A DNA stretch of 64,000 bases from Spirochaetota bacterium (lineage in GTDB: Bacteria; Spirochaetota; UBA12135; COTS27; JAFLEE01), in contig JAFLEE010000012.1 in assembly GCA_017302015.1 (NCBI GenBank), positions 1 through 64,000 of the forward strand, in the 5' to 3' direction. Every line of letters begins with the position of its first letter. Position 1 is the first letter of the stretch. The notes under the pieces are model-generated. The model saw only the letters and a list, made by a program, of their open reading frames with translations. It did no database searches and had not been told where the DNA came from. Shown piece after piece: positions 1 to 64,000 of the stretch. The position numbers were made by a program, and so were the translations under genes.

Positions 1-1
1 T

Positions 2-427
2 TATTGGGGCACCGACGCCTCCCTCGCGCTGATGCGTCATGGCCGCCAAACCGAACTCCCCGACCCCGGAGCCCTCCCCGAAGACCACCTGATCGAGGAC
101 ACCACCTTCGCCTTCCCCGGCATCCCCGACACGATCACCCTTGCCATCGCCTTCGGCGTCTTCACCCACCTCCCCCACGCCGACCTGGCCACCGCCCTCA
201 CGAACCTCCGCCGCTTCCCCGGCCTGCGCGCGACCCTTTTCACCGTCTTCCTCTCCGATGCCCCCGGCCCCACCCGGCAACCCGACGGCGTCGTCACCCA
301 CCCCGACCGCCCGCCCTACCACGTCCCCGAGGTGCGGGTCGCCCGAACCATCGCCGAGGCCGGCTTCACTCCCGCCCGCCTCCCCGCGCTCCTCCCCCGC
401 GGACAGGTTCTCTGGTCCGCCACCTGA
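2..427 (+). CDS. SAM-dependent methyltransferase, C-terminal part (5' end outside window)
   Basis: The reading frame is open from the first bases of the window, so the N-terminus lies upstream; about 141 codons are visible. The segment around FGVFTHLP followed by an amphipathic helix and a beta-strand (LFTVFL) resembles the post-motif-I half of class I SAM methyltransferases, where a VFTHL-type strand follows the SAM pocket. The glycine-rich SAM-binding motif itself is not in the window. The 3' end overlaps the convergent membrane-protein gene by 62 bp. Location beside a polysaccharide locus makes a sugar or lipid methylation role possible, but the substrate cannot be read from this fragment. 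Confidence 0.6.
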   Translation, partial: YWGTDASLALMRHGRQTELPDPGALPEDHLIEDTTFAFPGIPDTITLAIAFGVFTHLPHADLATALTNLRRFPGLRATLFTVFLSDAPGPTRQPDGVVTHPDRPPYHVPEVRVARTIAEAGFTPARLPALLPRGQVLWSAT

Positions 428-1646
428 CGGCTTTCCCGACCTTGCGCCGCCCCCCGCGCAGGAACCCGTCGAGGGAGAAGGCGGTCATGAAGAGGACGCT
501 CGCCTCGGCGCCGAAGAGGGCGATGCCGATCCAGCGATTGAGGGAGGTGCTGCGCGTGAGATGGCCAGATTCATAAAGCGCGATCAGGACGATCGCCGCC
601 ATGAAGAAGAGGTAAGCGCCCCGGTGGGCGCCGCGCAGGGCGCCGCGGGCGCCCAGCATCAAGGCGAAGAGGGTCAGAACGCCGAGCCCGATGCCCCATC
701 CCGGGAGGGCGAAGATGCCTTTGAGGGCTTCATCGAAACTGGCGAGATAGACGACATCCCGCGCGGGAAGGAAGGGGGGACGGATGAGGCGGTCGGGGGG
801 GATGAAATCCCCCGTGAAGGGAAGGTAGCGCGCTTGGTAGGCGTGCATGCCGGGGAGGACGAAGGCGAGGTAGGCGAGAAGGAGGAGACCGAAAAACAAG
901 CTGAGCCGCAGGAGCGCCGCCTTCTTCGGCCATTCCCGGCGCGTCACATAGCGGTGGATGGCGCGGGAGAGGAAAAAGATCCCCGCGAGGCCGACGAAGA
1001 CCATGTTGAGGAAGGGATAGCCGGAGATGAGGAAGATCGCCAAGGTCAGGGCGCCGAAAAGGAGCACGGGGAGGCGCGGGCCCTCCGCGTCATCCTCCAG
1101 ACTGACGACCCAGTAAAAGAGCCAGGGGAAAAGCGCGACGGAGGAGAGGAATCCCGGCTGGCCCAGGATGAGGTTGGAAAGGAGCGGGCCATAGAGGGCC
1201 GAGGAGAAGAGGGCGGGGAGGAACGCCACGCGGCAGCGGCGCAGGAAGAAGAAGGCGCCCATCCCTCCGAAGAGCACCACGCATTGGAGAACGGCTTCGT
1301 GGGCGAGGATGGGGTTCAGGAAGGAAGAAAAGAGGAGGTAAAGGAGGGAATACGGCGTGAAGAGATAGGCGGTGTTGACGTTATGGAAGAGGGATTCCCC
1401 GGGCCCGGTGAGGGGATTCCAGAACGGGAGGATGCCGCTGCGCAGTGAGTCGGCGAAATAGAGGAGGTTCGGGTAAAGGAGGTCGAATTTGTCCCAGCTG
1501 GTGAAATTCTGGCGGAGCAGGATCTCCTTCCAGAAGAGGGCCTGGCACGCCCCGAGGGCGGCGATGACCAGAACAGCCCGGAGGGCGCGGCTCCTCTCGA
1601 TGGCCTGCGTCAGGCGGCGCAGCGTCTCGTCCGGGGAATTGGGCAT
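366..1646 (-). CDS. YfhO/GT-C-like polytopic membrane protein, probably C-terminally shortened
   Basis: Predicted 426 aa with about ten hydrophobic segments. Near the N-terminus (about residues 50-75) is the D-x-x-xP...G-x-LPFWNP pattern typical of YfhO/GT-C-type bacterial membrane proteins, which often handle lipid-linked sugars. Those proteins are usually well over 600 aa. This one ends shortly after the segment FMTAFSLDGFL in a low-complexity Arg/Gly tail that reads antisense through the convergent methyltransferase gene, so it looks truncated. The ATG at 1646 was chosen because the upstream in-frame extension is antisense to the preceding glycosyltransferase. It is the last gene of the operon starting at 5752. 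The function is inferred only at the level of envelope glycan assembly. Confidence 0.6.
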   Translation of the reverse strand: MPNSPDETLRRLTQAIERSRALRAVLVIAALGACQALFWKEILLRQNFTSWDKFDLLYPNLLYFADSLRSGILPFWNPLTGPGESLFHNVNTAYLFTPYSLLYLLFSSFLNPILAHEAVLQCVVLFGGMGAFFFLRRCRVAFLPALFSSALYGPLLSNLILGQPGFLSSVALFPWLFYWVVSLEDDAEGPRLPVLLFGALTLAIFLISGYPFLNMVFVGLAGIFFLSRAIHRYVTRREWPKKAALLRLSLFFGLLLLAYLAFVLPGMHAYQARYLPFTGDFIPPDRLIRPPFLPARDVVYLASFDEALKGIFALPGWGIGLGVLTLFALMLGARGALRGAHRGAYLFFMAAIVLIALYESGHLTRSTSLNRWIGIALFGAEASVLFMTAFSLDGFLRGGRRKVGKAVRWRTREPVRGGGARGGGRE

Positions 1647-1677
1647 CGGAAGGGGTACCGACTTCAGGGGCGGGAAC

Positions 1678-2433
1678 CTACCCGCGCCAATACGCCGCAG
1701 CGAGGCGGTTTTTGCGGACTTCTTCCTCGGATTCCTGCAGGGGTTTCCAGCGTTTTCCGATGCGGACCTCATGGAGGAGGATCTTCAGGAACGCCATGCC
1801 GGTGGACAGGCTCGGGGAACCGAACCCGTTGTCGATGCGGGGGGATTCGTGGGTCGGGAATTCTTTGATCTTGAGATTCTTCTTGAAGGCGCGGATGGAA
1901 CTCTGGTACTCGATGGTGTAGCCGGGCCCGTCGAGGGCGATGAGTTCCCAGGTGCGCCGGGTGATGCCGCGGTAGCCGTTGATGGTGTCGCTGACCCAGT
2001 GCCCGCGGTTCCAAAGGATATTCGCGATGATGGTGAAGGCGAGGTTGACCCATTTGCGGGGGCGCCACCAGTGGATGTCTTCCTCGTTGTAGGCGCCCTT
2101 GACCATCCGCGTGGCGATGACGAGGTCGTTCCCCTCCTCGAGAAGCGGGCGGAATTTCGGGAGGTCGAGGGGGTCTTCGTTGCCGTCGGGACTATAGAAG
2201 ACGAGGGCATCGCCGCTGGATTTCCGGAAGGCGACGCGGAAGGCTTCGCCGCGGCCCTTCACCTCTTGTTGGTGGACGGGGATGCCCTTCTCCGCGAAGA
2301 ACTCCGCCGTGCCGTCGGTGGAGCCGCCATCGACGGCGAAGACCTCATCGAACGCGCCCAGGGGGATCTTGTGGAAGACGCCCTTGAGCCCCTCGATCTC
2401 GTTGAGGGTGAGGAAGATGAGCGTGACCTTCAT
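1678..2433 (-). CDS. glycosyltransferase family 2
   Basis: 251 aa. The N-terminus has the GT2/GT-A beginning: a hydrophobic strand followed by LTLNEIEGL, then VDGGSTDGT at about residues 35-43 (nucleotide-binding loop) and SPDGNEDP at about 81-88, where the acidic metal-binding cluster is expected. The overall order resembles dolichol-phosphate-mannose-synthase-type enzymes but without C-terminal membrane helices. The ATG at 2433 lies 8 bp after the FkbM gene, so the two are co-transcribed. It probably transfers an activated sugar to a lipid carrier or growing glycan on the cytoplasmic face; donor and acceptor are unknown. Confidence 0.85.
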   Translation of the reverse strand: MKVTLIFLTLNEIEGLKGVFHKIPLGAFDEVFAVDGGSTDGTAEFFAEKGIPVHQQEVKGRGEAFRVAFRKSSGDALVFYSPDGNEDPLDLPKFRPLLEEGNDLVIATRMVKGAYNEEDIHWWRPRKWVNLAFTIIANILWNRGHWVSDTINGYRGITRRTWELIALDGPGYTIEYQSSIRAFKKNLKIKEFPTHESPRIDNGFGSPSLSTGMAFLKILLHEVRIGKRWKPLQESEEEVRKNRLAAAYWRG

Positions 2434-2441
2434 GGGGCCCG

Positions 2442-3302
2442 TTACGGCGCCTTGGGGGCGGGGTCGTAATAATAGAGGCGGTCGGAGGGCAGGTCGAGGG
2501 CGAGGCGGTAGCCCATGCCCTCGAGGGTCTGGTAGAGTTCCTTGCGGCTGGTGTTTTCCCAACCGGTGCCCAGGACCGTCTCCACGAAGACGAGGGTCGG
2601 GCGCATGTCGCCGAAGCCCTTCACCACCTCGAGTTCGGCGCCCTCGGCATCGATGTGGGTCACGTCGATATGGTCGATGTTGTTTTGGCGGCAATAGGTG
2701 TCGACGCGGGTCGCGGGGACGACCGTGGGGGCGGGCGCCTGGCGGATATGGTCGTAGGTCTTGCGGTAATCGTCGGTGTGCTTGTGCAGCGACCCCTGGC
2801 CGCCGGCGCGCTCGCCGTCTTCCTTGATCTCCGTGGCGAGGAAGAAGGAGGCCGTGCCGTCGTGGTCGCACACGGCGCCGTGGAAGCTCTCGACGCCGAA
2901 ATGGGAGACGTACTGGGCGAGGTTCCCGTGGAGGCGCGGGTCGGCCTCGAAGGCGACGACCTTCGCCTTCGGGAAGCGCGACTTGAATCGGATCGAGTCG
3001 CCGGCGTCGTAGGACCCGATGTCGAAGATCACCGTGGGGAGGATCTGGAAGTCATCGAGCCAATCGAGGTTGAATTGGCTGCGGAAGAACACGGCCTTCC
3101 CGTCTTTCGGGTTGCGGTTGGGGAAGATGGACTGCCACGTGACGCCCGTCGCCGTGGTGTAGGTGCCGTCGAACCCGGCGTTCTGGATGGTGATCCGCCC
3201 GAGTTTGCGGGTTTGGAGGCGCGTGCGCGCCTTGATGAGTTCGGCGCCTGCGGCGGAGAGGAACACGTTGAGGGTCTTTTTGACGAGGGAGCGCAATGAC
3301 AT
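2442..3302 (-). CDS. FkbM family SAM-dependent methyltransferase
   Basis: 286 aa, typical for the family. Motif I is visible as FDIGSYDAGDS (about residues 94-104), followed by VAFEADP, the acidic residue that contacts SAM ribose. The FkbM-specific strand HIDAEGAELEVVKG lies near residue 220. FkbM enzymes O-methylate hydroxyls of sugars or polyketides, and in polysaccharide clusters they commonly methylate glycan residues. The gene sits 78 bp downstream of a membrane protein gene and 8 bp upstream of a GT2, inside the operon beginning at 5752. The sugar substrate is not predictable. Confidence 0.88.
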   Translation of the reverse strand: MSLRSLVKKTLNVFLSAAGAELIKARTRLQTRKLGRITIQNAGFDGTYTTATGVTWQSIFPNRNPKDGKAVFFRSQFNLDWLDDFQILPTVIFDIGSYDAGDSIRFKSRFPKAKVVAFEADPRLHGNLAQYVSHFGVESFHGAVCDHDGTASFFLATEIKEDGERAGGQGSLHKHTDDYRKTYDHIRQAPAPTVVPATRVDTYCRQNNIDHIDVTHIDAEGAELEVVKGFGDMRPTLVFVETVLGTGWENTSRKELYQTLEGMGYRLALDLPSDRLYYYDPAPKAP

Positions 3303-3380
3303 ATCGGGTATCCAGGAATTGGGTTTTTCGCGGAAAATTCGAGGAAAAAGTTTAACATGGACTGCTTCCCCGGCGCGTGT

Positions 3381-4874
3381 TCAGCGCTCGGGGACGCGGA
3401 TGGCCGCGTTGAACGCCTCGAGGGCGCTCTGGTCCGGGTGGGCCGCCCGGTACTGGGCGTACTCCCTCTTGAGGAATTCCAGTTTGTGGTGGGTATTGGA
3501 AAGATGGCCCTGGGCGATCACGGTGCGATGCCCCGGCAGGGCGACCAGGTTGAGGCAAAGCGCCAAGGAGAGAAGGGCCGCAAGGGGCCATGCGGGGACC
3601 CGGGGATCCGCAAGGAGCGCGGCGAGCGCTGCGCTGAGGCCGAGGAGGAAGACGGCGCCGAAGGGAACCGCGTAATAGATCCGGATCACGTCTTCCCAGA
3701 GGATCGCCTTGTGCTGCAGGGCCATGAGTTGGAGGATGACGAGGATCGCGGCGATCGCCATGGCCGCTTGGGCGGCGGGGGCGGAGAGACGCGCCGACCA
3801 ACGGACCAGGGGCGAGGCGGCGGCGATATCCCAGGGGGACCCCTTCACGAATACGGCGCACGCCAAACCCACGGCGGCGAGGGCGGGGACGGGGGGGAGG
3901 TTCCCGAGCATCATCCCGAAATAGGAGAGGAAGAGGCGCAAGGCGTCGAGATTGGGGATGAGTTGGGCCAGGCGAAGTTTGGCTCCGCCGCCCACCGTCC
4001 ACAGGCTCTGGTCGCCCGCGACGAAATGCCGCACGATCATCGGACCGAGCCACGACCGGTAGAGGAAGACGAAGGCGAGGGCCGCCACCAGACCGATCCA
4101 GGACGCCCGGAGCCGGGGCGGGCGTTGGACGATGAGCTGGAGCGCCAGGAACCCCGTGATCACGCCGAGATACGCGAGGCCGATCTCATCCAGGAGCCCG
4201 AGACTTGCGCCGAGGAGGAAGGCGAACCCGGCGGCCACAAAGTGTCGGCGATCCGCGGGACCGGCGTCTTTTGCGGTCCGCCAAAGTCCGAGGAGAAAAG
4301 CGGCGGAAACCACCATGAGGAGCGCGACGAGGGTTTTCCCGGTTCGGAAATAGAACCCCGTGAAGAAGACGCTGGGCGAGGAGAGGTAGGCCAGCAAGAG
4401 GAGGCCGGAAAGGAAGATCCCCCGGTTTCCGAAGAGGGTGCGCGCGAAGAACCCGTAGGCGACGACGAGGAGCGCGAGGGCCAAATAATGGACCAGGGAG
4501 AGCAAGTGGGGGAAGCCGGCCGCGAATCCCCAAAAGACCAGCTGGGTGTCGAGGTAATTGAAGAGGGTGCTGACTTCCCGCGCGCGGAAGTAATGGGAGG
4601 CGTCCGAATCCACGACATTGAATATCTTCGATAAAAAGCCGCTATGGGGATCGAGGTAATGCCCGAAATACCAATTGGCTTCCATATGGCGGATGCCGTT
4701 GTGGTGGTTGACGACGAGGGACAAAGCGAGGAGGAGGAAGGCGAGGGCGAAGGGCACCCAGGCCAGCAGGCGCAGCGCCCGCGGCGCGGCGTGATTCGTG
4801 TCGGGATTCAAGGGGCCACCTCGGTGGTTGATGGGAAGGCGCCAGGAAGCGAGTGCCAACCGGCGCTTCCCCAT
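3381..4874 (-). CDS. polytopic membrane protein of unknown function
   Basis: 497 aa with about 11-12 hydrophobic segments. A short cytoplasmic N-terminus precedes a first helix at about residues 36-58, then a polar loop with NWYFGHYLDPHSGF. This layout (helix 1, large loop with acidic and aromatic residues, many helices) is similar to GT-C glycosyltransferase-type membrane proteins, but I see no diagnostic motif. The protein ends in a soluble tail of about 50 residues. It lies 47 bp downstream of the short-chain dehydrogenase and upstream of fkbM in the same operon. I do not recognise the family; envelope glycan assembly is the best contextual guess. Confidence 0.6.
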   Translation of the reverse strand: MGKRRLALASWRLPINHRGGPLNPDTNHAAPRALRLLAWVPFALAFLLLALSLVVNHHNGIRHMEANWYFGHYLDPHSGFLSKIFNVVDSDASHYFRAREVSTLFNYLDTQLVFWGFAAGFPHLLSLVHYLALALLVVAYGFFARTLFGNRGIFLSGLLLLAYLSSPSVFFTGFYFRTGKTLVALLMVVSAAFLLGLWRTAKDAGPADRRHFVAAGFAFLLGASLGLLDEIGLAYLGVITGFLALQLIVQRPPRLRASWIGLVAALAFVFLYRSWLGPMIVRHFVAGDQSLWTVGGGAKLRLAQLIPNLDALRLFLSYFGMMLGNLPPVPALAAVGLACAVFVKGSPWDIAAASPLVRWSARLSAPAAQAAMAIAAILVILQLMALQHKAILWEDVIRIYYAVPFGAVFLLGLSAALAALLADPRVPAWPLAALLSLALCLNLVALPGHRTVIAQGHLSNTHHKLEFLKREYAQYRAAHPDQSALEAFNAAIRVPER

Positions 4875-4921
4875 TTTCTTATCACCCCGAAAACGGGGTC
4901 AACTGCGCGAAGCGCGGGCGA

Positions 4922-5752
4922 TTAGGGTTTCGAGCGCTCTTTGACGGATTTCCGCGCGATCGGGTGTACCCGGCGGTAAATCTGGTGGAATGCAAAATCG
5001 ACCCAACCCGGGAAAAACTTCGAGAGTTTCGCGAGGATCGGCGGGACCTCCCCACGGATGAGTTCGGGGGTGCGCCACCGGCAGCACCGGAGAATAAGGC
5101 GCGCGGCCTTCTGCGCGGTCATGGGTCGGGCCACTTTCCGGAAACGCGGATTCTTCATGCTTTCGGCGATCATCGGGGTGTCGACGTTCCCGGGGCAGAA
5201 AGCGCTGAACGTGATTCCGGTTCCGTAGTACTCCTTGCGCAGCGCCTCGGTCAACCCCACGAGCGCGAACTTGGAGGCGCAATAACTGGAAACGAAGGGG
5301 AAGCCTAGAACCCCGCCGATGGAGGAGACGTTGACCACGTGCCCGCGGCCCGCGCGGAGCATGTGGGGTAGCGTCGCCTGGATGAGGGCGGCCGGTCCGA
5401 GGTAATTGACCCGCGTCAGATACTCGGTTTCGGCGGCGCCTTGGTCGTGGAAATGGGCATTGCGGATGATCCCGGCGTTGTTGATGAGGTAATCGATGCG
5501 TCCCCATTTCTTGACCACCCGGTCGACCGCGCGCTTGCCCATCGCGAGGTTCGCGACATCGAACGGGAGGACCAGGGTCTCGCAACGATCCCCGAGTTGC
5601 CGAGCCAGAGAGTCCAGGAGGCCCTTTCGACGGGCGCAGAGCGCCAAGCGGGCTCCGCTGGCCGCGAGTTCCACGGCGGTGGCCCAACCGATGCCGCTGG
5701 AGGCGCCGGTGATGAAGAAGACTTTGCCGGAAAAGCGCGGATCGGGTTTCAT
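4922..5752 (-). CDS. SDR family NAD(P)-dependent oxidoreductase
   Basis: 276 aa classical short-chain dehydrogenase. The cofactor motif TGASSGIG is at residues 15-22, NNAG at 91-94, the catalytic Ser at 143/144 and YCASK at 157-161, so the active site is complete. After the core (about 245 aa) there is a basic and hydrophobic C-terminal extension, as in the membrane-associated DltE/HSD-like group. It is the first gene of a five-gene minus-strand operon. A TTGAAA-N17-TATAGT promoter ends 11 bp upstream of the ATG, so the leader is only a few nucleotides. The substrate is unknown. Confidence 0.85.
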   Translation of the reverse strand: MKPDPRFSGKVFFITGASSGIGWATAVELAASGARLALCARRKGLLDSLARQLGDRCETLVLPFDVANLAMGKRAVDRVVKKWGRIDYLINNAGIIRNAHFHDQGAAETEYLTRVNYLGPAALIQATLPHMLRAGRGHVVNVSSIGGVLGFPFVSSYCASKFALVGLTEALRKEYYGTGITFSAFCPGNVDTPMIAESMKNPRFRKVARPMTAQKAARLILRCCRWRTPELIRGEVPPILAKLSKFFPGWVDFAFHQIYRRVHPIARKSVKERSKP

Positions 5753-5763
5753 GGGGTGGGGAG

Positions 5764-5792
5764 ACTATACAACGGGGCGGATCCCTTTTCAA
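5764..5792 (-). promoter_or_regulatory. sigma70-type promoter of the 5752 operon
   Basis: Read on the minus strand: TTGAAA (5792-5787), 17 bp spacer, TATAGT (5769-5764). The -10 box ends 11 nt before the ATG at 5752, so transcription would start about 4-5 nt ahead of the start codon. It is divergent from the promoter at 5888-5916. Confidence 0.7.
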
Positions 5793-5887
5793 ATCCGCGT
5801 GCGTGGAGGAGGGGGGCCTGCCCGCGGAGGCCTCGGGGACGGCGTGTTCTGCCGCCACGGGCGAGCCCTTCCCGATTGCACCCCGTC

Positions 5888-5916
5888 TTGACGGGAAACC
5901 ACGCACCCGTTACGAT
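5888..5916 (+). promoter_or_regulatory. sigma70-type promoter of the gtrA operon
   Basis: TTGACG (5888-5893), 17 bp spacer, TACGAT (5911-5916). The -10 box overlaps an in-frame ATG at 5915, so that ATG cannot be translated from this promoter. This argues for the TTG at 5942, which has GGGAG seven bases upstream. Confidence 0.6.
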
Positions 5917-5941
5917 GGCCCACGGAATCGGGAGCGCACCC

Positions 5942-6391
5942 TTGAATATCTTGCAAAGAGCAGAGGCCTACGTTTCTGTATTGGCGCGTGAACGCGTAGG
6001 ACTCTCCGAGGCCCGCTGGGAAACCCTCAAGCAATTTTGCATCTACATTCTCGTGGGCGTGGCCAACACCGGCTTCGGTTACCTCATGTATTTCCTCGCG
6101 ATCCGGGCGGGCCTCGTACCGAGGGTCGCCCTCGTCGTTTCAACGTCCCTGGGCGTCGCCTTCAATTACTTCACCACCGGGCGCGTGGTCTTCCGCAATA
6201 AATCCTGGTCCCCCTTCCTCAAATACCTGTTGGTCCAAGTCGCCATCTATTTCGGGAACGTGGCGCTCTTGGAATGGCTGATCCGCATCGGCTTGGGTCC
6301 TCTCGCCGCCCAGGCGCTCTGCATCCCGATGGTGGTTCTGGGCGGCTACCTCCTCCTTCGGTTCCTTGTTTTCCGAAACGTACGCGCATGA
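5942..6391 (+). CDS. GtrA family membrane protein
   Basis: 149 aa from a TTG start (GGGAG at 5930-5934); an ATG at 5915 is in frame but overlaps the predicted -10 box. Four hydrophobic segments and the GtrA hallmarks are visible: QFCIYILVGVANTGFGY at the first helix, a Phe-Asn-Tyr pair (AFNYFTTGRVVF) after the second, and RFLVFR at the C-terminus. GtrA proteins are thought to help flip polyprenyl-phosphate-linked sugars made by a GtrB-type transferase. A GtrB/ArnC-like gene follows 151 bp downstream, matching the usual pair. The spacer holds an imperfect CCCTTTCGCC/GGCGAAGGG hairpin. Confidence 0.85.
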   Translation: MNILQRAEAYVSVLARERVGLSEARWETLKQFCIYILVGVANTGFGYLMYFLAIRAGLVPRVALVVSTSLGVAFNYFTTGRVVFRNKSWSPFLKYLLVQVAIYFGNVALLEWLIRIGLGPLAAQALCIPMVVLGGYLLLRFLVFRNVRA

Positions 6392-6542
6392 CCCGGCCAT
6401 TGCCGGCGCAGGGCCGCAGGATGCATGGTAAAAACTTGGCGAATGGATTCCCTTTCGCCGCGCGAGGCGAAGGGCCGGGCGCCCGCCAACGGTCGGGCCG
6501 CGACGGAGATCTTGTAACCGTATTCCAGAGGATGGGGCGTCG

Positions 6543-7538
6543 ATGAAAAAGTCAGGGGCGAAGGGCCAAACGGCCAGGGGGCGGCAATGCATCAGCATCC
6601 TCACCCCCTGCTACAACGAATCCCAGAACGTCGTGGCCCTCTCCGCCGCGGTCGCCGGGGTCATGGCCCGCTTGCCCGACCTCGATTACGAGCACGTGTT
6701 CATCGACAATTGCTCCACCGACGAGACCCCCGCCCTCTTGAGGGGCCTCGCGGCGAAGGACCGCCGGGTGAAGCTCATCTTCAACGCCCGGAATTTCGGC
6801 CATGTCCGCTCCCCGTTCCACGGGCTGCTGCAATGCCGGGGCGACGCGGTCATCCAATTGGTCGCCGATTTCCAGGACCCCCCCGAATTGATCCTCGAGT
6901 TCGTGAAGCATTGGCGCCGCGGGGCGAAGATCGTCATCGGGGTCAAGACCGAATCCGAGGAGAGCCGGGTGATGTACGCCCTGCGCCACCTGTATTACCG
7001 GCTCATCCGAAACCTCGGGGAGTTCCCCCACGTCGACCATTTCACCGGCTTCGGCCTCTACGACCAGTGCGTCATCGAGGCCCTGCGTTCCTTCGACGAT
7101 CCGATCCCGTACCTGCGGGGCATGATCGCCGAGATCGGTTTCGACCGGGTCGAGGTGCCCTACCTGCAACCGCGCCGCAAGGGCGGCCGCAGCAAGAATA
7201 ATTTCCTGACCCTCTTCGATTTCGCGCTCCTCGGCTTCGTCAATAATAGCCGGGTGCCCCTACGCCTCGCCGTCTTCCTCGGCCTCTTCGCCGGGGGGGC
7301 CAGTTTCGCGGTGGGCCTCTTCTACCTGGTCTACAAGATCCTCTTCTGGGACCGGTTCCAGGTCGGCTCCGCGCCGATCGTCATCGGGCTCTTCTTCTTC
7401 GCGTCGGTCCAATTATTCTTCACCGGCATCGTCGGGGAGTACATCGGGGCGATCCATACCCAGGTCAAAAAACGCCCCCGCGTCATCGAGCGGGAACGGG
7501 TGAATTGGGCGAAAGACGATTCCCGCCCCGTGGGGTGA
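6543..7538 (+). CDS. polyprenyl-phosphate glycosyltransferase, GtrB/ArnC-like GT2
   Basis: 331 aa. An N-terminal GT-A domain carries SILTPCYNES, then DNCSTDET (about residues 56-63) and VADFQDPPE (about 103-111), the D-x-Q-D-PPE signature of enzymes that transfer a sugar to undecaprenyl phosphate. Two strong membrane helices follow at about residues 240-265 and 278-300, ending GEYIGAIH, as in GtrB, ArnC and YkcC. AGAGGA lies upstream of the ATG. The partner gtrA gene is directly upstream. Together they would make and flip a lipid-phosphate-linked monosaccharide used to decorate a glycan outside the inner membrane. The sugar is unknown. Confidence 0.88.
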   Translation: MKKSGAKGQTARGRQCISILTPCYNESQNVVALSAAVAGVMARLPDLDYEHVFIDNCSTDETPALLRGLAAKDRRVKLIFNARNFGHVRSPFHGLLQCRGDAVIQLVADFQDPPELILEFVKHWRRGAKIVIGVKTESEESRVMYALRHLYYRLIRNLGEFPHVDHFTGFGLYDQCVIEALRSFDDPIPYLRGMIAEIGFDRVEVPYLQPRRKGGRSKNNFLTLFDFALLGFVNNSRVPLRLAVFLGLFAGGASFAVGLFYLVYKILFWDRFQVGSAPIVIGLFFFASVQLFFTGIVGEYIGAIHTQVKKRPRVIERERVNWAKDDSRPVG

Positions 7539-7641
7539 GCTCCGCGCCGCGTCCATTCCCCTGAGATTCGGCTTTTCCCCGCCGGTTTCCACCGCGGTGG
7601 CACGGGGAGCGGGCCCCTACCGGAGGGCAATTCTCCGGGTG

Positions 7642-7647
7642 TACAAT
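7642..7647 (+). promoter_or_regulatory. possible -10 box (TACAAT) upstream of acetaldehyde dehydrogenase
   Basis: TACAAT lies in the 209 bp gap between two same-strand genes, about 100 nt before the ATG at 7748. No convincing -35 hexamer is at the right distance, so this is a weak internal promoter candidate. Confidence 0.3.
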
Positions 7648-7747
7648 GCACCTCGGCATCCGCGCGAGGGCTCGGCCCCGTCGACGGCGCCCCGGTAACG
7701 GGGCCGCCACAAGGAAACCGCCCACGGGCGGCGGGAATGGGAAACGC

Positions 7748-8626
7748 ATGACAGCAAGCAAAAAACTCGGCGTCGCGATCCTCGGCACCGGCAATATCGG
7801 AACGGATCTCCTCATTAAGATCCTTCGCTCGCCCCATTTGGAGTGCCGGCTCTTCGCCGGCCGGAATCTCGGCTCGCCCGGCATGATGAAGGCGAGCCAA
7901 CTCGGGGTCGCCGTGTCCGCCCGGGGGATCGACGCCGTCCTCGAGGCCGCGGGCGAGGTTTCCCTCGTCTTCGACGCCACGAGCGCGATGGACCACCTCA
8001 AGCACGCGCCGCGCCTCGAGAAGAAGGGCATCGTCGCCGTCGATTTGACCCCCGCCAAGGTCGGGCGCATGTGCGTGCCCGCCGTCAACCTCAACGATTG
8101 CCTGGGGCTCCCCAACGTGAATATGGTGACCTGCGGGGGGCAGGCGGCGATCCCCCTGGCCTTCGCGATCCAGAAGGCCAACCCCAAGGTGCGCTACATC
8201 GAGACCGTCTCGAGCATCGCCTCGCGCAGCGCCGGCCCGGCGACGCGCCTCAACCTCGACGAGTACCTCGGCACGACCGAAGCCGGGCTCGGGCTCTTCT
8301 CCTCCTGCCCCGACACCAAGGCGATCATCAACCTCAACCCCGCCCAGCCCTGCGTGCATATGCAGACCACGCTCCTCGCGCGGGTGGAGGATCCCGATCT
8401 CGACGCGACGCGGGCCCGGGTCGCCGAAATGGTCGCACTCATCCGCGGGTACGTGCCGGGCTACCAGCTCATCCTCGAGCCCATGCTCGAGAACGGGCGC
8501 CTGGCCACCATGGTGCGCGTCGACGGGCTGGGCGATTACCTGCCCAAGTACGCCGGCAACCTCGACATCATCAATTGCGCGGCCATCGCCTACGCCGAGG
8601 CCGTGGCCAACCGACGCGGCAATTAG
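7748..8626 (+). CDS. mhpF: acetaldehyde dehydrogenase (acetylating)
   Basis: 292 aa, close to the roughly 300-315 aa of the DmpF/MhpF/BphJ family. The Rossmann motif ILGTGNIGTD is at residues 11-20, and the catalytic cysteine is in NMVTCGGQAAIP (Cys129). The family oxidises acetaldehyde with NAD and CoA to acetyl-CoA, and forms a channelling complex with 4-hydroxy-2-oxovalerate aldolase, which is encoded 9 bp downstream. In aromatic meta-cleavage operons the pair is accompanied by a hydratase and ring-cleavage enzymes. None are here; the neighbours are glycosyltransferases, an epimerase and a TPP enzyme. The pair is therefore more likely to serve modified-sugar synthesis. Confidence 0.9.
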   Translation: MTASKKLGVAILGTGNIGTDLLIKILRSPHLECRLFAGRNLGSPGMMKASQLGVAVSARGIDAVLEAAGEVSLVFDATSAMDHLKHAPRLEKKGIVAVDLTPAKVGRMCVPAVNLNDCLGLPNVNMVTCGGQAAIPLAFAIQKANPKVRYIETVSSIASRSAGPATRLNLDEYLGTTEAGLGLFSSCPDTKAIINLNPAQPCVHMQTTLLARVEDPDLDATRARVAEMVALIRGYVPGYQLILEPMLENGRLATMVRVDGLGDYLPKYAGNLDIINCAAIAYAEAVANRRGN

Positions 8627-8635
8627 GGGAACTCC

Positions 8636-9673
8636 ATGGCCGAAAAACTCGCGATCACCGTCTGCGACGCCACGCTGCGCGACGGTTCCCACGCCTACTC
8701 CCACCAGATCACCCTCGACCAGATCCGCGCCTACGCGGCGGCCGCCGAAGGGGCCGGATTCGACTACCTCGAGGTCGGCCACGGAAACGGCCTGGGCGCC
8801 TCGTCCCTCCAGGTCGGCCTCAGCAAGGAAACCGAGGGCGAGATGCTGAAGGCGGCCCGCGGCTGCCTCAAGAAGACGCGCCTGAGCGTCCATGTCATGC
8901 CGGGGTATGCCACCATCCAGCGCGAGATCGTGGGGGCCATCGAGGCCGGGGTCGACCTGTTCCGCGTCGGGGCGCATTGCACCGAGGCCGACGTCACCCA
9001 GCGCCATATCGGCCACGTGCGCGCCGCGGGCAAGGAGGCCTGGGGCATCCTCATGATGACCCACATGGTCGAGGCCGAAGTGCTCCTCGAAGAGGCCAAG
9101 AAGATGCAGTCCTACGGGGCCCAGGGGATCGTCCTCATGGATTCCGCGGGCGCCTCGCTGCCCGATCAGGTCCGCGCCAAAGTCGGCCTCCTGGCCGAGC
9201 GACTCGACGTGCCGGTGGGCTACCACGCCCACGAGAATCTCGGGCTCGGCGTGGCCAACGCGCTGGCGGCCCTCGACGCGGGCGCGCGCATCCTCGACGG
9301 CTCCTCCCGGGGTTTCGGCGCGGGCGCGGGCAACGTGAAGCTCGAACTCGTCGCCGCCGTGCTCCACCGGTTGGGCTACCCCAGCGGGGTCGACCTCTAC
9401 AAGGCCCTCGACGCCTCCGAACTCGCGGCGAAACTGTTCGCCGGTTCCCTCCCCGAATCGAGCCCCGTCTCCATCATCAGCGGCCTGGCGGGCGTCTTCT
9501 CCGGCTTCGCCAAACCGGTCAACCGCGTCTCCAAGCAGCTCGGCATCGATCCCCGCGACCTCTTCATCGAACTCGGCCGGCGCAAGGTCGTCGGCGGACA
9601 GGAAGACCTGATCCTCGAAGCGGCCCAGGAATTGGCGCGCAAGAAATCCCCCGCGACCCAGGAGCGCCCGTGA
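8636..9673 (+). CDS. dmpG: 4-hydroxy-2-oxovalerate aldolase
   Basis: 345 aa, full length for the DmpG/MhpE/BphI family. The HMGL-like TIM barrel begins with CDATLRDGSHA (residues 10-20), giving the metal-binding Asp16, Arg15 and catalytic His19. The metal-binding His pair appears in GYHAHENLGLG at about residues 197-207. The C-terminal domain that binds the dehydrogenase is retained. The enzyme cleaves 4-hydroxy-2-oxoacids to pyruvate plus an aldehyde, or runs in reverse. It is translationally coupled to the following epimerase gene (GTGA overlap). Here it sits in a surface-sugar operon, where it could supply pyruvate/acetaldehyde units or condense pyruvate with a sugar aldehyde. Confidence 0.9.
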   Translation: MAEKLAITVCDATLRDGSHAYSHQITLDQIRAYAAAAEGAGFDYLEVGHGNGLGASSLQVGLSKETEGEMLKAARGCLKKTRLSVHVMPGYATIQREIVGAIEAGVDLFRVGAHCTEADVTQRHIGHVRAAGKEAWGILMMTHMVEAEVLLEEAKKMQSYGAQGIVLMDSAGASLPDQVRAKVGLLAERLDVPVGYHAHENLGLGVANALAALDAGARILDGSSRGFGAGAGNVKLELVAAVLHRLGYPSGVDLYKALDASELAAKLFAGSLPESSPVSIISGLAGVFSGFAKPVNRVSKQLGIDPRDLFIELGRRKVVGGQEDLILEAAQELARKKSPATQERP

Positions 9674-10728
9674 ACAAAGCAGCCCTCGATCTGGTCCGCG
9701 AAGACGCCGCGGCCGTACTGAACGGGCGCGTCCCCTCCCTCGAGGCCCTCAAGGGCGCCCAATTCTCCCTCACCGGGGGCACGGGGTTCCTCGGAACCTG
9801 GCTCCTCGAACTCATCGCCCGGCTCAACGAGGAGCACGGCTTCGGCATCCGCGTCTGGTCGCTCAGCCGCGGCGCCAAGGCGTTCGCCCTCAAATGGCCC
9901 CACCTCGCTTCCCAGCCCTGGTTGCGCCTGGTGGAAGGCGATATCCGCTACCTGGCCGAACTCCCCCGGGAGACCCAGTACCTGGTGCACGCCGCCGCGC
10001 TGACGGACCGGCGCATCTGCGCGTCGAACCCCAGCCTCGTGGGCGAGGTGAATACGGTCGGGGCCATGCGCGTGCTGCGCGCCGCGAACCTCCTGGAGGA
10101 CCTCCGCAAGGCGGTCTTCCTGAGTTCGGGGCTCGCCGTCGGGCGGCAGGCCTGGGAACTCCAGGCCATCGACGAGAACCATAGCGGCCCGGTGCGCTGC
10201 GACCGCGCCGAGAGCGTGTACGCCGAGTCCAAGCGCATGGCCGAAGTGCTCGCCCAGTGCGCCATCAGCGAATGGAAGGCGCCCCTGGTCACCCTGCGCC
10301 CCTTCGCGTTCGTCGGCCCCTACCAGTCCCTGGAATTGCCCTGGGCGGTGACCGACTTCATGCGCGATAGCCTGCGCGGCGGCCCCATCCGCATCATGGG
10401 CGACGGGGCGACGGTGCGGAGCATCCTCTACGCCGCCGATTTCGCCTACGCGGTGCTGGCCGTCCTCGCCAATGGGAAGTCCCTGGCCACCTACCACGTG
10501 GGCAGCGACGAGGCGGTCGATCTGCTCTCCCTCGCCCGCCTCATCGCGGGGCATTTCACCCCCATGCCCGAGATCCGCACCGGGCTGGGCCAAGCGGGCC
10601 ATGAGCGCACGCGCCTCGTGCCCTCCATCCAGCGGCTGCGAAACGAACTCGGGTTCGCTCCCCGCTTCACCGTCGCCGCCGCCCTGGAACGGTCCCTCGA
10701 ATGGCACCGGATGATGGAGCGGGGTTGA
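9670..10728 (+). CDS. NAD-dependent epimerase/dehydratase family protein
   Basis: 352 aa from a GTG start that overlaps the aldolase stop codon by 4 bp, with GGAG six bases upstream. It is an extended SDR: the nucleotide-binding TGGTGFLGT motif is near residues 36-44 after an unusual N-terminal extension of about 30 residues, AAALTDR follows, and the catalytic pair is in YAESK. The C-terminal half carries the LRPFAFVGPYQ strand typical of NDP-sugar epimerases, dehydratases and reductases. Such enzymes act on nucleotide sugars at C4, C5 or C6. Its place between DmpFG and a TPP enzyme suggests it reduces or epimerises the product of that pathway. Confidence 0.85.
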   Translation: MNKAALDLVREDAAAVLNGRVPSLEALKGAQFSLTGGTGFLGTWLLELIARLNEEHGFGIRVWSLSRGAKAFALKWPHLASQPWLRLVEGDIRYLAELPRETQYLVHAAALTDRRICASNPSLVGEVNTVGAMRVLRAANLLEDLRKAVFLSSGLAVGRQAWELQAIDENHSGPVRCDRAESVYAESKRMAEVLAQCAISEWKAPLVTLRPFAFVGPYQSLELPWAVTDFMRDSLRGGPIRIMGDGATVRSILYAADFAYAVLAVLANGKSLATYHVGSDEAVDLLSLARLIAGHFTPMPEIRTGLGQAGHERTRLVPSIQRLRNELGFAPRFTVAAALERSLEWHRMMERG

Positions 10729-10792
10729 TCCGCGCCGCGGGGGCGTCCCCGAGTCGCCCCGGCCGTTCGCGCCCTAAAGCTGGAGTAGGAAA

Positions 10793-12628
10793 ATGAAAGT
10801 CAAGGTCAGTGATGTCGTCGCAAAATTCTTCGCCGATCGTGGCGTGCGGCACGTCTTCGGCATCGTCGGCTCGGGCAACGCCCACCTGTTCGATTCGGTC
10901 TACCGCACCGAGGGCCTCGAGATGGTCTGCGTGCACCATGAGCAGGCCGCCTGCATGGCCATGCAGACCTATTACCGAATGACCGGCAAGGTGACGGCGA
11001 CCTACCTGACCACCGGCGCCGGCTCGACCAACGGCGTCACCGGCGTGGTGAGCGCCTGGGCCGATTCCATCCCGGGCCTCGTGATCTCCGGCAACGAGCA
11101 CTCCAAGCACGTGCGCGCGGACAATCCGCTGCGGATGTACGGCATCCAGGGCTACGACAGCACCGCGATGGTCTCCAAGGTGACGAAGTACGTCGCCCGG
11201 GTTTCCGATCCCGCGAAGATCCTGTACGAACTGGAGAAGGCCCATTTCATCTCGACCCATGGGCGCCCCGGACCCTGCTGGGTGGATGTGCCGATGAACA
11301 TCCAATCGTCGATGGTCGAGGAGGGAGATCTCGCCCGGTTCAGCCCTGATGAATTGCCCGGCCTCCCCCATGAGCGCCTGGCCCCCGCGGATCTCGAGTC
11401 GCAGATCGACGGGATTTTGGCGGAATTGCGCGGGGCGAAGCGGCCGGTGATCTGGCTGGGCCACGGCATCCGCCTCGCCGGCGGCCAGCCCCTCGTGGCG
11501 GAATTGATGGAGCGGGTCCCCGCGGCCTACCTCATCACCTGGTCCGCCATCGATATGGTCGACTCCGACCATCCCCGGCTTTTCGGCCGGGCGGGCAATT
11601 ACGGGCAGCGTTGCGCGAATTTCGTGCTGCAGAACGCCGACTATCTCCTGACGATCGGCACGCGCCTGGCCATCCCCCAGATCGGCTACGAGCTCCCCGA
11701 ACTCGCCCGGGCCGCGAAGGTTTCCATGGTCGACATCGACCCCACCGAACTGGACAAGTTCGCCTCGCGCTTCGAGAGGCGCGTGTGCGCTGACGCCAAG
11801 GTTTTCCTGGAGAAGCTCCTGGGAAAAATCGGCCCCGCCGCCCTTCCCGCGCCGGCCGCCTGGTTGGAGCGGTGCGAAGGGTACCGCGCGCGCTATCCCT
11901 GGGTGGGCCCCGAGCACGCCGATGCGGGCGGGTTCATCAATTCCTACCGGTTCATGGACCGCCTGCTGCCCCATTTCAAGCCCGATCAGGTGGTGACCAC
12001 CGATATGGGCACCGCGCTCCTCTCGGGCCACCAGGTGCTGCGCCTCAAGCCCGGCCAGCGGCTCATGACCTCCCTGGGCCTGGGCGAGATGGGCTTCGGC
12101 CTGCCGGCGGCCATCGGGGCCTCCTTCGCCCGGGGCGGCGGCGAGGTGCTCTGCCTCAATTGCGACGGCGGCATGATGATGAACCTGCAGGAACTCCAGA
12201 CGATGGCCCACCACCGCCTGCCCATCAAACTGGTCATCTTCAATAACGACGGCTACCTGATGATCAAGCACACCCAGAAGGCCATCGCGGCCGGGCGCTA
12301 TAGCGGCTCCGACAAGAAGTCGGGGGTGACCTGCCCCGACTTCTCCAAATTGGCCGCCGTCTTCGGTTTCCCCGCCAAGACGATCCGCACCTGGGAGGAT
12401 TTCGACCGGGTGATCCCGTGGATGCAGGCCGAGGCGGGGCCCTGCATCGTCGAGGTATTCATGAGCCCGGAGCAATTCTCCTACCCGAAACTGTCACTGG
12501 CCATCAAGGCCGACGGGAGCCTCGTCAGCCCGCCCCTGGAGGACCTGAGCCCGCTCCTGCCTTTGGAGACGCTGAAGGCGGAGATGCTGGTTCCGGTGCA
12601 CGAGAAGTCGATGGGGCTGAGCCGCTAA
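10793..12628 (+). CDS. thiamine-diphosphate enzyme, acetolactate-synthase-like
   Basis: 611 aa with GGAGTAGG upstream of the ATG. The three domains of the acetolactate synthase/benzoylformate decarboxylase fold are present: a PYR domain with the catalytic Glu50 in HHEQAA and TGAGSTNG, a central domain (about residues 200-340), and a PP domain with the TPP/Mg signature running from DGGMMMN (about 455) to FNNDGY (about 482). Acetolactate synthase proper acts with a regulatory subunit, which is absent here. TPP enzymes of this type in O-antigen loci (YerE is the characterised case) transfer a two-carbon unit from pyruvate to a keto-sugar, creating a branched sugar. That is the favoured role, by context only. 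Confidence 0.85.
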   Translation: MKVKVSDVVAKFFADRGVRHVFGIVGSGNAHLFDSVYRTEGLEMVCVHHEQAACMAMQTYYRMTGKVTATYLTTGAGSTNGVTGVVSAWADSIPGLVISGNEHSKHVRADNPLRMYGIQGYDSTAMVSKVTKYVARVSDPAKILYELEKAHFISTHGRPGPCWVDVPMNIQSSMVEEGDLARFSPDELPGLPHERLAPADLESQIDGILAELRGAKRPVIWLGHGIRLAGGQPLVAELMERVPAAYLITWSAIDMVDSDHPRLFGRAGNYGQRCANFVLQNADYLLTIGTRLAIPQIGYELPELARAAKVSMVDIDPTELDKFASRFERRVCADAKVFLEKLLGKIGPAALPAPAAWLERCEGYRARYPWVGPEHADAGGFINSYRFMDRLLPHFKPDQVVTTDMGTALLSGHQVLRLKPGQRLMTSLGLGEMGFGLPAAIGASFARGGGEVLCLNCDGGMMMNLQELQTMAHHRLPIKLVIFNNDGYLMIKHTQKAIAAGRYSGSDKKSGVTCPDFSKLAAVFGFPAKTIRTWEDFDRVIPWMQAEAGPCIVEVFMSPEQFSYPKLSLAIKADGSLVSPPLEDLSPLLPLETLKAEMLVPVHEKSMGLSR

Positions 12629-12695
12629 GGCCGGCGCCCCGCGAAGGCGTCGCTCGGCGCGGCCTCCACGATCGGGGCCGGCCCCCGGGCCGTGT

Positions 12696-13469
12696 TCAGC
12701 GCTTGCGGTTCGCTTTATACCACTGGATGGATTTGGAGAGGGGCTTGCGGAGCATGATCAGCGGGCTCACCCGAAGGTCGTTATTGAGGAAGGCCCGGTA
12801 GCACTCCCAATTGGCGCGGAGGATGTTCATGAGGCTCCGGTTGCTCTCCCCGCCGAGGCGCATGCGGAGGAAGGTCTCGGGGAGGTAGGCGCTGGTGATC
12901 TTGCCGACCTCGAAGAGGCGCAGCATGAACTCGTAATCGGCGGCGATGCGGTATTGGAGGTCGTAGGCGCCCCAATGGGCGATGGCCGCCTTGCGGACGA
13001 AGAGGGTGGTATGGGGCGGGTGCCAGCCCGAGTAGAACGCCCGGGGCCGGTAGGGGGCGGAGATCCATCGGCGAACGATGGTGGCGGGATTGTCGGCGCG
13101 CACGTAGAGGAGATCTCCGTAGACCGCGTCGACGCCCGTTTTCTGGAAGGTCTCTGCGACGCGGGAGACCACGTCGCGGTTCTCGTAGAAATCGTCGGAA
13201 TGGAGAAGGCCCACCACGTCGCCCGTGGCGAGGGTATTGCCCTTATTGATGGCGTCGTAGAGGCCGTGGTCGCGCTCGGAAACGAGCACCTGGATCCGGG
13301 AACGGTACTCCTCGAGGATCTTGAGGGTGCCATCGGTGGACTGGCCGTCGACGACCACGTATTCGATGTTCGGGTAGCTTTGGCCGAGGACGGAGTCGAG
13401 CGCTTGGCGGATGGTATGCACCCGGTTGCGGACGACGGTGAGGATGGTGATCCGGGGGGCCTCGGGCAT
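12696..13469 (-). CDS. glycosyltransferase family 2
   Basis: 257 aa. It starts ITILTVVRNR, then VDGQSTDGT at about residues 39-47 and LHSDDFY near 86-92, corresponding to the nucleotide-binding loop and the DxD-like metal site of GT2 enzymes. The later segment AADYEFMLRL is the conserved acceptor-side/catalytic-base region of WcaA-type sugar transferases. There are no membrane helices, so it is a cytoplasmic or peripheral enzyme. It is the last gene of the seven-gene operon starting at 19802, only 2 bp after the GT9 gene. The ATG at 13469 was chosen because upstream in-frame sequence is antisense to that GT9 gene. Confidence 0.87.
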   Translation of the reverse strand: MPEAPRITILTVVRNRVHTIRQALDSVLGQSYPNIEYVVVDGQSTDGTLKILEEYRSRIQVLVSERDHGLYDAINKGNTLATGDVVGLLHSDDFYENRDVVSRVAETFQKTGVDAVYGDLLYVRADNPATIVRRWISAPYRPRAFYSGWHPPHTTLFVRKAAIAHWGAYDLQYRIAADYEFMLRLFEVGKITSAYLPETFLRMRLGGESNRSLMNILRANWECYRAFLNNDLRVSPLIMLRKPLSKSIQWYKANRKR

Positions 13470-13471
13470 GT

Positions 13472-14590
13472 TCAACCTTGGGTGCGTCCATCCACCGCGT
13501 GGTGGAGCCTTTGGACCGCTGCCACCACCGATTCCTCGGGGATCGACGCGTAGCATTCTTGGAAGGCGAGGCCGACGCAATGCCCCCCGGGACAGGGCCG
13601 GCAAGGAAGCGATCGGGGCGGTTCCAGGATCTGCAAGCCTGAGTATCCTATCGGAGCGCAGTAAAATGCCAATTGGGTGCCGAAGCACAGCAGCGCCGGT
13701 ACGGCGTACATCCCGGCGAGGTGCGCTCCCCCGCTATCGACCCCGATATACGCGCCGAGGGTGGAGATTCGCTGGACGTACTCCGAGAATCGGCCGCGCC
13801 AGACCGGGATCCCCGAATCCTGGATGAGGGAATGGGCCGCCAAAAAACCGTCCCTCGGCCCGGCCAGATAGAGCAGGGGAAGCCCGGTGCCTTGGGCGGC
13901 CCGCACGACGGCCTTCGCGAGGCCAAGGGGCATCGTCTTGAGTGGGAGGCTCCCCGAAAAGGAAAGCCCGAGGATCCGCTGGGGAACGGGCCGGCGCCCG
14001 ATTTCCACGAAGACGGCCTCGCGCCGGTAGGGGAGCCCCAGAAGCCGCGCCAAGGCCTCGTGGTGCGCCTCGAGATGGGCATAGGCTCCCATCCCGGGGG
14101 GTTCCGCATCGAGCAGTCGCCGGCCGCCCGTGAAGCTGTAGCCCACGAGCCGGCGGGGACAGGCGAGAAACAGGAAGGCGAGGCCCCGCACATCCCCCCG
14201 AACCTCGATCACCGTGCGCGGTTGGCTGACAAAGAGGTAGGCCCAGCATTTCAGCAGCCCGAGGAGCGTGGCAAGGTCGCGGCGATAGGTCGCCCAGGGC
14301 CATTGGAAGGGGCGGTGGATGACCGGCAGGTCGGCGAGGACCGCCGGGGCGTGCGCGCCGCCCAGATACACGACCTTCGATCCGGCGGAAAGGCAGGCGC
14401 GCAGGAACGGCCGGATGAGGACCGTATCCCCGATGAGGAAACCATCGGCCACCAGATAATCCGCCCGTGCGCGGCGCAAACGCAGGAGGGCCGCCAGGGG
14501 CGTCAGCAGCCACCGCAGCGGAAAGAGGGCAAGGAGGATCGGCTCGAGGCGCTTGGCCCGCGCGACGAGGGCCGCATTGAAATATTTCAC
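13472..14590 (-). CDS. glycosyltransferase family 9 (heptosyltransferase-like)
   Basis: 372 aa from a GTG start that overlaps the stop of the GT4 gene (GTGA). The two GT-B Rossmann halves are recognisable: DFLIGD-like DGFLIGDTVLIRPFL near residue 45, and the C-terminal IGVDSGGAHLAGMYAVPALLCFG block, which is the donor-binding signature of GT9 ADP-heptose transferases. The C-terminus carries a Cys-rich stretch (CRPCPGGHC) sometimes seen in this group. A GDP-heptose-type fusion enzyme is encoded at 35870-37153, so heptose is a plausible donor, but this is inferred. Confidence 0.8.
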   Translation of the reverse strand: MKYFNAALVARAKRLEPILLALFPLRWLLTPLAALLRLRRARADYLVADGFLIGDTVLIRPFLRACLSAGSKVVYLGGAHAPAVLADLPVIHRPFQWPWATYRRDLATLLGLLKCWAYLFVSQPRTVIEVRGDVRGLAFLFLACPRRLVGYSFTGGRRLLDAEPPGMGAYAHLEAHHEALARLLGLPYRREAVFVEIGRRPVPQRILGLSFSGSLPLKTMPLGLAKAVVRAAQGTGLPLLYLAGPRDGFLAAHSLIQDSGIPVWRGRFSEYVQRISTLGAYIGVDSGGAHLAGMYAVPALLCFGTQLAFYCAPIGYSGLQILEPPRSLPCRPCPGGHCVGLAFQECYASIPEESVVAAVQRLHHAVDGRTQG

Positions 14591-15657
14591 GGCGCGGGCC
14601 GGTCCTCGCCGCGGCGGGATGCGGCGCCCTTCGCGGCGCGTTCCCCCTCCAACTGGTCGAAGAGATCGCGCCAGGCCCGGATGAACCGCTCGGGCGGATG
14701 GCGCTCCACGACATAATCCCGGGCGAGGGCCGAGTAGTGGTCGAAGCGGCCCAGGATCTTGCGGATGCGCGCGTCGTACTCCTCGACCGCGTTCGTATCC
14801 CACCCATGGATGATGAAATCGGGGATCTCGCGGGCGAGGTCCATCCCGACACCGACGGGGCCCATGACGACGGGCGTGCCGCAGGCCATGGCTTCCAGGG
14901 CGACCATCCCGAGGGATTCATAGCGGCTGGGGAAGACGAGGAGGGAATGCCTCCTGAAAAAATCGGGCATCTGCTCGTAGGGGACGCTCTGGATCCAGGT
15001 GAGGGAGGGGCCGGGGTCCTGGTTGGTGAGGCAATGGATCGGGTGGCCCTTGCGCGCGAGCGCTTCCAGGATGTCGAAGCCCTTCCCGATGCGCGCATAG
15101 CCCCCCGCATAGAGGAGCCCGCCGCGCGGGGAGCCCGCCGGCGGCGGGGCGAAACGCTCGGTATCCGCCGCGTTCGTGATGACCCGATGCACCGGGATGC
15201 CCGCGGCCTCCAGGTTTTCCCGGAGGTACTCGGAGACGGCGATGACGCGCTTTCCGCGGAGATGGATCCATTGGGCCCAAGCCAGGCGGGTGAGGTGGAG
15301 GAACCGAGCGATCCCCTTCCACCCCCTCAGCCCCAATTGTCGCCGATAGCGCGCGAAGGAGAGATGGGAGAGGTAGAGCACGCGGGGATGGTCGGTCGAG
15401 ACGTGGGTCTCGCCGTTGGCCAGGAGTACGTCGAACTCGCCATCGGGGGAGGTCCGGTATCCCAGGGCGACGGTGCCGAGGAGGCGGCCGAGGCCCCGGC
15501 GAATCCGCAAACGGGGGTCGTCCAGGGGGATGGGGACGAGCGTGTGGCCGCTTCCGGCGAGCGCCTCGGCGATCATGCGGTGCACCACCCCGTCGCCCCC
15601 GGTGAATCCCCGGGGGAGCTTCTTCGGGAAGGGGAGCAGTCCGATGCGCAGGCCCAT
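14587..15657 (-). CDS. glycosyltransferase family 4
   Basis: 356 aa GT-B enzyme. The N-terminal domain has GFTGGDGVVH, the glycine-rich acceptor loop. The C-terminal domain begins at LLYAGGYARIGKGFDIL and contains the GT4 catalytic signature PSRYESLGMVALEAMACGTPVV, with the E-x7-E arrangement that holds the nucleotide-sugar phosphates. Length is standard. It lies 3 bp after the polyprenyl-type GT2 and overlaps the GT9 start by 4 bp. It should add one sugar to the lipid-linked repeat unit in the cytoplasm. Confidence 0.88.
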   Translation of the reverse strand: MGLRIGLLPFPKKLPRGFTGGDGVVHRMIAEALAGSGHTLVPIPLDDPRLRIRRGLGRLLGTVALGYRTSPDGEFDVLLANGETHVSTDHPRVLYLSHLSFARYRRQLGLRGWKGIARFLHLTRLAWAQWIHLRGKRVIAVSEYLRENLEAAGIPVHRVITNAADTERFAPPPAGSPRGGLLYAGGYARIGKGFDILEALARKGHPIHCLTNQDPGPSLTWIQSVPYEQMPDFFRRHSLLVFPSRYESLGMVALEAMACGTPVVMGPVGVGMDLAREIPDFIIHGWDTNAVEEYDARIRKILGRFDHYSALARDYVVERHPPERFIRAWRDLFDQLEGERAAKGAASRRGEDRPAP

Positions 15658-15660
15658 GGC

Positions 15661-16581
15661 TCAACCGTTCTTGAGGCTGATCTCGGTGCGGATGCGGTGC
15701 TGGCGGGTGAGGGTATCGAGCACCAGGCCGATGGAGAGGGAGATCATGGAGAGGATCCCGAGGCCCGTGGCGAGGATCGCCAGGGGCACGTGGTAGACGA
15801 AGCGGAAGCGGAGGAAATCCACGACGGGGATGGCCCCGGAGAGGGAACCGGCCAGGGCGAAGATCGCGGCGATGAGGCCGAAGAAGAAGAGGGGCCGGTA
15901 ATCCTTCAGGATCGCGAGGATCAGGACCAGGATGCGCCACCCGTCGCGGAAGGTGTGGAGCTTGGAGAAACTCCCCGCGGGGCGGTCGCGGTAGCGGACG
16001 GGGATCTCCACGATACGCATGCGCGCGTCGAGGGCGTTGAGGGTGAGTTCCGTCTCCACCTCGAACCCCGCGGTGAGGACGGCGATCTGCTTGACGAAGC
16101 GGCGGTTGAAGGCGCGGTAACCCGACATGACGTCGCGCAGATCCGCGTGCCAGAGGCGGTTGATGAGCCAAGGGATGAGGGCGTTCCCGGCCTGGTGGAA
16201 GGGGCGCTTGTTCTCGAGGCGGTAACTCTCGTTGCTATGGCGGTCGCCCACCGCCATATCGGCGCGGCCTTCGAGGACCGGCGCGAGGAGCTCGTGCACG
16301 CTCTCCGCGGGGTAGGTCCGGTCGCCGTCGACCATGACGTAGACGTCGGCCTCGACCTCCCGGAACATGGAACGGATGACGTGTCCCTTGCCTTGGAGGG
16401 GCTCGCCGGTGACCCGCGCCCCGGCCTTTCGGGCCACGCGCGCGGTGTCGTCGGTGGAATTATTGTCGTAGACGTGGATGACCGCCCTCGGGAGGGCCTT
16501 GCGAAAATCCCGAACCGTTTCGGAGATCGTGGATTCTTCATTGTAGCAGGGGATGAGTACGGCGATGCGCGGGGCGTTCAT
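15661..16581 (-). CDS. glycosyltransferase family 2, DPM1-like with C-terminal membrane helices
   Basis: 306 aa. Motifs in order: LIPCYNEEST at residues 9-18, YDNNSTDDT near 39, GKGHVIRSM, and MVDGDRTYP near 83-91 for the metal site. About 220 residues of GT-A domain are followed by two hydrophobic helices (about 225-250 and 260-285). This matches polyprenyl-phosphate mannose/glucose synthases that load a sugar on the lipid carrier. The gene is 4 bp downstream of another GT2 and 3 bp upstream of a GT4, inside the 19802 operon. Confidence 0.87.
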   Translation of the reverse strand: MNAPRIAVLIPCYNEESTISETVRDFRKALPRAVIHVYDNNSTDDTARVARKAGARVTGEPLQGKGHVIRSMFREVEADVYVMVDGDRTYPAESVHELLAPVLEGRADMAVGDRHSNESYRLENKRPFHQAGNALIPWLINRLWHADLRDVMSGYRAFNRRFVKQIAVLTAGFEVETELTLNALDARMRIVEIPVRYRDRPAGSFSKLHTFRDGWRILVLILAILKDYRPLFFFGLIAAIFALAGSLSGAIPVVDFLRFRFVYHVPLAILATGLGILSMISLSIGLVLDTLTRQHRIRTEISLKNG

Positions 16582-16585
16582 GTTT

Positions 16586-17653
16586 TTAGTTTCGCCCCCG
16601 GAGACGATTGGCGACCCACCGCAAGGGGGAGAGTACCGCTTGATAGGCCGGGTGCCCCCAATGCACGAGGGCGAGGAGGGTCCAGCGCGAAACGTCCCCG
16701 CGGGAGAGGGGCCGGCCGAAGGGGCCGCGGCGGTAACGGCGCAGCGAGGCGAGGCCGGCGCGCGTGGCCCCCCGGCAGGCGTCCTTCCACCGTTCGGCCA
16801 GCACGGAGTCGAAATCTTGCGGGGGGAAGAGCCCCCGCGCCCGGTTGGCCTCGGACAATCGGCATTGCCAAGCCTCGAGGAGGTCCAAGTCGGCGGGGGT
16901 CCATGGGCGCCCAGCGCGGCAAAAATCCAGGTGGCGGGAACGTTCGGCGTCGGTCGCCCCGGGAAGCAGGGCGGCGAGTTGGCGAAGCCGGATGCGCTCG
17001 GTTTTTTCCGTCTGGATCTTCCCCGTCACCCGGCTCATGTTCGTCTGGTGGATGCGGTAGGTGAACAGGACGTCCTCGAGGGACCCGATGCCTAAAAGCG
17101 GCGCGGCCCGGGTCCACAGGTCGTAGTCTTCGCATTTCTCGAACGCCGCGTCATAACGAAGGCCGTGGGCGCGGAAGGCGGCCATGCGGAACATGAGGGT
17201 GGGGTGGGCGAGGGCGCAGTGGAAGAAGAGTTGGCTCTTGAGGTAGCCGTCGCGATCGGGGAGGCGCACGGTGCGGTTTCGGATGCTGCCGATGGTGCGG
17301 AGGCCGGTGCCGAGGAGGGCGACCTCGGGGTGTGCATCGAGATGGGCCACCTGGGCCTCGAGGCGGCGGGGGTGGGAGAGGTCGTCCTGGTCCATGCGCG
17401 CCAGGTATTCGGTTTGGCAAAGGTCGAGGCCCTGGTTCAGGTTTCCCGCGAGGCCGCGGTTGGGCGCGTTCACCAGGACCTGGATGCGGGGATCGGTGAA
17501 CGACCGCGCGATCGCGGCGCTTCCGTCGGTGGAGGCGTCATCGAGCACCCGCAGCGTCCAATCGGTGTAGGTCTGGTCGACGATGGATTGGATGGCGGCC
17601 CGAAGGTAGGGGCCGCCGTTATAGACCGGCATGAGGACCGTGACGCGCGCCAT
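16586..17653 (-). CDS. glycosyltransferase family 2
   Basis: 355 aa. It begins VTVLMPVYNGG, followed by DDASTDGS (about residues 38-45), APNRGLAGNLNQGL and MDQDDLSHP (about 91-99), the complete GT2 nucleotide-sugar and metal-binding set. CEDYDLWTR near residue 170 is the conserved E-D catalytic-base motif. The C-terminal 130 residues are basic and have no recognisable domain. It lies 4 bp after the epimerase gene. Probably an inverting transferase building the surface glycan; sugar unknown. Confidence 0.87.
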   Translation of the reverse strand: MARVTVLMPVYNGGPYLRAAIQSIVDQTYTDWTLRVLDDASTDGSAAIARSFTDPRIQVLVNAPNRGLAGNLNQGLDLCQTEYLARMDQDDLSHPRRLEAQVAHLDAHPEVALLGTGLRTIGSIRNRTVRLPDRDGYLKSQLFFHCALAHPTLMFRMAAFRAHGLRYDAAFEKCEDYDLWTRAAPLLGIGSLEDVLFTYRIHQTNMSRVTGKIQTEKTERIRLRQLAALLPGATDAERSRHLDFCRAGRPWTPADLDLLEAWQCRLSEANRARGLFPPQDFDSVLAERWKDACRGATRAGLASLRRYRRGPFGRPLSRGDVSRWTLLALVHWGHPAYQAVLSPLRWVANRLRGRN

Positions 17654-17657
17654 GGGG

Positions 17658-18596
17658 TCAGGTCTGCCAGGTCAGGGCGAGGTGGTCCCAGGTGCGCTCG
17701 AGGGCCTCGCTAAAATCGAGGGAGGGCTTCCAGCCCGCGTGGGCGGCCAATTTGGAGCAATCGAGTACGTTGGAGAGCACGTCGAAGGGTCGGGCGGGCT
17801 CTTCATGGATGCGGATGGGGAGGCCGGCCTTGTGGGCGAGGGGCGCGAGGGCGGCGAGGAGGTCTTGGTTGCTGTGCCCTCGGCCGCTGCCGATGTTGTA
17901 GATTTCGCCCGGGAGTCCCTCTTCCAGGGCCGCGGCGATCCCCGCGGCCACATCATCGACGTGGAGGTAGTCGCGCACGATGCCCGTCTTCCCGAAGATG
18001 ATGATGTCCTTCCCCTGCATCACTGAGGCCATGGCGGTGGAGACGAAGCCTTGGCCGCGGAAGGGCGCCTGCTCTTCGCCGAACGGGTTCGCCGGGCGGA
18101 CGATGACGAGGGGAAGCCCTTGGTGGTGCCGGTACATCAGCCCATATTTTTCGACGGTGAGCTTGGTGATCCCGTAGGGGGAGATCGGAAAGGTCGGATG
18201 CTTCTCGTCGATGGGAAGGTACTGGGCTTGGCCGTAGACCGTGCCGCCCGATGAGACCAGCACGACCTTCCCCACGCGCCGCTTCACGAGTTCCTCGAAG
18301 AGGCCCACGACCGGGGGCAAATTGCGCAGGATATCGTCGACCGGGTGCTCGAAACTCGTCTTGGGCACCGAGGCGTACGCGAGGTGAACGACCTCATCCA
18401 CCCCCTCGAGGGCCTCATCGAGGGTCGCCGGATCGCTGAAGTCGCCCGTATGGAAAGCGGCCTCCTCCGGCAGGCCCGAGGGGGGTCGGCTCCCGATATC
18501 GAGCACGGCGACCCGACGCCGGCCCGCGAGGGCCCGGGCCACGGCGCGGCCGATGAACCCGCCGCCGCCGATGAGGAGGGTGCTTCTGGTGCTCAT
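17658..18596 (-). CDS. NAD-dependent epimerase/dehydratase (UDP-glucose 4-epimerase-like)
   Basis: 312 aa extended SDR. It starts with LIGGGGFIGRA (cofactor loop GxxGxxG, residues 8-18), then HLAYAS, the catalytic Ser in VSSGGTVYG and Tyr/Lys in YGITKLTVEK, and the RPANPFG substrate-loop motif. The GalE-like order and length suggest C4 epimerisation or reduction of a nucleotide sugar. It is the second gene of the operon, 30 bp after the ColD-like 3-dehydratase, so it may act on the keto-deoxy-sugar that enzyme makes. It is shorter than classical GalE (about 338 aa), and the substrate is not certain. Confidence 0.83.
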   Translation of the reverse strand: MSTRSTLLIGGGGFIGRAVARALAGRRRVAVLDIGSRPPSGLPEEAAFHTGDFSDPATLDEALEGVDEVVHLAYASVPKTSFEHPVDDILRNLPPVVGLFEELVKRRVGKVVLVSSGGTVYGQAQYLPIDEKHPTFPISPYGITKLTVEKYGLMYRHHQGLPLVIVRPANPFGEEQAPFRGQGFVSTAMASVMQGKDIIIFGKTGIVRDYLHVDDVAAGIAAALEEGLPGEIYNIGSGRGHSNQDLLAALAPLAHKAGLPIRIHEEPARPFDVLSNVLDCSKLAAHAGWKPSLDFSEALERTWDHLALTWQT

Positions 18597-18626
18597 GGCG
18601 CTAACTTCCCAAGCCCCCCGCGGGCG

Positions 18627-19802
18627 TCAATAATGGCTCAGGGCGCTCGAAAGGATCTCCAGGTCGTTGGCGGTGAGTTCGGGGTAATTCCCGAAATAGA
18701 CCCCGTTGAAGTGGACGAGGTCCGCCCCGGGGAGCTCGAAGGATTCGGAGACGTACTTCTTGAAGAACGGCTGCCGCGCCAGATTGCCGGCGATCATGGG
18801 GCGGATCTCGACGCCGGCGCCGCTGAGTTGGAGGATGTACTTCTCGCGGAGTTCCGGCGTCTTGCAGAGCACGGGGAAGGCGAAATTGCTCAGCAGGGTG
18901 ATGTGGTCGTGCTTGAGGGTGAACAGGTCGGGGTTGGCCGCGACGATCTTCTCGAGGCGAAGGTAATTGGCCTCGCGGGCCCGGATCATGGCGTCGAGGG
19001 CGGGGAGCTGCAGGAGACCGAGGAAGCCGGTGATCTCGGTGGGGCGCAGGTTGTAGCCCAAGTCGTAGAAGGCGTACTTGCCCTGGAACTCGTCGGGGAT
19101 CTTGAAACGCCGCCGCCATTTGAGTTGGCGGTCGGAACTCAGGTTGCGGTCCCAGCCGTTGGCGCGCACGATGCGCAGCATCTCGGCGAGTTCCTCGTCG
19201 GAGGTGAGGACCATGCCGCCCTCGATGGTCGACATGTGGTGGGCGACGAAGAAGGAGTGGGAGGAGGCGAGGCCGAAGGTGCCCGTGGCCCCCGCGGGAA
19301 GCTCCGTGCCCAGGGCTTCGCAATTGTCCTCCAGCAGGACCGCGCCGCCTTCGCGGCAGGTCTTGCGGATCTGGTCGAGATCGCCGGCGAACCCGAGGAC
19401 GTTGGTGATGAAGACCGCCTTGAGCCCGTGGCTGCGGATCGCCGCGCTCACGTGGGACGACATGGTGTTGAGGGTGAGGGGGTCGCAATCCAGGGGGACC
19501 GGGGAGAGGCCGAGTTGCAGGATCGGCATGACGTTGGTCGACCAGGTGACCGCCGAGAAGCCCACCTTGTCGCCCCGCTTCAGGCGGCCCAGGTTGAGGA
19601 GCGCCTGGAGCATGGCCAAATTGGCGCTGCCGCCGCTATTGAAGAGCACGGCATCGGCCATCTTCTGGCGTTTGGCGAACGCCTGCTCGAACTCCATGCA
19701 TTTCATGTCCATGGAGAGGCGGGGGCTCTGCAGGATAAAGTCGGCGAGGGCCTTCCGGGTGGCCAGTTCGTTGGAAAAGGCGGATTTCATCAGGGGGATC
19801 AT
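18627..19802 (-). CDS. ColD-like PLP-dependent sugar 3-dehydratase (DegT family)
   Basis: 391 aa, the length of GDP-4-keto-6-deoxymannose 3-dehydratase (ColD, about 388 aa) and shorter than the iron-sulfur E1/RfbH enzymes. The DegT fold is clear: NSGGSANL phosphate loop (residues 55-62), LEDNCEALG near 157-165 with the PLP-binding Asp. The usual Schiff-base lysine is replaced by histidine: SFFVAHHMSTIEGG puts His188 where aminotransferases have Lys. That Lys-to-His change defines the ColD/E1 dehydratases, which remove the C3 hydroxyl to give 3,6-dideoxy sugars. Gmd, which makes ColD's substrate, is encoded at 41384-40311. It is the first gene of its operon, with TATAAT 6 nt before the ATG. 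Confidence 0.85.
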   Translation of the reverse strand: MIPLMKSAFSNELATRKALADFILQSPRLSMDMKCMEFEQAFAKRQKMADAVLFNSGGSANLAMLQALLNLGRLKRGDKVGFSAVTWSTNVMPILQLGLSPVPLDCDPLTLNTMSSHVSAAIRSHGLKAVFITNVLGFAGDLDQIRKTCREGGAVLLEDNCEALGTELPAGATGTFGLASSHSFFVAHHMSTIEGGMVLTSDEELAEMLRIVRANGWDRNLSSDRQLKWRRRFKIPDEFQGKYAFYDLGYNLRPTEITGFLGLLQLPALDAMIRAREANYLRLEKIVAANPDLFTLKHDHITLLSNFAFPVLCKTPELREKYILQLSGAGVEIRPMIAGNLARQPFFKKYVSESFELPGADLVHFNGVYFGNYPELTANDLEILSSALSHY

Positions 19803-19808
19803 GGAGGG

Positions 19809-19814
19809 ATTATA
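19809..19814 (-). promoter_or_regulatory. consensus -10 box (TATAAT) of the 19802 operon, leaderless
   Basis: A perfect TATAAT on the minus strand ends 6 nt before the ATG at 19802, so the expected transcription start falls on or next to the start codon. The -35 region (TTTCTC at 17 bp) is poor. No Shine-Dalgarno sequence is possible in the transcript. Confidence 0.6.
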
Positions 19815-19873
19815 TTCTGTGGCCGGGCACGGAGAAAGGGCGCGGTTTTCCGGGCGGGGCCGGGGTCGGGCGG

Positions 19874-19902
19874 TTGCTCCCTCCGTGGAATCTGGTTAGA
19901 AT
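19874..19902 (+). promoter_or_regulatory. promoter of the GT61 gene
   Basis: TTGCTC (19874-19879), 17 bp spacer, TAGAAT (19897-19902). It would give a leader of about 105 nt before the ATG at 20013. The leader carries a perfect 8 bp inverted repeat ACGCCGCC (19904-19911) / GGCGGCGT (19927-19934). It is divergent from the 19802 operon. Confidence 0.45.
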
Positions 19903-20012
19903 CACGCCGCCGCAGAAAAGACGCTAGGCGGCGTGCTTCGGCGCGTCGCCATCCCGGCCGCGGGGGGCGATGCCTCCCGCTTTTTCGCGTATCCCGGTGG
20001 CCCCAAAAGCTT

Positions 20013-21113
20013 ATGAAAATCCCCCGCTTCCTTCGCCCCTTGCTCCCCATCGCCCGTGCGCTGCGGTCCCTCGACAACGCCCTCTGGCGTCCCGTGCCCG
20101 AGCGCGTGGCCCGGGCCCACCGCGTCCACCACCGCACGGGACGTCCCTTCGCGCACCATTCCGTGGAAGGGCTGGAACCCCGGATCGCCGCGCGCTTCTT
20201 GCAGAGCAATAGCTACGAGCAGGAGGAGCACCTGCTCAAGTTCCCCGGTCCGCTGCGCCTAGAGCCGGCACGCGGTTGGGGCATCACCGAAGACCGGCGC
20301 CTTTTCTGGGAGGCCATCCCCTTTTCCCGGACCGACCGGCCCCCGAGGCCCTCCTATGTCTTGGACCGGCTCCGGCCGCCGCCCCGCAAACGCGTCGACT
20401 CTGTCGTGGCGGGCCGCTATTGGATGCACAATTATTTCCATTTCTTTAACGACTTTCTCGGGTCCCTGCTGCTTTGCGAGTCCCTCGGGGTACCGCCGGA
20501 GGTGCCGGTGGTGGTCCCCGATTCGGTCCTGCGCCTCCCGTTCTTCCAATACGCCGCGGCGCATTTCGTCCCTTTGGCCCGCCGCCCCATCCTCGTCCAG
20601 GGCGCGGAACACCTGTGGGTGAGCGGCACCGCTTGGTTTCCCAAGGTGATGCCGAACCGGCGCGCGCTTTGGGACGGCGTCCTCGACGCCCTCGAACTGC
20701 CCTCGGTGGATTCCACGGAGGAGGTCGACCTCTTCGTGCACCGCCGGGGGGCCCACGTGCGGGGCCTGGCCAACGAGGCCCAGATCCTGGAACGCGCGTC
20801 GCGCGAGGGGTTCCAGATCGTCGATCCGGGCGCCCTGGGCGTCGCCGACCAAATGCGCCTCTTCCGCAGGGCCCGTAGGGTCGTGGGCGTGCACGGGGCG
20901 GGGCTCTCGAATGTCGCCTTCCGCCGGGGGGCGCCCCTCGATCTCCTCGAGATTTTTCCCGAAACCCTCATCGCGCCCCATTATTTCTGGCTCTGCCGGG
21001 AATACGGATACGGCTACCGGGCGCTCCTGGGGGGGCCGGAACGGGGGGGGCGTTTCTCGCTCGACCCCGATGCGCTGGCGCGGGCCCTGGAGGGCCTCAG
21101 GCGGTCGCGGTAG
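20013..21113 (+). CDS. glycosyltransferase family 61
   Basis: 366 aa. The GT61 (DUF563) pattern is present: NYFHFFNDFLGSLLL near residue 137, a middle segment with VDLFVHRRGAHVRGLANE (a basic stretch, nucleotide-binding side), and near the C-terminus VVGVHGAGLSNVAF, the family's HGAGL motif, followed by LLEIFPE. Bacterial GT61 members add sugars to surface glycans. The ATG at 20013 was chosen because the long upstream in-frame extension is antisense to the ColD-like gene. It converges with the O-antigen ligase-like gene with a 17 bp overlap. Confidence 0.82.
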   Translation: MKIPRFLRPLLPIARALRSLDNALWRPVPERVARAHRVHHRTGRPFAHHSVEGLEPRIAARFLQSNSYEQEEHLLKFPGPLRLEPARGWGITEDRRLFWEAIPFSRTDRPPRPSYVLDRLRPPPRKRVDSVVAGRYWMHNYFHFFNDFLGSLLLCESLGVPPEVPVVVPDSVLRLPFFQYAAAHFVPLARRPILVQGAEHLWVSGTAWFPKVMPNRRALWDGVLDALELPSVDSTEEVDLFVHRRGAHVRGLANEAQILERASREGFQIVDPGALGVADQMRLFRRARRVVGVHGAGLSNVAFRRGAPLDLLEIFPETLIAPHYFWLCREYGYGYRALLGGPERGGRFSLDPDALARALEGLRRSR

Positions 21114-22401
21114 CGGGCGGGGCCGCGCCGCGCTTGTGGAGGAGCACCCCGAGGATCAGGCCCACGAACGGCAGGCTCAGGGGGACGCTCATCATCAGGA
21201 TCGCGGAGAGCGCGAAGAACACCATCAGCCGCTCGCGCACGCTGAGCGCGTCGGCGCGGAAGATGATCCAGGTCACCGTGGCCGGGATGACCAGGCCGGG
21301 CAGGCCGAGTTCGAACACGGCCCCGCCGTAGCCGCTCATGATCCGGTTGAAGCGCGCCTGGGTATTGATCAGGTCCGGGAAGGCGGCCAGGCCGGCGGAA
21401 AAAAATTCTCCGAATGTGCCATAACCATTCGGCATGGGGAAATCGCGCAGGAATCCGTAGAGCGAGAAGAGGACGTGCGAGAAGCGCTCGTTGAGCGAGG
21501 TGTCGGTGCGCAGGAGGCCCGCCGGCCCCGTGCTGGCGTAGTCGATGACCCGGAGGATCCGGGAGCCGGGGGGGAAGAGGAAGCCGGGCCGGAAGAGGAT
21601 GGGGAGGGAGAGGGCCAGGATGGTGGGCACGGCGAGGTCCCTCGGGCGGCGCACGCGGAGCAGCAGGCCGAGGAAGCCGAGCAGCAGCAGGATGAAGATC
21701 GCCATGGTCGATTTGGTGAGGAAGACGAGTTCGAAGAGGAGGGCCGCGTAGAGCCACAGGCGGCGGTCGCGTTCGATGAACAGCAGGAGGAGGTAGAAGA
21801 GGATCACGAGGCCGAAGAAGGTGGGCTCCGGGCTGAAACTCTCCACCCCGCGCCCCCCGTAGCCGTTGATGTTCCCGCGCAGGACCAATGCGGTGACGAT
21901 GGTGGGGGAAACGAATTTCTGGATGACCCCGATGGCGCCCCAGAGCAGGATGCCCGGCGCCAGCCACGCCTTCATGCGCCCGAAGCCGCCTTGGAGCACG
22001 AAGTAAACGGCGAGGGTCATGCTGAACACGCCCAAGTAGTTGGCGAGGCTTCGCAAGGCGTCGAAGGTGATGGGAAAGGCGAAGAGGATGACCACGGAAT
22101 AGAGCGCGCAGAAGAGGAGGGGCAGGAGGGGGAGCGGCATGGGGCGGCGCTGGACCACCAGGAAATAGATGAGGAAGCCCCCGCTCATGAGGAGGGCATT
22201 GGGTTGGAGATCGGTCGGGATGGGGAGGATCCGGATGTACGGGAAGAAGATGAAGAGGAAGAACAAGCCCTCGAGGGCGCCACGGGGCGCCCGGAGGGTT
22301 TCCCGCGCGGCCAGCCGCGCCCCGTGCGGCAGGCGTTTCGCCCAGTCGAGGAGGCGGGGCCAAGGTCCGCCCGCGGTCCCCTCGCGCCCTTGCGGCGTCA
22401 A
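21097..22401 (-). CDS. O-antigen ligase/polymerase-like membrane protein
   Basis: About 434 aa with roughly 11 membrane helices. The large loop near residues 150-165 contains GRGVESFSPEPTFFG, similar to the conserved periplasmic loop of Wzy_C/RfaL-type proteins, which polymerise or ligate lipid-linked O-units at the periplasmic face. The proposed TTG start overlaps the ABC-transporter stop (TTGA); the first recognisable helix (LFFLFIFFPYI) lies before the next in-frame ATG, so a start there would delete a helix. It is third in the operon SGNH - ABC transporter - ligase. Whether it is the polymerase or the ligase cannot be decided from sequence. Confidence 0.72.
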   Translation of the reverse strand: MTPQGREGTAGGPWPRLLDWAKRLPHGARLAARETLRAPRGALEGLFFLFIFFPYIRILPIPTDLQPNALLMSGGFLIYFLVVQRRPMPLPLLPLLFCALYSVVILFAFPITFDALRSLANYLGVFSMTLAVYFVLQGGFGRMKAWLAPGILLWGAIGVIQKFVSPTIVTALVLRGNINGYGGRGVESFSPEPTFFGLVILFYLLLLFIERDRRLWLYAALLFELVFLTKSTMAIFILLLLGFLGLLLRVRRPRDLAVPTILALSLPILFRPGFLFPPGSRILRVIDYASTGPAGLLRTDTSLNERFSHVLFSLYGFLRDFPMPNGYGTFGEFFSAGLAAFPDLINTQARFNRIMSGYGGAVFELGLPGLVIPATVTWIIFRADALSVRERLMVFFALSAILMMSVPLSLPFVGLILGVLLHKRGAAPPATATA

Positions 22402-24104
22402 TCGGCACCGCCGAGGTGGATGCGTTCGTCCGCATGGACGAGGATGCCGTCGCGGTGGGAGACGATGAGGACGGTGGTCTTGTTCTTGTACTCGGCGAGG
22501 ACGGTGGAGATCTCGCGCTCCGTATCGGCGTCGAGGTTGGCGGTCGCCTCGTCGAGCACGAGCACCTCGGGGCGGGCGAGGAGCGCCCGCGCGAGGCAGA
22601 GGCGCTGCTTCTGCCCGGCCGAGAGGCCATCCCCGTTCTCGTTGAGGAGGTAGGAGAGCCCTTCGGGCCTGGAGGCGAGCCATCCATCCATGCGCAGCGC
22701 CTTGAGGATCCCGGTGAACTCGGACGGGGACGGTTCCCACCGCAAGCCGTAGCGGAGATTGTCGAGGACGCTCCCCGCGATGAGGAAGGGTTCGGCGCCC
22801 ACATAGCCGAATCGGATGGCGTCGGTCGGCCGCGGCCGGCCCTCGGCATCGGCCCACCACAGGCTCCCGGAGGTCGGGTGGAGAACCCCCATGATCAGCG
22901 CCAACAGGGTGCTCTTCCCGCTCCCGCTGGGCCCGACGATGGCGAGTTGCGCGCCCACGCCGAGTTTCAAGTTCCAACGGGAAAGGGTATCCGCGTCGTT
23001 GCCGCGGTAGCGGTAGGTGAGATTTTCCGCGTTCAGGGAAAGCGGGCACCAGTCGGGGACGCCCGCCTGCGTACGGGTGGCCGCCGGAGTCGGGGCGGCC
23101 CGCCCCGCGGGGGAGAATGCCTGGCGCCGTTCGGCCGGATCGAAACCGAGGAAATATTGGTGGGCGAGTTTGAATTGGGGGAAAAGTTGGACGAGGCTGC
23201 CCAGGTAGGTGACCGTGGAGCCCATGCATTGGGAGAGGCGAACGAATAGATAGAGGAACGACAACAGGACGGGCACGGGCGTGAGGAATTGGGAACGGCT
23301 GAGCACCACGATGGCGACCAGGAGCACGATGCCCAGGAGCGGGGTGAGGACGGCGCTGGTGGAGGCCACCCACGCCATGCCGACGGAATGGTCCTGGTAA
23401 CGTTTGGCCGAGCCGACGAGATGCCGGTGTTCCTCCCCCCGGAGGTCCATGACGCGGATGAGGAGGAGGTTGCGGGCGATGCGCTCGACCCCGCGCGCCA
23501 GGGCGAGGTACTCGTTGGGGATGTTCGTGGCGATGGAGGCGACCTTGCGGTTGAGCAGGAGCACGACGATGCCGACCAGACCGAAGCCCGCCAGGCCGAC
23601 GAGGGCCTCCTTCCAGGCGAGGGTGAAGATCAGGCTGAGGATGACGGTGATCTGGATCAGGTTGGAGAGGAATTGGGCCACCACGAAGCAGAAACTCGAC
23701 GCCTTCGGGAAGAGTTCCCCCAGGAGGGTGTTGATGCGCGAGGCGATGACGGCTTCGCCCCGCGTGCGCAGGAGCATATCGAAGGCGGCCAGGCGCCGAA
23801 GCCTGAAGTTCATGCGTTCATTGGCGTAGGTGGCCGAGACGTTCACGATGAGTTGCCCCCCGGCGCGCAGGGTGGCGACGCCCACCATCGCGAAGACCAG
23901 GAAGGTGGGGCTGAAATCGAGTTGGCCTAGGGGCCCGAAGGTCACGGGAATCTGGATGAGGCCCATGCTCTTGAGGAAGGCCTGGATGAAGACGGCGATC
24001 GCGGAGTCCACGAGGGAGAGGGCCACGCTCCCGAAGCCCGAGAAGAGGAACCAGACCGAAGTCTCGCGGCCGATGAAGGAGAAGAAGAGGCCGAGCCTTC
24101 TCAT
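22398..24104 (-). CDS. ABC half-transporter (ATPase plus permease), MsbA/PglK-like
   Basis: 568 aa. An N-terminal membrane domain with about six helices (residues 1-310) is followed by a nucleotide-binding domain: Walker A GPSGSGKST near residue 395, signature LSAGQKQR, Walker B VLVLDEATA and the switch His in VSHRD. Half-transporters of this design in polysaccharide clusters (PglK, WlaB, MsbA) flip lipid-linked glycans as homodimers. No Wzx-type flippase was recognised in the window, so this is the best candidate exporter of the repeat unit. It overlaps the SGNH hydrolase stop (ATGA) and the ligase start by 4 bp each. Confidence 0.9.
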   Translation of the reverse strand: MRRLGLFFSFIGRETSVWFLFSGFGSVALSLVDSAIAVFIQAFLKSMGLIQIPVTFGPLGQLDFSPTFLVFAMVGVATLRAGGQLIVNVSATYANERMNFRLRRLAAFDMLLRTRGEAVIASRINTLLGELFPKASSFCFVVAQFLSNLIQITVILSLIFTLAWKEALVGLAGFGLVGIVVLLLNRKVASIATNIPNEYLALARGVERIARNLLLIRVMDLRGEEHRHLVGSAKRYQDHSVGMAWVASTSAVLTPLLGIVLLVAIVVLSRSQFLTPVPVLLSFLYLFVRLSQCMGSTVTYLGSLVQLFPQFKLAHQYFLGFDPAERRQAFSPAGRAAPTPAATRTQAGVPDWCPLSLNAENLTYRYRGNDADTLSRWNLKLGVGAQLAIVGPSGSGKSTLLALIMGVLHPTSGSLWWADAEGRPRPTDAIRFGYVGAEPFLIAGSVLDNLRYGLRWEPSPSEFTGILKALRMDGWLASRPEGLSYLLNENGDGLSAGQKQRLCLARALLARPEVLVLDEATANLDADTEREISTVLAEYKNKTTVLIVSHRDGILVHADERIHLGGAD

Positions 24105-24817
24105 GCCGCCCCCAGCCGTTCCCGGATGGCGCGCGCGAGGAGATCCGCCAGGCGGCCCTGGCCCCGGGCGCTTAAATGCATGCCGTCCTCGAGCAAGTCT
24201 TCATCGGGGCGGAACAGGGCGTAGAGGTCGATGAATTCCGCCCGGAACTCCCCGGCGAGGGACTGTAGCGCATCGTTATACCGGCGGATGTTCGCGTCGT
24301 AGCCGTAGGACCTCGACTCGTTCCGCGCCGTGGTGGGGGGGATGCCGACCACGACGAAGGCGCACTTGGGGTTCGCCTGCAGGGCCGCGGCGAAGGTGCG
24401 GCGGAGGGAAGCGAGGAACTCGGGGATCGGCACGTAGACTTTCGGGAACCAGCGGGTGAGCCGGTGGCGTTGGGAGGAAACAACGCGCAGCAGGGGCCGA
24501 CGGAGGAGGGCGGGGAGCTTCCCCACGAGCCACTTTTGGCGCTCCGTGAAAATTCGGGGTGCGGCGTCGACGATCCCGAGGTGGATGGCGAGGAGGTCGG
24601 GGGCGAGCATAAGCACATCGTCGTAGTCATTGAGCCGGCTCTGCCAACGGGTATGGTTGCTGCGTCGGTGGCGGGGGAACACGCGGTGGGGCCAGAGCCG
24701 GCCGGTGAGAAGGTAGGGATAGGTGCTTTCGAGGGGCACCTCGGGGCGCGGCATTCCCAGACTATCCCCCACGAGGACGATTTTTTTGATGGGGGATTCG
24801 GGGTTCGGGGCCGTCAT
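24101..24817 (-). CDS. SGNH/GDSL-type hydrolase
   Basis: 238 aa from the ATG at 24817. Block I is VLVGDSLG (residues 15-22, catalytic Ser). Block III is replaced by HLGIVDAAPR rather than GxND, a variant found in SGNH proteins of polysaccharide clusters. Block V is DGMHLSARG, giving the Asp-x-x-His pair. Such enzymes remove or transfer O-acetyl or similar ester groups on glycans. A GTG at 24904 is an alternative start: it lies 5 nt after a consensus -10 box, but it would add 29 low-complexity residues. First gene of the operon with the ABC transporter and ligase. Confidence 0.75.
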   Translation of the reverse strand: MTAPNPESPIKKIVLVGDSLGMPRPEVPLESTYPYLLTGRLWPHRVFPRHRRSNHTRWQSRLNDYDDVLMLAPDLLAIHLGIVDAAPRIFTERQKWLVGKLPALLRRPLLRVVSSQRHRLTRWFPKVYVPIPEFLASLRRTFAAALQANPKCAFVVVGIPPTTARNESRSYGYDANIRRYNDALQSLAGEFRAEFIDLYALFRPDEDLLEDGMHLSARGQGRLADLLARAIRERLGAA

Positions 24818-24909
24818 GGAGGCGGGGGAGGGCGGATGACGATGGGGTGGCGCGGGCCGGTCGGGGGCGGGGATTCTCACCCGCCCGAAGGGCCCCAGAC
24901 GCACCGCCG

Positions 24910-24938
24910 ATTATAGCCGACTCTCATCTTTATTTCCA
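24910..24938 (-). promoter_or_regulatory. sigma70-type promoter of the SGNH-ABC-ligase operon
   Basis: On the minus strand: TGGAAA (24938-24933), 17 bp spacer, TATAAT (24915-24910). Transcription should start near 24903, giving either a leader of about 86 nt to the ATG at 24817 or a leaderless message from the GTG at 24904. Confidence 0.65.
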
Positions 24939-24981
24939 CCGCAGGGAGGGCGGGGGAGGCCGCAGCGTGGGTGCTTGCGCC

Positions 24982-26139
24982 TCAGGCGCCCGGCTTGACT
25001 CGGGGCGCGCCCAATTGTTCCCGGAGTTCGTCGAAGGTACGGAGGAAGAGGATCTTCCCGCCGGATTCCTGCCGAAGGTGCTCGATGAACGAATCTCGCA
25101 ATCTCGGCTCTTTCCACGTCACCAGATGGGCGAGGCAGAGCGCGCGCACGCCGGGGCGCTTGGCGTAATACGTGAGCACCGGGGAGGAAACGCTCATGAC
25201 GAGCGTGACCGAGGGCGCCAGCCATTCGGCGGGGGTATAGCGGGAAACCGTGCGATCAAGGGGGATATCGCCGAGGAAGTCCACGATGGCGCCGGGATGC
25301 TCCTTGAAATGGAGGTGGAAATCGCGCACGAAGGCCAAGAGGGCGCGGTAGGTGTTCTTGGCATAGTAGAGGTCGACGGCGGATTCCGACCCTTCCCCCA
25401 AGAACAGGGCGTCGAGGCCCTCGGGCGCGACGAAGTCCTCCGGCGTCGGGGCCTCCGCGCAACCGCCGATCCCGGGAACGAGAATCACCCGATGGCGGCG
25501 GAAAAACCCGGGGCCCGCGGAGGGGCTCTCGAAATGGTTGGTATCGATGAAGTCGACCTGAAACCCGTAGAAGGCGCCGTAGATCATCTTTTTCAGGAGC
25601 CGCTTCGGCGTGAGAGGCAGCACGAAGGAACGTTCCGTGGCCCGGAAGGAACTGGAGAAATAGAGCCGCCGCCCCCGACGGAGGCGGGCGAGGAGGCTGA
25701 GTCCGGTGAGGTCGAGGGCGGGGGTGATGAACAGGAGGTCAGAATCGGGCCCGATGCGGGCCTCCAATTCGCGGGCGGTCCGCGCGAGGGCGAAGCGGAA
25801 AGGGAAATAGAGTTTCACGAGGGCGAAGGCGAGGGAAAAAGGGTTTCGGATCTTGAAGAGGGCATCGAGGGTGTCGCGGAATTGGAAGGCGTGCTGTTCC
25901 CAACCCATGAGATCGCAGAGTTTCCAAACATCGGGGTGGCGGCTGAAGGCCGCGGCTGGAATCCCCCGGTTGAGGAGGTGGACCAAGGGCTTCACCCCGA
26001 GGTAGGAGGGCACGAGGACCCAGATCTTTCGGCCGCGGCGGGCGAGTCCCTCGAGGGATTCCACGGGCCAGGGTCCCCGATCGAGGGATTGTTCCCGCAT
26101 GAGTTGGTCGAAGAAGAAGGATTTTTCTGGATGGGCCAC
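24982..26139 (-). CDS. putative GT-B glycosyltransferase, sialyltransferase-like HP and SS motifs
   Basis: About 385 aa from a proposed GTG (26139); a downstream ATG at 26100 is possible. I do not firmly recognise the family. Visible features are an N-terminal Rossmann-like strand KIWVLVPSYLG, a central DLLFITPALD, then a C-terminal half containing HFKEHPG and, later, SVSSPVLTYYAKRPG. A K/E-HP motif followed by a Ser-Ser motif is the pattern used for CMP-sugar binding by bacterial sialyl- and polysialyltransferases. A NeuB/NeuA-type operon starts 1.2 kb away, so a role in transferring its CMP-activated product is attractive but inferred. The N-terminus is uncertain because the start has no Shine-Dalgarno site. 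Confidence 0.5.
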   Translation of the reverse strand: MAHPEKSFFFDQLMREQSLDRGPWPVESLEGLARRGRKIWVLVPSYLGVKPLVHLLNRGIPAAAFSRHPDVWKLCDLMGWEQHAFQFRDTLDALFKIRNPFSLAFALVKLYFPFRFALARTARELEARIGPDSDLLFITPALDLTGLSLLARLRRGRRLYFSSSFRATERSFVLPLTPKRLLKKMIYGAFYGFQVDFIDTNHFESPSAGPGFFRRHRVILVPGIGGCAEAPTPEDFVAPEGLDALFLGEGSESAVDLYYAKNTYRALLAFVRDFHLHFKEHPGAIVDFLGDIPLDRTVSRYTPAEWLAPSVTLVMSVSSPVLTYYAKRPGVRALCLAHLVTWKEPRLRDSFIEHLRQESGGKILFLRTFDELREQLGAPRVKPGA

Positions 26140-26229
26140 GTGGGGAGCGCTGGGGATCCGGTGGCGATCCCCGAGGCGGCGGTATGATAACCTGCGGCGC
26201 GGGGCCCGGCGAGGGGACGCGCCGATTGC

Positions 26230-26259
26230 TTGGACAATTCGCACGTCCACCGTTATAAT
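26230..26259 (+). promoter_or_regulatory. promoter of the Wzz-like gene, leaderless
   Basis: TTGGAC (26230-26235), 18 bp spacer, consensus TATAAT (26254-26259). The ATG is at 26267, seven nucleotides after the -10 box, so the transcript should begin at the start codon. No ribosome-binding site is present. Confidence 0.75.
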
Positions 26260-26266
26260 CCCGTCC

Positions 26267-27265
26267 ATGCAGCACACGGATGGATTGCGCGGGTCGGGCC
26301 TCGACTTGTTGGAACTCGCGCGCATCACCCTCGGGCAAAAGCGGGTCTTCCTCGTTTCCGCGCTCCTCGTTTTCCTGTTCGCCGCCGTCCTCTCCTTCAT
26401 GAAGCCGCAGGAGGCAGTCGTCTCCCGCTCCTACCAATTCAAGATCCCCCAACCCCTCGACGCGGCCCAGGTCGCTGCCAAGACCGCGCAATTCCTGCGC
26501 TTCCCCCCCGGATGCCGATCCCCGTCCGGCGGCGGGCTCTCCAAGGCCGAAGACCGCATCTCGGTCGATCTCGAGTATCGGATCACGGGCAACGGCCTCA
26601 TCGACCCCGGCATCCCCTATTGGAAGGGCGAGGTGATCTCCAGTTTCCGCCGGGCCCTGCTCGTGGGCGCTTTTCAGAGCGATTTCGCCCAACTCTCCAA
26701 CGTCGATGTCGCGTATTTCGAAACCCAACTCGAGGATCGAAGACGCGAACTCGCCGGCCTCGCGGCCTTGCGCGCCGAGAAGGGGAACCTCCCGGGCATC
26801 CCCTTGACCCAATTATCCGGCGATTTCGCCCTCATGCGGCGGTGGGTGGGGGTCGATGCCGTGATGAACGCGCTCGAGAAGGATCTCTTCGGCCTCCAAT
26901 TCCAGCAGAACCGTTATGTACACGCGAAAGAGAAGTTGCGGGCCTGGGACCCCCTCCTCGCCGAATTGGAACGAGTCCCCAGCGCTGACAAGGCCCGGTG
27001 GCTGGCCATCGCTGCGGGCATCCCGAATGTGGAATGGCGCCGCCTGGCCCAGGAGCGCATCGAGCACTACACCTCCAGCATCGCCGACCTCCTCTTCGTG
27101 TCCGAGACCGTGAAGATCGAGGCCAAATCCATCCCCCTTTGGAGGCGCCTCTTGGTTTCTGCCTTGGTGGCCGTCTGTTTCGGCCTCCTGGCCGCCTTCC
27201 TGGTTGGCTTCCTCCCCACGGCACGGGCTGATTTGGGCGTTCGGCTGCCCGCGAAGTCCCCTTGA
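26267..27265 (+). CDS. Wzz-like chain-length/polysaccharide co-polymerase protein
   Basis: 332 aa with two membrane helices: one near residues 25-43 (VFLVSALLVFLFAAVL) and one at about 298-320 (LLVSALVAVCFGLLAAFLVG). They enclose a periplasmic domain of about 250 residues rich in charged helices. The topology and size match Wzz/PCP chain-length regulators, which control O-antigen or capsule length with a Wzy polymerase. The Pro-Gly motif usual in the second helix region is not obvious, and there is no kinase domain. The ATG at 26267 is fixed by a consensus promoter ending 7 nt upstream. It is divergent from the putative GT-B gene. Confidence 0.6.
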   Translation: MQHTDGLRGSGLDLLELARITLGQKRVFLVSALLVFLFAAVLSFMKPQEAVVSRSYQFKIPQPLDAAQVAAKTAQFLRFPPGCRSPSGGGLSKAEDRISVDLEYRITGNGLIDPGIPYWKGEVISSFRRALLVGAFQSDFAQLSNVDVAYFETQLEDRRRELAGLAALRAEKGNLPGIPLTQLSGDFALMRRWVGVDAVMNALEKDLFGLQFQQNRYVHAKEKLRAWDPLLAELERVPSADKARWLAIAAGIPNVEWRRLAQERIEHYTSSIADLLFVSETVKIEAKSIPLWRRLLVSALVAVCFGLLAAFLVGFLPTARADLGVRLPAKSP

Positions 27266-27290
27266 CCCCGTCCGAATTTAAAACTATTCT
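27262..27290 (+). promoter_or_regulatory. sigma70-type promoter of the nonulosonic-acid-type operon
   Basis: TTGACC (27262-27267), 17 bp spacer, TATTCT (27285-27290). The -35 box overlaps the stop codon of the Wzz-like gene. Predicted leader about 55 nt, ending in AGGAG (27342-27346) five bases before the ATG at 27352. Confidence 0.6.
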
Positions 27291-27351
27291 TACCCCTCCC
27301 AAATCCGCCCCGTCACCGGGCCGACGCCCGTGACCCCCTTCAGGAGCCATC

Positions 27352-28191
27352 ATGTCCGTCATCGTCATCGCCGAAATCGGCATCAACCATAACGGCGACC
27401 TCGACACCGCCAAGAAACTCATCGATGGCGCCGCCATGGCCGGCTGCGACGCGGTGAAGTTCCAGAAGCGCACCCTCGACGTCGTCTACACGAAGGCCGA
27501 ACTCGACAAGCCCCGCGAATCCCCCTGGGGCACCACCAACCGCGAACAGAAGGCCGGGCTCGAGTTCTCCGTGGACCAATACAAGGTGATCGACGCCTAT
27601 TGCAAATCCAAGGGCATCGATTGGCTCTTCTCCGCCTGGGACATCGAAAGCCAACGCGTGATGCGCCCCTTCAACTGCAAATACAATAAGGTCGCCTCGG
27701 CGATGCTCGGGAACGTCGAGTTCCTGAAGGAAGTCGCCGGCGAGAAGAAGTACACGTTCGTCTCCACGGGCATGTCCACCGTCGCCGAACTCGACGCGGT
27801 CGTCGACCTCTTCAAGAAATCCGGTTGCCCCTTCGAACTCATGCATTGCAACTCGACCTACCCCATGAAGAATGAAGAGGCCAACCTCTCCGTCATGGCG
27901 ACCCTGCGCGAGCGCTACAAGTGCAAGGTCGGCTATAGCGGGCATGAAACGGGCCGCATCGTCTCCTTCGCGGCGGTGGCCCTCGGGGCGACGTCGCTCG
28001 AGCGGCACATCACCCTCGACAAGACCATGTACGGCAGCGACCAGGCCGCCTCCATCGAGATCGACGACCTCATCCGGCTGGTCCGCGAACTGCGCATGAT
28101 CCCGGGCATCCTGGGTTCCCCCGAGAAGACGATTTATCCGAAGGAAGCCGAATCCCGGAAGAAATTGCGCTATTACGACGCCGCGAAGTGA
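27352..28191 (+). CDS. neuB: NeuB-family nonulosonic acid synthase lacking the SAF domain
   Basis: 279 aa TIM-barrel enzyme. It begins VIAEIGINHNGD (residues 5-16), followed by CDAVKFQKR, FSVDQYKVID, STGMSTVAE, LMHCNSTYP, VGYSGHETG and LERHITLDKTMYGSD, the complete NeuB active-site set including the metal-binding His pair. NeuB condenses PEP with a 2-acylamino- or hydroxy-hexose (or its 6-phosphate) to a nine-carbon keto-acid. Typical NeuB proteins are 335-350 aa and end in a SAF (antifreeze-like) domain that reaches into the partner's active site. This protein stops where that domain should begin. It is the first gene of a ten-gene operon and overlaps the KdsC-like gene by 4 bp. Confidence 0.88.
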   Translation: MSVIVIAEIGINHNGDLDTAKKLIDGAAMAGCDAVKFQKRTLDVVYTKAELDKPRESPWGTTNREQKAGLEFSVDQYKVIDAYCKSKGIDWLFSAWDIESQRVMRPFNCKYNKVASAMLGNVEFLKEVAGEKKYTFVSTGMSTVAELDAVVDLFKKSGCPFELMHCNSTYPMKNEEANLSVMATLRERYKCKVGYSGHETGRIVSFAAVALGATSLERHITLDKTMYGSDQAASIEIDDLIRLVRELRMIPGILGSPEKTIYPKEAESRKKLRYYDAAK

Positions 28192-28706
28192 TTTTTAACC
28201 GGCTTCGCCCCGGACGCGCACGCCTGCGGCGGGTGCGCCTCATCGCCTTCGACCTCGATGGCGTGTTCACCGACGGGGGGGTCTGGTTCGGCCCCGGCGG
28301 GGGCGAGTGGAAGCGCCTCGGCTATCGCGACCTCGACGGCTATTTCGCACTCCGGCGGGCGGGGTGGAGAACCGCGGTGATCACCGGGGAGAAAGGCGAA
28401 TTGCCGGAGCGTTTCCTCGCGCGTTTGAACCCCGATCATGCGCGGCAAGGATGCAAGGCCAAACTCGCCGCCCTCGATGAGATGCTCCTCGCCGAAGGGA
28501 TCACCCGGGAACAGGTGGCGTATGTCGGCGATAGCACCCACGACCTGGAGGTCTTGCGCGCCGTGGGTCTGGGGATCGCCCCGGCCGACGCCCACCCGCG
28601 CGCACGGGCGGCGGCCCGTTGGGTGCTGGGGCATCGCGGCGGCTACGATGCGGTGGGTGAATTGGCCGAGGCCTTTTTGAAAGTTGCCCCGGGCGGGCAA
28701 GCGTAG
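28188..28706 (+). CDS. KdsC-like HAD phosphatase
   Basis: 172 aa from a GTG overlapping the neuB stop; a GTG at 28233 is an alternative that would give a more usual N-terminus. HAD motifs are FDLDGVFTDGG (motif I), VITGEK (motif II), the lysine in CKAKLAAL and VAYVGDSTHDLEVL (motifs III/IV). The lack of a cap domain and the length match KdsC and the C-terminal domains of some NeuA proteins. It would dephosphorylate an 8- or 9-phosphate of the keto-acid made by the adjacent NeuB, as KDN-9-phosphate phosphatases do. That implies the NeuB substrate is a hexose 6-phosphate. Confidence 0.87.
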   Translation: MIFNRLRPGRARLRRVRLIAFDLDGVFTDGGVWFGPGGGEWKRLGYRDLDGYFALRRAGWRTAVITGEKGELPERFLARLNPDHARQGCKAKLAALDEMLLAEGITREQVAYVGDSTHDLEVLRAVGLGIAPADAHPRARAAARWVLGHRGGYDAVGELAEAFLKVAPGGQA

Positions 28707-28713
28707 GGCGGAC

Positions 28714-29544
28714 ATGGCGAAATGGAAACTTGGCGTGATGCAGGGCCGGCTGCTCCCGAAATACCGGGGACGGTTCCAAGCCCATCCGGTGGGCTATTGG
28801 GAGGATGAGTTCCCCTTGGCCGCCGCCTGCGGCCTTTCGCTCATCGAGTTCATCCTCGATTATCACGACGCCGACAAGAACCCTCTGCTCGAAGCGGGCG
28901 GGGTCGGGCGCATCCGCAAGGCCAGTGCCGCGACGGGGGTCGGGGTCGAAACCGTCTGCGCCGACTACTTCATGGAGGCGCCGCTGCACCACGCCGATCC
29001 CGGCGTCCGTCGCGAGAGCGCCGCGGTGTTCCGCCGGCTCTTGGACACGGCGGGCGAGCTCGGCGTGGGGAACCTCGTGCTCCCCTGTGTCGACCAGTCC
29101 AGCCTCGGCGGAACCGAGGCCGCGGATCGCCTCGTCGAATCCTTGGCGCCGCTTTTGCCCCTGGCCGCGGAGAAGGGGGTGTTTATTTCCTTCGAAACCG
29201 ATCTGGCGCCCGCGCCCTTCGCCGCGCTCCTGGCCAGGATCGATCATCCCGCCGCCCGCGTCAATTGGGATACCGGCAATAGCGCGAGCCTCGGCTACGA
29301 TGCCCGCGAGGAATGGCGGGCCTATGGGCCCCTCATTTCGGACGTGCACCTGAAAGACAGGGTGCGCGGCGGCGGTTCCATCCTCCTCGGCGACGGGGCC
29401 GTGGATTGGGAGGCGTGCCGCACCCTGCTTAAGGACTATGCGGGTCCCGTCATCCTCCAAGCCTGGCGCGATGACGAGGGCCTCGGCGTCTTCAAGCGGC
29501 AACTCGCCTGGGTGCGGGGGAAATTCGGCGGGATCGTGCCATGA
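28714..29544 (+). CDS. sugar phosphate isomerase/epimerase-type TIM barrel protein
   Basis: 276 aa. It begins KLGVMQGRLLPK, a start seen in xylose-isomerase-like TIM barrels of sugar clusters, and has metal-ligand candidates at FILDYHDAD, FETDL, NWDTGN and SDVHLKDR, with the final acidic pair absent or weak at LQAWRDDE. The DxH motif in VHLKD is the family's metal-binding signature. The enzymes interconvert keto- and aldo-sugars or epimerise at C2/C3. Within this operon it could prepare the hexose precursor for NeuB. The ATG at 28714 was preferred over a TTG at 28684. It overlaps the next SDR gene by 4 bp. Confidence 0.8.
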   Translation: MAKWKLGVMQGRLLPKYRGRFQAHPVGYWEDEFPLAAACGLSLIEFILDYHDADKNPLLEAGGVGRIRKASAATGVGVETVCADYFMEAPLHHADPGVRRESAAVFRRLLDTAGELGVGNLVLPCVDQSSLGGTEAADRLVESLAPLLPLAAEKGVFISFETDLAPAPFAALLARIDHPAARVNWDTGNSASLGYDAREEWRAYGPLISDVHLKDRVRGGGSILLGDGAVDWEACRTLLKDYAGPVILQAWRDDEGLGVFKRQLAWVRGKFGGIVP

Positions 29545-30314
29545 ACCTGGGCCTGGAAAACCGTTGCTTCCTCGTGGCCGGGGCCTCCCGCGGCATCGGG
29601 CACGGTATCGCCGGGGCGCTGCTCGCCGAAGGCGCCCGAGTTTGCCTGACCGGCCGGGATGGCGAATCCCTCGGGCGCGCCCAGGCAACCTTCGCGGCGC
29701 TCCATGGGGATCGGGTGTGCGCGGAGCGCTGTGATTTCACCGATCCGTCCTCGCTTCGAGCCCTCATCGAAAAGGTCGGATCCCGCTGGCCGAAGCTCGA
29801 CGGGTTCATTTGGAACGCAGGCAGCGGTCGAAGCGTGCCCGATGCCATCCCCCCCGCCGACCATTGGGCCAAGGTCCAACGCCATAATTTCGACGCGGCC
29901 GTGGAGGCCGCCCGTGCTTTCCTTCCCCTGCTCGTCTCGGCCCGGGGAACCCTCCTGTTCATCGCGAGCATCGCAGGCCTCGAGGCCTTCGGCGCCCCGG
30001 TGGACTACAGCACGGCCAAGGCCGCCCTCATCGCCTTCTCAAAAAATCTTTCGCGCAAGCTGGGGTCGCAGGGCGTGCGCGTCAATACCCTGGCTCCGGG
30101 CAACGTCGCGTTCCCCGGCGGCGATTGGGACCGAAAGCGCGCCGAGGATCCCGCCAAGGTCGAGGCGATGCTCAAAGCCTCCGTGCCCCTGGGGCGCTTC
30201 GGCACGCCCGAGGAGATCGGCGCCGCCGCGGCCTTCCTGGTCTCGCCCCGGGCCGACTTCATCACCGGCGCGTGCCTGGTGGTGGATGGCGGGCAAACTG
30301 TGGGCCTCTTCTAA
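29541..30314 (+). CDS. SDR family NAD(P)-dependent oxidoreductase
   Basis: 257 aa classical SDR. GASRGIG cofactor motif at residues 14-20, WNAGSG in place of NNAG near 92-97, catalytic Ser in IASIAG, and YSTAK with Tyr and Lys near 155-159. The C-terminus ends ITGACLVVDGGQ, as in FabG-like proteins. The ATG overlaps the preceding stop (ATGA). It probably oxidises or reduces a hydroxyl or keto group on the precursor sugar. It differs clearly from the second SDR of the operon (33016-33858), so two separate redox steps are likely. Confidence 0.86.
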   Translation: MNLGLENRCFLVAGASRGIGHGIAGALLAEGARVCLTGRDGESLGRAQATFAALHGDRVCAERCDFTDPSSLRALIEKVGSRWPKLDGFIWNAGSGRSVPDAIPPADHWAKVQRHNFDAAVEAARAFLPLLVSARGTLLFIASIAGLEAFGAPVDYSTAKAALIAFSKNLSRKLGSQGVRVNTLAPGNVAFPGGDWDRKRAEDPAKVEAMLKASVPLGRFGTPEEIGAAAAFLVSPRADFITGACLVVDGGQTVGLF

Positions 30315-30332
30315 CCGCGTCTCGGGGGTCCC

Positions 30333-30788
30333 ATGGAAGAACATCGCCTCATCGGCTTCCGCCATATCGGCATCATCGTCAACAAGATGGAAGAATCCAT
30401 CCGGTTCTACCGCGACCTCCTCGGGTTCACGGTGGCGCAGGACTGGACGGAGGACAGCGCATACCTCAACACCGTGCTCGGGACGACGGGCGAGCGCGTG
30501 CGCATGGCGAAACTGCGGGGCCCCGATGGCATCCTCGTCGAACTCCTGCGCTACGAGAAGAACCGGTCGGGCGAATTGGATCTCCCCTTCTGGCACGCCG
30601 GGGTCTGCCACATGGCCCTCACGGTCGCCGACGTGGGCGCGACCTGGAAGAAACTGAGCGCCGCCGGGGTGCCCTTCGTCAGCCCGCCCCAAGAGAGCAC
30701 CGAAGGAACGGCCAAGGTCTGCTTCTGCACCGACCCCAACGGCATCCGCGTCGAACTCGTCGAGATCAAGGCGGCCGCCCCTCGCTGA
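30333..30788 (+). CDS. VOC (glyoxalase/dioxygenase superfamily) protein
   Basis: 151 aa. Two beta-alpha-beta-beta-beta units are visible, starting GFRHIGIIVNKMEESIRFYRDLLGF and GVCHMALTVADVGATWKKL, each with the His that begins a VOC metal site; Glu residues in ILVELLRY and IRVELVEI supply the remaining ligands. A complete two-His, two-Glu site is therefore plausible. VOC enzymes include glyoxalase I, epimerases (methylmalonyl-CoA) and isomerases. In this operon an epimerase or isomerase acting on a sugar intermediate fits best, but no substrate can be named. It lies 18 bp after the SDR gene and 17 bp before the cytidylyltransferase gene. Confidence 0.83.
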   Translation: MEEHRLIGFRHIGIIVNKMEESIRFYRDLLGFTVAQDWTEDSAYLNTVLGTTGERVRMAKLRGPDGILVELLRYEKNRSGELDLPFWHAGVCHMALTVADVGATWKKLSAAGVPFVSPPQESTEGTAKVCFCTDPNGIRVELVEIKAAAPR

Positions 30789-30805
30789 TGCGATAATTTC
30801 GCACC

Positions 30806-31549
30806 ATGCCGAACATCGTCGCCATCATCCCCGCCCGGGGCGGCTCCAAAGGCGTCCCCGGGAAGAACATCAAACCCCTCGCGGGGCATCCCCTCATCGC
30901 CTGGTCCATCGCGGCGGCGAAACTCTCCAAGCGCGTGGAGGGGCTGGTCATCACCACCGACAGCGAGGAGATCGCCGAGGTCTGCCGCCGATACGGCGAA
31001 GAAGTCCCCTTTCTGCGGCCCGCGGCCTATGCCGGGGATAAGTCCACCGACCGCGATTTCATGATCCACGCCCTCGACTGGTGGCAGGCCAACCGCGGTC
31101 CCGTTCCGGAGTATTGGGTGCACCTGCGGTCCACGACCCCCCTGCGCGACCCGGCCCACCTCGACGAGGCGATCGAGGCCATCACCGCCGCTCCCGGGGC
31201 GACCTGCCTCCGTTCCGCCCATCCCGCCCCCGAATCCCCCTTCAAGTGGTTCCGCAAGACGGAAGACGGGCAATTCACCGGGCTGGATCCGAACGAGACC
31301 CGGCCCGATGCCACCAACCTGCCGCGGCAGGCTTTCCCCGATGTGTTTATCCCCGACGGGTACGTCGATGTGCTGCGGGCGAGTTTCATCCGCTCCGGGC
31401 AGATGATCCACGGGCCCAAGATCCGCGCCTGGGTGTCCCCGGTGAGCGTGGAGGTGGATCGCCCCGAAGATTTCGAGCGCCTCGAGTTCCTCGCCCAACG
31501 CCAACGGCCCGTGCTGCTCGACTGGCTCGACCGCAACCGCCGGGCGTGA
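30806..31549 (+). CDS. neuA: NeuA-like cytidylyltransferase (acylneuraminate family)
   Basis: 247 aa. The nucleotidyl-transfer loop is IIPARGGSKGVPGKNI (residues 7-22), containing the RxxSKxxxxKN signature of NeuA/KdsB enzymes. HLRSTTPLRDPAHLDEAI is the later conserved QxTSPLR-like block, here with ST in place of TS. VEVDRPEDFE is the C-terminal I-D-xx-D-xx-x signature. The protein would activate the nonulosonic acid with CTP. No C-terminal hydrolase domain is fused; the KdsC-like phosphatase two kilobases upstream supplies it separately. Confidence 0.87.
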   Translation: MPNIVAIIPARGGSKGVPGKNIKPLAGHPLIAWSIAAAKLSKRVEGLVITTDSEEIAEVCRRYGEEVPFLRPAAYAGDKSTDRDFMIHALDWWQANRGPVPEYWVHLRSTTPLRDPAHLDEAIEAITAAPGATCLRSAHPAPESPFKWFRKTEDGQFTGLDPNETRPDATNLPRQAFPDVFIPDGYVDVLRASFIRSGQMIHGPKIRAWVSPVSVEVDRPEDFERLEFLAQRQRPVLLDWLDRNRRA

Positions 31550-31605
31550 TGCGGGCCGCCCCGCGACCCGACCGTCCGACCCCACCGTCCCCCTAGGAGG
31601 CTCCC

Positions 31606-32991
31606 ATGTCCGGTTTCCGATTCAATCTCACCCCGCGGGACGTCGCCCCGGTCTCCACCAAGCACCGACGCATCAAAACCAAGATCCCCGTCCCCCAGAG
31701 CCTCCCGATCCTCGCCCGCGTCGAGGAACTCGAGAGCACCTCCATGCACGGCGCCCTGCCGGTGCTTTGGGACCGCGCCGAGGGGCACAACGTCTACGAC
31801 GCTTGGGGAAATAAATGGCTCGACTTCACGAGCACCATCTTCGTGACGAACGCGGGCCACGGGAACAAGCGCATCCGAAAGGCGATGAAGAAGGTCATCG
31901 ACAAGCCCCTGCTCCACACCTACATGTACGTGTCCCGGGAGCGGGCGGATTACCTCGAATACCTGATCGCCAAGACGCCGGCGCACCTCGACAAGGCCTT
32001 CATGCTCTCGGCCGGCACGGAGGCCACCGAGTGCGCGCTGAAGCTCATGCGAATGAACGGATGGAAAACCGGTAAGAAACGCCCGGGCATCCTGGCGTTC
32101 GAGGGCAATTGGCACGGGCGCACCCTGGGCGCCCAGATGATGGGGTGGAACCCGGCGCAGAAGGAGTGGATCGGCTACCAGGATCCTAACATCCACCATC
32201 TCCCCTTCCCGTACCCCTGGCGCGAAGAGGCCATGAAGGATCCCCGCAAGTATTTCCGCGAGGCCATCGCCAAACTCTGCGCCGAGAAGAACCTCGACCC
32301 GAAGCAAGACCTCTGCGGCGTGATGATGGAGACCTGGCAGGGCTGGTGCGCGGCGATGTACCCGCCCGCCTTCGCCCAGGAAGTCGAGGCCTTCTGCCGC
32401 GAGAACGGCCTGCTCCTGGCCTTCGACGAGATGCAATCGGGCTTCGGCCGCACCGGAAAACTCTTCGGCTATATGCATTACGGCGTGGAGCCCGACCTGC
32501 TGTGCTGCGGAAAGGGCGCCGCCTCCAGCGTGCCGTTGTCGTTGGTGCTCGGGCGCAAGGCCATCATGGACCTCCCGGAGATCGGCAGCATGAGTTCCAC
32601 CCACTCCGCCAATCCCCTCGTCTGTGCGGCCGGGAAGGCGAACCTCCAGGCCATCCTCGAGGATGGCCTCATGGCCAATGCGGAGCGTCTTGGGCCCGTC
32701 TTCCAGGCCGAATTGGAGAAGATCCGCGCGGCGCACCCGAAGCATGTCAGCCGCATCATCGGGGTCGGCCTGGTGGCGGCGATCATCTTCCGCGATCCGG
32801 CCGACCAAGCCCTTGCATGGCTCGGCGACCGCGCCAGCGAACTTTCGATGGAGCGCGGGCTCCTCGTCGTGCACACGGGGCGCGAAAGCATCAAGATCGC
32901 CCCCCCCCTCTCGATCACCGAAGACGCCCTGCGCGAGGGCTGCGCGGTGCTCGCTTCCTCGGTAGCCGACGCCATCCGGGAACGCGGCTAG
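31606..32991 (+). CDS. class III aminotransferase
   Basis: 461 aa with AGGAGG seven bases before the ATG. Fold-type I motifs are LSAGTEATECALKL (phosphate loop, near residues 134-147), GNWHGRTLG (aromatic stacking), FDEMQSGFGRTG (PLP Asp274 region) and the Schiff-base Lys303 in CCGKGAAS. The order is that of acetylornithine/GABA/glutamate-1-semialdehyde aminotransferases. Nonulosonic-acid precursors are normally aminated by DegT-type enzymes, so a class III enzyme here is unusual. It probably installs the amino group on a keto intermediate, at an open-chain or terminal position. The upstream gap of 56 bp has no promoter I can see. Confidence 0.87.
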   Translation: MSGFRFNLTPRDVAPVSTKHRRIKTKIPVPQSLPILARVEELESTSMHGALPVLWDRAEGHNVYDAWGNKWLDFTSTIFVTNAGHGNKRIRKAMKKVIDKPLLHTYMYVSRERADYLEYLIAKTPAHLDKAFMLSAGTEATECALKLMRMNGWKTGKKRPGILAFEGNWHGRTLGAQMMGWNPAQKEWIGYQDPNIHHLPFPYPWREEAMKDPRKYFREAIAKLCAEKNLDPKQDLCGVMMETWQGWCAAMYPPAFAQEVEAFCRENGLLLAFDEMQSGFGRTGKLFGYMHYGVEPDLLCCGKGAASSVPLSLVLGRKAIMDLPEIGSMSSTHSANPLVCAAGKANLQAILEDGLMANAERLGPVFQAELEKIRAAHPKHVSRIIGVGLVAAIIFRDPADQALAWLGDRASELSMERGLLVVHTGRESIKIAPPLSITEDALREGCAVLASSVADAIRERG

Positions 32992-33015
32992 CCCCGGCAG
33001 GCGCCGACCGACCCC

Positions 33016-33858
33016 ATGGGCAAGATCGAACCCCTCCCCCAAGTGTTTTCGCTCTCCGGGCGCGGCGCCGTGATCACCGGCGGAGCGGGCCTCCTCGGCC
33101 GGGAGCACGCCGCGGCGCTCCTGGAAGCGGGGGCACGGGTGGCGCTCCTCGACATCTCCATCGAAGCCCTGGCGAAGGCGTCCGCGGGCTTCCCCGAGGA
33201 GGAGCGCGCACGCGTGGCCACGATCGCCTGCGACATCACCCGGGAGGAAGCGGTCTCGAAAGCGCTCGCGGAACTCGCGGGCGCTTGGGGGGAGGCGCCC
33301 CATATCCTCGTCAATAACGCCGCCATCGACCCGAAATTCGAGAAGGACAGCACCGTCAACCGCTCGCGCCTGGAGCATTTTCCGCTGGAGCAGTGGAACC
33401 GCGAGTTGGCCGTTGGCCTCACGGGCTCCATGGTCTGCGCGAAGGTCTTCGGGTCGGCGATGGCCGCCGCGGGGCGCGGCGTCATCCTCAATATCGCCTC
33501 CGACCTCGGCCTCATCGCGCCGGACCAGAGGCTCTACCGGAAAGAAGGGCTCCCCGAGGGGATGCAGAGCGTGAAGCCCGTGACGTATTCGGTGATCAAA
33601 CACGGCCTCATCGGCCTCACGCGCTACCTGGCGACCTATTGGCCGGAACGGGGGGTGCGGTGCAATGCCTTCGCGCCGGGGGGCGTTTTCAATAACCACG
33701 CCGACCCGTTCCTGGCGAACCTCACGCGCCTCATCCCGATGGGCCGCATGGCCCGCCTCGGGGAATACCGGGGGGCCGTACTCTTCCTTTGCAGCGACGC
33801 ATCCAGTTATATGAACGGCGCGGTCCTCGCGATGGACGGCGGAAGGAGCACTTGGTGA
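33016..33858 (+). CDS. SDR family oxidoreductase (PtmA-like)
   Basis: 280 aa. TGGAGLLG cofactor motif at residues 21-28, NNAAID near 99-104, catalytic Ser in IASDLG, and YSVIK with Tyr/Lys near 196-200, followed by RYLATYW and RCNAFAPGG. The long insert before the active-site Tyr (about residues 165-195) resembles the PtmA-type SDRs that accompany nonulosonic acid genes in Campylobacter-type clusters. It overlaps the following oxidoreductase gene by 4 bp. A redox step on the hexose precursor is inferred. Confidence 0.84.
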   Translation: MGKIEPLPQVFSLSGRGAVITGGAGLLGREHAAALLEAGARVALLDISIEALAKASAGFPEEERARVATIACDITREEAVSKALAELAGAWGEAPHILVNNAAIDPKFEKDSTVNRSRLEHFPLEQWNRELAVGLTGSMVCAKVFGSAMAAAGRGVILNIASDLGLIAPDQRLYRKEGLPEGMQSVKPVTYSVIKHGLIGLTRYLATYWPERGVRCNAFAPGGVFNNHADPFLANLTRLIPMGRMARLGEYRGAVLFLCSDASSYMNGAVLAMDGGRSTW

Positions 33859-34820
33859 GCAAATCGATCCTCCTGATCGGCACGGGCCCCATGGCCGCCG
33901 AGTACCTCAAGATCCTCACGGCCAAGGCCTCGGGCGAGGTGACGGTGGCCGGTCGCGACGACGGGCGGCTGGCGGGCGTGAAAGCCGCGTTCCCCGGGGT
34001 CGACACGTTCCGATTGCCCCCGGCGGGCGCTCCCCTCGGGCGGACCTGGGACGCGGCGATCCTGGCCAGCGGCATCCCGGACCTCGCCGGAGATCTCGAA
34101 CGGTGCCTCGCCGCCGGAATTCCCCAGGTGCTCGTGGAGAAGCCGGTCACCACCGATTTGACCCGCCTGAAGCGATTGGCCGACCTGGCGGCGGGGAAGG
34201 GGGCTCGGGTGCGCGTGGCGACCAATCGCCGCCATTACGGGTCGATCCGAAAGTTGAAGGCGATCCTCGCGGGCGAAAGCCCCCTGGGGGCCTCCTTCGA
34301 TTTCACCGAGTGGCTTTCGCGGGTTCCGAAGGCTTGGGAATCCCATGAGGGCGGGCAGCGCCTCGCGCTCTCCAATTCCTTCCACGTCTTCGACACGGTC
34401 GAGCATCTCCTGGGCGCGTTCAAGAAGGAAGCGGGCTTCCACGGGGAGACTGGCGCCGTGGCCTGGCACCCCGATCCGGTGGTGTTCTTCGGCTACGGGA
34501 AGGCCGGAACGACCCCGGTGGTCTACGGCACCAGTTGGATCTCCCCCGGGCGCTGGGCCATCGAAGTCATGACGCGGGAGGGCCGCTATCGCCTCGCCCC
34601 CATGGAGAAGCTCGCGGTGCTGCGGCACGGCACCCTGGAGTGGAAAGAGATACCCCTCGACAACCAGGTTGATCTCGATTTCAAACCCGGGCTCGCGGGG
34701 GTCGTCGGCGAGTTTCTCGTCCCCCCCGGCGGCGGAGAAGCGCTCTTGCCCGACCTGAACGCCTACCTCCAAATGGCGACCCGGATGGCCGACCTGTGCG
34801 GCTACAAGGCGGCCCCATGA
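33855..34820 (+). CDS. Gfo/Idh/MocA-type oxidoreductase
   Basis: 321 aa from a GTG overlapping the SDR stop codon, with AAGGAG six bases upstream. An N-terminal Rossmann fold starts SILLIGTGPMAAEYL; VLVEKPVTTDL is the family's EKP motif near residue 88, holding the catalytic Lys, and ATNRRHYGSIRK follows as the N-R/H region. The C-terminal part is a beta-rich dimer domain. These enzymes oxidise or reduce sugar hydroxyls with NAD(P). It forms a tandem with the similar but distinct next gene. PtmF-like proteins in legionaminic-acid pathways are comparable. Confidence 0.78.
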   Translation: MSKSILLIGTGPMAAEYLKILTAKASGEVTVAGRDDGRLAGVKAAFPGVDTFRLPPAGAPLGRTWDAAILASGIPDLAGDLERCLAAGIPQVLVEKPVTTDLTRLKRLADLAAGKGARVRVATNRRHYGSIRKLKAILAGESPLGASFDFTEWLSRVPKAWESHEGGQRLALSNSFHVFDTVEHLLGAFKKEAGFHGETGAVAWHPDPVVFFGYGKAGTTPVVYGTSWISPGRWAIEVMTREGRYRLAPMEKLAVLRHGTLEWKEIPLDNQVDLDFKPGLAGVVGEFLVPPGGGEALLPDLNAYLQMATRMADLCGYKAAP

Positions 34821-35791
34821 AAGACGTGCTCCTCATCGGATGCGGCGGGATCGGTTTCCGCCATTTCCAATCCCTCCTCACCGTCGCGGGGATCGAGCGG
34901 GTGACGCTCCACGATCCGTTCCAAAAGGACTTTTCCCGATTCGAGGCGGAACGGGCCAAAGCCGGCCATGGGATGCGGCTCGAGGTCGCGCCGACGCTTC
35001 AATTCACGAACCCGGGAAAGGGTTGGGATCTCGCCATCGCCGCGGCGACCGCCAATGCCCAGCCGGGAATCGCGGAGGCCCTCTCCAAGGTTCCGGTGAG
35101 GTCTGTTCTCCTTGAGAAACCCGTGGCCCAGGGTCCGCGGGAGTTCGAGGCCATCGTCGGACATTATGGGCGCGGCCCCGGGATCGATCGGGTCTTCGTG
35201 AATTGCGCCCGGAATTTCTGGCCCGGCTACGAGCAGGTGCGCACGGGCATCCTCGCCGGGCGCACCCGGCCGACCCAGGTCGTGCTAAACGGCTACAATT
35301 GGGGCTACGGTTGCAACGCGGTGCACTACCTCGAACTGCACCGCCACTGGTTCGGTTCCACGGGTTTCCCGAAGATCCAGGCCACGTTGATGAAGGATCC
35401 CCGGCCCTCCAAGCGCGGGGATCAATTCGAGGATTTCTTCGGGATCGCGGTCTTCGAGGACCACGCGGGCAATATCCTGCAGCTCTCCACGATGCCCTTG
35501 GCGGCGACGATGCCCCACGACATCGTCCTCAACCTCTATGACCGGGATACCGGGGAGAATCTGGGCGCCGTGGAGGAGACCCGCCAGATCGTGCGTTCTT
35601 TCCAGACCGGGAAGGAAAGCCCATGGGCCCCGCTCTATGTCAGCCAGAGCACCGCGCGGTTCATCGAAGGGCTGGATTCCCCCGGCACCGGCGGCCGGTT
35701 GCCCACCCTCGCCGAATCCGCGATGATCCACGGGGCCTTCTACGAATCGCTTCGCCTCGGGATCGGCGATCGCCCCTGGCGGATCACCTAG
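34817..35791 (+). CDS. Gfo/Idh/MocA-type oxidoreductase
   Basis: 324 aa; the ATG overlaps the previous stop (ATGA). It begins VLLIGCGGIGFRHFQSLL (Rossmann GxGxxG, residues 5-22), with LLEKPVAQGPREF near residue 100 as the EKP motif and VNCARNFWPGYEQ following. HYLELHRHWFG in the C-terminal domain provides the conserved active-site His. It is only distantly similar to its upstream partner, so the pair may act at successive steps or as a heteromer. It is the last gene of the ten-gene operon and converges with the HddC-GmhB gene after 78 bp. Confidence 0.78.
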   Translation: MKDVLLIGCGGIGFRHFQSLLTVAGIERVTLHDPFQKDFSRFEAERAKAGHGMRLEVAPTLQFTNPGKGWDLAIAAATANAQPGIAEALSKVPVRSVLLEKPVAQGPREFEAIVGHYGRGPGIDRVFVNCARNFWPGYEQVRTGILAGRTRPTQVVLNGYNWGYGCNAVHYLELHRHWFGSTGFPKIQATLMKDPRPSKRGDQFEDFFGIAVFEDHAGNILQLSTMPLAATMPHDIVLNLYDRDTGENLGAVEETRQIVRSFQTGKESPWAPLYVSQSTARFIEGLDSPGTGGRLPTLAESAMIHGAFYESLRLGIGDRPWRIT

Positions 35792-35834
35792 GCCGGAGAT
35801 CGGCGCACGAGGCTCGCACCCTCGCGGGAGCAAG

Positions 35835-35855
35835 CGCCGCCCCGGCGGGGCGCCG
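35835..35855. other. GC-rich hairpin between convergent operons
   Basis: CGCCCC/GGGGCG pairs around a 3 nt loop (core 35838-35852), extended by two further pairs after one mismatch. It lies in the 78 bp gap between two convergent operons but has no T-run on either side, so intrinsic termination is doubtful. Confidence 0.3.
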
Positions 35856-35869
35856 GTCGTTGCCCGGGA

Positions 35870-37153
35870 TCAAGCGCAGAGGATCGCTTCGACGGCTTCG
35901 GGGAGCCCGGGGGCCAGAATTTTCGGCGTCGTCCAGTCGGCTTCCCAGGGCCCGACGCCGCAGGTGCCCACCCCCGCCGCGAGGCCCGCCTTCATGTCGC
36001 GGTCGTGGTCGCCGACCATCCAAGACCGGGCGAGGTCGATATGGAAATCGCGGCAGGCTGCGAGCAGCATGCCCGGGCCGGGCTTGCGGCAATCGCAGCG
36101 GACCTTGAGTTCCGGGATCTCCCCCGCGAAGCCCTTGTCGGGATGGTGCGGGCAATAATAGACGGCGTCGAGTTTCGCCCCCGCCTCCCCGAGGAGGAAG
36201 TCCATCTTGGCGTGGATCCGGTCGAGGCCTTCGCGGGTAAGTTCGCCCCGCGCGATGGCCGGTTGGTTGGTGACGAGCACCGCGAGGTAATCGGTCTGGT
36301 TGATGCGGCGCACGGCCTCCGCGGCGCCGGGGAGCAGGAGGAACTCTTCGGGGGATTTGATATAGCCGGGTTCTTCGAACGCATTGAGCACCCCGTCGCG
36401 ATCGAGGAAGATGGCGGGGCGGGGACGGCGGCGATTCAGCCGCTGGATTTTACCGCTGCGGAAATCGGCGTCGACCTTCGCCAGGCGTTCGGGGGTGCCC
36501 ATGTCCTTGAGGTACTCCCCGGTATTCCAGGCGGACAGGGATCCCCGGTGGGCCAGCCCGGGGAAGACTCCCTTGTCGAGGTCCGCCTTCTTGCCCTTCT
36601 CGAGGAAGGAGAAGATCCCCGGGGAGAAGACGAAGGCGCCGGCGTTCACCAGGTTTCGGTAGAAGGCACCGTCGGCATGGGGGCGCGGGTGGAAGGCGGT
36701 GACGCGGCCGTCGGGCGCGGCCTCCAGAAGGTCGCTGTCGCGGGGATGGTCGTTGGGATGGGCGACGAGGGTGCCCAAGGCGCCCCGCGCGCGGTGGAAG
36801 GCCGCGAGCGCGTCGAGATCGATGTCGAGCATCACATCGCCGTTGAAGCAGAAGAAATCCTCGTCGAGGAACGCCTCCCCTTCTTTGAGCCCCCCCGCCG
36901 TGCCCAAGGGTTCGCGCTCGACGAGGGTGGTGAGGCGCACGCCCCAACGGGAACCGTCCCCGAAGTACGCCTGGATGGCCTCGGGGCGATAGCCGAGGAG
37001 GAGCACGATGTCCTTCACCCCATGGCGGGCGAGGAGTTCGATCTGGTGCTCGAGGACCGGCTTCCCGCCGATCTTCGCCAAGACTTTAGGGAGTCCGCCG
37101 GTGACCGCGGCGAGGCGCGTGCCTTTGCCGCCCGCGAGGATGGCCGCTTTCAT
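35870..37153 (-). CDS. fused sugar-phosphate nucleotidyltransferase (HddC-like) and GmhB-type phosphatase
   Basis: 427 aa, two domains. Residues 1-235 form a nucleotidyltransferase: LAGGKGTRL at residues 6-14, LPKVLAKIGGKPVLEH, and FNGDVM (metal-binding Asp). Residues 245-427 form a HAD phosphatase of the GmhB type: FLDRDGVLN, LVTNQPAIARG, and a zinc site CPHHPDKG...CDCRKP. In the GDP-heptose pathway GmhB removes the 7-phosphate from heptose 1,7-bisphosphate and HddC adds GMP to heptose 1-phosphate, so the fusion joins consecutive steps. GmhA and the HddA kinase are not in the window. It overlaps the upstream epimerase gene by 4 bp. Confidence 0.85.
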   Translation of the reverse strand: MKAAILAGGKGTRLAAVTGGLPKVLAKIGGKPVLEHQIELLARHGVKDIVLLLGYRPEAIQAYFGDGSRWGVRLTTLVEREPLGTAGGLKEGEAFLDEDFFCFNGDVMLDIDLDALAAFHRARGALGTLVAHPNDHPRDSDLLEAAPDGRVTAFHPRPHADGAFYRNLVNAGAFVFSPGIFSFLEKGKKADLDKGVFPGLAHRGSLSAWNTGEYLKDMGTPERLAKVDADFRSGKIQRLNRRRPRPAIFLDRDGVLNAFEEPGYIKSPEEFLLLPGAAEAVRRINQTDYLAVLVTNQPAIARGELTREGLDRIHAKMDFLLGEAGAKLDAVYYCPHHPDKGFAGEIPELKVRCDCRKPGPGMLLAACRDFHIDLARSWMVGDHDRDMKAGLAAGVGTCGVGPWEADWTTPKILAPGLPEAVEAILCA

Positions 37154-38136
37154 GCGTATTTGGCCAGGACCGGCTTGAAATAATCCCGGGTGATCCCGAG
37201 GCCCTCGTGGAGCGAGGTGCGGGGCACCCATCCCACATCGCGTCGGATCTTGGCGTTGGAGATGATGACGTCGCCGGATTCGATGGCGGCGCGTTCGGCG
37301 GGCCAGGGCACGCGCGCCACGCTCCCGCCGACCTGCTCCGTGATCGCTTGGGCGAGTTCGAGCACCGAATATTGGCGGTCGGCGACGGCGAAGTAGACCT
37401 CCCCGCGGCTGGCGGGGCGCGCGGCCACCGAAAGGAGCGCCTCCACGGAATCGCCGACGAACGAGACGTTGCGGAGTTGGCGGCCCTCGCCGTAGACGGT
37501 GAGGGCGCGGCCGGCGAGGGCCAGGCCGATGAAGTAGTTGATGAAGCCGAAATCCGCGCTGCGGATATTCGATCGGGGGCCGTAGGTGTTCGCCAGACGC
37601 ACCACCGCGACATCGAGCCCGTGGGCCTTGCCGTAGAGCAGCGTGTATTTTTCGCCGGCGCACTTATTGGCCGAATAGATGTCGACGGGGAATTCGCTGT
37701 GGACCTCGTCGATGACGGGGGCGTGCATCGGCCCGATCTGGGTGCTCGTCCCGACGTAGAGCACCCGGGCGGAGGGCTGGAACCGGCGCACCGCCTCGAG
37801 GACGTGGATGGTGCCCTTGCAATTGATGTCGATGTCGACCAATGGTTCGCGCATGGAGTTGGGGTGGGAGGTGTAGGCCGCGCAGTGGAGGACGAGGTCC
37901 TGGTGGAGCACGGCCTGGCAGAGCGCCTCGAAATTGCGCACATCGTTGATGACGAGGCGGACCCGGTCCCGCACGCCCTCGAGGTTGTAGTGGTTGCCGC
38001 CCGACTTCGGATCGAGGCAATCGTAGACGGTCACCTCGGCGCCGAGGGCGAGGGCCCGGTGGGCCAGGTTGCTGCCGATGAACCCGAGCCCCCCGGTGAT
38101 GAGGATCTTTTTCCCTTCAAAATCGGCGGGAGTCAT
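37150..38136 (-). CDS. NAD-dependent epimerase/dehydratase
   Basis: 328 aa extended SDR. ITGGLGFIGSNLA at residues 13-25, HCAAYTSHPNS near 84, YVGTSTQIG (catalytic Thr/Ser region), and YSANKCAGEKY with Tyr/Lys. VRLANTYGPRS is the substrate-side motif. The closest general patterns are UDP/CDP-sugar 4-epimerases and CDP-paratose 2-epimerase-like proteins. It sits between a DegT aminotransferase gene (3 bp upstream) and the HddC-GmhB fusion. The substrate may be a GDP- or CDP-sugar; sequence alone does not decide. Confidence 0.84.
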   Translation of the reverse strand: MTPADFEGKKILITGGLGFIGSNLAHRALALGAEVTVYDCLDPKSGGNHYNLEGVRDRVRLVINDVRNFEALCQAVLHQDLVLHCAAYTSHPNSMREPLVDIDINCKGTIHVLEAVRRFQPSARVLYVGTSTQIGPMHAPVIDEVHSEFPVDIYSANKCAGEKYTLLYGKAHGLDVAVVRLANTYGPRSNIRSADFGFINYFIGLALAGRALTVYGEGRQLRNVSFVGDSVEALLSVAARPASRGEVYFAVADRQYSVLELAQAITEQVGGSVARVPWPAERAAIESGDVIISNAKIRRDVGWVPRTSLHEGLGITRDYFKPVLAKYA

Positions 38137-38139
38137 GGT

Positions 38140-39237
38140 TCACGCCCGGAACGATTTCACCGCGTCGATGACCGTCTGCTGCTCGCCCTCGGTGAGGCCG
38201 GGGAATAGGGGAAGGGACAGGATCTCTCGGCAGGCCCGCTCCGACTCCGGGAGCGCTTCGCCGCCGCGCACGCGGCCCCGGTAGGCGTCCTGAAGGTGCA
38301 CGGGCAAGGGGTAATGGATGGCCGCGCCGATGCCCTTGGACTGGAGGTGGCGCTTGAGGCCCTCCCGATCGGCGCTGCGGACCACGAAGAGGTGGAAGAC
38401 GTGCGAGGTGCCGGGCCGCACCCGGGGAAGCCCCACGCCCGTTCCGTCCAATTCATGGAGGTACACCGCGGCCTGGCGCTGGCGCTCGGCGGTATCGGCG
38501 CCCAGGCGGGGAAGTTTTTCACGCAAGATCGCGGCCTGGAGTTCGTCGAGCCTGCTATTGAAGCCGGTCGTGGCGCTGTGGTAGCGCTCGCGCCATCCGT
38601 ATTCCCGGAGTTCGCGGATGCGGGACGCGACGGCGGACTCACGGGCGCAGACGAGTCCCCCGTCGCCGAAGGCGCCCAGATTCTTGGTCGGGTAGAACGA
38701 GAAGCATCCGGCGTCTCCGATGCTCCCCACCGTGAGGTTCCGGTGGCGGGCCCCGTGGGCCTGCGCGCAGTCCTCGATGAGGAGGAGGCCGCGGCTGCGG
38801 GCGATGGCGCCGAGGCGGTCGAGGTCGGCAGGCTGGCCGTAGAGGTGCACGGCGAGGATGGCCTTCGTTTTCGGGCCGCAAGCCTCGTCGACACGGGCGG
38901 GGTCGAGGGTGAAGGTCGCCGCCTCGATGTCGGCGAAGACGGGGATGGCGCCGGCCATTTCCACGGCCGCGATGGTGGCCACCGCGGTGTGGGAAGGCAC
39001 GATGACCTCGTCTCCCGCTCCGATGCCGAGGGCGCGCAGGGCGAGATGCAGGGCATCGGTGCCGCTGCCGACCCCGATGGCGAAGGGGGAGCCGCAGGCG
39101 GCGGCGAACTCCCGCTCGAAGGCCTCGACCTCGGGGCCCAGGATGTAGCGGCCGGAATCGAGTACGCGGTGGAGGGCCCCCTCGATGGCTTGGCGGTGGG
39201 CTTTCCAGGAGTCGCCGGGGCGGGCGAAGGGGATCAT
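38140..39237 (-). CDS. DegT/DnrJ/EryC1/StrS sugar aminotransferase
   Basis: 365 aa. It shows GSGTDALHLAL (phosphate loop, residues 58-68), LLIEDCAQAHGA near 152-163 and SFYPTKNLGAFGDGG, with Lys185 as the PLP Schiff-base residue. Unlike the ColD-like relative at 18627-19802, the lysine is intact, so this is a true aminotransferase that aminates a keto-nucleotide sugar with glutamate as donor. With gmd immediately upstream of fcl in the same operon, GDP-4-keto-6-deoxymannose is a possible substrate (a perosamine-type product), but C3-directed activity is equally possible. There is a 13 bp gap from fcl. Confidence 0.88.
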   Translation of the reverse strand: MIPFARPGDSWKAHRQAIEGALHRVLDSGRYILGPEVEAFEREFAAACGSPFAIGVGSGTDALHLALRALGIGAGDEVIVPSHTAVATIAAVEMAGAIPVFADIEAATFTLDPARVDEACGPKTKAILAVHLYGQPADLDRLGAIARSRGLLLIEDCAQAHGARHRNLTVGSIGDAGCFSFYPTKNLGAFGDGGLVCARESAVASRIRELREYGWRERYHSATTGFNSRLDELQAAILREKLPRLGADTAERQRQAAVYLHELDGTGVGLPRVRPGTSHVFHLFVVRSADREGLKRHLQSKGIGAAIHYPLPVHLQDAYRGRVRGGEALPESERACREILSLPLFPGLTEGEQQTVIDAVKSFRA

Positions 39238-39250
39238 CGGTGGCGTGGGG

Positions 39251-40297
39251 TCATCGCCGCCCGCGGCCGGCGAGGTAGTCCTGGTAGATGCGCTTCACGC
39301 CCTCTTCCAGGGGGATGCGGTAGGTCCAGCCGAGCTTCGTGAGTTTCTCGACGGATTGGAGTTTTCGGGGCGTGCCATCGGGCTTGCTGGGGTCGGTGAG
39401 GATGCGGCCGGGGAAACCCACGACGCCGCGGATGACCTCGGCGATCTCGAGGATGGAATGGTCGACGCCGGAACCGATGTTGATGAATTGGTGGAGGGGG
39501 TCCTGGTGGAAGATCTCGCTCCCGGGGCGTTCCAGCAGGAAAACGCAGGCGTCGGCCATGTCGTCGACGTGGATGAACTCGCGGCGCGGGGTGCCCGTGC
39601 CCCAGATGGTGACGGAATCGGCGCGGATGGAGAATTGGGCGAGGATCGCCTCGGCCTGGGCCCAATCGGCGGCGCGGAGATCCTTCTGCACGCCATCGCG
39701 GTCGCCGGCGGCGAGGAGTTTGGCGAGGTGGAATTTGCGCAGGGTCGCCGGCACCATATGGGAGGCGAAGAGGTCGAAATTATCGTCGGGGCCGTAGAGG
39801 TTGGTGGGCATGACGGCGATGAAGTCGCTGCCGTACTGGCGATTATAGCTCTCGCAGAGCTTGAGCCCGGCGATCTTGGCGATCGCATAGGGTTCGTTCG
39901 TGGGCTCCAGTTCGCTCGTCAGCAGCGATTCTTCGCGCAGCGGCTGGGGGGCGAGTTTCGGGTAGATGCAATTGCTGCCGAGGAACAGGAGGCGCGCGGC
40001 CTTGTGGAGGTGCGCCGCGTGGATGACGTTGTTCTGGATCGCCAAGTTCTCGTAGAGGAATTGGGCCCGGAAGGTGTCGTTGGCCTTGATGCCCCCGACC
40101 TTGGCGGCGGCGAGGATGACGACCTCGGGCTTCTCGGCGGCGAAGAGCGCCTCGACGTCGGCCTGCCGGGTGAGGTCGAGTTCGGCGTGGGTGCGCACGA
40201 CGAAATTGCGGTAGCCCTTCGCTTCGAGGGCGCGCAGGAGCGCCGCGCCGGCGAGGCCGCGGTGGCCCGCCAAGTAGATCTTGGTGCTCTTTTCCAT
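39251..40297 (-). CDS. fcl: GDP-L-fucose synthase / GDP-4-keto-6-deoxymannose 3,5-epimerase-reductase family
   Basis: 348 aa. It begins IYLAGHRGLAGAALLR (cofactor loop residues 8-23), and has ILAAAKVGGIKAND, LLFLGSNCIYPK with the catalytic Ser and Cys, and YAIAKIAGLKLCE with Tyr/Lys; VMPTNLYGPDDNFD follows. These are the hallmark segments of WcaG/Fcl, which converts Gmd's product to GDP-L-fucose. The related ColC enzyme acts on the 3-deoxy analogue to give GDP-L-colitose. Given the ColD-like gene at 18627, this protein could serve either product. It is 13 bp downstream of gmd. Confidence 0.9.
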   Translation of the reverse strand: MEKSTKIYLAGHRGLAGAALLRALEAKGYRNFVVRTHAELDLTRQADVEALFAAEKPEVVILAAAKVGGIKANDTFRAQFLYENLAIQNNVIHAAHLHKAARLLFLGSNCIYPKLAPQPLREESLLTSELEPTNEPYAIAKIAGLKLCESYNRQYGSDFIAVMPTNLYGPDDNFDLFASHMVPATLRKFHLAKLLAAGDRDGVQKDLRAADWAQAEAILAQFSIRADSVTIWGTGTPRREFIHVDDMADACVFLLERPGSEIFHQDPLHQFINIGSGVDHSILEIAEVIRGVVGFPGRILTDPSKPDGTPRKLQSVEKLTKLGWTYRIPLEEGVKRIYQDYLAGRGRR

Positions 40298-40310
40298 GGA
40301 GGCCCTGGGA

Positions 40311-41384
40311 TCAGCCGGCGACGGGCACTTTGCCCGTGCGCACGAACTCGATGTCCGAGCGGATCATGAGGCGCACGAGTTCCTCGTAGGAGGTCTTGCG
40401 CGGGTTCCATCCCAATTCGGTCTTGGCCTTGGTCGGGTCGCCGAGGAGGAGGTCGACCTCGGTGGGGCGGAAATATTTGGGGTCGACCTCGACGAGGACC
40501 TTCCCCGTCTTGGAATCGTGGCCCTTCTCGTCGACGCCCTTGCCCTTCCAATCGATCTGGATGCCGGCCTCCTTGAAGGCGAGCTCCACGAAGGACTTCA
40601 CGGTGTGGGTTTCGCCGGTGGCGATGACCCAGTCGTCGGGGACGCGGTGCTGCATGATGAGGTACATGCACTCCACATAATCGCGGGCGTAGCCCCAATC
40701 GCGCTGGGAGTCGAGGTTGCCGAGGTAGAGTTTTTCCTGGAGGCCGGCGACGATGCGGGCCACGGCCAGGGTGATCTTGCGCGTGACGAAGGTCTCGCCG
40801 CGGCGGGGGGACTCGTGGTTGAAGAGGATGCCGTTGGCGGCGAACATGCCGTAGGCCTCGCGGTAATTTCGCGTGATCCAATAGCCGTAGAGTTTGGCGG
40901 CGGCGTAGGGGGATCGGGGATAGAAGGGGGTCGTCTCTTTCTGGGGCGTCTCGACGACCTTGCCGTAGAGTTCGCTGGTGGAGGCCTGGTAGATGCGGAC
41001 CTTCTTCTCCATCGAGAGCAGGCGCACGGCCTCGAGGATGCGCAGGGTGCCGATCCCGTCGACGTCGGCGGTGTACTCGGGCACCTCGAAGGAGACCTGG
41101 ACGTGGCTCTGGGCCCCGAGATTATAGATCTCGTCGGGCTCGATTTTCTTGATCAGGCGGATGAGGTTGGAGGAGTCGGTAAGGTCGCCATAATGGGTTT
41201 CGAGGCGCCGGCCCTGGTGCATATCCTTGAGGAATTCTTTGAGGTACAGGTGCTCGATTCGGCCCAAGTTAAATGAAGAGGAACGGCGGATGACGCCGTG
41301 GACCTCGTAGCCCTTCTGGAGCAGGAATTCGGCGAGGTAGGATCCGTCTTGGCCGGCGATGCCGGTGATGAGCGCTTTCTTCAA
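40311..41384 (-). CDS. gmd: GDP-mannose 4,6-dehydratase
   Basis: 357 aa from a TTG at 41384 with GGAG upstream; longer extensions read through the promoter. [13 protein letters not shown] at residues 7-19 is the Gmd-specific cofactor loop. [32 protein letters not shown] (catalytic Thr/Ser-Glu), [15 protein letters not shown] (Tyr/Lys), [11 protein letters not shown] and [11 protein letters not shown] follow, all diagnostic. It makes GDP-4-keto-6-deoxy-D-mannose, the branch point to fucose, rhamnose, perosamine and colitose. It is first in the operon gmd-fcl-aminotransferase-epimerase-HddC/GmhB. Confidence 0.95.
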
Positions 41385-41400
41385 AATAGTCTCCGGAAAT

Positions 41401-41415
41401 GGGGCCTGAGGCCCC
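41401..41415. other. perfect short hairpin GGGGCC-TGA-GGCCCC near the gmd transcription start
   Basis: A 6 bp perfect stem with a 3 nt loop lies at the predicted start of the gmd transcript and ends three bases from its -10 box. It could be an operator or a 5' stabilising stem. Confidence 0.35.
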
Positions 41416-41417
41416 CT

Positions 41418-41446
41418 ATGGTACTCCAAAGGGTTGGTTTTGGCAA
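41418..41446 (-). promoter_or_regulatory. sigma70-type promoter of the gmd operon
   Basis: On the minus strand: TTGCCA (41446-41441), 17 bp spacer, TACCAT (41423-41418). Predicted start near 41411, leader about 27 nt with GGAG before the TTG at 41384. Confidence 0.55.
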
Positions 41447-41467
41447 TGGAAAGGCGGTCCGCTCCCC

Positions 41468-41497
41468 CTGCCACCGGGCCCCGCCTGATATTAAAAT
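41468..41497 (+). promoter_or_regulatory. promoter of the TatT-like lipoprotein gene, leaderless
   Basis: CTGCCA (41468-41473), 18 bp spacer, TAAAAT (41492-41497). The ATG at 41503 is five nucleotides after the -10 box and has no Shine-Dalgarno sequence, so the message is probably leaderless. Confidence 0.5.
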
Positions 41498-41502
41498 CGA
41501 CC

Positions 41503-42402
41503 ATGATCCGATTCCTCCTCCCCGCGCTGCTGGGCTCGCTCTTGGCCTCCTGTTCCATCCGGAATACCGCGGTGAACGCCTCCGCCTCGGTCATCGACGA
41601 GGTCCAGACCAGTTTCTTCCTCGAGTCGGATGTCGCCCTGGCCCGGGAATCCTTCCCGACTTTCCTCAAACTCGCCGAGGCGATGCACCGCTTCTACCCG
41701 AAGTCGCCCTATTACTCCGGGAAGCTCTGCTTCCTCTTCACGGCCTACGCCTTCGCCTTCGTCGATGATTCCCCCTGGGCCGACACCGACGAGAAGGGCG
41801 AAGCGGGGATGAAACGCCTGCTTTCGTTCTACGACCGCGCCTTCGAGTACGGCATGGCCAGCATGGAGGCGAGCATCCCGGGTTGGCGCCGCGACCTGCT
41901 GTCCCCGAGCAATTCCGCGCGGGTCCTGGCGAAGGTGCGCCCCAAGCATGTCGAGACGCTCTTTTGGCTCGATTTCGCCTGGATGATGCGCATCCTCAAT
42001 AATACCGCCGATCCGGCGCTGCTGACCCAATTGGCGATCGCCGAAAAATTGGCCCTCCGCATCGCGGAGGTCCAGCCCGATTACCTCTACGGGAGCGTCT
42101 ACGCCGTGCTCGGGGCCTTCTGGGGCGGGAGATCCAAGGCGGTCGGCGGCGATCCGGAAAAGGCGAGGGCCTTCAATCTCAAGGCCGAATCTTACGCCGC
42201 TGGAAAGAGCCTCATCCCGGCCTTCGTAGAACTGCGCTACCACATTACCCAGACCACCGACCAAAAGGCTTTCGATGCCACCCTCGAGGAGATCCGGGGC
42301 TTCAAGGCCGATTGCTTCCCGGCGTTCCGGTTCATCAACGAGGTCATCCAGCACAAGACCGAGACCCTGGCAAAAAAGAAGGCGATGCTCTTCGGGGGCT
42401 GA
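41503..42402 (+). CDS. TatT-like lipoprotein (TRAP transporter T-component family)
   Basis: 299 aa. A signal peptide of about 16 residues ends in the lipobox LLAS-C, followed by SIRNTAVNA, the start typical of TatT proteins. The helical body includes the family segment [19 protein letters not shown] near the C-terminal third. TatT is a trimeric TPR-type periplasmic lipoprotein found beside TRAP dicarboxylate or sugar-acid transporters. No TRAP P, Q or M gene occurs in this window, so the protein is an orphan here. The ATG at 41503 was chosen for the signal peptide and the promoter directly upstream. Confidence 0.8.
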
Positions 42403-42440
42403 GACTTGCCGCCCGGACCCGGGCCCGTTACCTTTTGGCC

Positions 42441-43631
42441 ATGAGCGACGCCATCGAATTGCCCGAAGTGCCCGAGAAAGCCCGCAGGTCGCCCCGGGCC
42501 GTCGCCGGTTTCGGCTTCTTTATCCTCATCGCCCTCGGGGTCTACGCCTCTTTCAATGCCCTGCTCCTGGGCCTCAACCTGAGGGCGATTTCCCCGGGGG
42601 AGGGCGACCTGCGCGCCGTCATGGTCCTTCTGACCGTCTTGTCCGCCTCGGCGTTCATCGGGGGCCGCTTCATCGAGCGGGTGGCGGTGAACCGGCTCAC
42701 CCTGCTCCTTTCCGCGTGGGGATCGTTATGGCTCGGGTTCCTCATCTACGACCTGCTATGGCTTGCGGTCATCCTTCTCGCCCTCCATCTGGCCTCCTTC
42801 GCGTTCGTTCTCCCGGAATCCGCCACCGCTTGGGGCACCCTCGCTTCCGGGGCCCTCGCGATCCTCACGCTCGCCGCGGGATGGGTGAACGCGCGGCATA
42901 CGGTCGTTCGGCGGATCTCCATCGTGATCCCAAAAAAAGGACCCGAGAAGGGCCTGCGCATCGCCATGGCGAGCGATCTCCATATGGGGAGCCTCATCGG
43001 CCGCCGCCGAATGGAGAATTTCGCCGCCCTGGTCAATCGCCTCTCCCCCGACCTTGTCCTCATCGCTGGGGACGCCATCGATGAAGACCTCGCCCCGGTA
43101 CTGCGCCAGAATACGGGCGAGGCGCTTGCGACCCTCAAGGCGCCCCTGGGCGTCTGGGCCTGCACGGGGAACCACGAATATATCGGGGGCGTCGAGCCCG
43201 CCGTGGCCTACCTCGAGGCCCACGGGGTGAAGGTCCTGAGGGATCGTTGGGTCGAAATCGCTGGCGTGGTGGTCGCGGGCCGGGAAGACGCGAGCAGCCA
43301 CCGGTTCGGGGGACGGAGGCGGAAGTCCCTCGCGGCCCTCCTCGCGGGCGCGGACGCTTCCAAGCCGCTCATCCTCTTGGATCATCAACCTTCGAAATTG
43401 GAGCAGGCCAGGGAGGCCGGGGTGGATCTCCAAGTCTCAGGCCACACCCATCATGGCCAATTATGGCCGGTGACTTTTTTCACCCGGCTGCTTTTCGAAA
43501 GGAGCTATGGCTACCTGAAGAAGCAGGGAACCCACTATTTCGTCTCGAGCGGCTATGGCACCTGGGGCCCGCCCGTGCGCCTCGGGTCGCGCAGTGAGGT
43601 CGTGCTCTTGAACCTGAGTTTTACGGGCTGA
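42441..43631 (+). CDS. membrane-anchored metallophosphoesterase
   Basis: 396 aa. Four to five hydrophobic segments in the first 150 residues are followed by a calcineurin-like phosphoesterase domain with all its metal motifs: ASDLHMG, AGDAIDE, TGNHEY, LLDHQP and SGHTHHGQ. The arrangement matches YkuE/YaeI-type enzymes, of which YaeI hydrolyses UDP-2,3-diacylglucosamine in some bacteria. Here the active site would lie on one face of the membrane, with a phosphate ester of unknown identity as substrate. It starts 38 bp after the lipoprotein gene and is probably co-transcribed. Confidence 0.87.
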   Translation: MSDAIELPEVPEKARRSPRAVAGFGFFILIALGVYASFNALLLGLNLRAISPGEGDLRAVMVLLTVLSASAFIGGRFIERVAVNRLTLLLSAWGSLWLGFLIYDLLWLAVILLALHLASFAFVLPESATAWGTLASGALAILTLAAGWVNARHTVVRRISIVIPKKGPEKGLRIAMASDLHMGSLIGRRRMENFAALVNRLSPDLVLIAGDAIDEDLAPVLRQNTGEALATLKAPLGVWACTGNHEYIGGVEPAVAYLEAHGVKVLRDRWVEIAGVVVAGREDASSHRFGGRRRKSLAALLAGADASKPLILLDHQPSKLEQAREAGVDLQVSGHTHHGQLWPVTFFTRLLFERSYGYLKKQGTHYFVSSGYGTWGPPVRLGSRSEVVLLNLSFTG

Positions 43632-43734
43632 TTTTCAGTTCGGTCCCGGGAAGACCGCCCCGGGAGCCCGGGCGAGGCCCCCGCAGCGCGCAGCGAATTC
43701 GGCCATGGGGGTCTTCTTTCCGCGATTCGGGCTT

Positions 43735-43760
43735 CCGCCACGGGTGTCGGGAGGTTTTTT
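43735..43760 (+). terminator. possible intrinsic terminator after the metallophosphoesterase gene
   Basis: CCGCCAC/GTGTCGG can pair (one mismatch, very short loop), followed by GAGG and six Ts at 43755-43760. It lies in the 285 bp gap between 43631 and rplU, which otherwise contains only the rplU promoter and nothing else I can identify. Confidence 0.35.
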
Positions 43761-43865
43761 AATCGGCCGAAAGCCAATCAGAGCCCTTTTGCCCAAGCTA
43801 CAGCACTGGGCCGGAGTGGGGAATCCCGCCCATTGCCCCGATTTCGCTGGAAATCCCGCTTTTCA

Positions 43866-43895
43866 TTGAAATAATCGGGCTTTGCAGGGTAAAAT
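43866..43895 (+). promoter_or_regulatory. sigma70-type promoter of the rplU operon
   Basis: TTGAAA (43866-43871), 18 bp spacer, TAAAAT (43890-43895). The leader is about 15 nt and includes GGAG (43908-43911) five bases before the ATG at 43917, so this gene uses a normal ribosome-binding site. Confidence 0.7.
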
Positions 43896-43916
43896 CACCG
43901 TCTTCCTGGAGATCCC

Positions 43917-44228
43917 ATGTATTCCATTGTCGAAATCAAGGGCAAACAATATCGCGTCGAGCCGGGCGCCACGGTGCGCGTCGACCATCTCGAGTTGGAC
44001 AACGACGCGGTCGTGCCCGATATCAAGGTGCTCCTCCACAAAAAAGACGCCCAAAGCGTGCAGATCGGCACGCCCCATGTCAGCGGCGTCCAGGTCAAAG
44101 CCAAGGTCGTCGGCCAGGTGCGGGGCGACAAGGTCGTGGCCATCCGCTACAAGGCCAAGGGCGGCTATACGAAGACCCACGGCCATCGTCAACGCTACAC
44201 CCAGATCCTCATCGAGTCCATCGGTTAG
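43917..44228 (+). CDS. rplU: 50S ribosomal protein L21
   Basis: 103 aa, the standard size. The opening IVEIKGKQYRVEPG is the L21 signature, and KAKGGYTKTHGHRQRYTQILI at the C-terminus is the rRNA-binding region (K-x-x-x-x-R-HRQ-TxxxI). L21 binds 23S rRNA with L20 in the large subunit. The gene heads the order rplU - prp - rpmA - glmS, immediately followed by prp with no gap. It has its own promoter at 43866-43895. Confidence 0.97.
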   Translation: MYSIVEIKGKQYRVEPGATVRVDHLELDNDAVVPDIKVLLHKKDAQSVQIGTPHVSGVQVKAKVVGQVRGDKVVAIRYKAKGGYTKTHGHRQRYTQILIESIG

Positions 44229-44579
44229 ATGATCCAGGTGGCGCTGCGTTTCGATGGGTCGGGCCGCTTGGCCGCCATCGACAGCGCCGGCCACGCCCCC
44301 AAACCCCTCCTCATGGAACTCTTCAGTCGACGCGCCAATACCTACAACGCCGTTTGCGCGGCGCTGTCGGTGCTCGAGTTCACCCTCGCCAAGGCCGTCG
44401 AAGATTTGACCGATGCCGTTGTCGACACCGACATCCGAAAGGGCCGTTTCCGCCTCGAGGTGAGGTCGCGGGGCAGCCGCCCCGAGGTGCTCGACACCCT
44501 CTTTTCCCAATTCACCATCGGGCTGACGCTGCTGGAAGCGCGGCACGGCGACGTCCTCTCCCTCCAGCACCCTTCCTAA
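44229..44579 (+). CDS. prp: ribosomal-processing cysteine protease Prp
   Basis: 116 aa. The family's catalytic pair is visible in GHAPK (His22 region) and [15 protein letters not shown] (Cys about 12-14 residues after a polar loop), equivalent to the GHA...VCAAVS motif of Prp (YsxB). Prp cuts the N-terminal extension from L27 in bacteria that make a pre-L27, and its gene normally lies between rplU and rpmA, as here. However, the L27 encoded next has no such extension, so the substrate of this protein is unclear. It starts directly after the rplU stop. Confidence 0.85.
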
Positions 44580-44604
44580 ATCTCCCCAAGACGCGAGGTC
44601 TCCC

Positions 44605-44850
44605 ATGTCATCAAAGAAAGGTAAAGGCTCCTCCACCAACGGCCGCGATAGCCAGCCCAAGATGCTCGGCATCAAGATCTACGATGGGCAGACCGTGGGC
44701 GGGGGCGCCATCCTCGTGCGCCAGCGCGGCACGAAATTGTGGCCCGGCAGCGGCGTGGGCCTCGGCGGCGATTTCACCCTCTTCGCCAAGAAAGCCGGCA
44801 AGGTCGTCTTCGCGTCCTCCCGGGGCCGCACCTACGTCCACGTCCAATAA
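44605..44850 (+). CDS. rpmA: 50S ribosomal protein L27
   Basis: 81 aa. [18 protein letters not shown], then [10 protein letters not shown] and LFAKKAGKV, are the conserved L27 blocks, with GRDS near residues 13-16. L27 lies at the peptidyl-transferase centre, and its N-terminus must be short and free. The protein starts as mature L27 does, without the FF-A cleavage extension of Firmicutes-type pre-L27, and no extension can be read in frame upstream of the ATG. It is followed by glmS after 42 bp. Confidence 0.96.
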
Positions 44851-44892
44851 GCTTCGCCCGCGCTTCCGGTGCGGGGAGCGGGGAGCGTCTTC

Positions 44893-46719
44893 ATGTGCGG
44901 CATCTTCGGTTATCTCGGATCCCGGCCCCTCCTAGAAACCCTGCTCTCGGGCCTGCGCCGGCTCGAATACCGGGGCTATGACTCCTCGGGCATCGGCTAC
45001 GTCGAGGGCGGCGCGCTGCGCATCCTGCGCGAGAAGGGGAAGATCGCGTCCTTGGCCGAGGTCGCCGATTCGGTCCAGACGAAAGCCACCGCGGGGATCA
45101 GCCATACCCGCTGGGCCACCCACGGGGTGCCCGAGAAACGGAATGCCCATCCCCACCTCTCCTTCGACGGCAAGATCGCGGTCACCCATAACGGCATCAT
45201 CGAGAATTACCGGGAACTGAAGGAGCGCCTCCAGAAGGCCGGCGTCGCGTTCCAATCCGAGACCGATACCGAGGTGATCGCCCACCTCATCGCCAAGAAT
45301 TACCAGGGCGACCTCTACAAGGCCGTCGCCGCGACCCTGCCGCTCTTGGAGGGCGCCTACGGCTTGGCGATCCTGGCCGCGGACGAACCCGACCTCATCG
45401 TGGGCGCGCGAAAGGGCTCCCCCCTCGTCATCGGGGTGGGGGAGGGCGAGATGATCCTCTCCTCCGACACGGCGGCCATCGTGCCCTTCACCAAGAACGT
45501 GGTCTACATGAACGACGGCGAACTCGTGACCCTGCGCCGCGACCATTACCAACTCACCTCGCTGCATGCGGGGCCCCGGAAGGCCGAGGTCTCCTCGCTT
45601 TCTTTCGACGTGGGGATGATCGAGAAGAAGGGCTTCGAGCATTTCATGCTCAAGGAGATCTTCGAGCAGGCGGAGACGGTCGCCAACGCCTACCGGGGCC
45701 GCATCCTCCCGGACGAGGGGAACGTCAAACTCGGCGGCCTCAATTTCACCGCGGCGGATGCGAAAGCCGTCCGCCGCGCGGTCATCGTGGCCTGCGGCAC
45801 CTCCTGGCACGCGGCCCTCGTCGGGGAATACTTGCTGGAAAACCTCGCCGGCCTCCCGGTGGAAGTCGACTACGCCAGCGAGTACACCAGCCGCAATTGC
45901 ATCCTCGAGGACGGCACCCTCTTCCTCGCCATCAGCCAATCCGGCGAAACGGCCGATACGCTCTCGGCCCTGCGCGAGGCGCGCACCAAGGGCGCCAAGA
46001 CCCACGGGATCGTCAACGTCGTCGGTTCGACCATCGCCCGGGAGACCGACGGGGGCATCTACCTCCACGCGGGGCCGGAGATCGGCGTGGCCTCGACGAA
46101 GGCCTTCACCTCCCAGGTCACGGCCCTCGTGCTCCTCGCGGTCTACTTCGGCCGGCTGCGCCTGCTCCCCTCGGAGGACGCGCGGCGAATCCTCACGGCC
46201 CTGACGAAGATCCCCGAGCAGATCCAGCACATCCTCGAGCGGGCCCAGACGCTGAAAGACATGGCCGCCCGTTACCTCGACGGCCACCACGCCCTGTACC
46301 TGGGACGGTCCTATAATTTCCCGGTGGCCCTGGAAGGGGCCCTGAAATTGAAGGAGATTTCCTATATCCACGCCGAGGGCTACCCGGCGGCCGAAATGAA
46401 GCACGGGCCCATCGCCCTCATCGACGAGAATATGCCCGTGATCGTGGTGGCGACGAAGGGGGATACCTACGCCAAGGTCCTGTCGAACATCCAGGAGGTG
46501 CGCGCCCGCAAGGGCCGCGTGATCGCCATCGCGACCGAGGGCGACAAGGACATCGCGGCGGCGAGCGATGAGGTCTTCTACGTCCCCGAGACGCTCCCCA
46601 TGCTCGCGCCCATCCTCAATGTCATCCCCCTCCAACTCCTGGCGTACTACGCCGCGGTCGCCCGGGGATGCGATGTGGACCAGCCCCGTAACCTCGCCAA
46701 AAGCGTGACGGTGGAGTAG
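44893..46719 (+). CDS. glmS: glutamine--fructose-6-phosphate aminotransferase (isomerizing)
   Basis: 608 aa, full length. The ATG at 44893 is fixed by the need for Cys as the second residue (MCGIFGYLG), the N-terminal nucleophile of the glutaminase domain; HTRWATHG and HNGIIENY follow. The two SIS domains carry ACGTSWHAAL and SQSGETADTL, and the C-terminus ends DQPRNLAKSVTVE, which is essential for sugar binding. GlmS makes glucosamine-6-phosphate, the entry to peptidoglycan, LPS and the amino sugars used by the upstream clusters. No glmS-ribozyme-like structure is evident: only 42 bp separate it from rpmA. Confidence 0.97.
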   Translation: MCGIFGYLGSRPLLETLLSGLRRLEYRGYDSSGIGYVEGGALRILREKGKIASLAEVADSVQTKATAGISHTRWATHGVPEKRNAHPHLSFDGKIAVTHNGIIENYRELKERLQKAGVAFQSETDTEVIAHLIAKNYQGDLYKAVAATLPLLEGAYGLAILAADEPDLIVGARKGSPLVIGVGEGEMILSSDTAAIVPFTKNVVYMNDGELVTLRRDHYQLTSLHAGPRKAEVSSLSFDVGMIEKKGFEHFMLKEIFEQAETVANAYRGRILPDEGNVKLGGLNFTAADAKAVRRAVIVACGTSWHAALVGEYLLENLAGLPVEVDYASEYTSRNCILEDGTLFLAISQSGETADTLSALREARTKGAKTHGIVNVVGSTIARETDGGIYLHAGPEIGVASTKAFTSQVTALVLLAVYFGRLRLLPSEDARRILTALTKIPEQIQHILERAQTLKDMAARYLDGHHALYLGRSYNFPVALEGALKLKEISYIHAEGYPAAEMKHGPIALIDENMPVIVVATKGDTYAKVLSNIQEVRARKGRVIAIATEGDKDIAAASDEVFYVPETLPMLAPILNVIPLQLLAYYAAVARGCDVDQPRNLAKSVTVE

Positions 46720-46722
46720 ACC

Positions 46723-47052
46723 ATGGCCCCGAAGCAGATCCGCCAGGGCATCCTCTTCGGCTCGCTCCTCGTCAGCGGGTCGCTGCCGTTAGTGGGTGTC
46801 GCGGCGACCCTGTGGGCGGTGGGCATCCAGGCGCCGAGTTTCGGGCCGATTTCGTTTTGGACGGCCCTTTGCCTCATGGCGGCCCTGGAGGCTTCCTTGG
46901 GGTTTCTCGTGGCCTCCTGGATGATCCGCAAAGCTTGCGCAGTCAATGGCGATGATTACGGAGAATTGATGCGGGCCTTCATCGTGTCTTTTCCGCTGCC
47001 CCTCATGTGGGCGACCCGATACAATAAAGAGTGGGAGGTGCGGGGGGGGTAG
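46723..47052 (+). CDS. small membrane protein of unknown function
   Basis: 109 aa with three hydrophobic segments (about residues 10-34, 42-66 and 83-98) and short polar ends. No domain is recognised. It starts 3 bp after the glmS stop, so it belongs to the same transcript. The composition (small helices separated by short loops, charged C-terminus) fits an integral inner-membrane protein. A homologue search would be needed to name it. Confidence 0.55.
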   Translation: MAPKQIRQGILFGSLLVSGSLPLVGVAATLWAVGIQAPSFGPISFWTALCLMAALEASLGFLVASWMIRKACAVNGDDYGELMRAFIVSFPLPLMWATRYNKEWEVRGG

Positions 47053-47073
47053 ATGGAGTCGGGGTTGGGGAGT

Positions 47074-47116
47074 GCTCACGAAAGGTTTCGGTTTGGATGG
47101 GCTATTATCAGAGAAT
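47074..47116 (+). repeat. 43 bp repeat, copy 1
   Basis: Begins GCTCACGAA and ends GGGCTATTATCAGAGAAT. It matches copy 2 at 38 of 43 positions with no gaps, and the two copies are 96 bp apart, start to start. Confidence 0.8.
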
Positions 47117-47169
47117 AGGCAGGTGTGAATTTAATATTGGATGTTGACGGGCTCACGTTGTTGGGACGC

Positions 47170-47212
47170 GCTCACGAATGGTTTCATTTGTGATGGGCTA
47201 TTATCAGAGAAT
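47170..47212 (+). repeat. 43 bp repeat, copy 2
   Basis: Same order and length as copy 1, differing at five positions in its centre. The 3' end GATGGGCTATTATCAGAGAAT is identical in both copies, so it is the best-conserved part. Confidence 0.8.
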
Positions 47213-47295
47213 GGGCCGATGAAAATGACTTAAGGCGAAGACGGCCCCAATCGCGGCGGTGCCCCCCCGAAGATATTCATCCACGCCGACAGATA

Positions 47296-47312
47296 GGCTA
47301 TTCTCGGAGAAT
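47296..47312 (+). repeat. partial copy of the repeat core
   Basis: GGCTATTCTCGGAGAAT, a 17 bp match to the 3' core of the 43 bp repeats. In this copy TTCTC-G-GAGAA is a perfect inverted repeat. A related inverted fragment, TCTCCGAATAGCCC, lies at 47371-47384. Confidence 0.6.
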
Positions 47313-47405
47313 GTTCGGTCGAAAAAAACTCTGAAATTCAATGGAGCCGAAAGCATAATCCGAATTTCGATCTCCGAATAGCCCGAGCATCGCCGCCCCC
47401 TGCTC

Positions 47406-48302
47406 TCAGCCCTTCAGTAAGTTATAGGTCATCCTCAACTTCTCTCCCTCGCGCTCGTAGATTTGGGCAAGGTCCCCATCCACCCGCACGGCCCAGAGGC
47501 CCTCCGTCTTCATATCGCGCATCAGGAGTTGCCAGCGTCCCTTCCGAAGGCCGGCCACGGTGGGATGATCGCCCGTCAGCGTCAGTTCCCCCGCGAGGGG
47601 CAGGCACTTTTCGACGGGGAGGATGGGGGCGCTACCGAGCTCCGCCGCTTGGCACGCTCCCGACACCGATAGGTCACCGATGGCGGCTCGCCTCAAGGAG
47701 TGGAGGTGGGCGGGAATTCCAAGGGCCTTCCCCAGGTCGACCGCGACGCTTCTGACGTAGGTGCCGCTCGAACATCGGAGGCGGAATGGGATGCGGCCGT
47801 CCACGGGCTCTGAAATCACGAAGGCGCCCAGGGTGACCTTCCTCGGGGAGAGTACGACCTCCCGACCGCTTCGCGCCAAGGCATAGGCGCGCTGGCCATC
47901 CACCTTCAGGGCGGAGAAGACCGGGGGAGTCTGTTGGATTTCACCCGAAAAATGCTCGGCGATGATAGCGCGGATCATCGGGGCTTCGATTTTCGGCCAA
48001 TGGGCCGGCGCGAGTTCACGAACCGGTTTTCCCGTGAGATCCCCGGTATCGGTTTCGACGCCGAGGGCGATCACGCCCTCGTAAACCTTATCCCGGTGGA
48101 GGAAGTAGTCCTGTAGGCGGGTCGCTTCTCCCACCAAAAGCAAGAGGAGCCCGGTGGCGAAGGGGTCGAGGGTGCCCGCATGGCCGATGCGCCGGACCCC
48201 AAGGGCGCGCCTCGCCGCGTCGACCATGTCGTGGCTCGTGGGTCCCTCCGGCTTGTCCAGGAGGACGAGGCCGTGTTTTTCAACGGGTCTCTCGTTGTTC
48301 AT
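47406..48302 (-). CDS. truB: tRNA pseudouridine(55) synthase TruB
   Basis: 298 aa. The N-terminus GLVLLDKPEGPTSHD and the catalytic segment GHAGTLDPFATGLLLL (catalytic Asp near residue 46) are diagnostic. Also visible are YEGVIALG and the KVDGQRAYALAR block, then CSSGTYVRSVAVDLG. The C-terminal PUA-like tail is about 60 aa. TruB isomerises U55 in the T-loop of tRNAs. It overlaps the purN stop by 4 bp (ATGA), so the two are co-transcribed from the promoter region near 48950. In many bacteria truB sits with rbfA and ribF; the purN neighbour here is different. Confidence 0.96.
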   Translation of the reverse strand: MNNERPVEKHGLVLLDKPEGPTSHDMVDAARRALGVRRIGHAGTLDPFATGLLLLLVGEATRLQDYFLHRDKVYEGVIALGVETDTGDLTGKPVRELAPAHWPKIEAPMIRAIIAEHFSGEIQQTPPVFSALKVDGQRAYALARSGREVVLSPRKVTLGAFVISEPVDGRIPFRLRCSSGTYVRSVAVDLGKALGIPAHLHSLRRAAIGDLSVSGACQAAELGSAPILPVEKCLPLAGELTLTGDHPTVAGLRKGRWQLLMRDMKTEGLWAVRVDGDLAQIYEREGEKLRMTYNLLKG

Positions 48303-48928
48303 CGGATTGCGGGGATAGGGATTTCCCCGATACTGATACCTGAAAGAACTTCAGAGTACAGGATATGCTCTTCCTTTAAGATGCGTGCTGACAGCGTTTC
48401 TTCCGTATCGTCGGGTCGGATGGGTACCTTCCTTTGGCCGAGAATCGGGCCCGAATCGACCCCTCGGTCCACCCAATGGACGGTGCACCCCGCCTCCGCT
48501 TCACCGGCCTCCAATGCCCTTTTTTGGACATGGAGCCCCGGGAATTTGGGGAGCAGGGAGGGGTGGATATTGAGGATCCGGCCCGCGAACGCGTCCATGA
48601 AATCTGTTTTGAGCACCCTCATGAATCCGGCCAGGCAGATGAGTTGGGCGCCGGATCGTCGAATTCTTTCGACCCAATTTTTTTCGGCTTCCGGGGTTAA
48701 AAAGGTCTTTTTCGGGCCGGGATCCAGGAATTCGGCGGGGATTCCGCTGGACCGGGCGATCTCGAGCCCCTTGGCATCCGCCCGGTCAGCGAGCACTAGG
48801 GCGCACTTCACCCTTTCCAGGGCCCCCGACTGGATCTTTTGGAGGATTGCTTCCATATTGGAGCCTCTCCCGGAGATTAAAATGGCGATTTCCAGGGGTT
48901 TTTCCCGCGTCCACACGAAATTTTGCAC
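48299..48928 (-). CDS. purN: phosphoribosylglycinamide formyltransferase
   Basis: 209 aa from a GTG at 48928. ILISGRGSNMEAIL at about residues 16-29 binds phosphate. The catalytic set Asn-His-Asp is in ILNIHPSLLPKFPG and the downstream VDSGPILGQ loop (VHWVDRGVDSGP). The enzyme transfers a formyl group from 10-formyl-THF to GAR in purine synthesis. It diverges from the barrel-TPR gene; an AATATA-region promoter on the minus strand overlaps the plus-strand -10 box at 48952-48957. Confidence 0.95.
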   Translation of the reverse strand: MQNFVWTREKPLEIAILISGRGSNMEAILQKIQSGALERVKCALVLADRADAKGLEIARSSGIPAEFLDPGPKKTFLTPEAEKNWVERIRRSGAQLICLAGFMRVLKTDFMDAFAGRILNIHPSLLPKFPGLHVQKRALEAGEAEAGCTVHWVDRGVDSGPILGQRKVPIRPDDTEETLSARILKEEHILYSEVLSGISIGEIPIPAIR

Positions 48929-48929
48929 C

Positions 48930-48957
48930 TTGGGTACTCCGCTTCAATTAATATAGT
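48930..48957 (+). promoter_or_regulatory. promoter of the barrel-TPR operon
   Basis: TTGGGT (48930-48935), 16 bp spacer, TATAGT (48952-48957). Predicted leader about 48 nt; an AGGA-like sequence precedes the ATG at 49013. The purN promoter overlaps it on the other strand (candidate -10 TATATT at 48955-48950), so the two transcripts would compete. Confidence 0.5.
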
Positions 48958-49012
48958 AACGACCATCAGGTTTACCCATGATTTTTACGATGAAGCAGGA
49001 AGCGGCTCAAAT

Positions 49013-52000
49013 ATGATCCGGAGGTTCAGACAGGCCCTTCTCGCCTCCATTCTGTGGATGTCCTGCCTCATGGCCTATGAGGGCGGTTTTATTCCCTTCG
49101 GCGAACTCATCAACCCGTTCCCCGAACAGAACGTGCTCGGGCTCCTGAGCCCCTGGCTGCTCCAGTCCAGCCCCTCCCTCCGGTATAACTCGGCCTTCGC
49201 CTCCTTCTTTTCTTGGAACGATTTTTCGTTCGCCTACCGCCCAGCCGGTACGCCCGATACGTTCATCGGCGGCGTCGCCTTCAACCGTGACCTCTCCCGC
49301 AAACTCACCCTTTCGGGGAACTTCAAGTTCCTCTCCGTCGATAATATCCCCAGCATCAATACCGGGGCCTATCTCGCCAGCCTGCGCCTGCAGTCCTATA
49401 GCCTCACGCCATCCGTGTCCTTCAAGATTCTCCCCTTCCTCTCGGCCTCCGTCGAGACCGAGCTCAGCACCCTCGAGTTCAGCGGGGAGCGCAGTTGGGA
49501 TTTCAATTTCTCCATGAGCGGCGCGGTGGAACTCACCAACCGCCTGTGGATCTTCGAAAAATCGGCCTTCGGCTTCTCCGCCCGAAACCTCATTGGCCTC
49601 TTCAATTCGAATACGGCGGCCATGCAATTCCAAGCCATGGCCGGGAGCCGTTCCTGGGGCGACCGGTTGAGTTACGGCGTCGGCGTCACGATGGTGCCCC
49701 TCCCCGGCGCCCTCCGCCCCGATTTTTTCGGGCTGGACCTCGCCGTCAGCGTCTTCCTCTTCGACCTCTGGCGCATCAACCTCGGCCTCGTCGGCATCGG
49801 GGGCGAGGGCATGAGCTTCAACGCCAGCACCAGCCTCACCTTCAACCAGTTCCAATTCACCTTCGGGCTGCACAACCTGGCCATGAGCGCTTCCGCGGCC
49901 ACGGTGGATAAATCCAAATTGGAACTCCTCTTCGGCCTCTCGATCTTCTACGCCCCCTCGATGGTGATGGACAACCGCAAACTCATGCGCGAACTCCAGA
50001 AGGTCAACCAATTCCTCGAGAGGGGCCGGGCCGAGTTCGAGGCCCGCCGCTACCGCGAGGCCATCTCCACCTACCAGGCGTGCCTCCAGTTCAAGAACGA
50101 CGTCGACGACGCCAAACGGGGCCTCCAAGAGGCCCAGGCCGCCCTCGCCCGGGCCATCGACGGCGGGATCGCCGCCGGGCGCCGGCAGATCGAGGAGCAC
50201 GATTACCTCGCGGCCATCGGTTCCCTCGACCAGGCCCTCGGCTACGACCCCGCCAACGAGGTGGCCACACGCTACCGAAACCTCGCCCGGCAATCGCTCA
50301 TGGGCGAGAAGAAGAGCATCCTCGAGCGCGTCGGGGTCTTCCTCAAGGGGAAGAAACTCGACGAGGCCAAGGCCCAAGCCGACGCCGCCTTCGCCATCGA
50401 TCCCACCGACCCCCAGGTCCAGAAGGCCCGGGAAGACGTCGATCGCGCCTTCGCCGAACGGGTGGCCGAGAAGGAGAAGCAGCGCAAGGTCCAGGAGCTC
50501 CTGCAGATCGCCGACGGCGAGATGGACAAGCGCAATTACGAGGAGGCCGGGTCCTTCTACCGCCAGGCGACCAATTTCGGGGCGAGCGCTTCGCTGCTGC
50601 GCGAGTGGCTGGAGCGCTTGGCGGCGCGGAAGGTGAAGGATGAGCGCGACGACCGTGTGAACAATCTCTTCGCCAAGGGCCAGGAGGCCCTCCTCTCCGG
50701 GACGAACCTGGCCGGGGGGCTCGATCTCCTCGCCTTCGCCCTGGTGCTCGACCCTTCCCACGAGGCCGCCCGGGAGATGATGGCCAAGTACGACGGCGCC
50801 CGGCGCGTGATGGTGAGCAACCTCAACGCCGCCGGGCTCGAAGCCTACCGTAGTTCCTCTTGGGACGAGGCCCGCAGCAATTTCGACCGCGCCCTCGCCC
50901 TCGACCCGGCCAATGTCGAGAGCCAGCGCTACCAGCGCCAAGTCGAGGAGACGGTCAACCGGAAATTCGACGAGTTCATGGGGCGCGCGGTGGCCCAGGA
51001 GCGCGAGGGAAAATTGGGCGAGGCGCGCCAGTCCTACCAGGCCGCCCAGGCCGTGAAGCCCGGCGACGGGAAGGCCAAGGCGGCCGTCTCCGACCTCACG
51101 GCCCGCATCACCTCCCTCGTCAGCGAACGGCGCGACAAGGCCCAGCTCCTCTTCAAAGACCGGAAATTCGCCGAGGCGAAGGCCACCCTCCTCTCGCTCA
51201 CCCGGGATTTCGGCGCGGATCCCCAAGCCGACGCGCTCCTCGAGCAGATCGACGTCTTCGTCGACGCGGGCAACCGCTTCAAGGAACTCCAGGTCCAATT
51301 CGCCAACCGGAATTTCGCCGGGGCCAAGGCCATCGCCGACCGCATCCACGCGGTGCGCCCCGATTTCCCCGGCTTGGCCGACCTCAAGAAGCGCATCGAC
51401 GAGGAGTTCGAGCGCGAGAACCGGGAGGAGAACCTCAGCAAGATCTTCCAGGACGGCGTGGTGGAGTTCAAGAAGAAGAACTGGGCCGCCGCCATTGCGA
51501 AGTGGGAGGAAGTGCGCAAACTCGACCCCAAGAACGAACTCGTGAGCGAATACGTGGAGCAGGCCAACCAGAAGCGCAAAGAGGCCGAGGACCGCGACTA
51601 CACCGAGGGCGTGGCGGCCTTCGAGAAGAAGGATTTCCTCCTCGCGCGGGAACGCTTCCAGGCGGCCGTGAAGGCCAATCCGAAGAACGAGCCAGCCCGC
51701 AAATACCTCGCCGACCTCCAATTCGAACTGGAGAACCTCAAGAAGCAGCAGACGAGCCGGGCCGCCGCGTTCTTCAAGGCCGGCCAGTATGAAGAAACCC
51801 TCAAGGTCTACGAACTCCTCAAGCGCATCGACGGGGACGCCTTCGACCAGGAAGACGCCGTCTACCGCAACCGCAACGCCATCGACTTCCTCTCCAAGGG
51901 TGAGACCGCCAAGCGCGGGGGGAACTTGGGGAAGGCCCTGGGCCTGTTCAAGAGCGTGCTCGAGATGAACCCCGACGACCCCCTGGCCCAGCGCCAAGTC

Positions 52001-52543
52001 CAGGAACTCGCCAATAATCTCAAGAAGCAGAAGGCGAAATCCCTGGCCGATGCCGAAGCTTCCTACAAGGCCGGCGATTTCCAGACCTCCATGGAGATCT
52101 GGCGCTCGGTGGTCGCCCTCGAGGGCACCAGCGCCGGGGAAAAGGCCGAACTCGAGGAGCGGATCGACCAGACCGCCCAGAAACGGCGCAATATCATCGA
52201 CACCAAATCCCGCCAGGCCGCCGCCGAGGAGGAGGCGGGGCGCCTCGCCCGCGCCATCGAACTTTGGCAGGAACTCCTGTCGGTCGACCGGGGGAACGTC
52301 ACGGCGAGCCGGCGCGTGGACGCCCTCTCCGCCCGCCTCGAAGGCCAGCGCCAAGCCGCCGCCTTCGCCTCGCGCCGCAGCGCCAACGAACTCTTCGAGC
52401 AGGGCGTCAACGCCTACGCCCAAGAGAATTACGCCGAAGCGATCTCCGCGTGGGAACAGGTGCTCGCCGTCAACGCGGACGACGCCCGGGCCCGCCAATA
52501 CATCCTGCGGGCCAAAGCCAAGCTCGCCTTGAAGGGAAAATGA
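49013..52543 (+). CDS. outer-membrane barrel-like protein fused to a long TPR array
   Basis: 1176 aa from the ATG at 49013, which gives a clean signal peptide (basic start, hydrophobic core, cleavage after about residue 21). Residues about 25-315 are rich in alternating beta-strands, with segments such as SLTPSVSFKILPFLSASVE, and resemble PorV/PorQ-type outer-membrane barrels. From about 330 to the end, helical tetratricopeptide-like repeats recur roughly every 34-60 residues (for example RRYREAISTYQACL, and AARLFKDRKFAEAKATL-type units). The combination is unusual. It would sit in the outer membrane with the TPR domain in the periplasm. First gene of a seven-gene operon; overlaps the next gene by 4 bp. 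Confidence 0.75.
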   Translation: MIRRFRQALLASILWMSCLMAYEGGFIPFGELINPFPEQNVLGLLSPWLLQSSPSLRYNSAFASFFSWNDFSFAYRPAGTPDTFIGGVAFNRDLSRKLTLSGNFKFLSVDNIPSINTGAYLASLRLQSYSLTPSVSFKILPFLSASVETELSTLEFSGERSWDFNFSMSGAVELTNRLWIFEKSAFGFSARNLIGLFNSNTAAMQFQAMAGSRSWGDRLSYGVGVTMVPLPGALRPDFFGLDLAVSVFLFDLWRINLGLVGIGGEGMSFNASTSLTFNQFQFTFGLHNLAMSASAATVDKSKLELLFGLSIFYAPSMVMDNRKLMRELQKVNQFLERGRAEFEARRYREAISTYQACLQFKNDVDDAKRGLQEAQAALARAIDGGIAAGRRQIEEHDYLAAIGSLDQALGYDPANEVATRYRNLARQSLMGEKKSILERVGVFLKGKKLDEAKAQADAAFAIDPTDPQVQKAREDVDRAFAERVAEKEKQRKVQELLQIADGEMDKRNYEEAGSFYRQATNFGASASLLREWLERLAARKVKDERDDRVNNLFAKGQEALLSGTNLAGGLDLLAFALVLDPSHEAAREMMAKYDGARRVMVSNLNAAGLEAYRSSSWDEARSNFDRALALDPANVESQRYQRQVEETVNRKFDEFMGRAVAQEREGKLGEARQSYQAAQAVKPGDGKAKAAVSDLTARITSLVSERRDKAQLLFKDRKFAEAKATLLSLTRDFGADPQADALLEQIDVFVDAGNRFKELQVQFANRNFAGAKAIADRIHAVRPDFPGLADLKKRIDEEFERENREENLSKIFQDGVVEFKKKNWAAAIAKWEEVRKLDPKNELVSEYVEQANQKRKEAEDRDYTEGVAAFEKKDFLLARERFQAAVKANPKNEPARKYLADLQFELENLKKQQTSRAAAFFKAGQYEETLKVYELLKRIDGDAFDQEDAVYRNRNAIDFLSKGETAKRGGNLGKALGLFKSVLEMNPDDPLAQRQVQELANNLKKQKAKSLADAEASYKAGDFQTSMEIWRSVVALEGTSAGEKAELEERIDQTAQKRRNIIDTKSRQAAAEEEAGRLARAIELWQELLSVDRGNVTASRRVDALSARLEGQRQAAAFASRRSANELFEQGVNAYAQENYAEAISAWEQVLAVNADDARARQYILRAKAKLALKGK

Positions 52544-55311
52544 GATCCTGCCTTCCCCTCCTGCGCCACGCCTTGGGCGGGCATCCCCGGGATAAACCGG
52601 TGTTCCCGGCGGCCGCGCTCCTCGCGTGCGTCCTCCTCGCGGCGCACCTTCCTGCCCAGGTCAAGCAGGGGAACCTCTCCTGGTCCAACCTTCGCGCCCC
52701 CGTGGTGAAGAACCTCAACGTACGGGCCTTCGCCCGGGACCGGGACCATGTCTTTTGGGGAACCCGTAGCGGGTTCTATTTCCTCCATAAGTCCGAAGGG
52801 AGGCTCTCCAGCCTTTTCACGCCCTTCGACAGCGTGGAGATCACGGGCATCCACCCGGTGGGGAACGACACCGTGTGGTTGGCCACCTGGAGCGGGGTGT
52901 ATAAGGTCGACTTGGCCAACCTCAAGGTGCTCGCCCATTACACGAAAGCGGGGGAGAAGGAGATGGACGGCACCCCGTCTTTCGGCGGCCTCAGTTCCGA
53001 CTCCATCAAGGCCATCTCGGGCAACGACGAGTACATCTACGTGGGCACCGACCGCTGGGGGATCAACCTCATCGACGCGCGAACCGGCTTGGTCCTCAAG
53101 GAGCGCATCACCACCATCGACGGCCTGCCCTCCGACCGCATCCGCGACATCGCCATCTTCCCCTCGCTCCTCCTGGTCTCCACGGAGCAGGGCATCGCCT
53201 GGCAGGCCCGCTGGGACCGCCTTTGGGAAAGCCCCCCCGACAATTCCCCCGCCAAGGGCGCCAAGGCCCAACAGGCTGTCTATCTCGACGGCCGCATTTG
53301 GTTGGCCACCGGCGGCGATGGCCTCCTCGTTTTTTCGCCCGACACCCCCGATATCGTCGCCTCCTATACCGTCGCCAAGCGCATCCTGCCCTCCGATTCG
53401 GTGCGCTGCCTGGCGGTGGACGGCCGCAAGCTCTGGGTCGCGACCCTGGAGGGCCTCGCCCGGGTGGATATCGAGACCCTCGAATGGGAGGCCTTCGCGC
53501 CGTTCACCCGCGAACTGCTCACCCGAGTCTTCATCGACGGCAATCGGGTGTACGCGGGCAGCGACGGCGAGGGGGTCTATTTCGCCGACAAGGGAACCCC
53601 GGAGATCGCTTTCTACCCGGAACTGCGGTTCAATGAACGGCGCATGAGCCTCATGGGGGCCATGGTGGGGGACCGCGAGATCCGCCCCCTGGAGCCCGGC
53701 CAACTCCGTTTCCGCGATGCCGATATGCAATCGACCTACACCACGGGCGGGGTCAGCCTCGTGCCCCACAGCAACGGCAACCTCTTCCACGACACCGTCG
53801 CCGAGATCGATTTCACCAAGGCGACGGGCGGGGTGGGAAAAATCTGGAATTTCGAGATCCGCATCGATGTGCTGGACGTCTTGGGGCGCAGCAACCGGGC
53901 CACCGAGCGCTTCATCTACGACTCCAAGAAGCCCCGCATCGACCTCGTAAAGTTCGCCTCCGAGTCGGTGGCCTACACGGCCGAGCGCGTCATGCGCTTC
54001 GACGGCAAGGTAGTGGAGAAGCGGGTGTGGGAGTTCACCGCCGCCGTGAACGGGGATCCCCAACCCGTGACCCTCGACCGCTACGGAAATTTCGCCGAGC
54101 GCCTCGCGCTGCGGCCCGGCACCAACCAGGTGGTCTTCCATTGCATGGACTATTGCCGCAATGAAACCAGCCGCGGCGTGACGGTCATCTTCGACGATGC
54201 CAAACCCGCCCTCGTGGAGGCCCCCGGGGAGATCACCTCGGCCGAGGCGAACGCCTCCCTCTCCTTCGCCTACGCCACCGAGCACCTGGAAAGCGCCGTC
54301 ATCCGCGACCCTGAAACCCCCCTGCCGATCCAATGCCAGATCGATCCATCGACGCGGCGCATCATCGCCTCGGTGCGCACCCCCGAAAAGCCGCGGGAGT
54401 ACCGGTTGGAACTCGTCAGCCGCGCCCGCCAGAAGGCCTCCTACCCGTTCACGCTCCTCCGCGACGCCGATAAGCCCGCCATCCTCCTCAACGACGAGAC
54501 GAACGAGATCACCACCGATTTCAAGAGTTATATCCTCGGCGGCACGGTGCGCTCGCCCGTGGCCGTCACGCTGAACGCCTGGCTGGGCAAGCAGGCCCTC
54601 GCGGTGGATTACAACCCGGCCTCCCAGCGCTTCCGCGTCACCGTGGCCATGTCGGAGGCGACCAACCGGGTGCGCCTCGTCGCGGCCAATGGCCCGAGCC
54701 GCTCGGCCGAAAAATGGGTCACGCTCTATTCCCGCTTGCGTGAGAACGGCCCCGCCGCCACCGCGGAAGGAAGCGCGGGGGAAATGGAGCGGCTGCGGCG
54801 GGAGAACGAGGCCCTCCGGGCCCAAAAACGGGTGGTGGTTGCGGTCAATACCGGGCCTCCCAGCGCATTCTTTTCCACCGTGCCCTGCCTGCTCCTCGAG
54901 AAGGTCGCCTCCTCCGAGGCGCTCTCAGCCGTGGCCAGGCGATTCTACGGGGATGAGCGCCATGTGGAACTCCTGGCGGCGGTGAACGCCTCCATCCCCG
55001 GGGAGGCCCTCGGGCGGCGTGGGCTCCTCGTCATCCCCAACGGGGCCATGCTCGACCTCCTGGAACGCTCCGCCAATCCGGCCCTCCTCGACCTCATCCA
55101 GGCGGTGGCCGAGGCCCAATTCAACGGGGAAACGGCCACCCCGCAGCGGCTAAGGCAATCCCTCTCCGGGCACGGGGGGGGCTACCAGGCCACCGTGGAG
55201 CGCGATTCGGTCGTTTTGGCCCCCGGTCAAGTTACCCCGCCCGGGACACGACAATGGAACCGGATCGCCTTGACCACAACGGGGAACCTGGTACGTGTCA
55301 ACCTTCTATAG
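52540..55311 (+). CDS. secreted propeller / Ig-like / LysM-domain protein
   Basis: 923 aa; ATG overlaps the barrel-TPR stop (ATGA). A signal peptide ends near residue 40 (AAHLPAQ). About residues 45-370 contain repeated strands with an aromatic/Gly-x-x pattern (VFWGTRSGFYF, VWLATWSGVYKVD, IYVGTDRWGINLID, IWLATGGDGLLVF, LWVATLEGLARVD, VYAGSDGEGVYFAD), as in the two-component-regulator type beta-propeller. The middle is beta-sandwich (Ig-like). The C-terminal 160 residues include a LysM-like block with YGDERHVELLAAVN and GLLVIPNG, which would bind peptidoglycan. It is therefore a periplasmic or surface scaffold/sensor. The function is not recognised. Confidence 0.75.
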   Translation: MRSCLPLLRHALGGHPRDKPVFPAAALLACVLLAAHLPAQVKQGNLSWSNLRAPVVKNLNVRAFARDRDHVFWGTRSGFYFLHKSEGRLSSLFTPFDSVEITGIHPVGNDTVWLATWSGVYKVDLANLKVLAHYTKAGEKEMDGTPSFGGLSSDSIKAISGNDEYIYVGTDRWGINLIDARTGLVLKERITTIDGLPSDRIRDIAIFPSLLLVSTEQGIAWQARWDRLWESPPDNSPAKGAKAQQAVYLDGRIWLATGGDGLLVFSPDTPDIVASYTVAKRILPSDSVRCLAVDGRKLWVATLEGLARVDIETLEWEAFAPFTRELLTRVFIDGNRVYAGSDGEGVYFADKGTPEIAFYPELRFNERRMSLMGAMVGDREIRPLEPGQLRFRDADMQSTYTTGGVSLVPHSNGNLFHDTVAEIDFTKATGGVGKIWNFEIRIDVLDVLGRSNRATERFIYDSKKPRIDLVKFASESVAYTAERVMRFDGKVVEKRVWEFTAAVNGDPQPVTLDRYGNFAERLALRPGTNQVVFHCMDYCRNETSRGVTVIFDDAKPALVEAPGEITSAEANASLSFAYATEHLESAVIRDPETPLPIQCQIDPSTRRIIASVRTPEKPREYRLELVSRARQKASYPFTLLRDADKPAILLNDETNEITTDFKSYILGGTVRSPVAVTLNAWLGKQALAVDYNPASQRFRVTVAMSEATNRVRLVAANGPSRSAEKWVTLYSRLRENGPAATAEGSAGEMERLRRENEALRAQKRVVVAVNTGPPSAFFSTVPCLLLEKVASSEALSAVARRFYGDERHVELLAAVNASIPGEALGRRGLLVIPNGAMLDLLERSANPALLDLIQAVAEAQFNGETATPQRLRQSLSGHGGGYQATVERDSVVLAPGQVTPPGTRQWNRIALTTTGNLVRVNLL

Positions 55312-56587
55312 AAGCCGGTTTTTCTGGATCTCCGTCGCCCTGACCGTCTTCGCGGGTTTGGGCGCCGCCGTCATCCATGCGGTCACCCAGGGCCGCGCCT
55401 TCGAGAAGGTCCTCGTCGGGGAGCTTTCCGCCCGCCGCGGTCGCCTGGAAGACCTGGCCCGCCGGCGTGAAATCGTCACCTTGCCCCTCGAAGCGGCACG
55501 TGGATCGTCCCTGGGGGTTTCCAACGCCAATCAGGTGCTTTCCGCGTTCCTGGCCAAGGAAGGCTGGGTGGATGCCCTCTGGGTTTACCCAGCTTCCGGA
55601 CCCCAAAGGATCCTCGCCCTCCGCCGTCCGGATTCCTCTGGACGAGGAGAGGAATTGACCGATTTGGAGAAGCGCCATGGCGCGGCGCTCCCCCCCGAAA
55701 ACGGTTTCTGGCTCAGTTCCAAGTCCCAGACCTGGCTCCTCATGCGCATCGAAGTTCCGGGCCTTTTTTCCACGGCGGGGTGGCTCTATGCCTTGGCCGA
55801 TCCATGGGCCAACGGGGTACACAAACTCTTTCCGCTCTCCGTTGTGACCCGGGCGGAGGAGGGGGCTATGGTAAGCGCTCCCTGGCCGGGCGGGGGAGGG
55901 TTTTGGGGGATGGCGGGGGATGGCTTCGTCACCATGCGACGGATCGTCATATCGGGGAAGCCCGTATACCTTCGCCTTCGGATCCCTTGGCCTTGGTTCC
56001 TCGGTGTGATCGCCCTCCTAACCGCGGCTCTTCTGCTCGGCTCGACCAAGGTCCATGGGTGGCATCGGCGGCCTCCACGAAAAAAGGGGCATAAAGATCG
56101 GGCCTTGGGTACCCACGTCGCCCAAGTCGTCAGCCAGGAGATGGGGCCCGCCCTACGGCGTATGCAACGCGAGGTTCAAACCCTCGTGCGCCGCATCAGC
56201 CGCGACGAGGTGGAGCGCCGCTACGGGGGGGACGGCTTCCGCAACCTCCGGGATTATACCGAGCGCACCGCCGCCAAGACCCCCGAAGAACTCAAGGCCG
56301 AAGAGGCCCTCTACGCCGGTATGAAGCTCCCCGAGGGCAAAAAAACGGCCCTCATCAAGGATCCCAACGTCCCCACGGAGATCGTCTTCGACTTCGACAT
56401 CGGCGACCTCATCACCGACGCCCCCTTCGACGCCGAAGCCGCCGCCGTGGAGGCCGCGGAAGCGGCCCGCTCGACGGAGGATTACTCGGAAGGCAAGACC
56501 AAGATGGTGGAGGACGGGGCGGAAAAGAAGTTGGTATTTGATGATACGCTCCTCGGAAGGTTCGACGAGATCGATACAGGAAACTGA
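55295..56587 (+). CDS. two-TM protein with periplasmic domain, unknown function
   Basis: 430 aa from a GTG at 55295 that overlaps the previous gene by 17 bp. One helix near residues 9-30 and a second near 233-254 enclose a periplasmic domain of about 200 residues, the topology of Cache-type sensors, although no sensor motif is certain. The cytoplasmic tail of about 175 residues has a basic coiled helix (QEMGPALRRMQREVQTLVRR) and then an acidic, low-complexity end. No kinase or methyl-acceptor domain follows. With ParA, cyclase and PilZ genes directly downstream, a signal-input role is suggested by context only. Confidence 0.6.
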   Translation: MSTFYRSRFFWISVALTVFAGLGAAVIHAVTQGRAFEKVLVGELSARRGRLEDLARRREIVTLPLEAARGSSLGVSNANQVLSAFLAKEGWVDALWVYPASGPQRILALRRPDSSGRGEELTDLEKRHGAALPPENGFWLSSKSQTWLLMRIEVPGLFSTAGWLYALADPWANGVHKLFPLSVVTRAEEGAMVSAPWPGGGGFWGMAGDGFVTMRRIVISGKPVYLRLRIPWPWFLGVIALLTAALLLGSTKVHGWHRRPPRKKGHKDRALGTHVAQVVSQEMGPALRRMQREVQTLVRRISRDEVERRYGGDGFRNLRDYTERTAAKTPEELKAEEALYAGMKLPEGKKTALIKDPNVPTEIVFDFDIGDLITDAPFDAEAAAVEAAEAARSTEDYSEGKTKMVEDGAEKKLVFDDTLLGRFDEIDTGN

Positions 56588-56588
56588 C

Positions 56589-57356
56589 GTGGAACCCCGT
56601 ATTTTGTGCTGCGCCAACCAGAAAGGGGGGGTGGGGAAGACCACCACCACCCTCGCCCTGGCCCATGTCCTGGCCCGCCGGGGGCACGAGGTGCTCGTCA
56701 TCGACCTCGACCCCAACGCCCACGCCACCTCCATGCTCCTGCCCCGGGAGACCAAACCCAAAGCCACCGCCATCGACCTGCTTTTCGGACGCTCGGGCGA
56801 CCCGGTGGTGAAGACCGCCGATCCCAAGATCCATCTCGTCCCCGGGAGCGCTTCGCTGTGCGAGTTCGAGAGCCGCTATAGCCGGGAACCCCACCGGGCC
56901 CTCTTCCTCGACAAGGTCCTCCCCAAACTGGTCCGCGGCAAGCCCTGGGAATACGTGCTCATCGACACCCCGTCCACGGTGGGCGCCCTCCAATACAATT
57001 CGGTGACGGCGAGCGACCTCGTCATCGTGCCGGTGGTGCCCGAGTTCCTTGCGCTCAACGGCTTCAATAACCTGCTCGTCTCGCTGCGCGCCGTGCGCGA
57101 GCGCCTCAAGAAGAACGTGAAGTACTTCGTGCTCTTCACCATGGCCCGCCCCGACCTCGATTCCCAGAAGCGCATCCTCGAGTGGGCCGACGCCAAGATC
57201 AAGGACATCCACTTCGCCACCCATATCGCCTGGGACGCCCGCTTCCTCGAGGCCAGCGCCAGCGCCATGAACATCATCGACCAGTTCCCCGACAGCGACG
57301 GGGCCCTCGCCTACGACGCCCTCTGGGCCGAGATCGAGCGCGTGCTCGCCGCCTGA
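56589..57356 (+). CDS. ParA/Soj/MinD-family ATPase
   Basis: 255 aa from a GTG immediately after the previous stop. The deviant Walker A is NQKGGVGKTTTT (residues 9-20) with both lysines. VIDLDPNAHAT near 41 and IDTPSTVGALQ near 125 supply Walker A' and Walker B. These dimerising ATPases position chromosomes, plasmids or protein complexes. No parB-like gene or parS-type repeat is adjacent, so plasmid partition is unlikely. An orphan ParA placing an envelope or motility complex (as ParC/PpfA types do) fits the neighbours. Confidence 0.87.
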   Translation: MEPRILCCANQKGGVGKTTTTLALAHVLARRGHEVLVIDLDPNAHATSMLLPRETKPKATAIDLLFGRSGDPVVKTADPKIHLVPGSASLCEFESRYSREPHRALFLDKVLPKLVRGKPWEYVLIDTPSTVGALQYNSVTASDLVIVPVVPEFLALNGFNNLLVSLRAVRERLKKNVKYFVLFTMARPDLDSQKRILEWADAKIKDIHFATHIAWDARFLEASASAMNIIDQFPDSDGALAYDALWAEIERVLAA

Positions 57357-57361
57357 AGAAC

Positions 57362-59017
57362 ATGGCTGAGTACACCGGCCTCCAGCACGTGCTCTCCGAC
57401 ATCGAGGGCAACCGCGACGTCCAGGGCGAGGCGTCGCCCAAGGCGGCCGTCCAGTCCGACACGCCGCCCCGCATCGGCTTCTCCATCGCCCTGAAACTCA
57501 TGGCGTTCTTCCTGCCGGTGATCATTGCGATCATCGGGGTGCTCACTTGGGTCGTCGTGGTGCGCATCCAGGAAGTCCAAGTGCAGGCCATGCGCACGAA
57601 GGGCCGCATCATGGCCAGCCAGGCCGCGCGGGCGATGTACGAGGGCATGGCCCTCCTCACGCAGAGCGCCCAGAACGAGAGCGCCGAGGCCTACCGCAAG
57701 CGCGTCTTCGAGGTGCTCGCCGTCAACATCGCCCCGCCCTGCCAGGAATTGGTCAAGATCGAGGACGTCTCCTACATCCTCGTCCATGACAGCCGGCAGA
57801 AACTCCTGTGGTCCGGCGGGGAGGACCTCGCGGTGACCAGCAACGGCGCCATCCCTCTGTACCCGGATGCGTCCATGGCGGACGGCGGCAAGGAACTCAT
57901 CCAACTCTTCACCTCGAAACCGCTCGAGGGGCTCTCCCAGGCCGGGGGCGCCCTCAACCGCCTCCTGAGACTCAAGAACCAGATCTTCGACATCTCGGCC
58001 CCCGTCGCCGCCAGCGGCGCGAAGAGCAAGGACGGCGAGATCCACGTCGGTTTCTCCAGCGAGCGCGCCAACCGCGAGATCCTCGCGACCGTCCAGAGCA
58101 TCCTCACCGTGGCCCTCGGGGCCATCGGCATCTCGATCGTGGTCTCGATCCTCATCTCCCTCATCTTCACCCGCCCCATCACGAGGCTCAAGAACGTCAT
58201 GGTGCGCGTCGGGCAGGGCGACCTCAGCCAACGCGTGAAGATCAGCGGGCGCGACGAGGTGGGCCTTCTCACCTGGAACTTCAACCGCATGGTCGACGAG
58301 ATCGCCGAGAAGGAGAAGATGCGCGCCAGCTTCGGCAAGGCGGTCAGCGAGGAGATCGTCGAGGTCATGATGTCCGGCGAGCTCTTCCTCGGCGGCGAGG
58401 AGAAGGCCGTCACCATGCTCTTCTCCGACATCCGCTCCTTCACCAAGACCTCCGGCAACCTCACCCCCTCCGGGGTGATGGAGATGCTCAACGAGTACTT
58501 CACGCGCATGGAGTACGTGGTGAACAAGAACCTGGGCATCATCGACAAGTACGTGGGCGACGAGATCATGGCGATCTTCGGCGCCACCGACCCGAACCAG
58601 GACCACGCCGAGAACGCCTGCCGCTGCGCCGTCGAGATGATCCTCGAACTCGCCAAGCTCAACCAGGAGCGCGAGGCCCGCGGGCAACTCCCCCTCAAGA
58701 TCGGCATCGGCATCAACACGGGCATCGTCACCGCCGGCATGCTCGGCAGCCAGAACCGCATGAACTACACGGTCATCGGCGACACGGTGAACATGGCCTC
58801 GCGGCTGTGCGACGCCGGCGGCAGCCACGGGTTCGCGCCCATCGTCATCGCCGAAGACACCTACGAGCGGGTGAAAGACCTCGTGAAGGTGCGCACCGGG
58901 CACTCGGTGATGGCCAAGGGAAAATCGCGGCCGGTGAAGATCTATGAACTCCTGGGCATCGCCGACCGCAAGACCACCATCGAACTGAAGCTCGCCCGGC
59001 TCCAGACGGGGATCTAG
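57362..59017 (+). CDS. HAMP-domain adenylate cyclase (class III)
   Basis: 551 aa. Helix 1 at about residues 43-68, a periplasmic domain of about 170 residues, helix 2 near 248-270, a HAMP domain (FTRPITRLKNVM onward), then the catalytic domain from about 340. It has the first metal Asp in FSDIRSFT, the second in KYVGDEIMAIFG, and the transition-state pair in GDTVNMASR. The adenine-specifying Lys (IDKYVG) and Asp (IGDTVN) are present, so cAMP rather than cGMP is the expected product. It is flanked by parA 5 bp upstream and a PilZ gene 3 bp downstream. Such cyclases also occur in motility and polarity operons. Confidence 0.92.
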   Translation: MAEYTGLQHVLSDIEGNRDVQGEASPKAAVQSDTPPRIGFSIALKLMAFFLPVIIAIIGVLTWVVVVRIQEVQVQAMRTKGRIMASQAARAMYEGMALLTQSAQNESAEAYRKRVFEVLAVNIAPPCQELVKIEDVSYILVHDSRQKLLWSGGEDLAVTSNGAIPLYPDASMADGGKELIQLFTSKPLEGLSQAGGALNRLLRLKNQIFDISAPVAASGAKSKDGEIHVGFSSERANREILATVQSILTVALGAIGISIVVSILISLIFTRPITRLKNVMVRVGQGDLSQRVKISGRDEVGLLTWNFNRMVDEIAEKEKMRASFGKAVSEEIVEVMMSGELFLGGEEKAVTMLFSDIRSFTKTSGNLTPSGVMEMLNEYFTRMEYVVNKNLGIIDKYVGDEIMAIFGATDPNQDHAENACRCAVEMILELAKLNQEREARGQLPLKIGIGINTGIVTAGMLGSQNRMNYTVIGDTVNMASRLCDAGGSHGFAPIVIAEDTYERVKDLVKVRTGHSVMAKGKSRPVKIYELLGIADRKTTIELKLARLQTGI

Positions 59018-59020
59018 GCC

Positions 59021-59356
59021 ATGGAAGGCGCCACGTTCCTGCGCGATACGCGCTACCCGATCCCCCCCGACGCACAGGTCAGCGGGGGCGTGCGCCTCCT
59101 CGGCACGAGCAGCCGCGTCGCGGTGGAGCGCCTCGTCGATCTCAGCGCGGCCGGGCTGCGCTTCGTCTGCAAATCGCCGTTCCAGGAGAAGACCGACGTC
59201 GACGTCCTCCTCCACATAGGATCCTACAAGTTGAAGTTCATCGGGCAGGTCCTGCGGATCACCGAGGCCGACGGCGGGCGCTGGGATATCTTCGTGAGTT
59301 TCCAGACCATCTCCGAGGTCAATCTGCGGAAACTCTTCTCCCTCGTGAAGACCTAA
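59021..59356 (+). CDS. PilZ-domain protein
   Basis: 111 aa, close to a single PilZ domain (about 100 aa). DLSAAGLRF at residues 41-49 matches the D/N-x-S-x-x-G c-di-GMP motif; the preceding basic residues near R28-R32 (SSRVAVER) may supply the RxxxR-like loop. The beta-barrel strands IGSYKLKFIGQVLRI and GRWDIFVSFQ follow. PilZ proteins bind c-di-GMP and alter motility, secretion or polysaccharide export. Here it sits directly after a cAMP cyclase, so both nucleotide signals may meet in this operon. Confidence 0.85.
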   Translation: MEGATFLRDTRYPIPPDAQVSGGVRLLGTSSRVAVERLVDLSAAGLRFVCKSPFQEKTDVDVLLHIGSYKLKFIGQVLRITEADGGRWDIFVSFQTISEVNLRKLFSLVKT

Positions 59357-59367
59357 GCGGCCTTCCC

Positions 59368-60288
59368 ATGCTGGTCGCCCAAAAACTCGCCAAACGCTAC
59401 GGTTCCTTCACGGCCCTCGACGACGTTTCCTTCACGCTTCCCCGGGGCTCGGTGACGGCGCTCCTGGGCCCCAACGGGGCCGGGAAAACGACCCTTTTGC
59501 GCATCCTCACGGGCTTCCATCCCCCGAGTTCGGGGAATTTCACCCTCGATCGCCTCGATGCCGCCCAGGATCCCCGGGCCCTCAAGCGGCGCATCGGCTA
59601 CCTCCCCGAGCAGCCCCCGCTCTATCCCGAACTTCGCGTGGGGGAATACCTCGATTTCGTCGCGGCCATCAAGGGCATCCCCCGGGCCAAGCGGCGCGCC
59701 GCCATCGGCCGCGCCCTGGAAGCCGTCTCCCTCGGCGAGCGCTCGCGCCAACTCCTCGGCACCCTCAGCAAGGGTTATCGCCAGAGGGCCGGGCTCGCCA
59801 TGGCCATCCTGGGGGAACCCGATCTCCTCATCCTCGACGAGCCGACCTCCGGCCTCGACCCCAACCAGACCATGGAGATCCGCGAAACCATCCAAAGCCT
59901 CGCGCGCAGCTCCACGGTGCTCTTTTCCTCCCATCTCCTGCCCGAAGTCGAGGCGGTTTGCGACCGTTTCCTGGTCCTGCGGGAGGGGCGGCTCCTCGCC
60001 TCGGCGAGCCGGGAAGAGATCCGGGCGATGTCCAAGGGAGGGGGGTACGGCACGATACGGGTGGTCCTTGGCTCGGGGGAGGCGGGGTCCCTGGCCGCCA
60101 AAGCCAGGGAAGCTCTGGCCCTGGAACGGGTCGAGGCCGACGGAAACGCGATTCTCTGCTCGGATCCCAGGCTTCCCGGGCTGACGGGCGAACTTATCCG
60201 GCTTTTAGCCGTCTCAGGGGCCGATATCCGTGAAGTCCACCCCATTGGGGGCGGTTTGGAGGACTTTTTCCGTAAACTGACCCACTGA
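59368..60288 (+). CDS. ABC transporter ATP-binding protein (CcmA/GldA-like)
   Basis: 306 aa. Walker A is GPNGAGKTT near residues 34-42, the Q-loop is in LPEQPPLY, the signature is LSKGYRQR, Walker B is LLILDEPTSG and the switch His is in SSHLLPE. The C-terminal extension of about 90 residues has the extra regulatory domain of ABC-2 type ATPases. Such ATPases drive ABC-2 permeases, for example GldA/GldF in gliding or polysaccharide exporters, but no ABC-2 permease gene is adjacent. It ends the seven-gene operon, 12 bp after the PilZ gene. Confidence 0.9.
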   Translation: MLVAQKLAKRYGSFTALDDVSFTLPRGSVTALLGPNGAGKTTLLRILTGFHPPSSGNFTLDRLDAAQDPRALKRRIGYLPEQPPLYPELRVGEYLDFVAAIKGIPRAKRRAAIGRALEAVSLGERSRQLLGTLSKGYRQRAGLAMAILGEPDLLILDEPTSGLDPNQTMEIRETIQSLARSSTVLFSSHLLPEVEAVCDRFLVLREGRLLASASREEIRAMSKGGGYGTIRVVLGSGEAGSLAAKAREALALERVEADGNAILCSDPRLPGLTGELIRLLAVSGADIREVHPIGGGLEDFFRKLTH

Positions 60289-60300
60289 GGCGGGCCCGCC
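60289..60300. repeat. 12 bp perfect palindrome GGCGGGCCCGCC
   Basis: Directly follows the stop codon of the ABC ATPase gene. It is fully self-complementary with no loop and no T-run, so it is not a standard terminator. Confidence 0.4.
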
Positions 60301-60325
60301 CCCCACGGACCCCCGTAACCCACGG

Positions 60326-60356
60326 TTGACAGGCCGGGGGTCAAAGTTGAAATAAT
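60326..60356 (+). promoter_or_regulatory. promoter candidate of the sugar-permease operon
   Basis: A perfect TTGACA (60326-60331) is followed 19 bp later by AATAAT (60351-60356). A second overlapping candidate is TTGAAA (60347-60352) with TATAAC (60368-60373) at 15 bp. The spacings are not ideal. The gene starts at 60476 after a leader of about 100-115 nt with GGAG ahead of the ATG. Confidence 0.5.
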
Positions 60357-60475
60357 TGATGAAAACGTATAACATACGGCACTCGAGACCTGCGCGGTCT
60401 TCCCCATGCCTGAAAGGCGCGGGAACCCGGCGGGTGCGGAGTGGTCGGAAGTCGGGATTTTCACAGGAGCGCTGA

Positions 60476-61999
60476 ATGGATCGTAACGTAAGACGGACTG
60501 TCAACGGGTTCCTCTTCCTCAGCCCGAACATCACGGGGTTCATGGTTTTCACCGCTTTCCCCATCGTGTTCAGCCTTTACATGGCCTTCACCGACTGGGA
60601 CCTCACCTTGCACAATATGTTCAAGGAGACCTCCTGGCCGCGCTTCATCTTCGTGGCCAACTTCATCGAACTCCTCCAGTCCAAGGAGTTCCCAAAGTAC
60701 TTCGGGAACACCCTCTTCTTCATGATGGGGTTGCCGCTGGGCATGGCGCTCTCCCTCCTGCTCGCCATCCTCCTCAACCAAGACCTGAAGGGCCGCTTCA
60801 CCAATATCCGCAAGGTCTTCTTCGCCGGCGTGGTCTTCTTCGCCAGCATCTCGATCCTCGTGGTCTTCGGGATGAAGACGACGGCGATCACCATCCTCCT
60901 CACCAGCGTGTTCTGGCTCGTGATGGGCACGGGCACCTGGGTCGGCGCCACCTGGTATCGGACGGTCTTCTACCTGCCGCACTTCACCTCGGGGGTCGCC
61001 ACCTTCCTGCTGTGGAAGAAGATGTACAACCCCCAGACCGGCCCGATCAACCTGGCCCTGGTCGGGCCCCTGGAGAGCGCGACGACGGTCATCAAGTCGA
61101 TCTCGCGCTCCGAAGTCGTCGGCGGGGTGGCCACGGTCAGTTCGCCGATCTTCACCGGGCTCGAGTACCTCTTCCTCGCCGCCATGGTGGGCACCTTCTT
61201 CATGGGGCTGCGCCGCACCTGGAAATGGTGGGATGACGGTCAGGCCGGGCTCCTCTCCGCGATCGTCTGCGTGGCCTTCCTCGCGCTCCCGTTCGCCATC
61301 GGGAGCGGGGCGGGCTGGTTCGCCCACCCCAATGCCGGTCTCATCGCCGGGCTCGCCGCGGCGGCCGTGCTCGTCGTCTATCTCGTCCTCTCCATCAAGG
61401 GGCCGTCCTTCAAGAGCGCGTTCGCCTTCAACATGGGGAGCATGGCCCTCATCACCCTGATGATCATGGTCATCGAGTTCGCGTTCCTCGGCTTCTCCAT
61501 CGTCTCCGCCAACATGCCCGCCAACGCCTGGGCCAGCGGCGGGCTGCGCCCCCCCGAGTGGTTGGCCAATTATTATTGGGCCAAGCCGGCTATCATGATC
61601 ATGGGCCTCTGGGGCGCCATCGGCAGCAATAACGTGATCCTCTACCAGGCCGGCCTCTCCGTGATCTCGAAGGAGCTCTACGAGGCGGCCGACGTCGACG
61701 GGGCGACCTCGATGCAGAAGTTCTGGAACGTCACCTGGCCGCAACTCGCGCCGACGACCTTCTTCATCTTCGTCATGGGCATCATCGGCGGCCTCCAAGG
61801 CGGCTTCGAGATGGCGCGGACCATGACCGGCGGGGGCCCGGCCGGCGCCACCACCACGATGACCTTCTTCCTCTACGAGCAGGGCTTCGATTCCGGTCGC
61901 CTCGGCTACGCCTCGGCGGTCGCCTGGTCCATCTTCGTGATGGTCATGGTGATCACGCTGATCAACTGGAAATACGGGAGGAAACATGAAACAGAGTGA
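60476..61999 (+). CDS. carbohydrate ABC transporter permease (MalF/UgpA-like, enlarged)
   Basis: 507 aa, against about 290-310 for most members. The permease halves are recognisable: LSPNITGFMVFTAFPIVFSL at the start, YLPHFTSGVATFLLWKKMYNPQTGPIN, and the ATPase-contact EAA loop EAADVDGATSMQKFWNVTWPQL near residues 405-426, then GGFEMARTMTGGGPAG. Two extra stretches of hydrophobic segments lie at about residues 118-160 and 205-365, so roughly 190 residues are inserted relative to the standard permease. Such permeases import sugars or glycerol-3-phosphate in complex with an ATPase and a binding protein, neither of which is in this window. Confidence 0.85.
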   Translation: MDRNVRRTVNGFLFLSPNITGFMVFTAFPIVFSLYMAFTDWDLTLHNMFKETSWPRFIFVANFIELLQSKEFPKYFGNTLFFMMGLPLGMALSLLLAILLNQDLKGRFTNIRKVFFAGVVFFASISILVVFGMKTTAITILLTSVFWLVMGTGTWVGATWYRTVFYLPHFTSGVATFLLWKKMYNPQTGPINLALVGPLESATTVIKSISRSEVVGGVATVSSPIFTGLEYLFLAAMVGTFFMGLRRTWKWWDDGQAGLLSAIVCVAFLALPFAIGSGAGWFAHPNAGLIAGLAAAAVLVVYLVLSIKGPSFKSAFAFNMGSMALITLMIMVIEFAFLGFSIVSANMPANAWASGGLRPPEWLANYYWAKPAIMIMGLWGAIGSNNVILYQAGLSVISKELYEAADVDGATSMQKFWNVTWPQLAPTTFFIFVMGIIGGLQGGFEMARTMTGGGPAGATTTMTFFLYEQGFDSGRLGYASAVAWSIFVMVMVITLINWKYGRKHETE

Positions 62000-62873
62000 A
62001 GGCACCCAGGCGCCCGCGGACGCCAAGATCATCAAGATCATCAACCCGAAATTCTGGGCCCTCTCCCTGGCGGGCATCACGTTCAAGCACCTCGCCCTCA
62101 CCTGTCTGGCGGTGCTCGTGGCGCTCCCGTTCATCTGGATGGTGCTCACGAGCCTCAAGCCCCTCGGCGAGGTCGGCCTCCCCGAGTGGATCCCCAGCGC
62201 CTGGCAGTGGAACAACTACGGCGAGGTGTTCAAGGTCATCAATTACGGCCAGTTCTACCTCAACTCGATCTTCGTCGCCTGCTGGGTGACCTTCCTGCAG
62301 GTCTTCACCAGTTCGCTCGCGGCGTTCTCCTTCTCGCGGTTGCAGTGGAAATTGCGCGACCGGCTCTTCGTGCTCTATCTCGGCACGATGATGCTGCCCG
62401 GCATCGTGATGATGATCCCCAACTACCAGATCATGATCAAGCTGGGCCTCGTCGATTCCTACCTCGGCCTCATCCTCCCCGGCGCCTTCTCCACCTTCGG
62501 CACCTTCCTGCTGCGCCAGTTCATGCTCTCCATCCCCCGCAGCCTCGACGAGGCCGCGGAGATCGACGGCTGCGGCCCCTGGCAGCTCTTCTGGGAGATC
62601 GTGCTGCCCCTGGCCCGGCCGGGCCTCATCGCCCTGACCATCTTCACCTTCATCGGGAACTACCAGAGCTTCTTCTGGCCCCTCGTCATGCTCAAGAGCG
62701 TCGACAAGTTCACCCTGCCCATCGGCCTGCTGTTCTTCGACTCCACCCGGGGCCAGGTGACGCACCTGCTCATGGCGGCCGTCACCATGAGCATCGTGCC
62801 GATGATCCTCATCTTCGTGCTCCTCCAGAAGTACATGGTGAAGGGGATCTTCCTCGGGGGCGTGAAAGGGTAG
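61986..62873 (+). CDS. carbohydrate ABC transporter permease (MalG/UgpE-like)
   Basis: 295 aa, standard length. AGGA stands ahead of the ATG at 61986, which overlaps the previous gene by 14 bp. It has six membrane segments and the EAA loop EAAEIDGCGPWQLFWEIVLPLARPGL near residues 190-215. NYQIMIKLGLVDSYLGLILP and TFGTFLLRQFMLSIP are typical conserved blocks. It pairs with the upstream MalF-like subunit to make the heterodimeric pore of an importer. Downstream is a 456 bp non-coding spacer with hairpins. Confidence 0.92.
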   Translation: MKQSEGTQAPADAKIIKIINPKFWALSLAGITFKHLALTCLAVLVALPFIWMVLTSLKPLGEVGLPEWIPSAWQWNNYGEVFKVINYGQFYLNSIFVACWVTFLQVFTSSLAAFSFSRLQWKLRDRLFVLYLGTMMLPGIVMMIPNYQIMIKLGLVDSYLGLILPGAFSTFGTFLLRQFMLSIPRSLDEAAEIDGCGPWQLFWEIVLPLARPGLIALTIFTFIGNYQSFFWPLVMLKSVDKFTLPIGLLFFDSTRGQVTHLLMAAVTMSIVPMILIFVLLQKYMVKGIFLGGVKG

Positions 62874-62963
62874 TCAAACCCCGGTCGGGCCGGCTTTCGA
62901 TGCGGGGAAAGTCCCCGCAACGCTCCGGCGCCGTCCGTTCGTCGGCCATCCTGGCCTCCTCAC

Positions 62964-63008
62964 CTTCTCGTTCCAAGCGCGCCCTCCTGGCGCGCGTGGA
63001 ACGAGAAG
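62964..63008. repeat. inverted repeat, 20 bp arms, 5 nt loop
   Basis: CTTCTCGTTCCAAGCGCGCC (62964-62983) pairs with 62989-63008 with one mismatch (A opposite G), around CTCCT. It starts 91 bp after the permease stop and lacks a T-run. Confidence 0.75.
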
Positions 63009-63062
63009 CGTCGCCTCCGGTCGCGGGGCCTTTCCCCTCCTCTTAAAATCCGGCCCCGACCG

Positions 63063-63084
63063 TCACCCTAAATCTTTAGGGTGA
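63063..63084. repeat. inverted repeat TCACCCTAAA/TTTAGGGTGA
   Basis: Perfect 10 bp arms separated by TC. The core CACCCT/AGGGTG is related to the stem at 63122-63145. Confidence 0.7.
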
Positions 63085-63121
63085 GAGGGGGCGGACCGAA
63101 TCTCAAAATGCTTTTTGCCAC

Positions 63122-63145
63122 CCTCACCCCAAGAATGGGGTGAGG
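63122..63145. repeat. inverted repeat CCTCACCCC/GGGGTGAGG
   Basis: Perfect 9 bp arms with a 6 nt loop (AAGAAT). Sequences of this CTCACCC type are common in REP-like intergenic elements of many bacteria. Confidence 0.7.
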
Positions 63146-63173
63146 CTCGGGGGCTGAACGGCTTTTGGAAGCG

Positions 63174-63251
63174 TGGTTCACGGATCCTTTCGGAGGCGTC
63201 CTGCGCCCGCGTTGCGGGCGCCGAGACGCCGGAGAAAGGGTCCGTGAACCA
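63174..63251. repeat. 78 bp long compound hairpin
   Basis: Outer arms of 18 bp (63174-63191 and 63234-63251) pair with one mismatch, then GGCGTC/GACGCC (63195-63200 and 63225-63230), then a perfect inner stem GCGCCCGC/GCGGGCGC (63203-63210 and 63214-63221) around GTT. The whole segment can fold as one long interrupted stem. Confidence 0.7.
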
Positions 63252-63297
63252 TGCGGATAGCGAGTGAAGACCCGAGCGGGGGTTGATCGATTCGTTG

Positions 63298-63303
63298 TAT
63301 GAT
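63298..63303 (+). promoter_or_regulatory. possible -10 box (TATGAT) of the MFS transporter gene
   Basis: TATGAT lies 26 nt before the GTG at 63330; no good -35 hexamer is at 16-18 bp. Transcription would start near 63310. Confidence 0.3.
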
Positions 63304-63329
63304 CCAGGTCTGGCCACCGGTCCTTTCCC

Positions 63330-64000
63330 GTGAATAACGCACTCTCCCCCCGGGCCCAGCGGCGCGGGATGAATCTTTCCGTCTTTTCGGCGGCGTTCGG
63401 TACGGCATTCGCCGCCGGCACCGGGGGGCCCATCTTCGCCGGGCTCCTCCTGGCGCTGGCGATGAGCCCGGTGCAGATCGGGGTCATCAACTCGCTGGCG
63501 GTGCTCTTCATCCCGCTCCAGATCGCCGGGGTCTTCCTCGAGCGCCTTCGGTTCCCGCGCAAGCGCATCTGGGTGGCGTCGGTGCTGCTGCAGCGGCTGG
63601 CCTGGATGGCGCTCATCCTCATCACGGCCTTCCGGGCCGATTTCGAGCGGGACCAGTTCGCCTACCTCTTCACCCTCCTGTTCGCCCTCACGTGCCTTTT
63701 CGCGCAGATCCCCGGGAGCCTCTGGTTCTCGTGGATGGGCGACCTCGTCCCCGGGAACAAGCAGGCGGCCTTCTGGAGCCGGCGCAACGCGGTGGCCCAG
63801 GCGATCACCGTGCTCAGCGCGCTCGCCATCGGCTACGCCGTGGAGCGCCTCCACAATAACCTCGAGGCCTACCTCATCGTCCTCGCGGCGGCCCTCGCCC
63901 TCGGCTTCATCGAGGTCCTCATCCATTCCAAGGTGGCCGATCCCCGGCCCCCCGCGGGGCCCATCCGCCTGCGGCAGACCCTCGAGGTGGTGGAGAACCT
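63330..64000 (+). CDS. MFS-type transporter, N-terminal part (3' end outside window)
   Basis: The frame is open from a GTG at 63330 to the end of the window; 223 codons are visible and no stop is reached. An ATG at 63369 is an alternative start. About six hydrophobic segments occur, with the polar loops ERLRFPRKRIW between helices 2 and 3 and MGDLVPGNKQAAFWSRRN between helices 4 and 5. The GDLVP-x(n)-FWSRRN loop is typical of a group of major-facilitator proteins. Substrate unknown. Confidence 0.75.
   Translation, partial: MNNALSPRAQRRGMNLSVFSAAFGTAFAAGTGGPIFAGLLLALAMSPVQIGVINSLAVLFIPLQIAGVFLERLRFPRKRIWVASVLLQRLAWMALILITAFRADFERDQFAYLFTLLFALTCLFAQIPGSLWFSWMGDLVPGNKQAAFWSRRNAVAQAITVLSALAIGYAVERLHNNLEAYLIVLAAALALGFIEVLIHSKVADPRPPAGPIRLRQTLEVVEN

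Follow-up and report, generated by a model that had tools for sequence, protein, structure and literature searches.

Here, we report that ten genes in a spirochaete genome (Spirochaetota bacterium, contig JAFLEE010000012.1; "the window" is its first 64,000 nucleotides) probably direct the synthesis of a CMP-activated 3-deoxy-2-ulosonic acid for the surrounding polysaccharide cluster by a Kdo-like logic, and that their NeuB-type synthase, which has no SAF domain, belongs to a separate clade of synthases that extends across many phyla and into archaea and phages. Together, NeuB, the phosphatase and NeuA would form a Kdo/KDN-like phosphorylated ulosonic-acid route, seemingly in an undescribed variant. 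In many related loci NeuB is linked to a GmhA-like isomerase, which gives a clear prediction on the starting sugar of NeuB. All ten ORFs that a previous sequence-only reading had placed at 27352-35791 are present on the + strand, intact and operon-like, with intergenic gaps between -4 and +56 bases (in order: -4, 7, -4, 18, 17, 56, 24, -4 and -4):

27352-28191, + strand: NeuB, SAF-less NeuB-type PEP-dependent ulosonic acid synthase, 279 aa (PF03102, 2e-66)
28188-28706, + strand: KdsC/KDN-9-P-phosphatase-type HAD phosphatase, 172 aa (PDB 3e81, BT1714, 4.6e-26; DxD and GDxxxD motifs)
28714-29544, + strand: TIM, xylose-isomerase-like TIM barrel of ketose 3-epimerase fold (PF01261, 5.9e-25)
29541-30314, + strand: SDR1, short-chain dehydrogenase (adh_short_C2, 2.1e-50)
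30333-30788, + strand: VOC, VOC-superfamily protein with candidate H/E/H/E metal ligands (Glyoxalase, 7.7e-22)
30806-31549, + strand: NeuA, NeuA-type CMP-ulosonate cytidylyltransferase (CTP_transf_3, 2.2e-22; PDB 9ftb NeuA, 2.4e-29)
31606-32991, + strand: AT3, class III aminotransferase (Aminotran_3, 1.2e-82; Lys303 kept)
33016-33858, + strand: SDR2, short-chain dehydrogenase (adh_short_C2, 1.4e-39)
33855-34820, + strand: GFO1, Gfo/Idh/MocA oxidoreductase (PF01408, 2.4e-7)
34817-35791, + strand: GFO2, probable divergent Gfo/Idh/MocA oxidoreductase (Rossmann start, EKP motif, GFO1 neighbour)

Pfam supports nine of these ten genes, and active-site motifs are present in the operon proteins. GFO2 has no Pfam match; it is called a probable Gfo/Idh/MocA protein because of its Rossmann start, its EKP motif and the adjoining GFO1. 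The predicted TIM model superposes on UlaE with a Z score of 29.8; E161, D186 and H212 are invariant, and at the fourth metal-site position most members have Gln in place of the usual Glu. NeuA reaches 115 bits against the PseF cut-off of 205.7. A single shared promoter had also been proposed, and TTGACC-17-TATTCT at 27262-27290 is indeed the sole match of its kind; since shuffled sequences give 0.9 matches on average, however, it does no better than chance and is no evidence of a promoter.

The NeuB of the operon lacks the SAF domain with its catalytic Arg. Its predicted model (pLDDT 93.9) matches PDB 6ncs best (Z 35.1) and NmNeuB next (Z 34.5), covering only the barrel of the latter and ending at chain residue 294. 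The short length is a clade trait, as all 81 relatives measure 272-290 aa when counted from the domain start. In a tree that compared this clade with structurally solved synthases, namely SAF-type NeuB, Pse and SpsE sequences and the Leptospira enzyme (6ncs), it is split from them at 99/96. NeuB also stays under the equivalog cut-offs of both TIGR03569 (NeuB/NnaB; 239.6 bits, cut-off 399.65) and TIGR03586 (PseI; 171.7 bits, cut-off 340.25). Its place outside the Neu, Leg and Pse clades supports the sequence-only reading. The equivalents of NmNeuB E25, K53, Q55, K129, S132, S154, Y186, S213, H215, E234, H236 and D247 are kept, and most of them are invariant across the 81 relatives; NmNeuB E134 is replaced by Met in the operon protein, which we count against our best explanation. 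In Nonomuraea, NeuA, KdsC and NeuB are joined in a single 730-aa ORF. Our literature search for SAF-less NeuB or deculosonic acid found nothing usable.

A KdsC-type phosphatase is found in 42 of the 80 NeuB loci compared but in none of the eight SAF-type NeuB control loci. The closest PDB entry to the operon phosphatase is 3e81, the KDN-9-P phosphatase BT1714. Glu occupies the BT1714 E56 position in 42/43 aligned NeuB-linked phosphatases (alignment without the L080 row), whereas E. coli KdsC has Arg there; the operon phosphatase keeps this Glu and carries Arg at the K67 position. It scores 90.7 bits against the NF058599 equivalog (cut-off 180). The operon proteins also miss the Kdo-type equivalogs (KdsC, 106 of 208 bits; KdsB, 32.1 of 155.2 bits). 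A phosphatase next to NeuB points to a phosphorylated NeuB acceptor, and in this the sequence-only reading was borne out. Please note that no other full-length KdsC-like protein than this phosphatase (P0002) was found in the genome; for this reason it might also serve Kdo. Kdo synthesis by the operon itself was considered and dropped, since the genome has a separate KdsA above its cut-off (contig C151) and the operon NeuB is thus not its Kdo synthase.

A GmhA-like phosphoheptose isomerase is present in 46/80 NeuB loci versus 1/8 control loci. In 33 loci it lies within 2 kb of NeuB on the same strand, 22 of these being KdsC-GmhA fusions, and in L080 phosphatase and GmhA are fused in the reversed order. 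The NeuB-linked GmhA proteins keep the zinc ligands and the phosphate-binding Ser/Thr, and two stand-alone copies exceed the TIGR00441 equivalog cut-off. On phage contigs, which also carry a terminase, we found NeuA-AT3-VOC-TIM-SDR2-GmhA-NeuB operons with overlapping genes; a core of the operon is common to distant bacteria, archaea and viruses of bacteria. The idea that GmhA is a chance neighbour derived from heptose clusters was dropped in view of the immediate adjacency, the fusions in both orders and the phage operon. Among the 34 genomes without a local GmhA, ten have no convincing GmhA anywhere, including all three Caulobacter genomes tested. No GmhA adjoins NeuB within the window, and the only GmhA-like ORF found in the genome, on contig C101, stays below the cut-off (130 bits, with 209 required). 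The GmhA link, the clade-wide lack of the SAF domain and the phage copies all go beyond the sequence-only reading.

All co-occurrence figures refer to loci centred on NeuB (the 80 loci and eight controls), and the p-values below treat related loci as independent, so that significance is overstated, particularly where the Lachnospiraceae fusions are concerned. The sequence-only reading took the ten genes as a unit making one product. Several of the extra genes do accompany this type of NeuB in phyla that are not related to each other, but the ten are not a fixed set: there are two separable modules, TIM-SDR2-SDR1 and NeuA-AT3-VOC, both recurring across phyla. TIM and SDR2 occur together in 24/80 loci (p=1e-11, related loci as independent), mostly without AT3, which shares five loci with SDR2; SDR1 is found in 16/80. 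All eight VOC loci have AT3 (p=6e-9, same caveat), and AT3 shares 36-65% identity with its counterparts in NeuB loci from other phyla. GFO1 and GFO2 recur together in one of the 80 loci, L025, where the GFO1 partner is 29% identical and a weak GFO2 partner adjoins it. A plasmid search returned no record for AT3 and one for SDR2. In a 16S comparison against 25 genomes, long matches did not exceed 76%.

In the route that we propose, a GmhA-type sugar isomerase would supply an aldose phosphate. Many relatives encode this enzyme next to the phosphatase or fused with it, but with no local GmhA in the window it must here be encoded at another place in the genome. The SAF-less NeuB would then condense the aldose phosphate with PEP, and the HAD phosphatase would take off the terminal phosphate. 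Judging from family membership, the SDR and GFO dehydrogenases, the TIM-barrel epimerase and VOC may create a keto group and fix its configuration, AT3 may convert this keto group to an amine, and NeuA would finally activate the sugar with CMP. Gene content, intact motifs, clade and linkage are observed; the sequence of the reactions, the presence of an amine and the identity of the acceptor are what we infer. The Kdo pathway runs KdsD-KdsA-KdsC-KdsB, i.e., from an SIS isomerase through a PEP synthase and a HAD phosphatase to CMP transfer, and the same logic would apply here; in the operon route, however, NeuB stands for KdsA, a GmhA-type enzyme for KdsD and NeuA for KdsB, and the phosphatase has the KDN-type Glu. 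As for the acceptor, heptose-7-P, leading to a ten-carbon product, is our best single guess, held with rather less than even confidence; mannose-6-P, leading to a nine-carbon product of KDN type, is the next candidate and quite possible, and any other acceptor seems less likely.

In the possible nine-carbon alternative, NeuB would join Man-6-P and PEP to KDN-9-P, the phosphatase would release KDN, the extra enzymes would turn it into an amino-KDN and NeuA would activate it, with the relatives' GmhA-like proteins acting as fructose-6-P/mannose-6-P isomerases. The KDN pathway of B. thetaiotaomicron is BT1713-BT1714-BT1715, the same NeuB/phosphatase/NeuA trio that the operon holds together, and the phosphatase is closest in the PDB to BT1714 with E56 kept. 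Both this pathway and the CMP-Kdn pathway of P. parvum use a NeuB-family synthase on a phosphorylated aldose, a HAD phosphatase and NeuA-type activation, but no aminotransferase, VOC, TIM, SDR, GFO or GmhA link is described for them. The absence of GmhA from Caulobacter genomes with a SAF-less NeuB also suits this alternative. Man-6-P is an ordinary metabolite, however, so that there would be no need for the dedicated GmhA which so many lineages encode beside NeuB, and two linked copies score above the sedoheptulose-7-P isomerase cut-off. Two precedents also favour the nine-carbon route. A Kdn-9-P synthase using Man-6-P has been proven in P. parvum (PMC6200933). According to the accessible part of the report on Serratia marcescens KL1/KL2 (PMC9000132), whose capsule contains KDN, a NeuB with a COG1082 TIM domain is required for KDN; the NeuB family is thus joined with a sugar-isomerase TIM barrel there too, but as one fused protein, and that part reports no KdsC, AT3 or VOC. 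The Leptospira NeuB-phosphatase fusion (PMC3438082; PDB 6ncs) likewise joins synthase to phosphatase and has a short NeuB chain, the best structural match to our model, but it falls on the opposite side of the NeuB tree and is a predicted Neu5Ac maker.

The modular gene content could also mean two products, NeuB/KdsC/NeuA/AT3/VOC making the ulosonic acid and TIM/SDR1/SDR2 with the GFOs making a second sugar or a glycan substituent, as L012 and L013 (NeuA/AT3/VOC without TIM/SDR2/SDR1), L009, L020, L061, L062 and L044 (the converse) and L055, whose TIM module lies ~6 kb from NeuB, would suggest. We consider this unlikely: the phage operons carry both modules in one overlapping run, and both track the same NeuB, as with TIM and SDR2 in 24/80 loci. 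Far less probable still, and dropped, is the idea that the operon belongs to a canonical route to Neu5Ac, legionaminic or pseudaminic acid whose partner genes are scattered. The operon holds no 2-epimerase, DegT aminotransferase or acetyltransferase, as had been noted, and no LegB, LegC, LegH or LegG; yet the minus strand carries DegT genes in the vicinity (38140-39237 and 18627-19802), together with a LegB/RmlB-like SDR. Against LegB, that SDR scores no more than 121.9 bits where 475 are required, and the nearby GMD/GDP-fucose synthase genes suit other sugars. The tree split, the missed equivalog cut-offs, the missing SAF domain and the phosphatase all speak against these routes, and in Azospirillum a SAF-less NeuB adjoins a complete Leg cluster with its own SAF-type NeuB. 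What the sequence-only reading proposed, a NeuB/KdsC/NeuA ulosonic-acid core accompanied by enzymes that are not those of the Neu, Leg and Pse routes, is upheld.

Sialic-acid-like sugars shape how hosts, phages and immune systems recognise cells, yet only a few known routes underlie the catalogue of these sugars. The starting sugar of the pathway proposed here may be one carbon longer than that of any such pathway known to us, and the phage-borne operons suggest that viruses, too, make or remodel the predicted sugar.

Ten open reading frames with spacing of -4 to +56 bases lie on the plus strand, nine of which fall into Pfam families (NeuB, HAD, xylose-isomerase-like TIM barrel, SDR, glyoxalase/VOC, cytidylyltransferase, class III aminotransferase, SDR, and GFO_IDH_MocA); the ten-gene operon with a NeuB/KdsC/NeuA-type core described in the sequence-only reading is thus present. 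The Pfam search gave no match for the tenth frame, GFO2, which has a Rossmann motif at its start and the EKP motif of the Gfo/Idh/MocA superfamily. The operon and its flanks are:

24982-26400, minus strand: 472-aa frame, no Pfam or NCBIfam match; by eye, could be a glycosyltransferase
27352-35791, plus strand: ten-gene operon
35870-41669, minus strand: nucleotidyltransferase-GmhB-like fusion, dTDP-glucose-dehydratase-like SDR, DegT aminotransferase, GDP-fucose synthase, GDP-mannose 4,6-dehydratase

No core enzyme of the operon attains its NCBIfam equivalog cut-off, i.e., NeuB_NnaB (239.6 bits; cut-off 399.65), PseI (171.7; 340.25), KDN-9-P phosphatase (90.7; 180), KdsC (106; 208), and PseF (115; 205.7). 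The shared promoter proposed at 27262-27290 gains no support: the one match is no more than shuffled sequence yields.

The window NeuB (279 residues, model pLDDT 93.9) finds its best structural matches in 6ncs from Leptospira (Z 35.1) and in the N. meningitidis NeuB (Z 34.5), and because the latter match stops at chain residue 294, the window protein is without the SAF domain, whose arginine is essential in C. crescentus NeuB (R322; PMC7591256); meningococcal R314 is mutated in PDB entries 4ipi and 4ipj. Equivalents of meningococcal E25, K53, Q55, K129, S132, S154, Y186, S213, H215, E234, H236, and D247 are retained, E134 is Met118, and K36, Q38, K39, R40, T62, W91, S94, W96, D97, K113, S116, Y170, S196, H198, E217, H219, and D230 are invariant in 81 relatives. 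The refuting case named in the sequence-only reading, a NeuB inside a known clade, is not seen in a maximum-likelihood tree of Neu, Pse, and SpsE synthases without KDN enzymes, where support of 99/96 divides 19 SAF-type/PDB rows (NmNeuB, PseI, SpsE, 6ncs) from 62 others, two multidomain long-branch proteins joining the SAF-less side. The window's genome also encodes a 423-aa SpsE-like NeuB-family protein adjoining a radical SAM gene (contig C119; L095, L111). Elsewhere, in a 631-aa Prochlorococcus protein (L059, 6930-8825) a divergent NeuB is joined to a SAF-like stretch and a TIM-like domain, an arrangement like that reported in the Serratia KDN enzyme; a 730-aa frame of Nonomuraea gerenzanensis (L099, 8633-10825) matches NeuA, KdsC, and NeuB, a triple core fusion; and on an Azospirillum thermophilum plasmid (L098, 4588-29439) a complete legionaminic cluster including a SAF-type NeuB adjoins a SAF-less NeuB, a two-domain protein with a KdsC end, and a TIM/SDR module.

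Partner genes were counted by profile searches and co-occurrence in 80 related NeuB loci from one-per-species genomes, part of a larger total. The TIM barrel and second SDR occur together in 24 loci (p=1e-11), the TIM barrel is present in 14 of the 16 loci with the first SDR, and the class III aminotransferase is found in all eight VOC loci (p=6e-9), plus a window-like NeuA; these p-values are too small, because the loci share kinship to differing degrees. Sets are most complete in Syntrophorhabdus (L030), Anaerolineae (L047), Chthoniobacterales (L060), Riflebacteria (L068), Eubacterium (L069), and an actinobacterium (L072). Two modules thus recur with NeuB, one of the TIM barrel and the two SDRs, the other of the class III aminotransferase, VOC, and NeuA; the GFO pair is found again in L025 only. 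The earlier interpretation of the operon is partly supported. Other loci add methyltransferases, B12 radical SAM enzymes, class IV aminotransferases, TPP enzymes, and LIC12162-type transferases. The TIM barrel model (pLDDT 93.9) is closest to L-xylulose-5-P 3-epimerase UlaE (Z 29.8) and to ketose 3-epimerases; E161, D186, and H212 are invariant among members, and most carry Gln where the fourth metal-site Glu would usually be, a natural guess being a predicted epimerase/isomerase working next to a carbonyl.

The closest solved structure to the operon phosphatase is BT1714, the B. thetaiotaomicron KDN-9-P phosphatase, whose Glu56 has been studied for specificity, since PDB 4hgq is, by alignment, BT1714 itself with a Glu56-to-Ala change. 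Among 43 correctly aligned NeuB-linked phosphatases, 42 have Glu at position 56 (Arg in E. coli KdsC) and 34 have Lys/Arg at position 67 (Thr in E. coli KdsC); Glu56/Lys67 are residues which we take to control specificity. The operon phosphatase is the sole full-length KdsC-like protein found in the window's genome, which has its own KdsA (contig C151). This phosphatase may work in both pathways, or a second copy may be absent from the assembly.

NeuB-linked KdsC proteins of 350-375 residues have a second domain matching phosphoheptose isomerase, GmhA (L030, 176 of 209 bits for TIGR00441). GmhA-like domains occur in 46 of the 80 loci; KdsC-GmhA fusions account for 22, one fusion has the reverse order (L080), and stand-alone genes also occur, often immediately before NeuB (L013, L024, L034, L041); two stand-alone copies exceed the equivalog cut-off and others fall short by a few bits. 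Zinc ligands H61, E65, Q172, and H180 and the phosphate-binding Ser/Thr (roles in PMC5387315) are retained in most copies. Around eight SAF-type NeuB control genes, GmhA was nearby once, 6 kb away, and no KdsC was found. A local GmhA is present in 25/25 Bacillota, Actinomycetota, and Thermoplasmatota loci versus 20/54 others; the former groups presumably lack the usual LPS heptose pathway, which the others mostly should have. Thirty-four genomes have no local copy; in 24 of them a GmhA-like match of at least 75 bits lies elsewhere, and no match at that level was found in Caulobacter, a Coxiellaceae, and some others. All 11 genomes bearing the class III aminotransferase have a match somewhere. 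The window's genome has one weaker GmhA-like frame (contig C101) and an HldE-like kinase domain 10 bits below cut-off.

In 82 phage/viral NeuB loci, the class III aminotransferase occurs in 23, VOC in 28, NeuA in 44, and GmhA in 12, and a terminase gene lies on 8/20 cassette-type contigs:

Phage cassette contigs: L167, L172, L182-L186; L122-L129, L132, L153
Cassette contigs with terminase named: L167, L182, L183, L186, L127, L132
L183, 3444-8822: overlapping NeuA, class III aminotransferase, VOC, TIM barrel, second SDR, GmhA, and NeuB genes

Genes for PhoH and a DegT aminotransferase and others of GDP-mannose type follow the L183 cassette, a set like that at 35870-41669 of the window. Since GmhA sits inside this compact operon and no heptose kinase was noticed among the surrounding genes, the GmhA product seems to feed NeuB, and the L183 gene set is our best single argument for it.

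The GmhA link slightly favors heptose-7-P as the acceptor and a ten-carbon product. A nine-carbon, KDN-type product is a strong rival, because KDN synthesis from Man-6-P is established in P. parvum (PMC6200933) and Serratia makes KDN with a NeuB bearing a COG1082 domain (PMC9000132). The predicted route would be Kdo synthesis with swapped parts, i.e., GmhA in place of KdsD, the SAF-less NeuB in place of KdsA, a KDN-type phosphatase in place of KdsC, and NeuA in place of KdsB; most likely, the dehydrogenases, VOC, and aminotransferase would form a keto group, then an amine. There is a defined chance that the operon could yield a new class of sugar.
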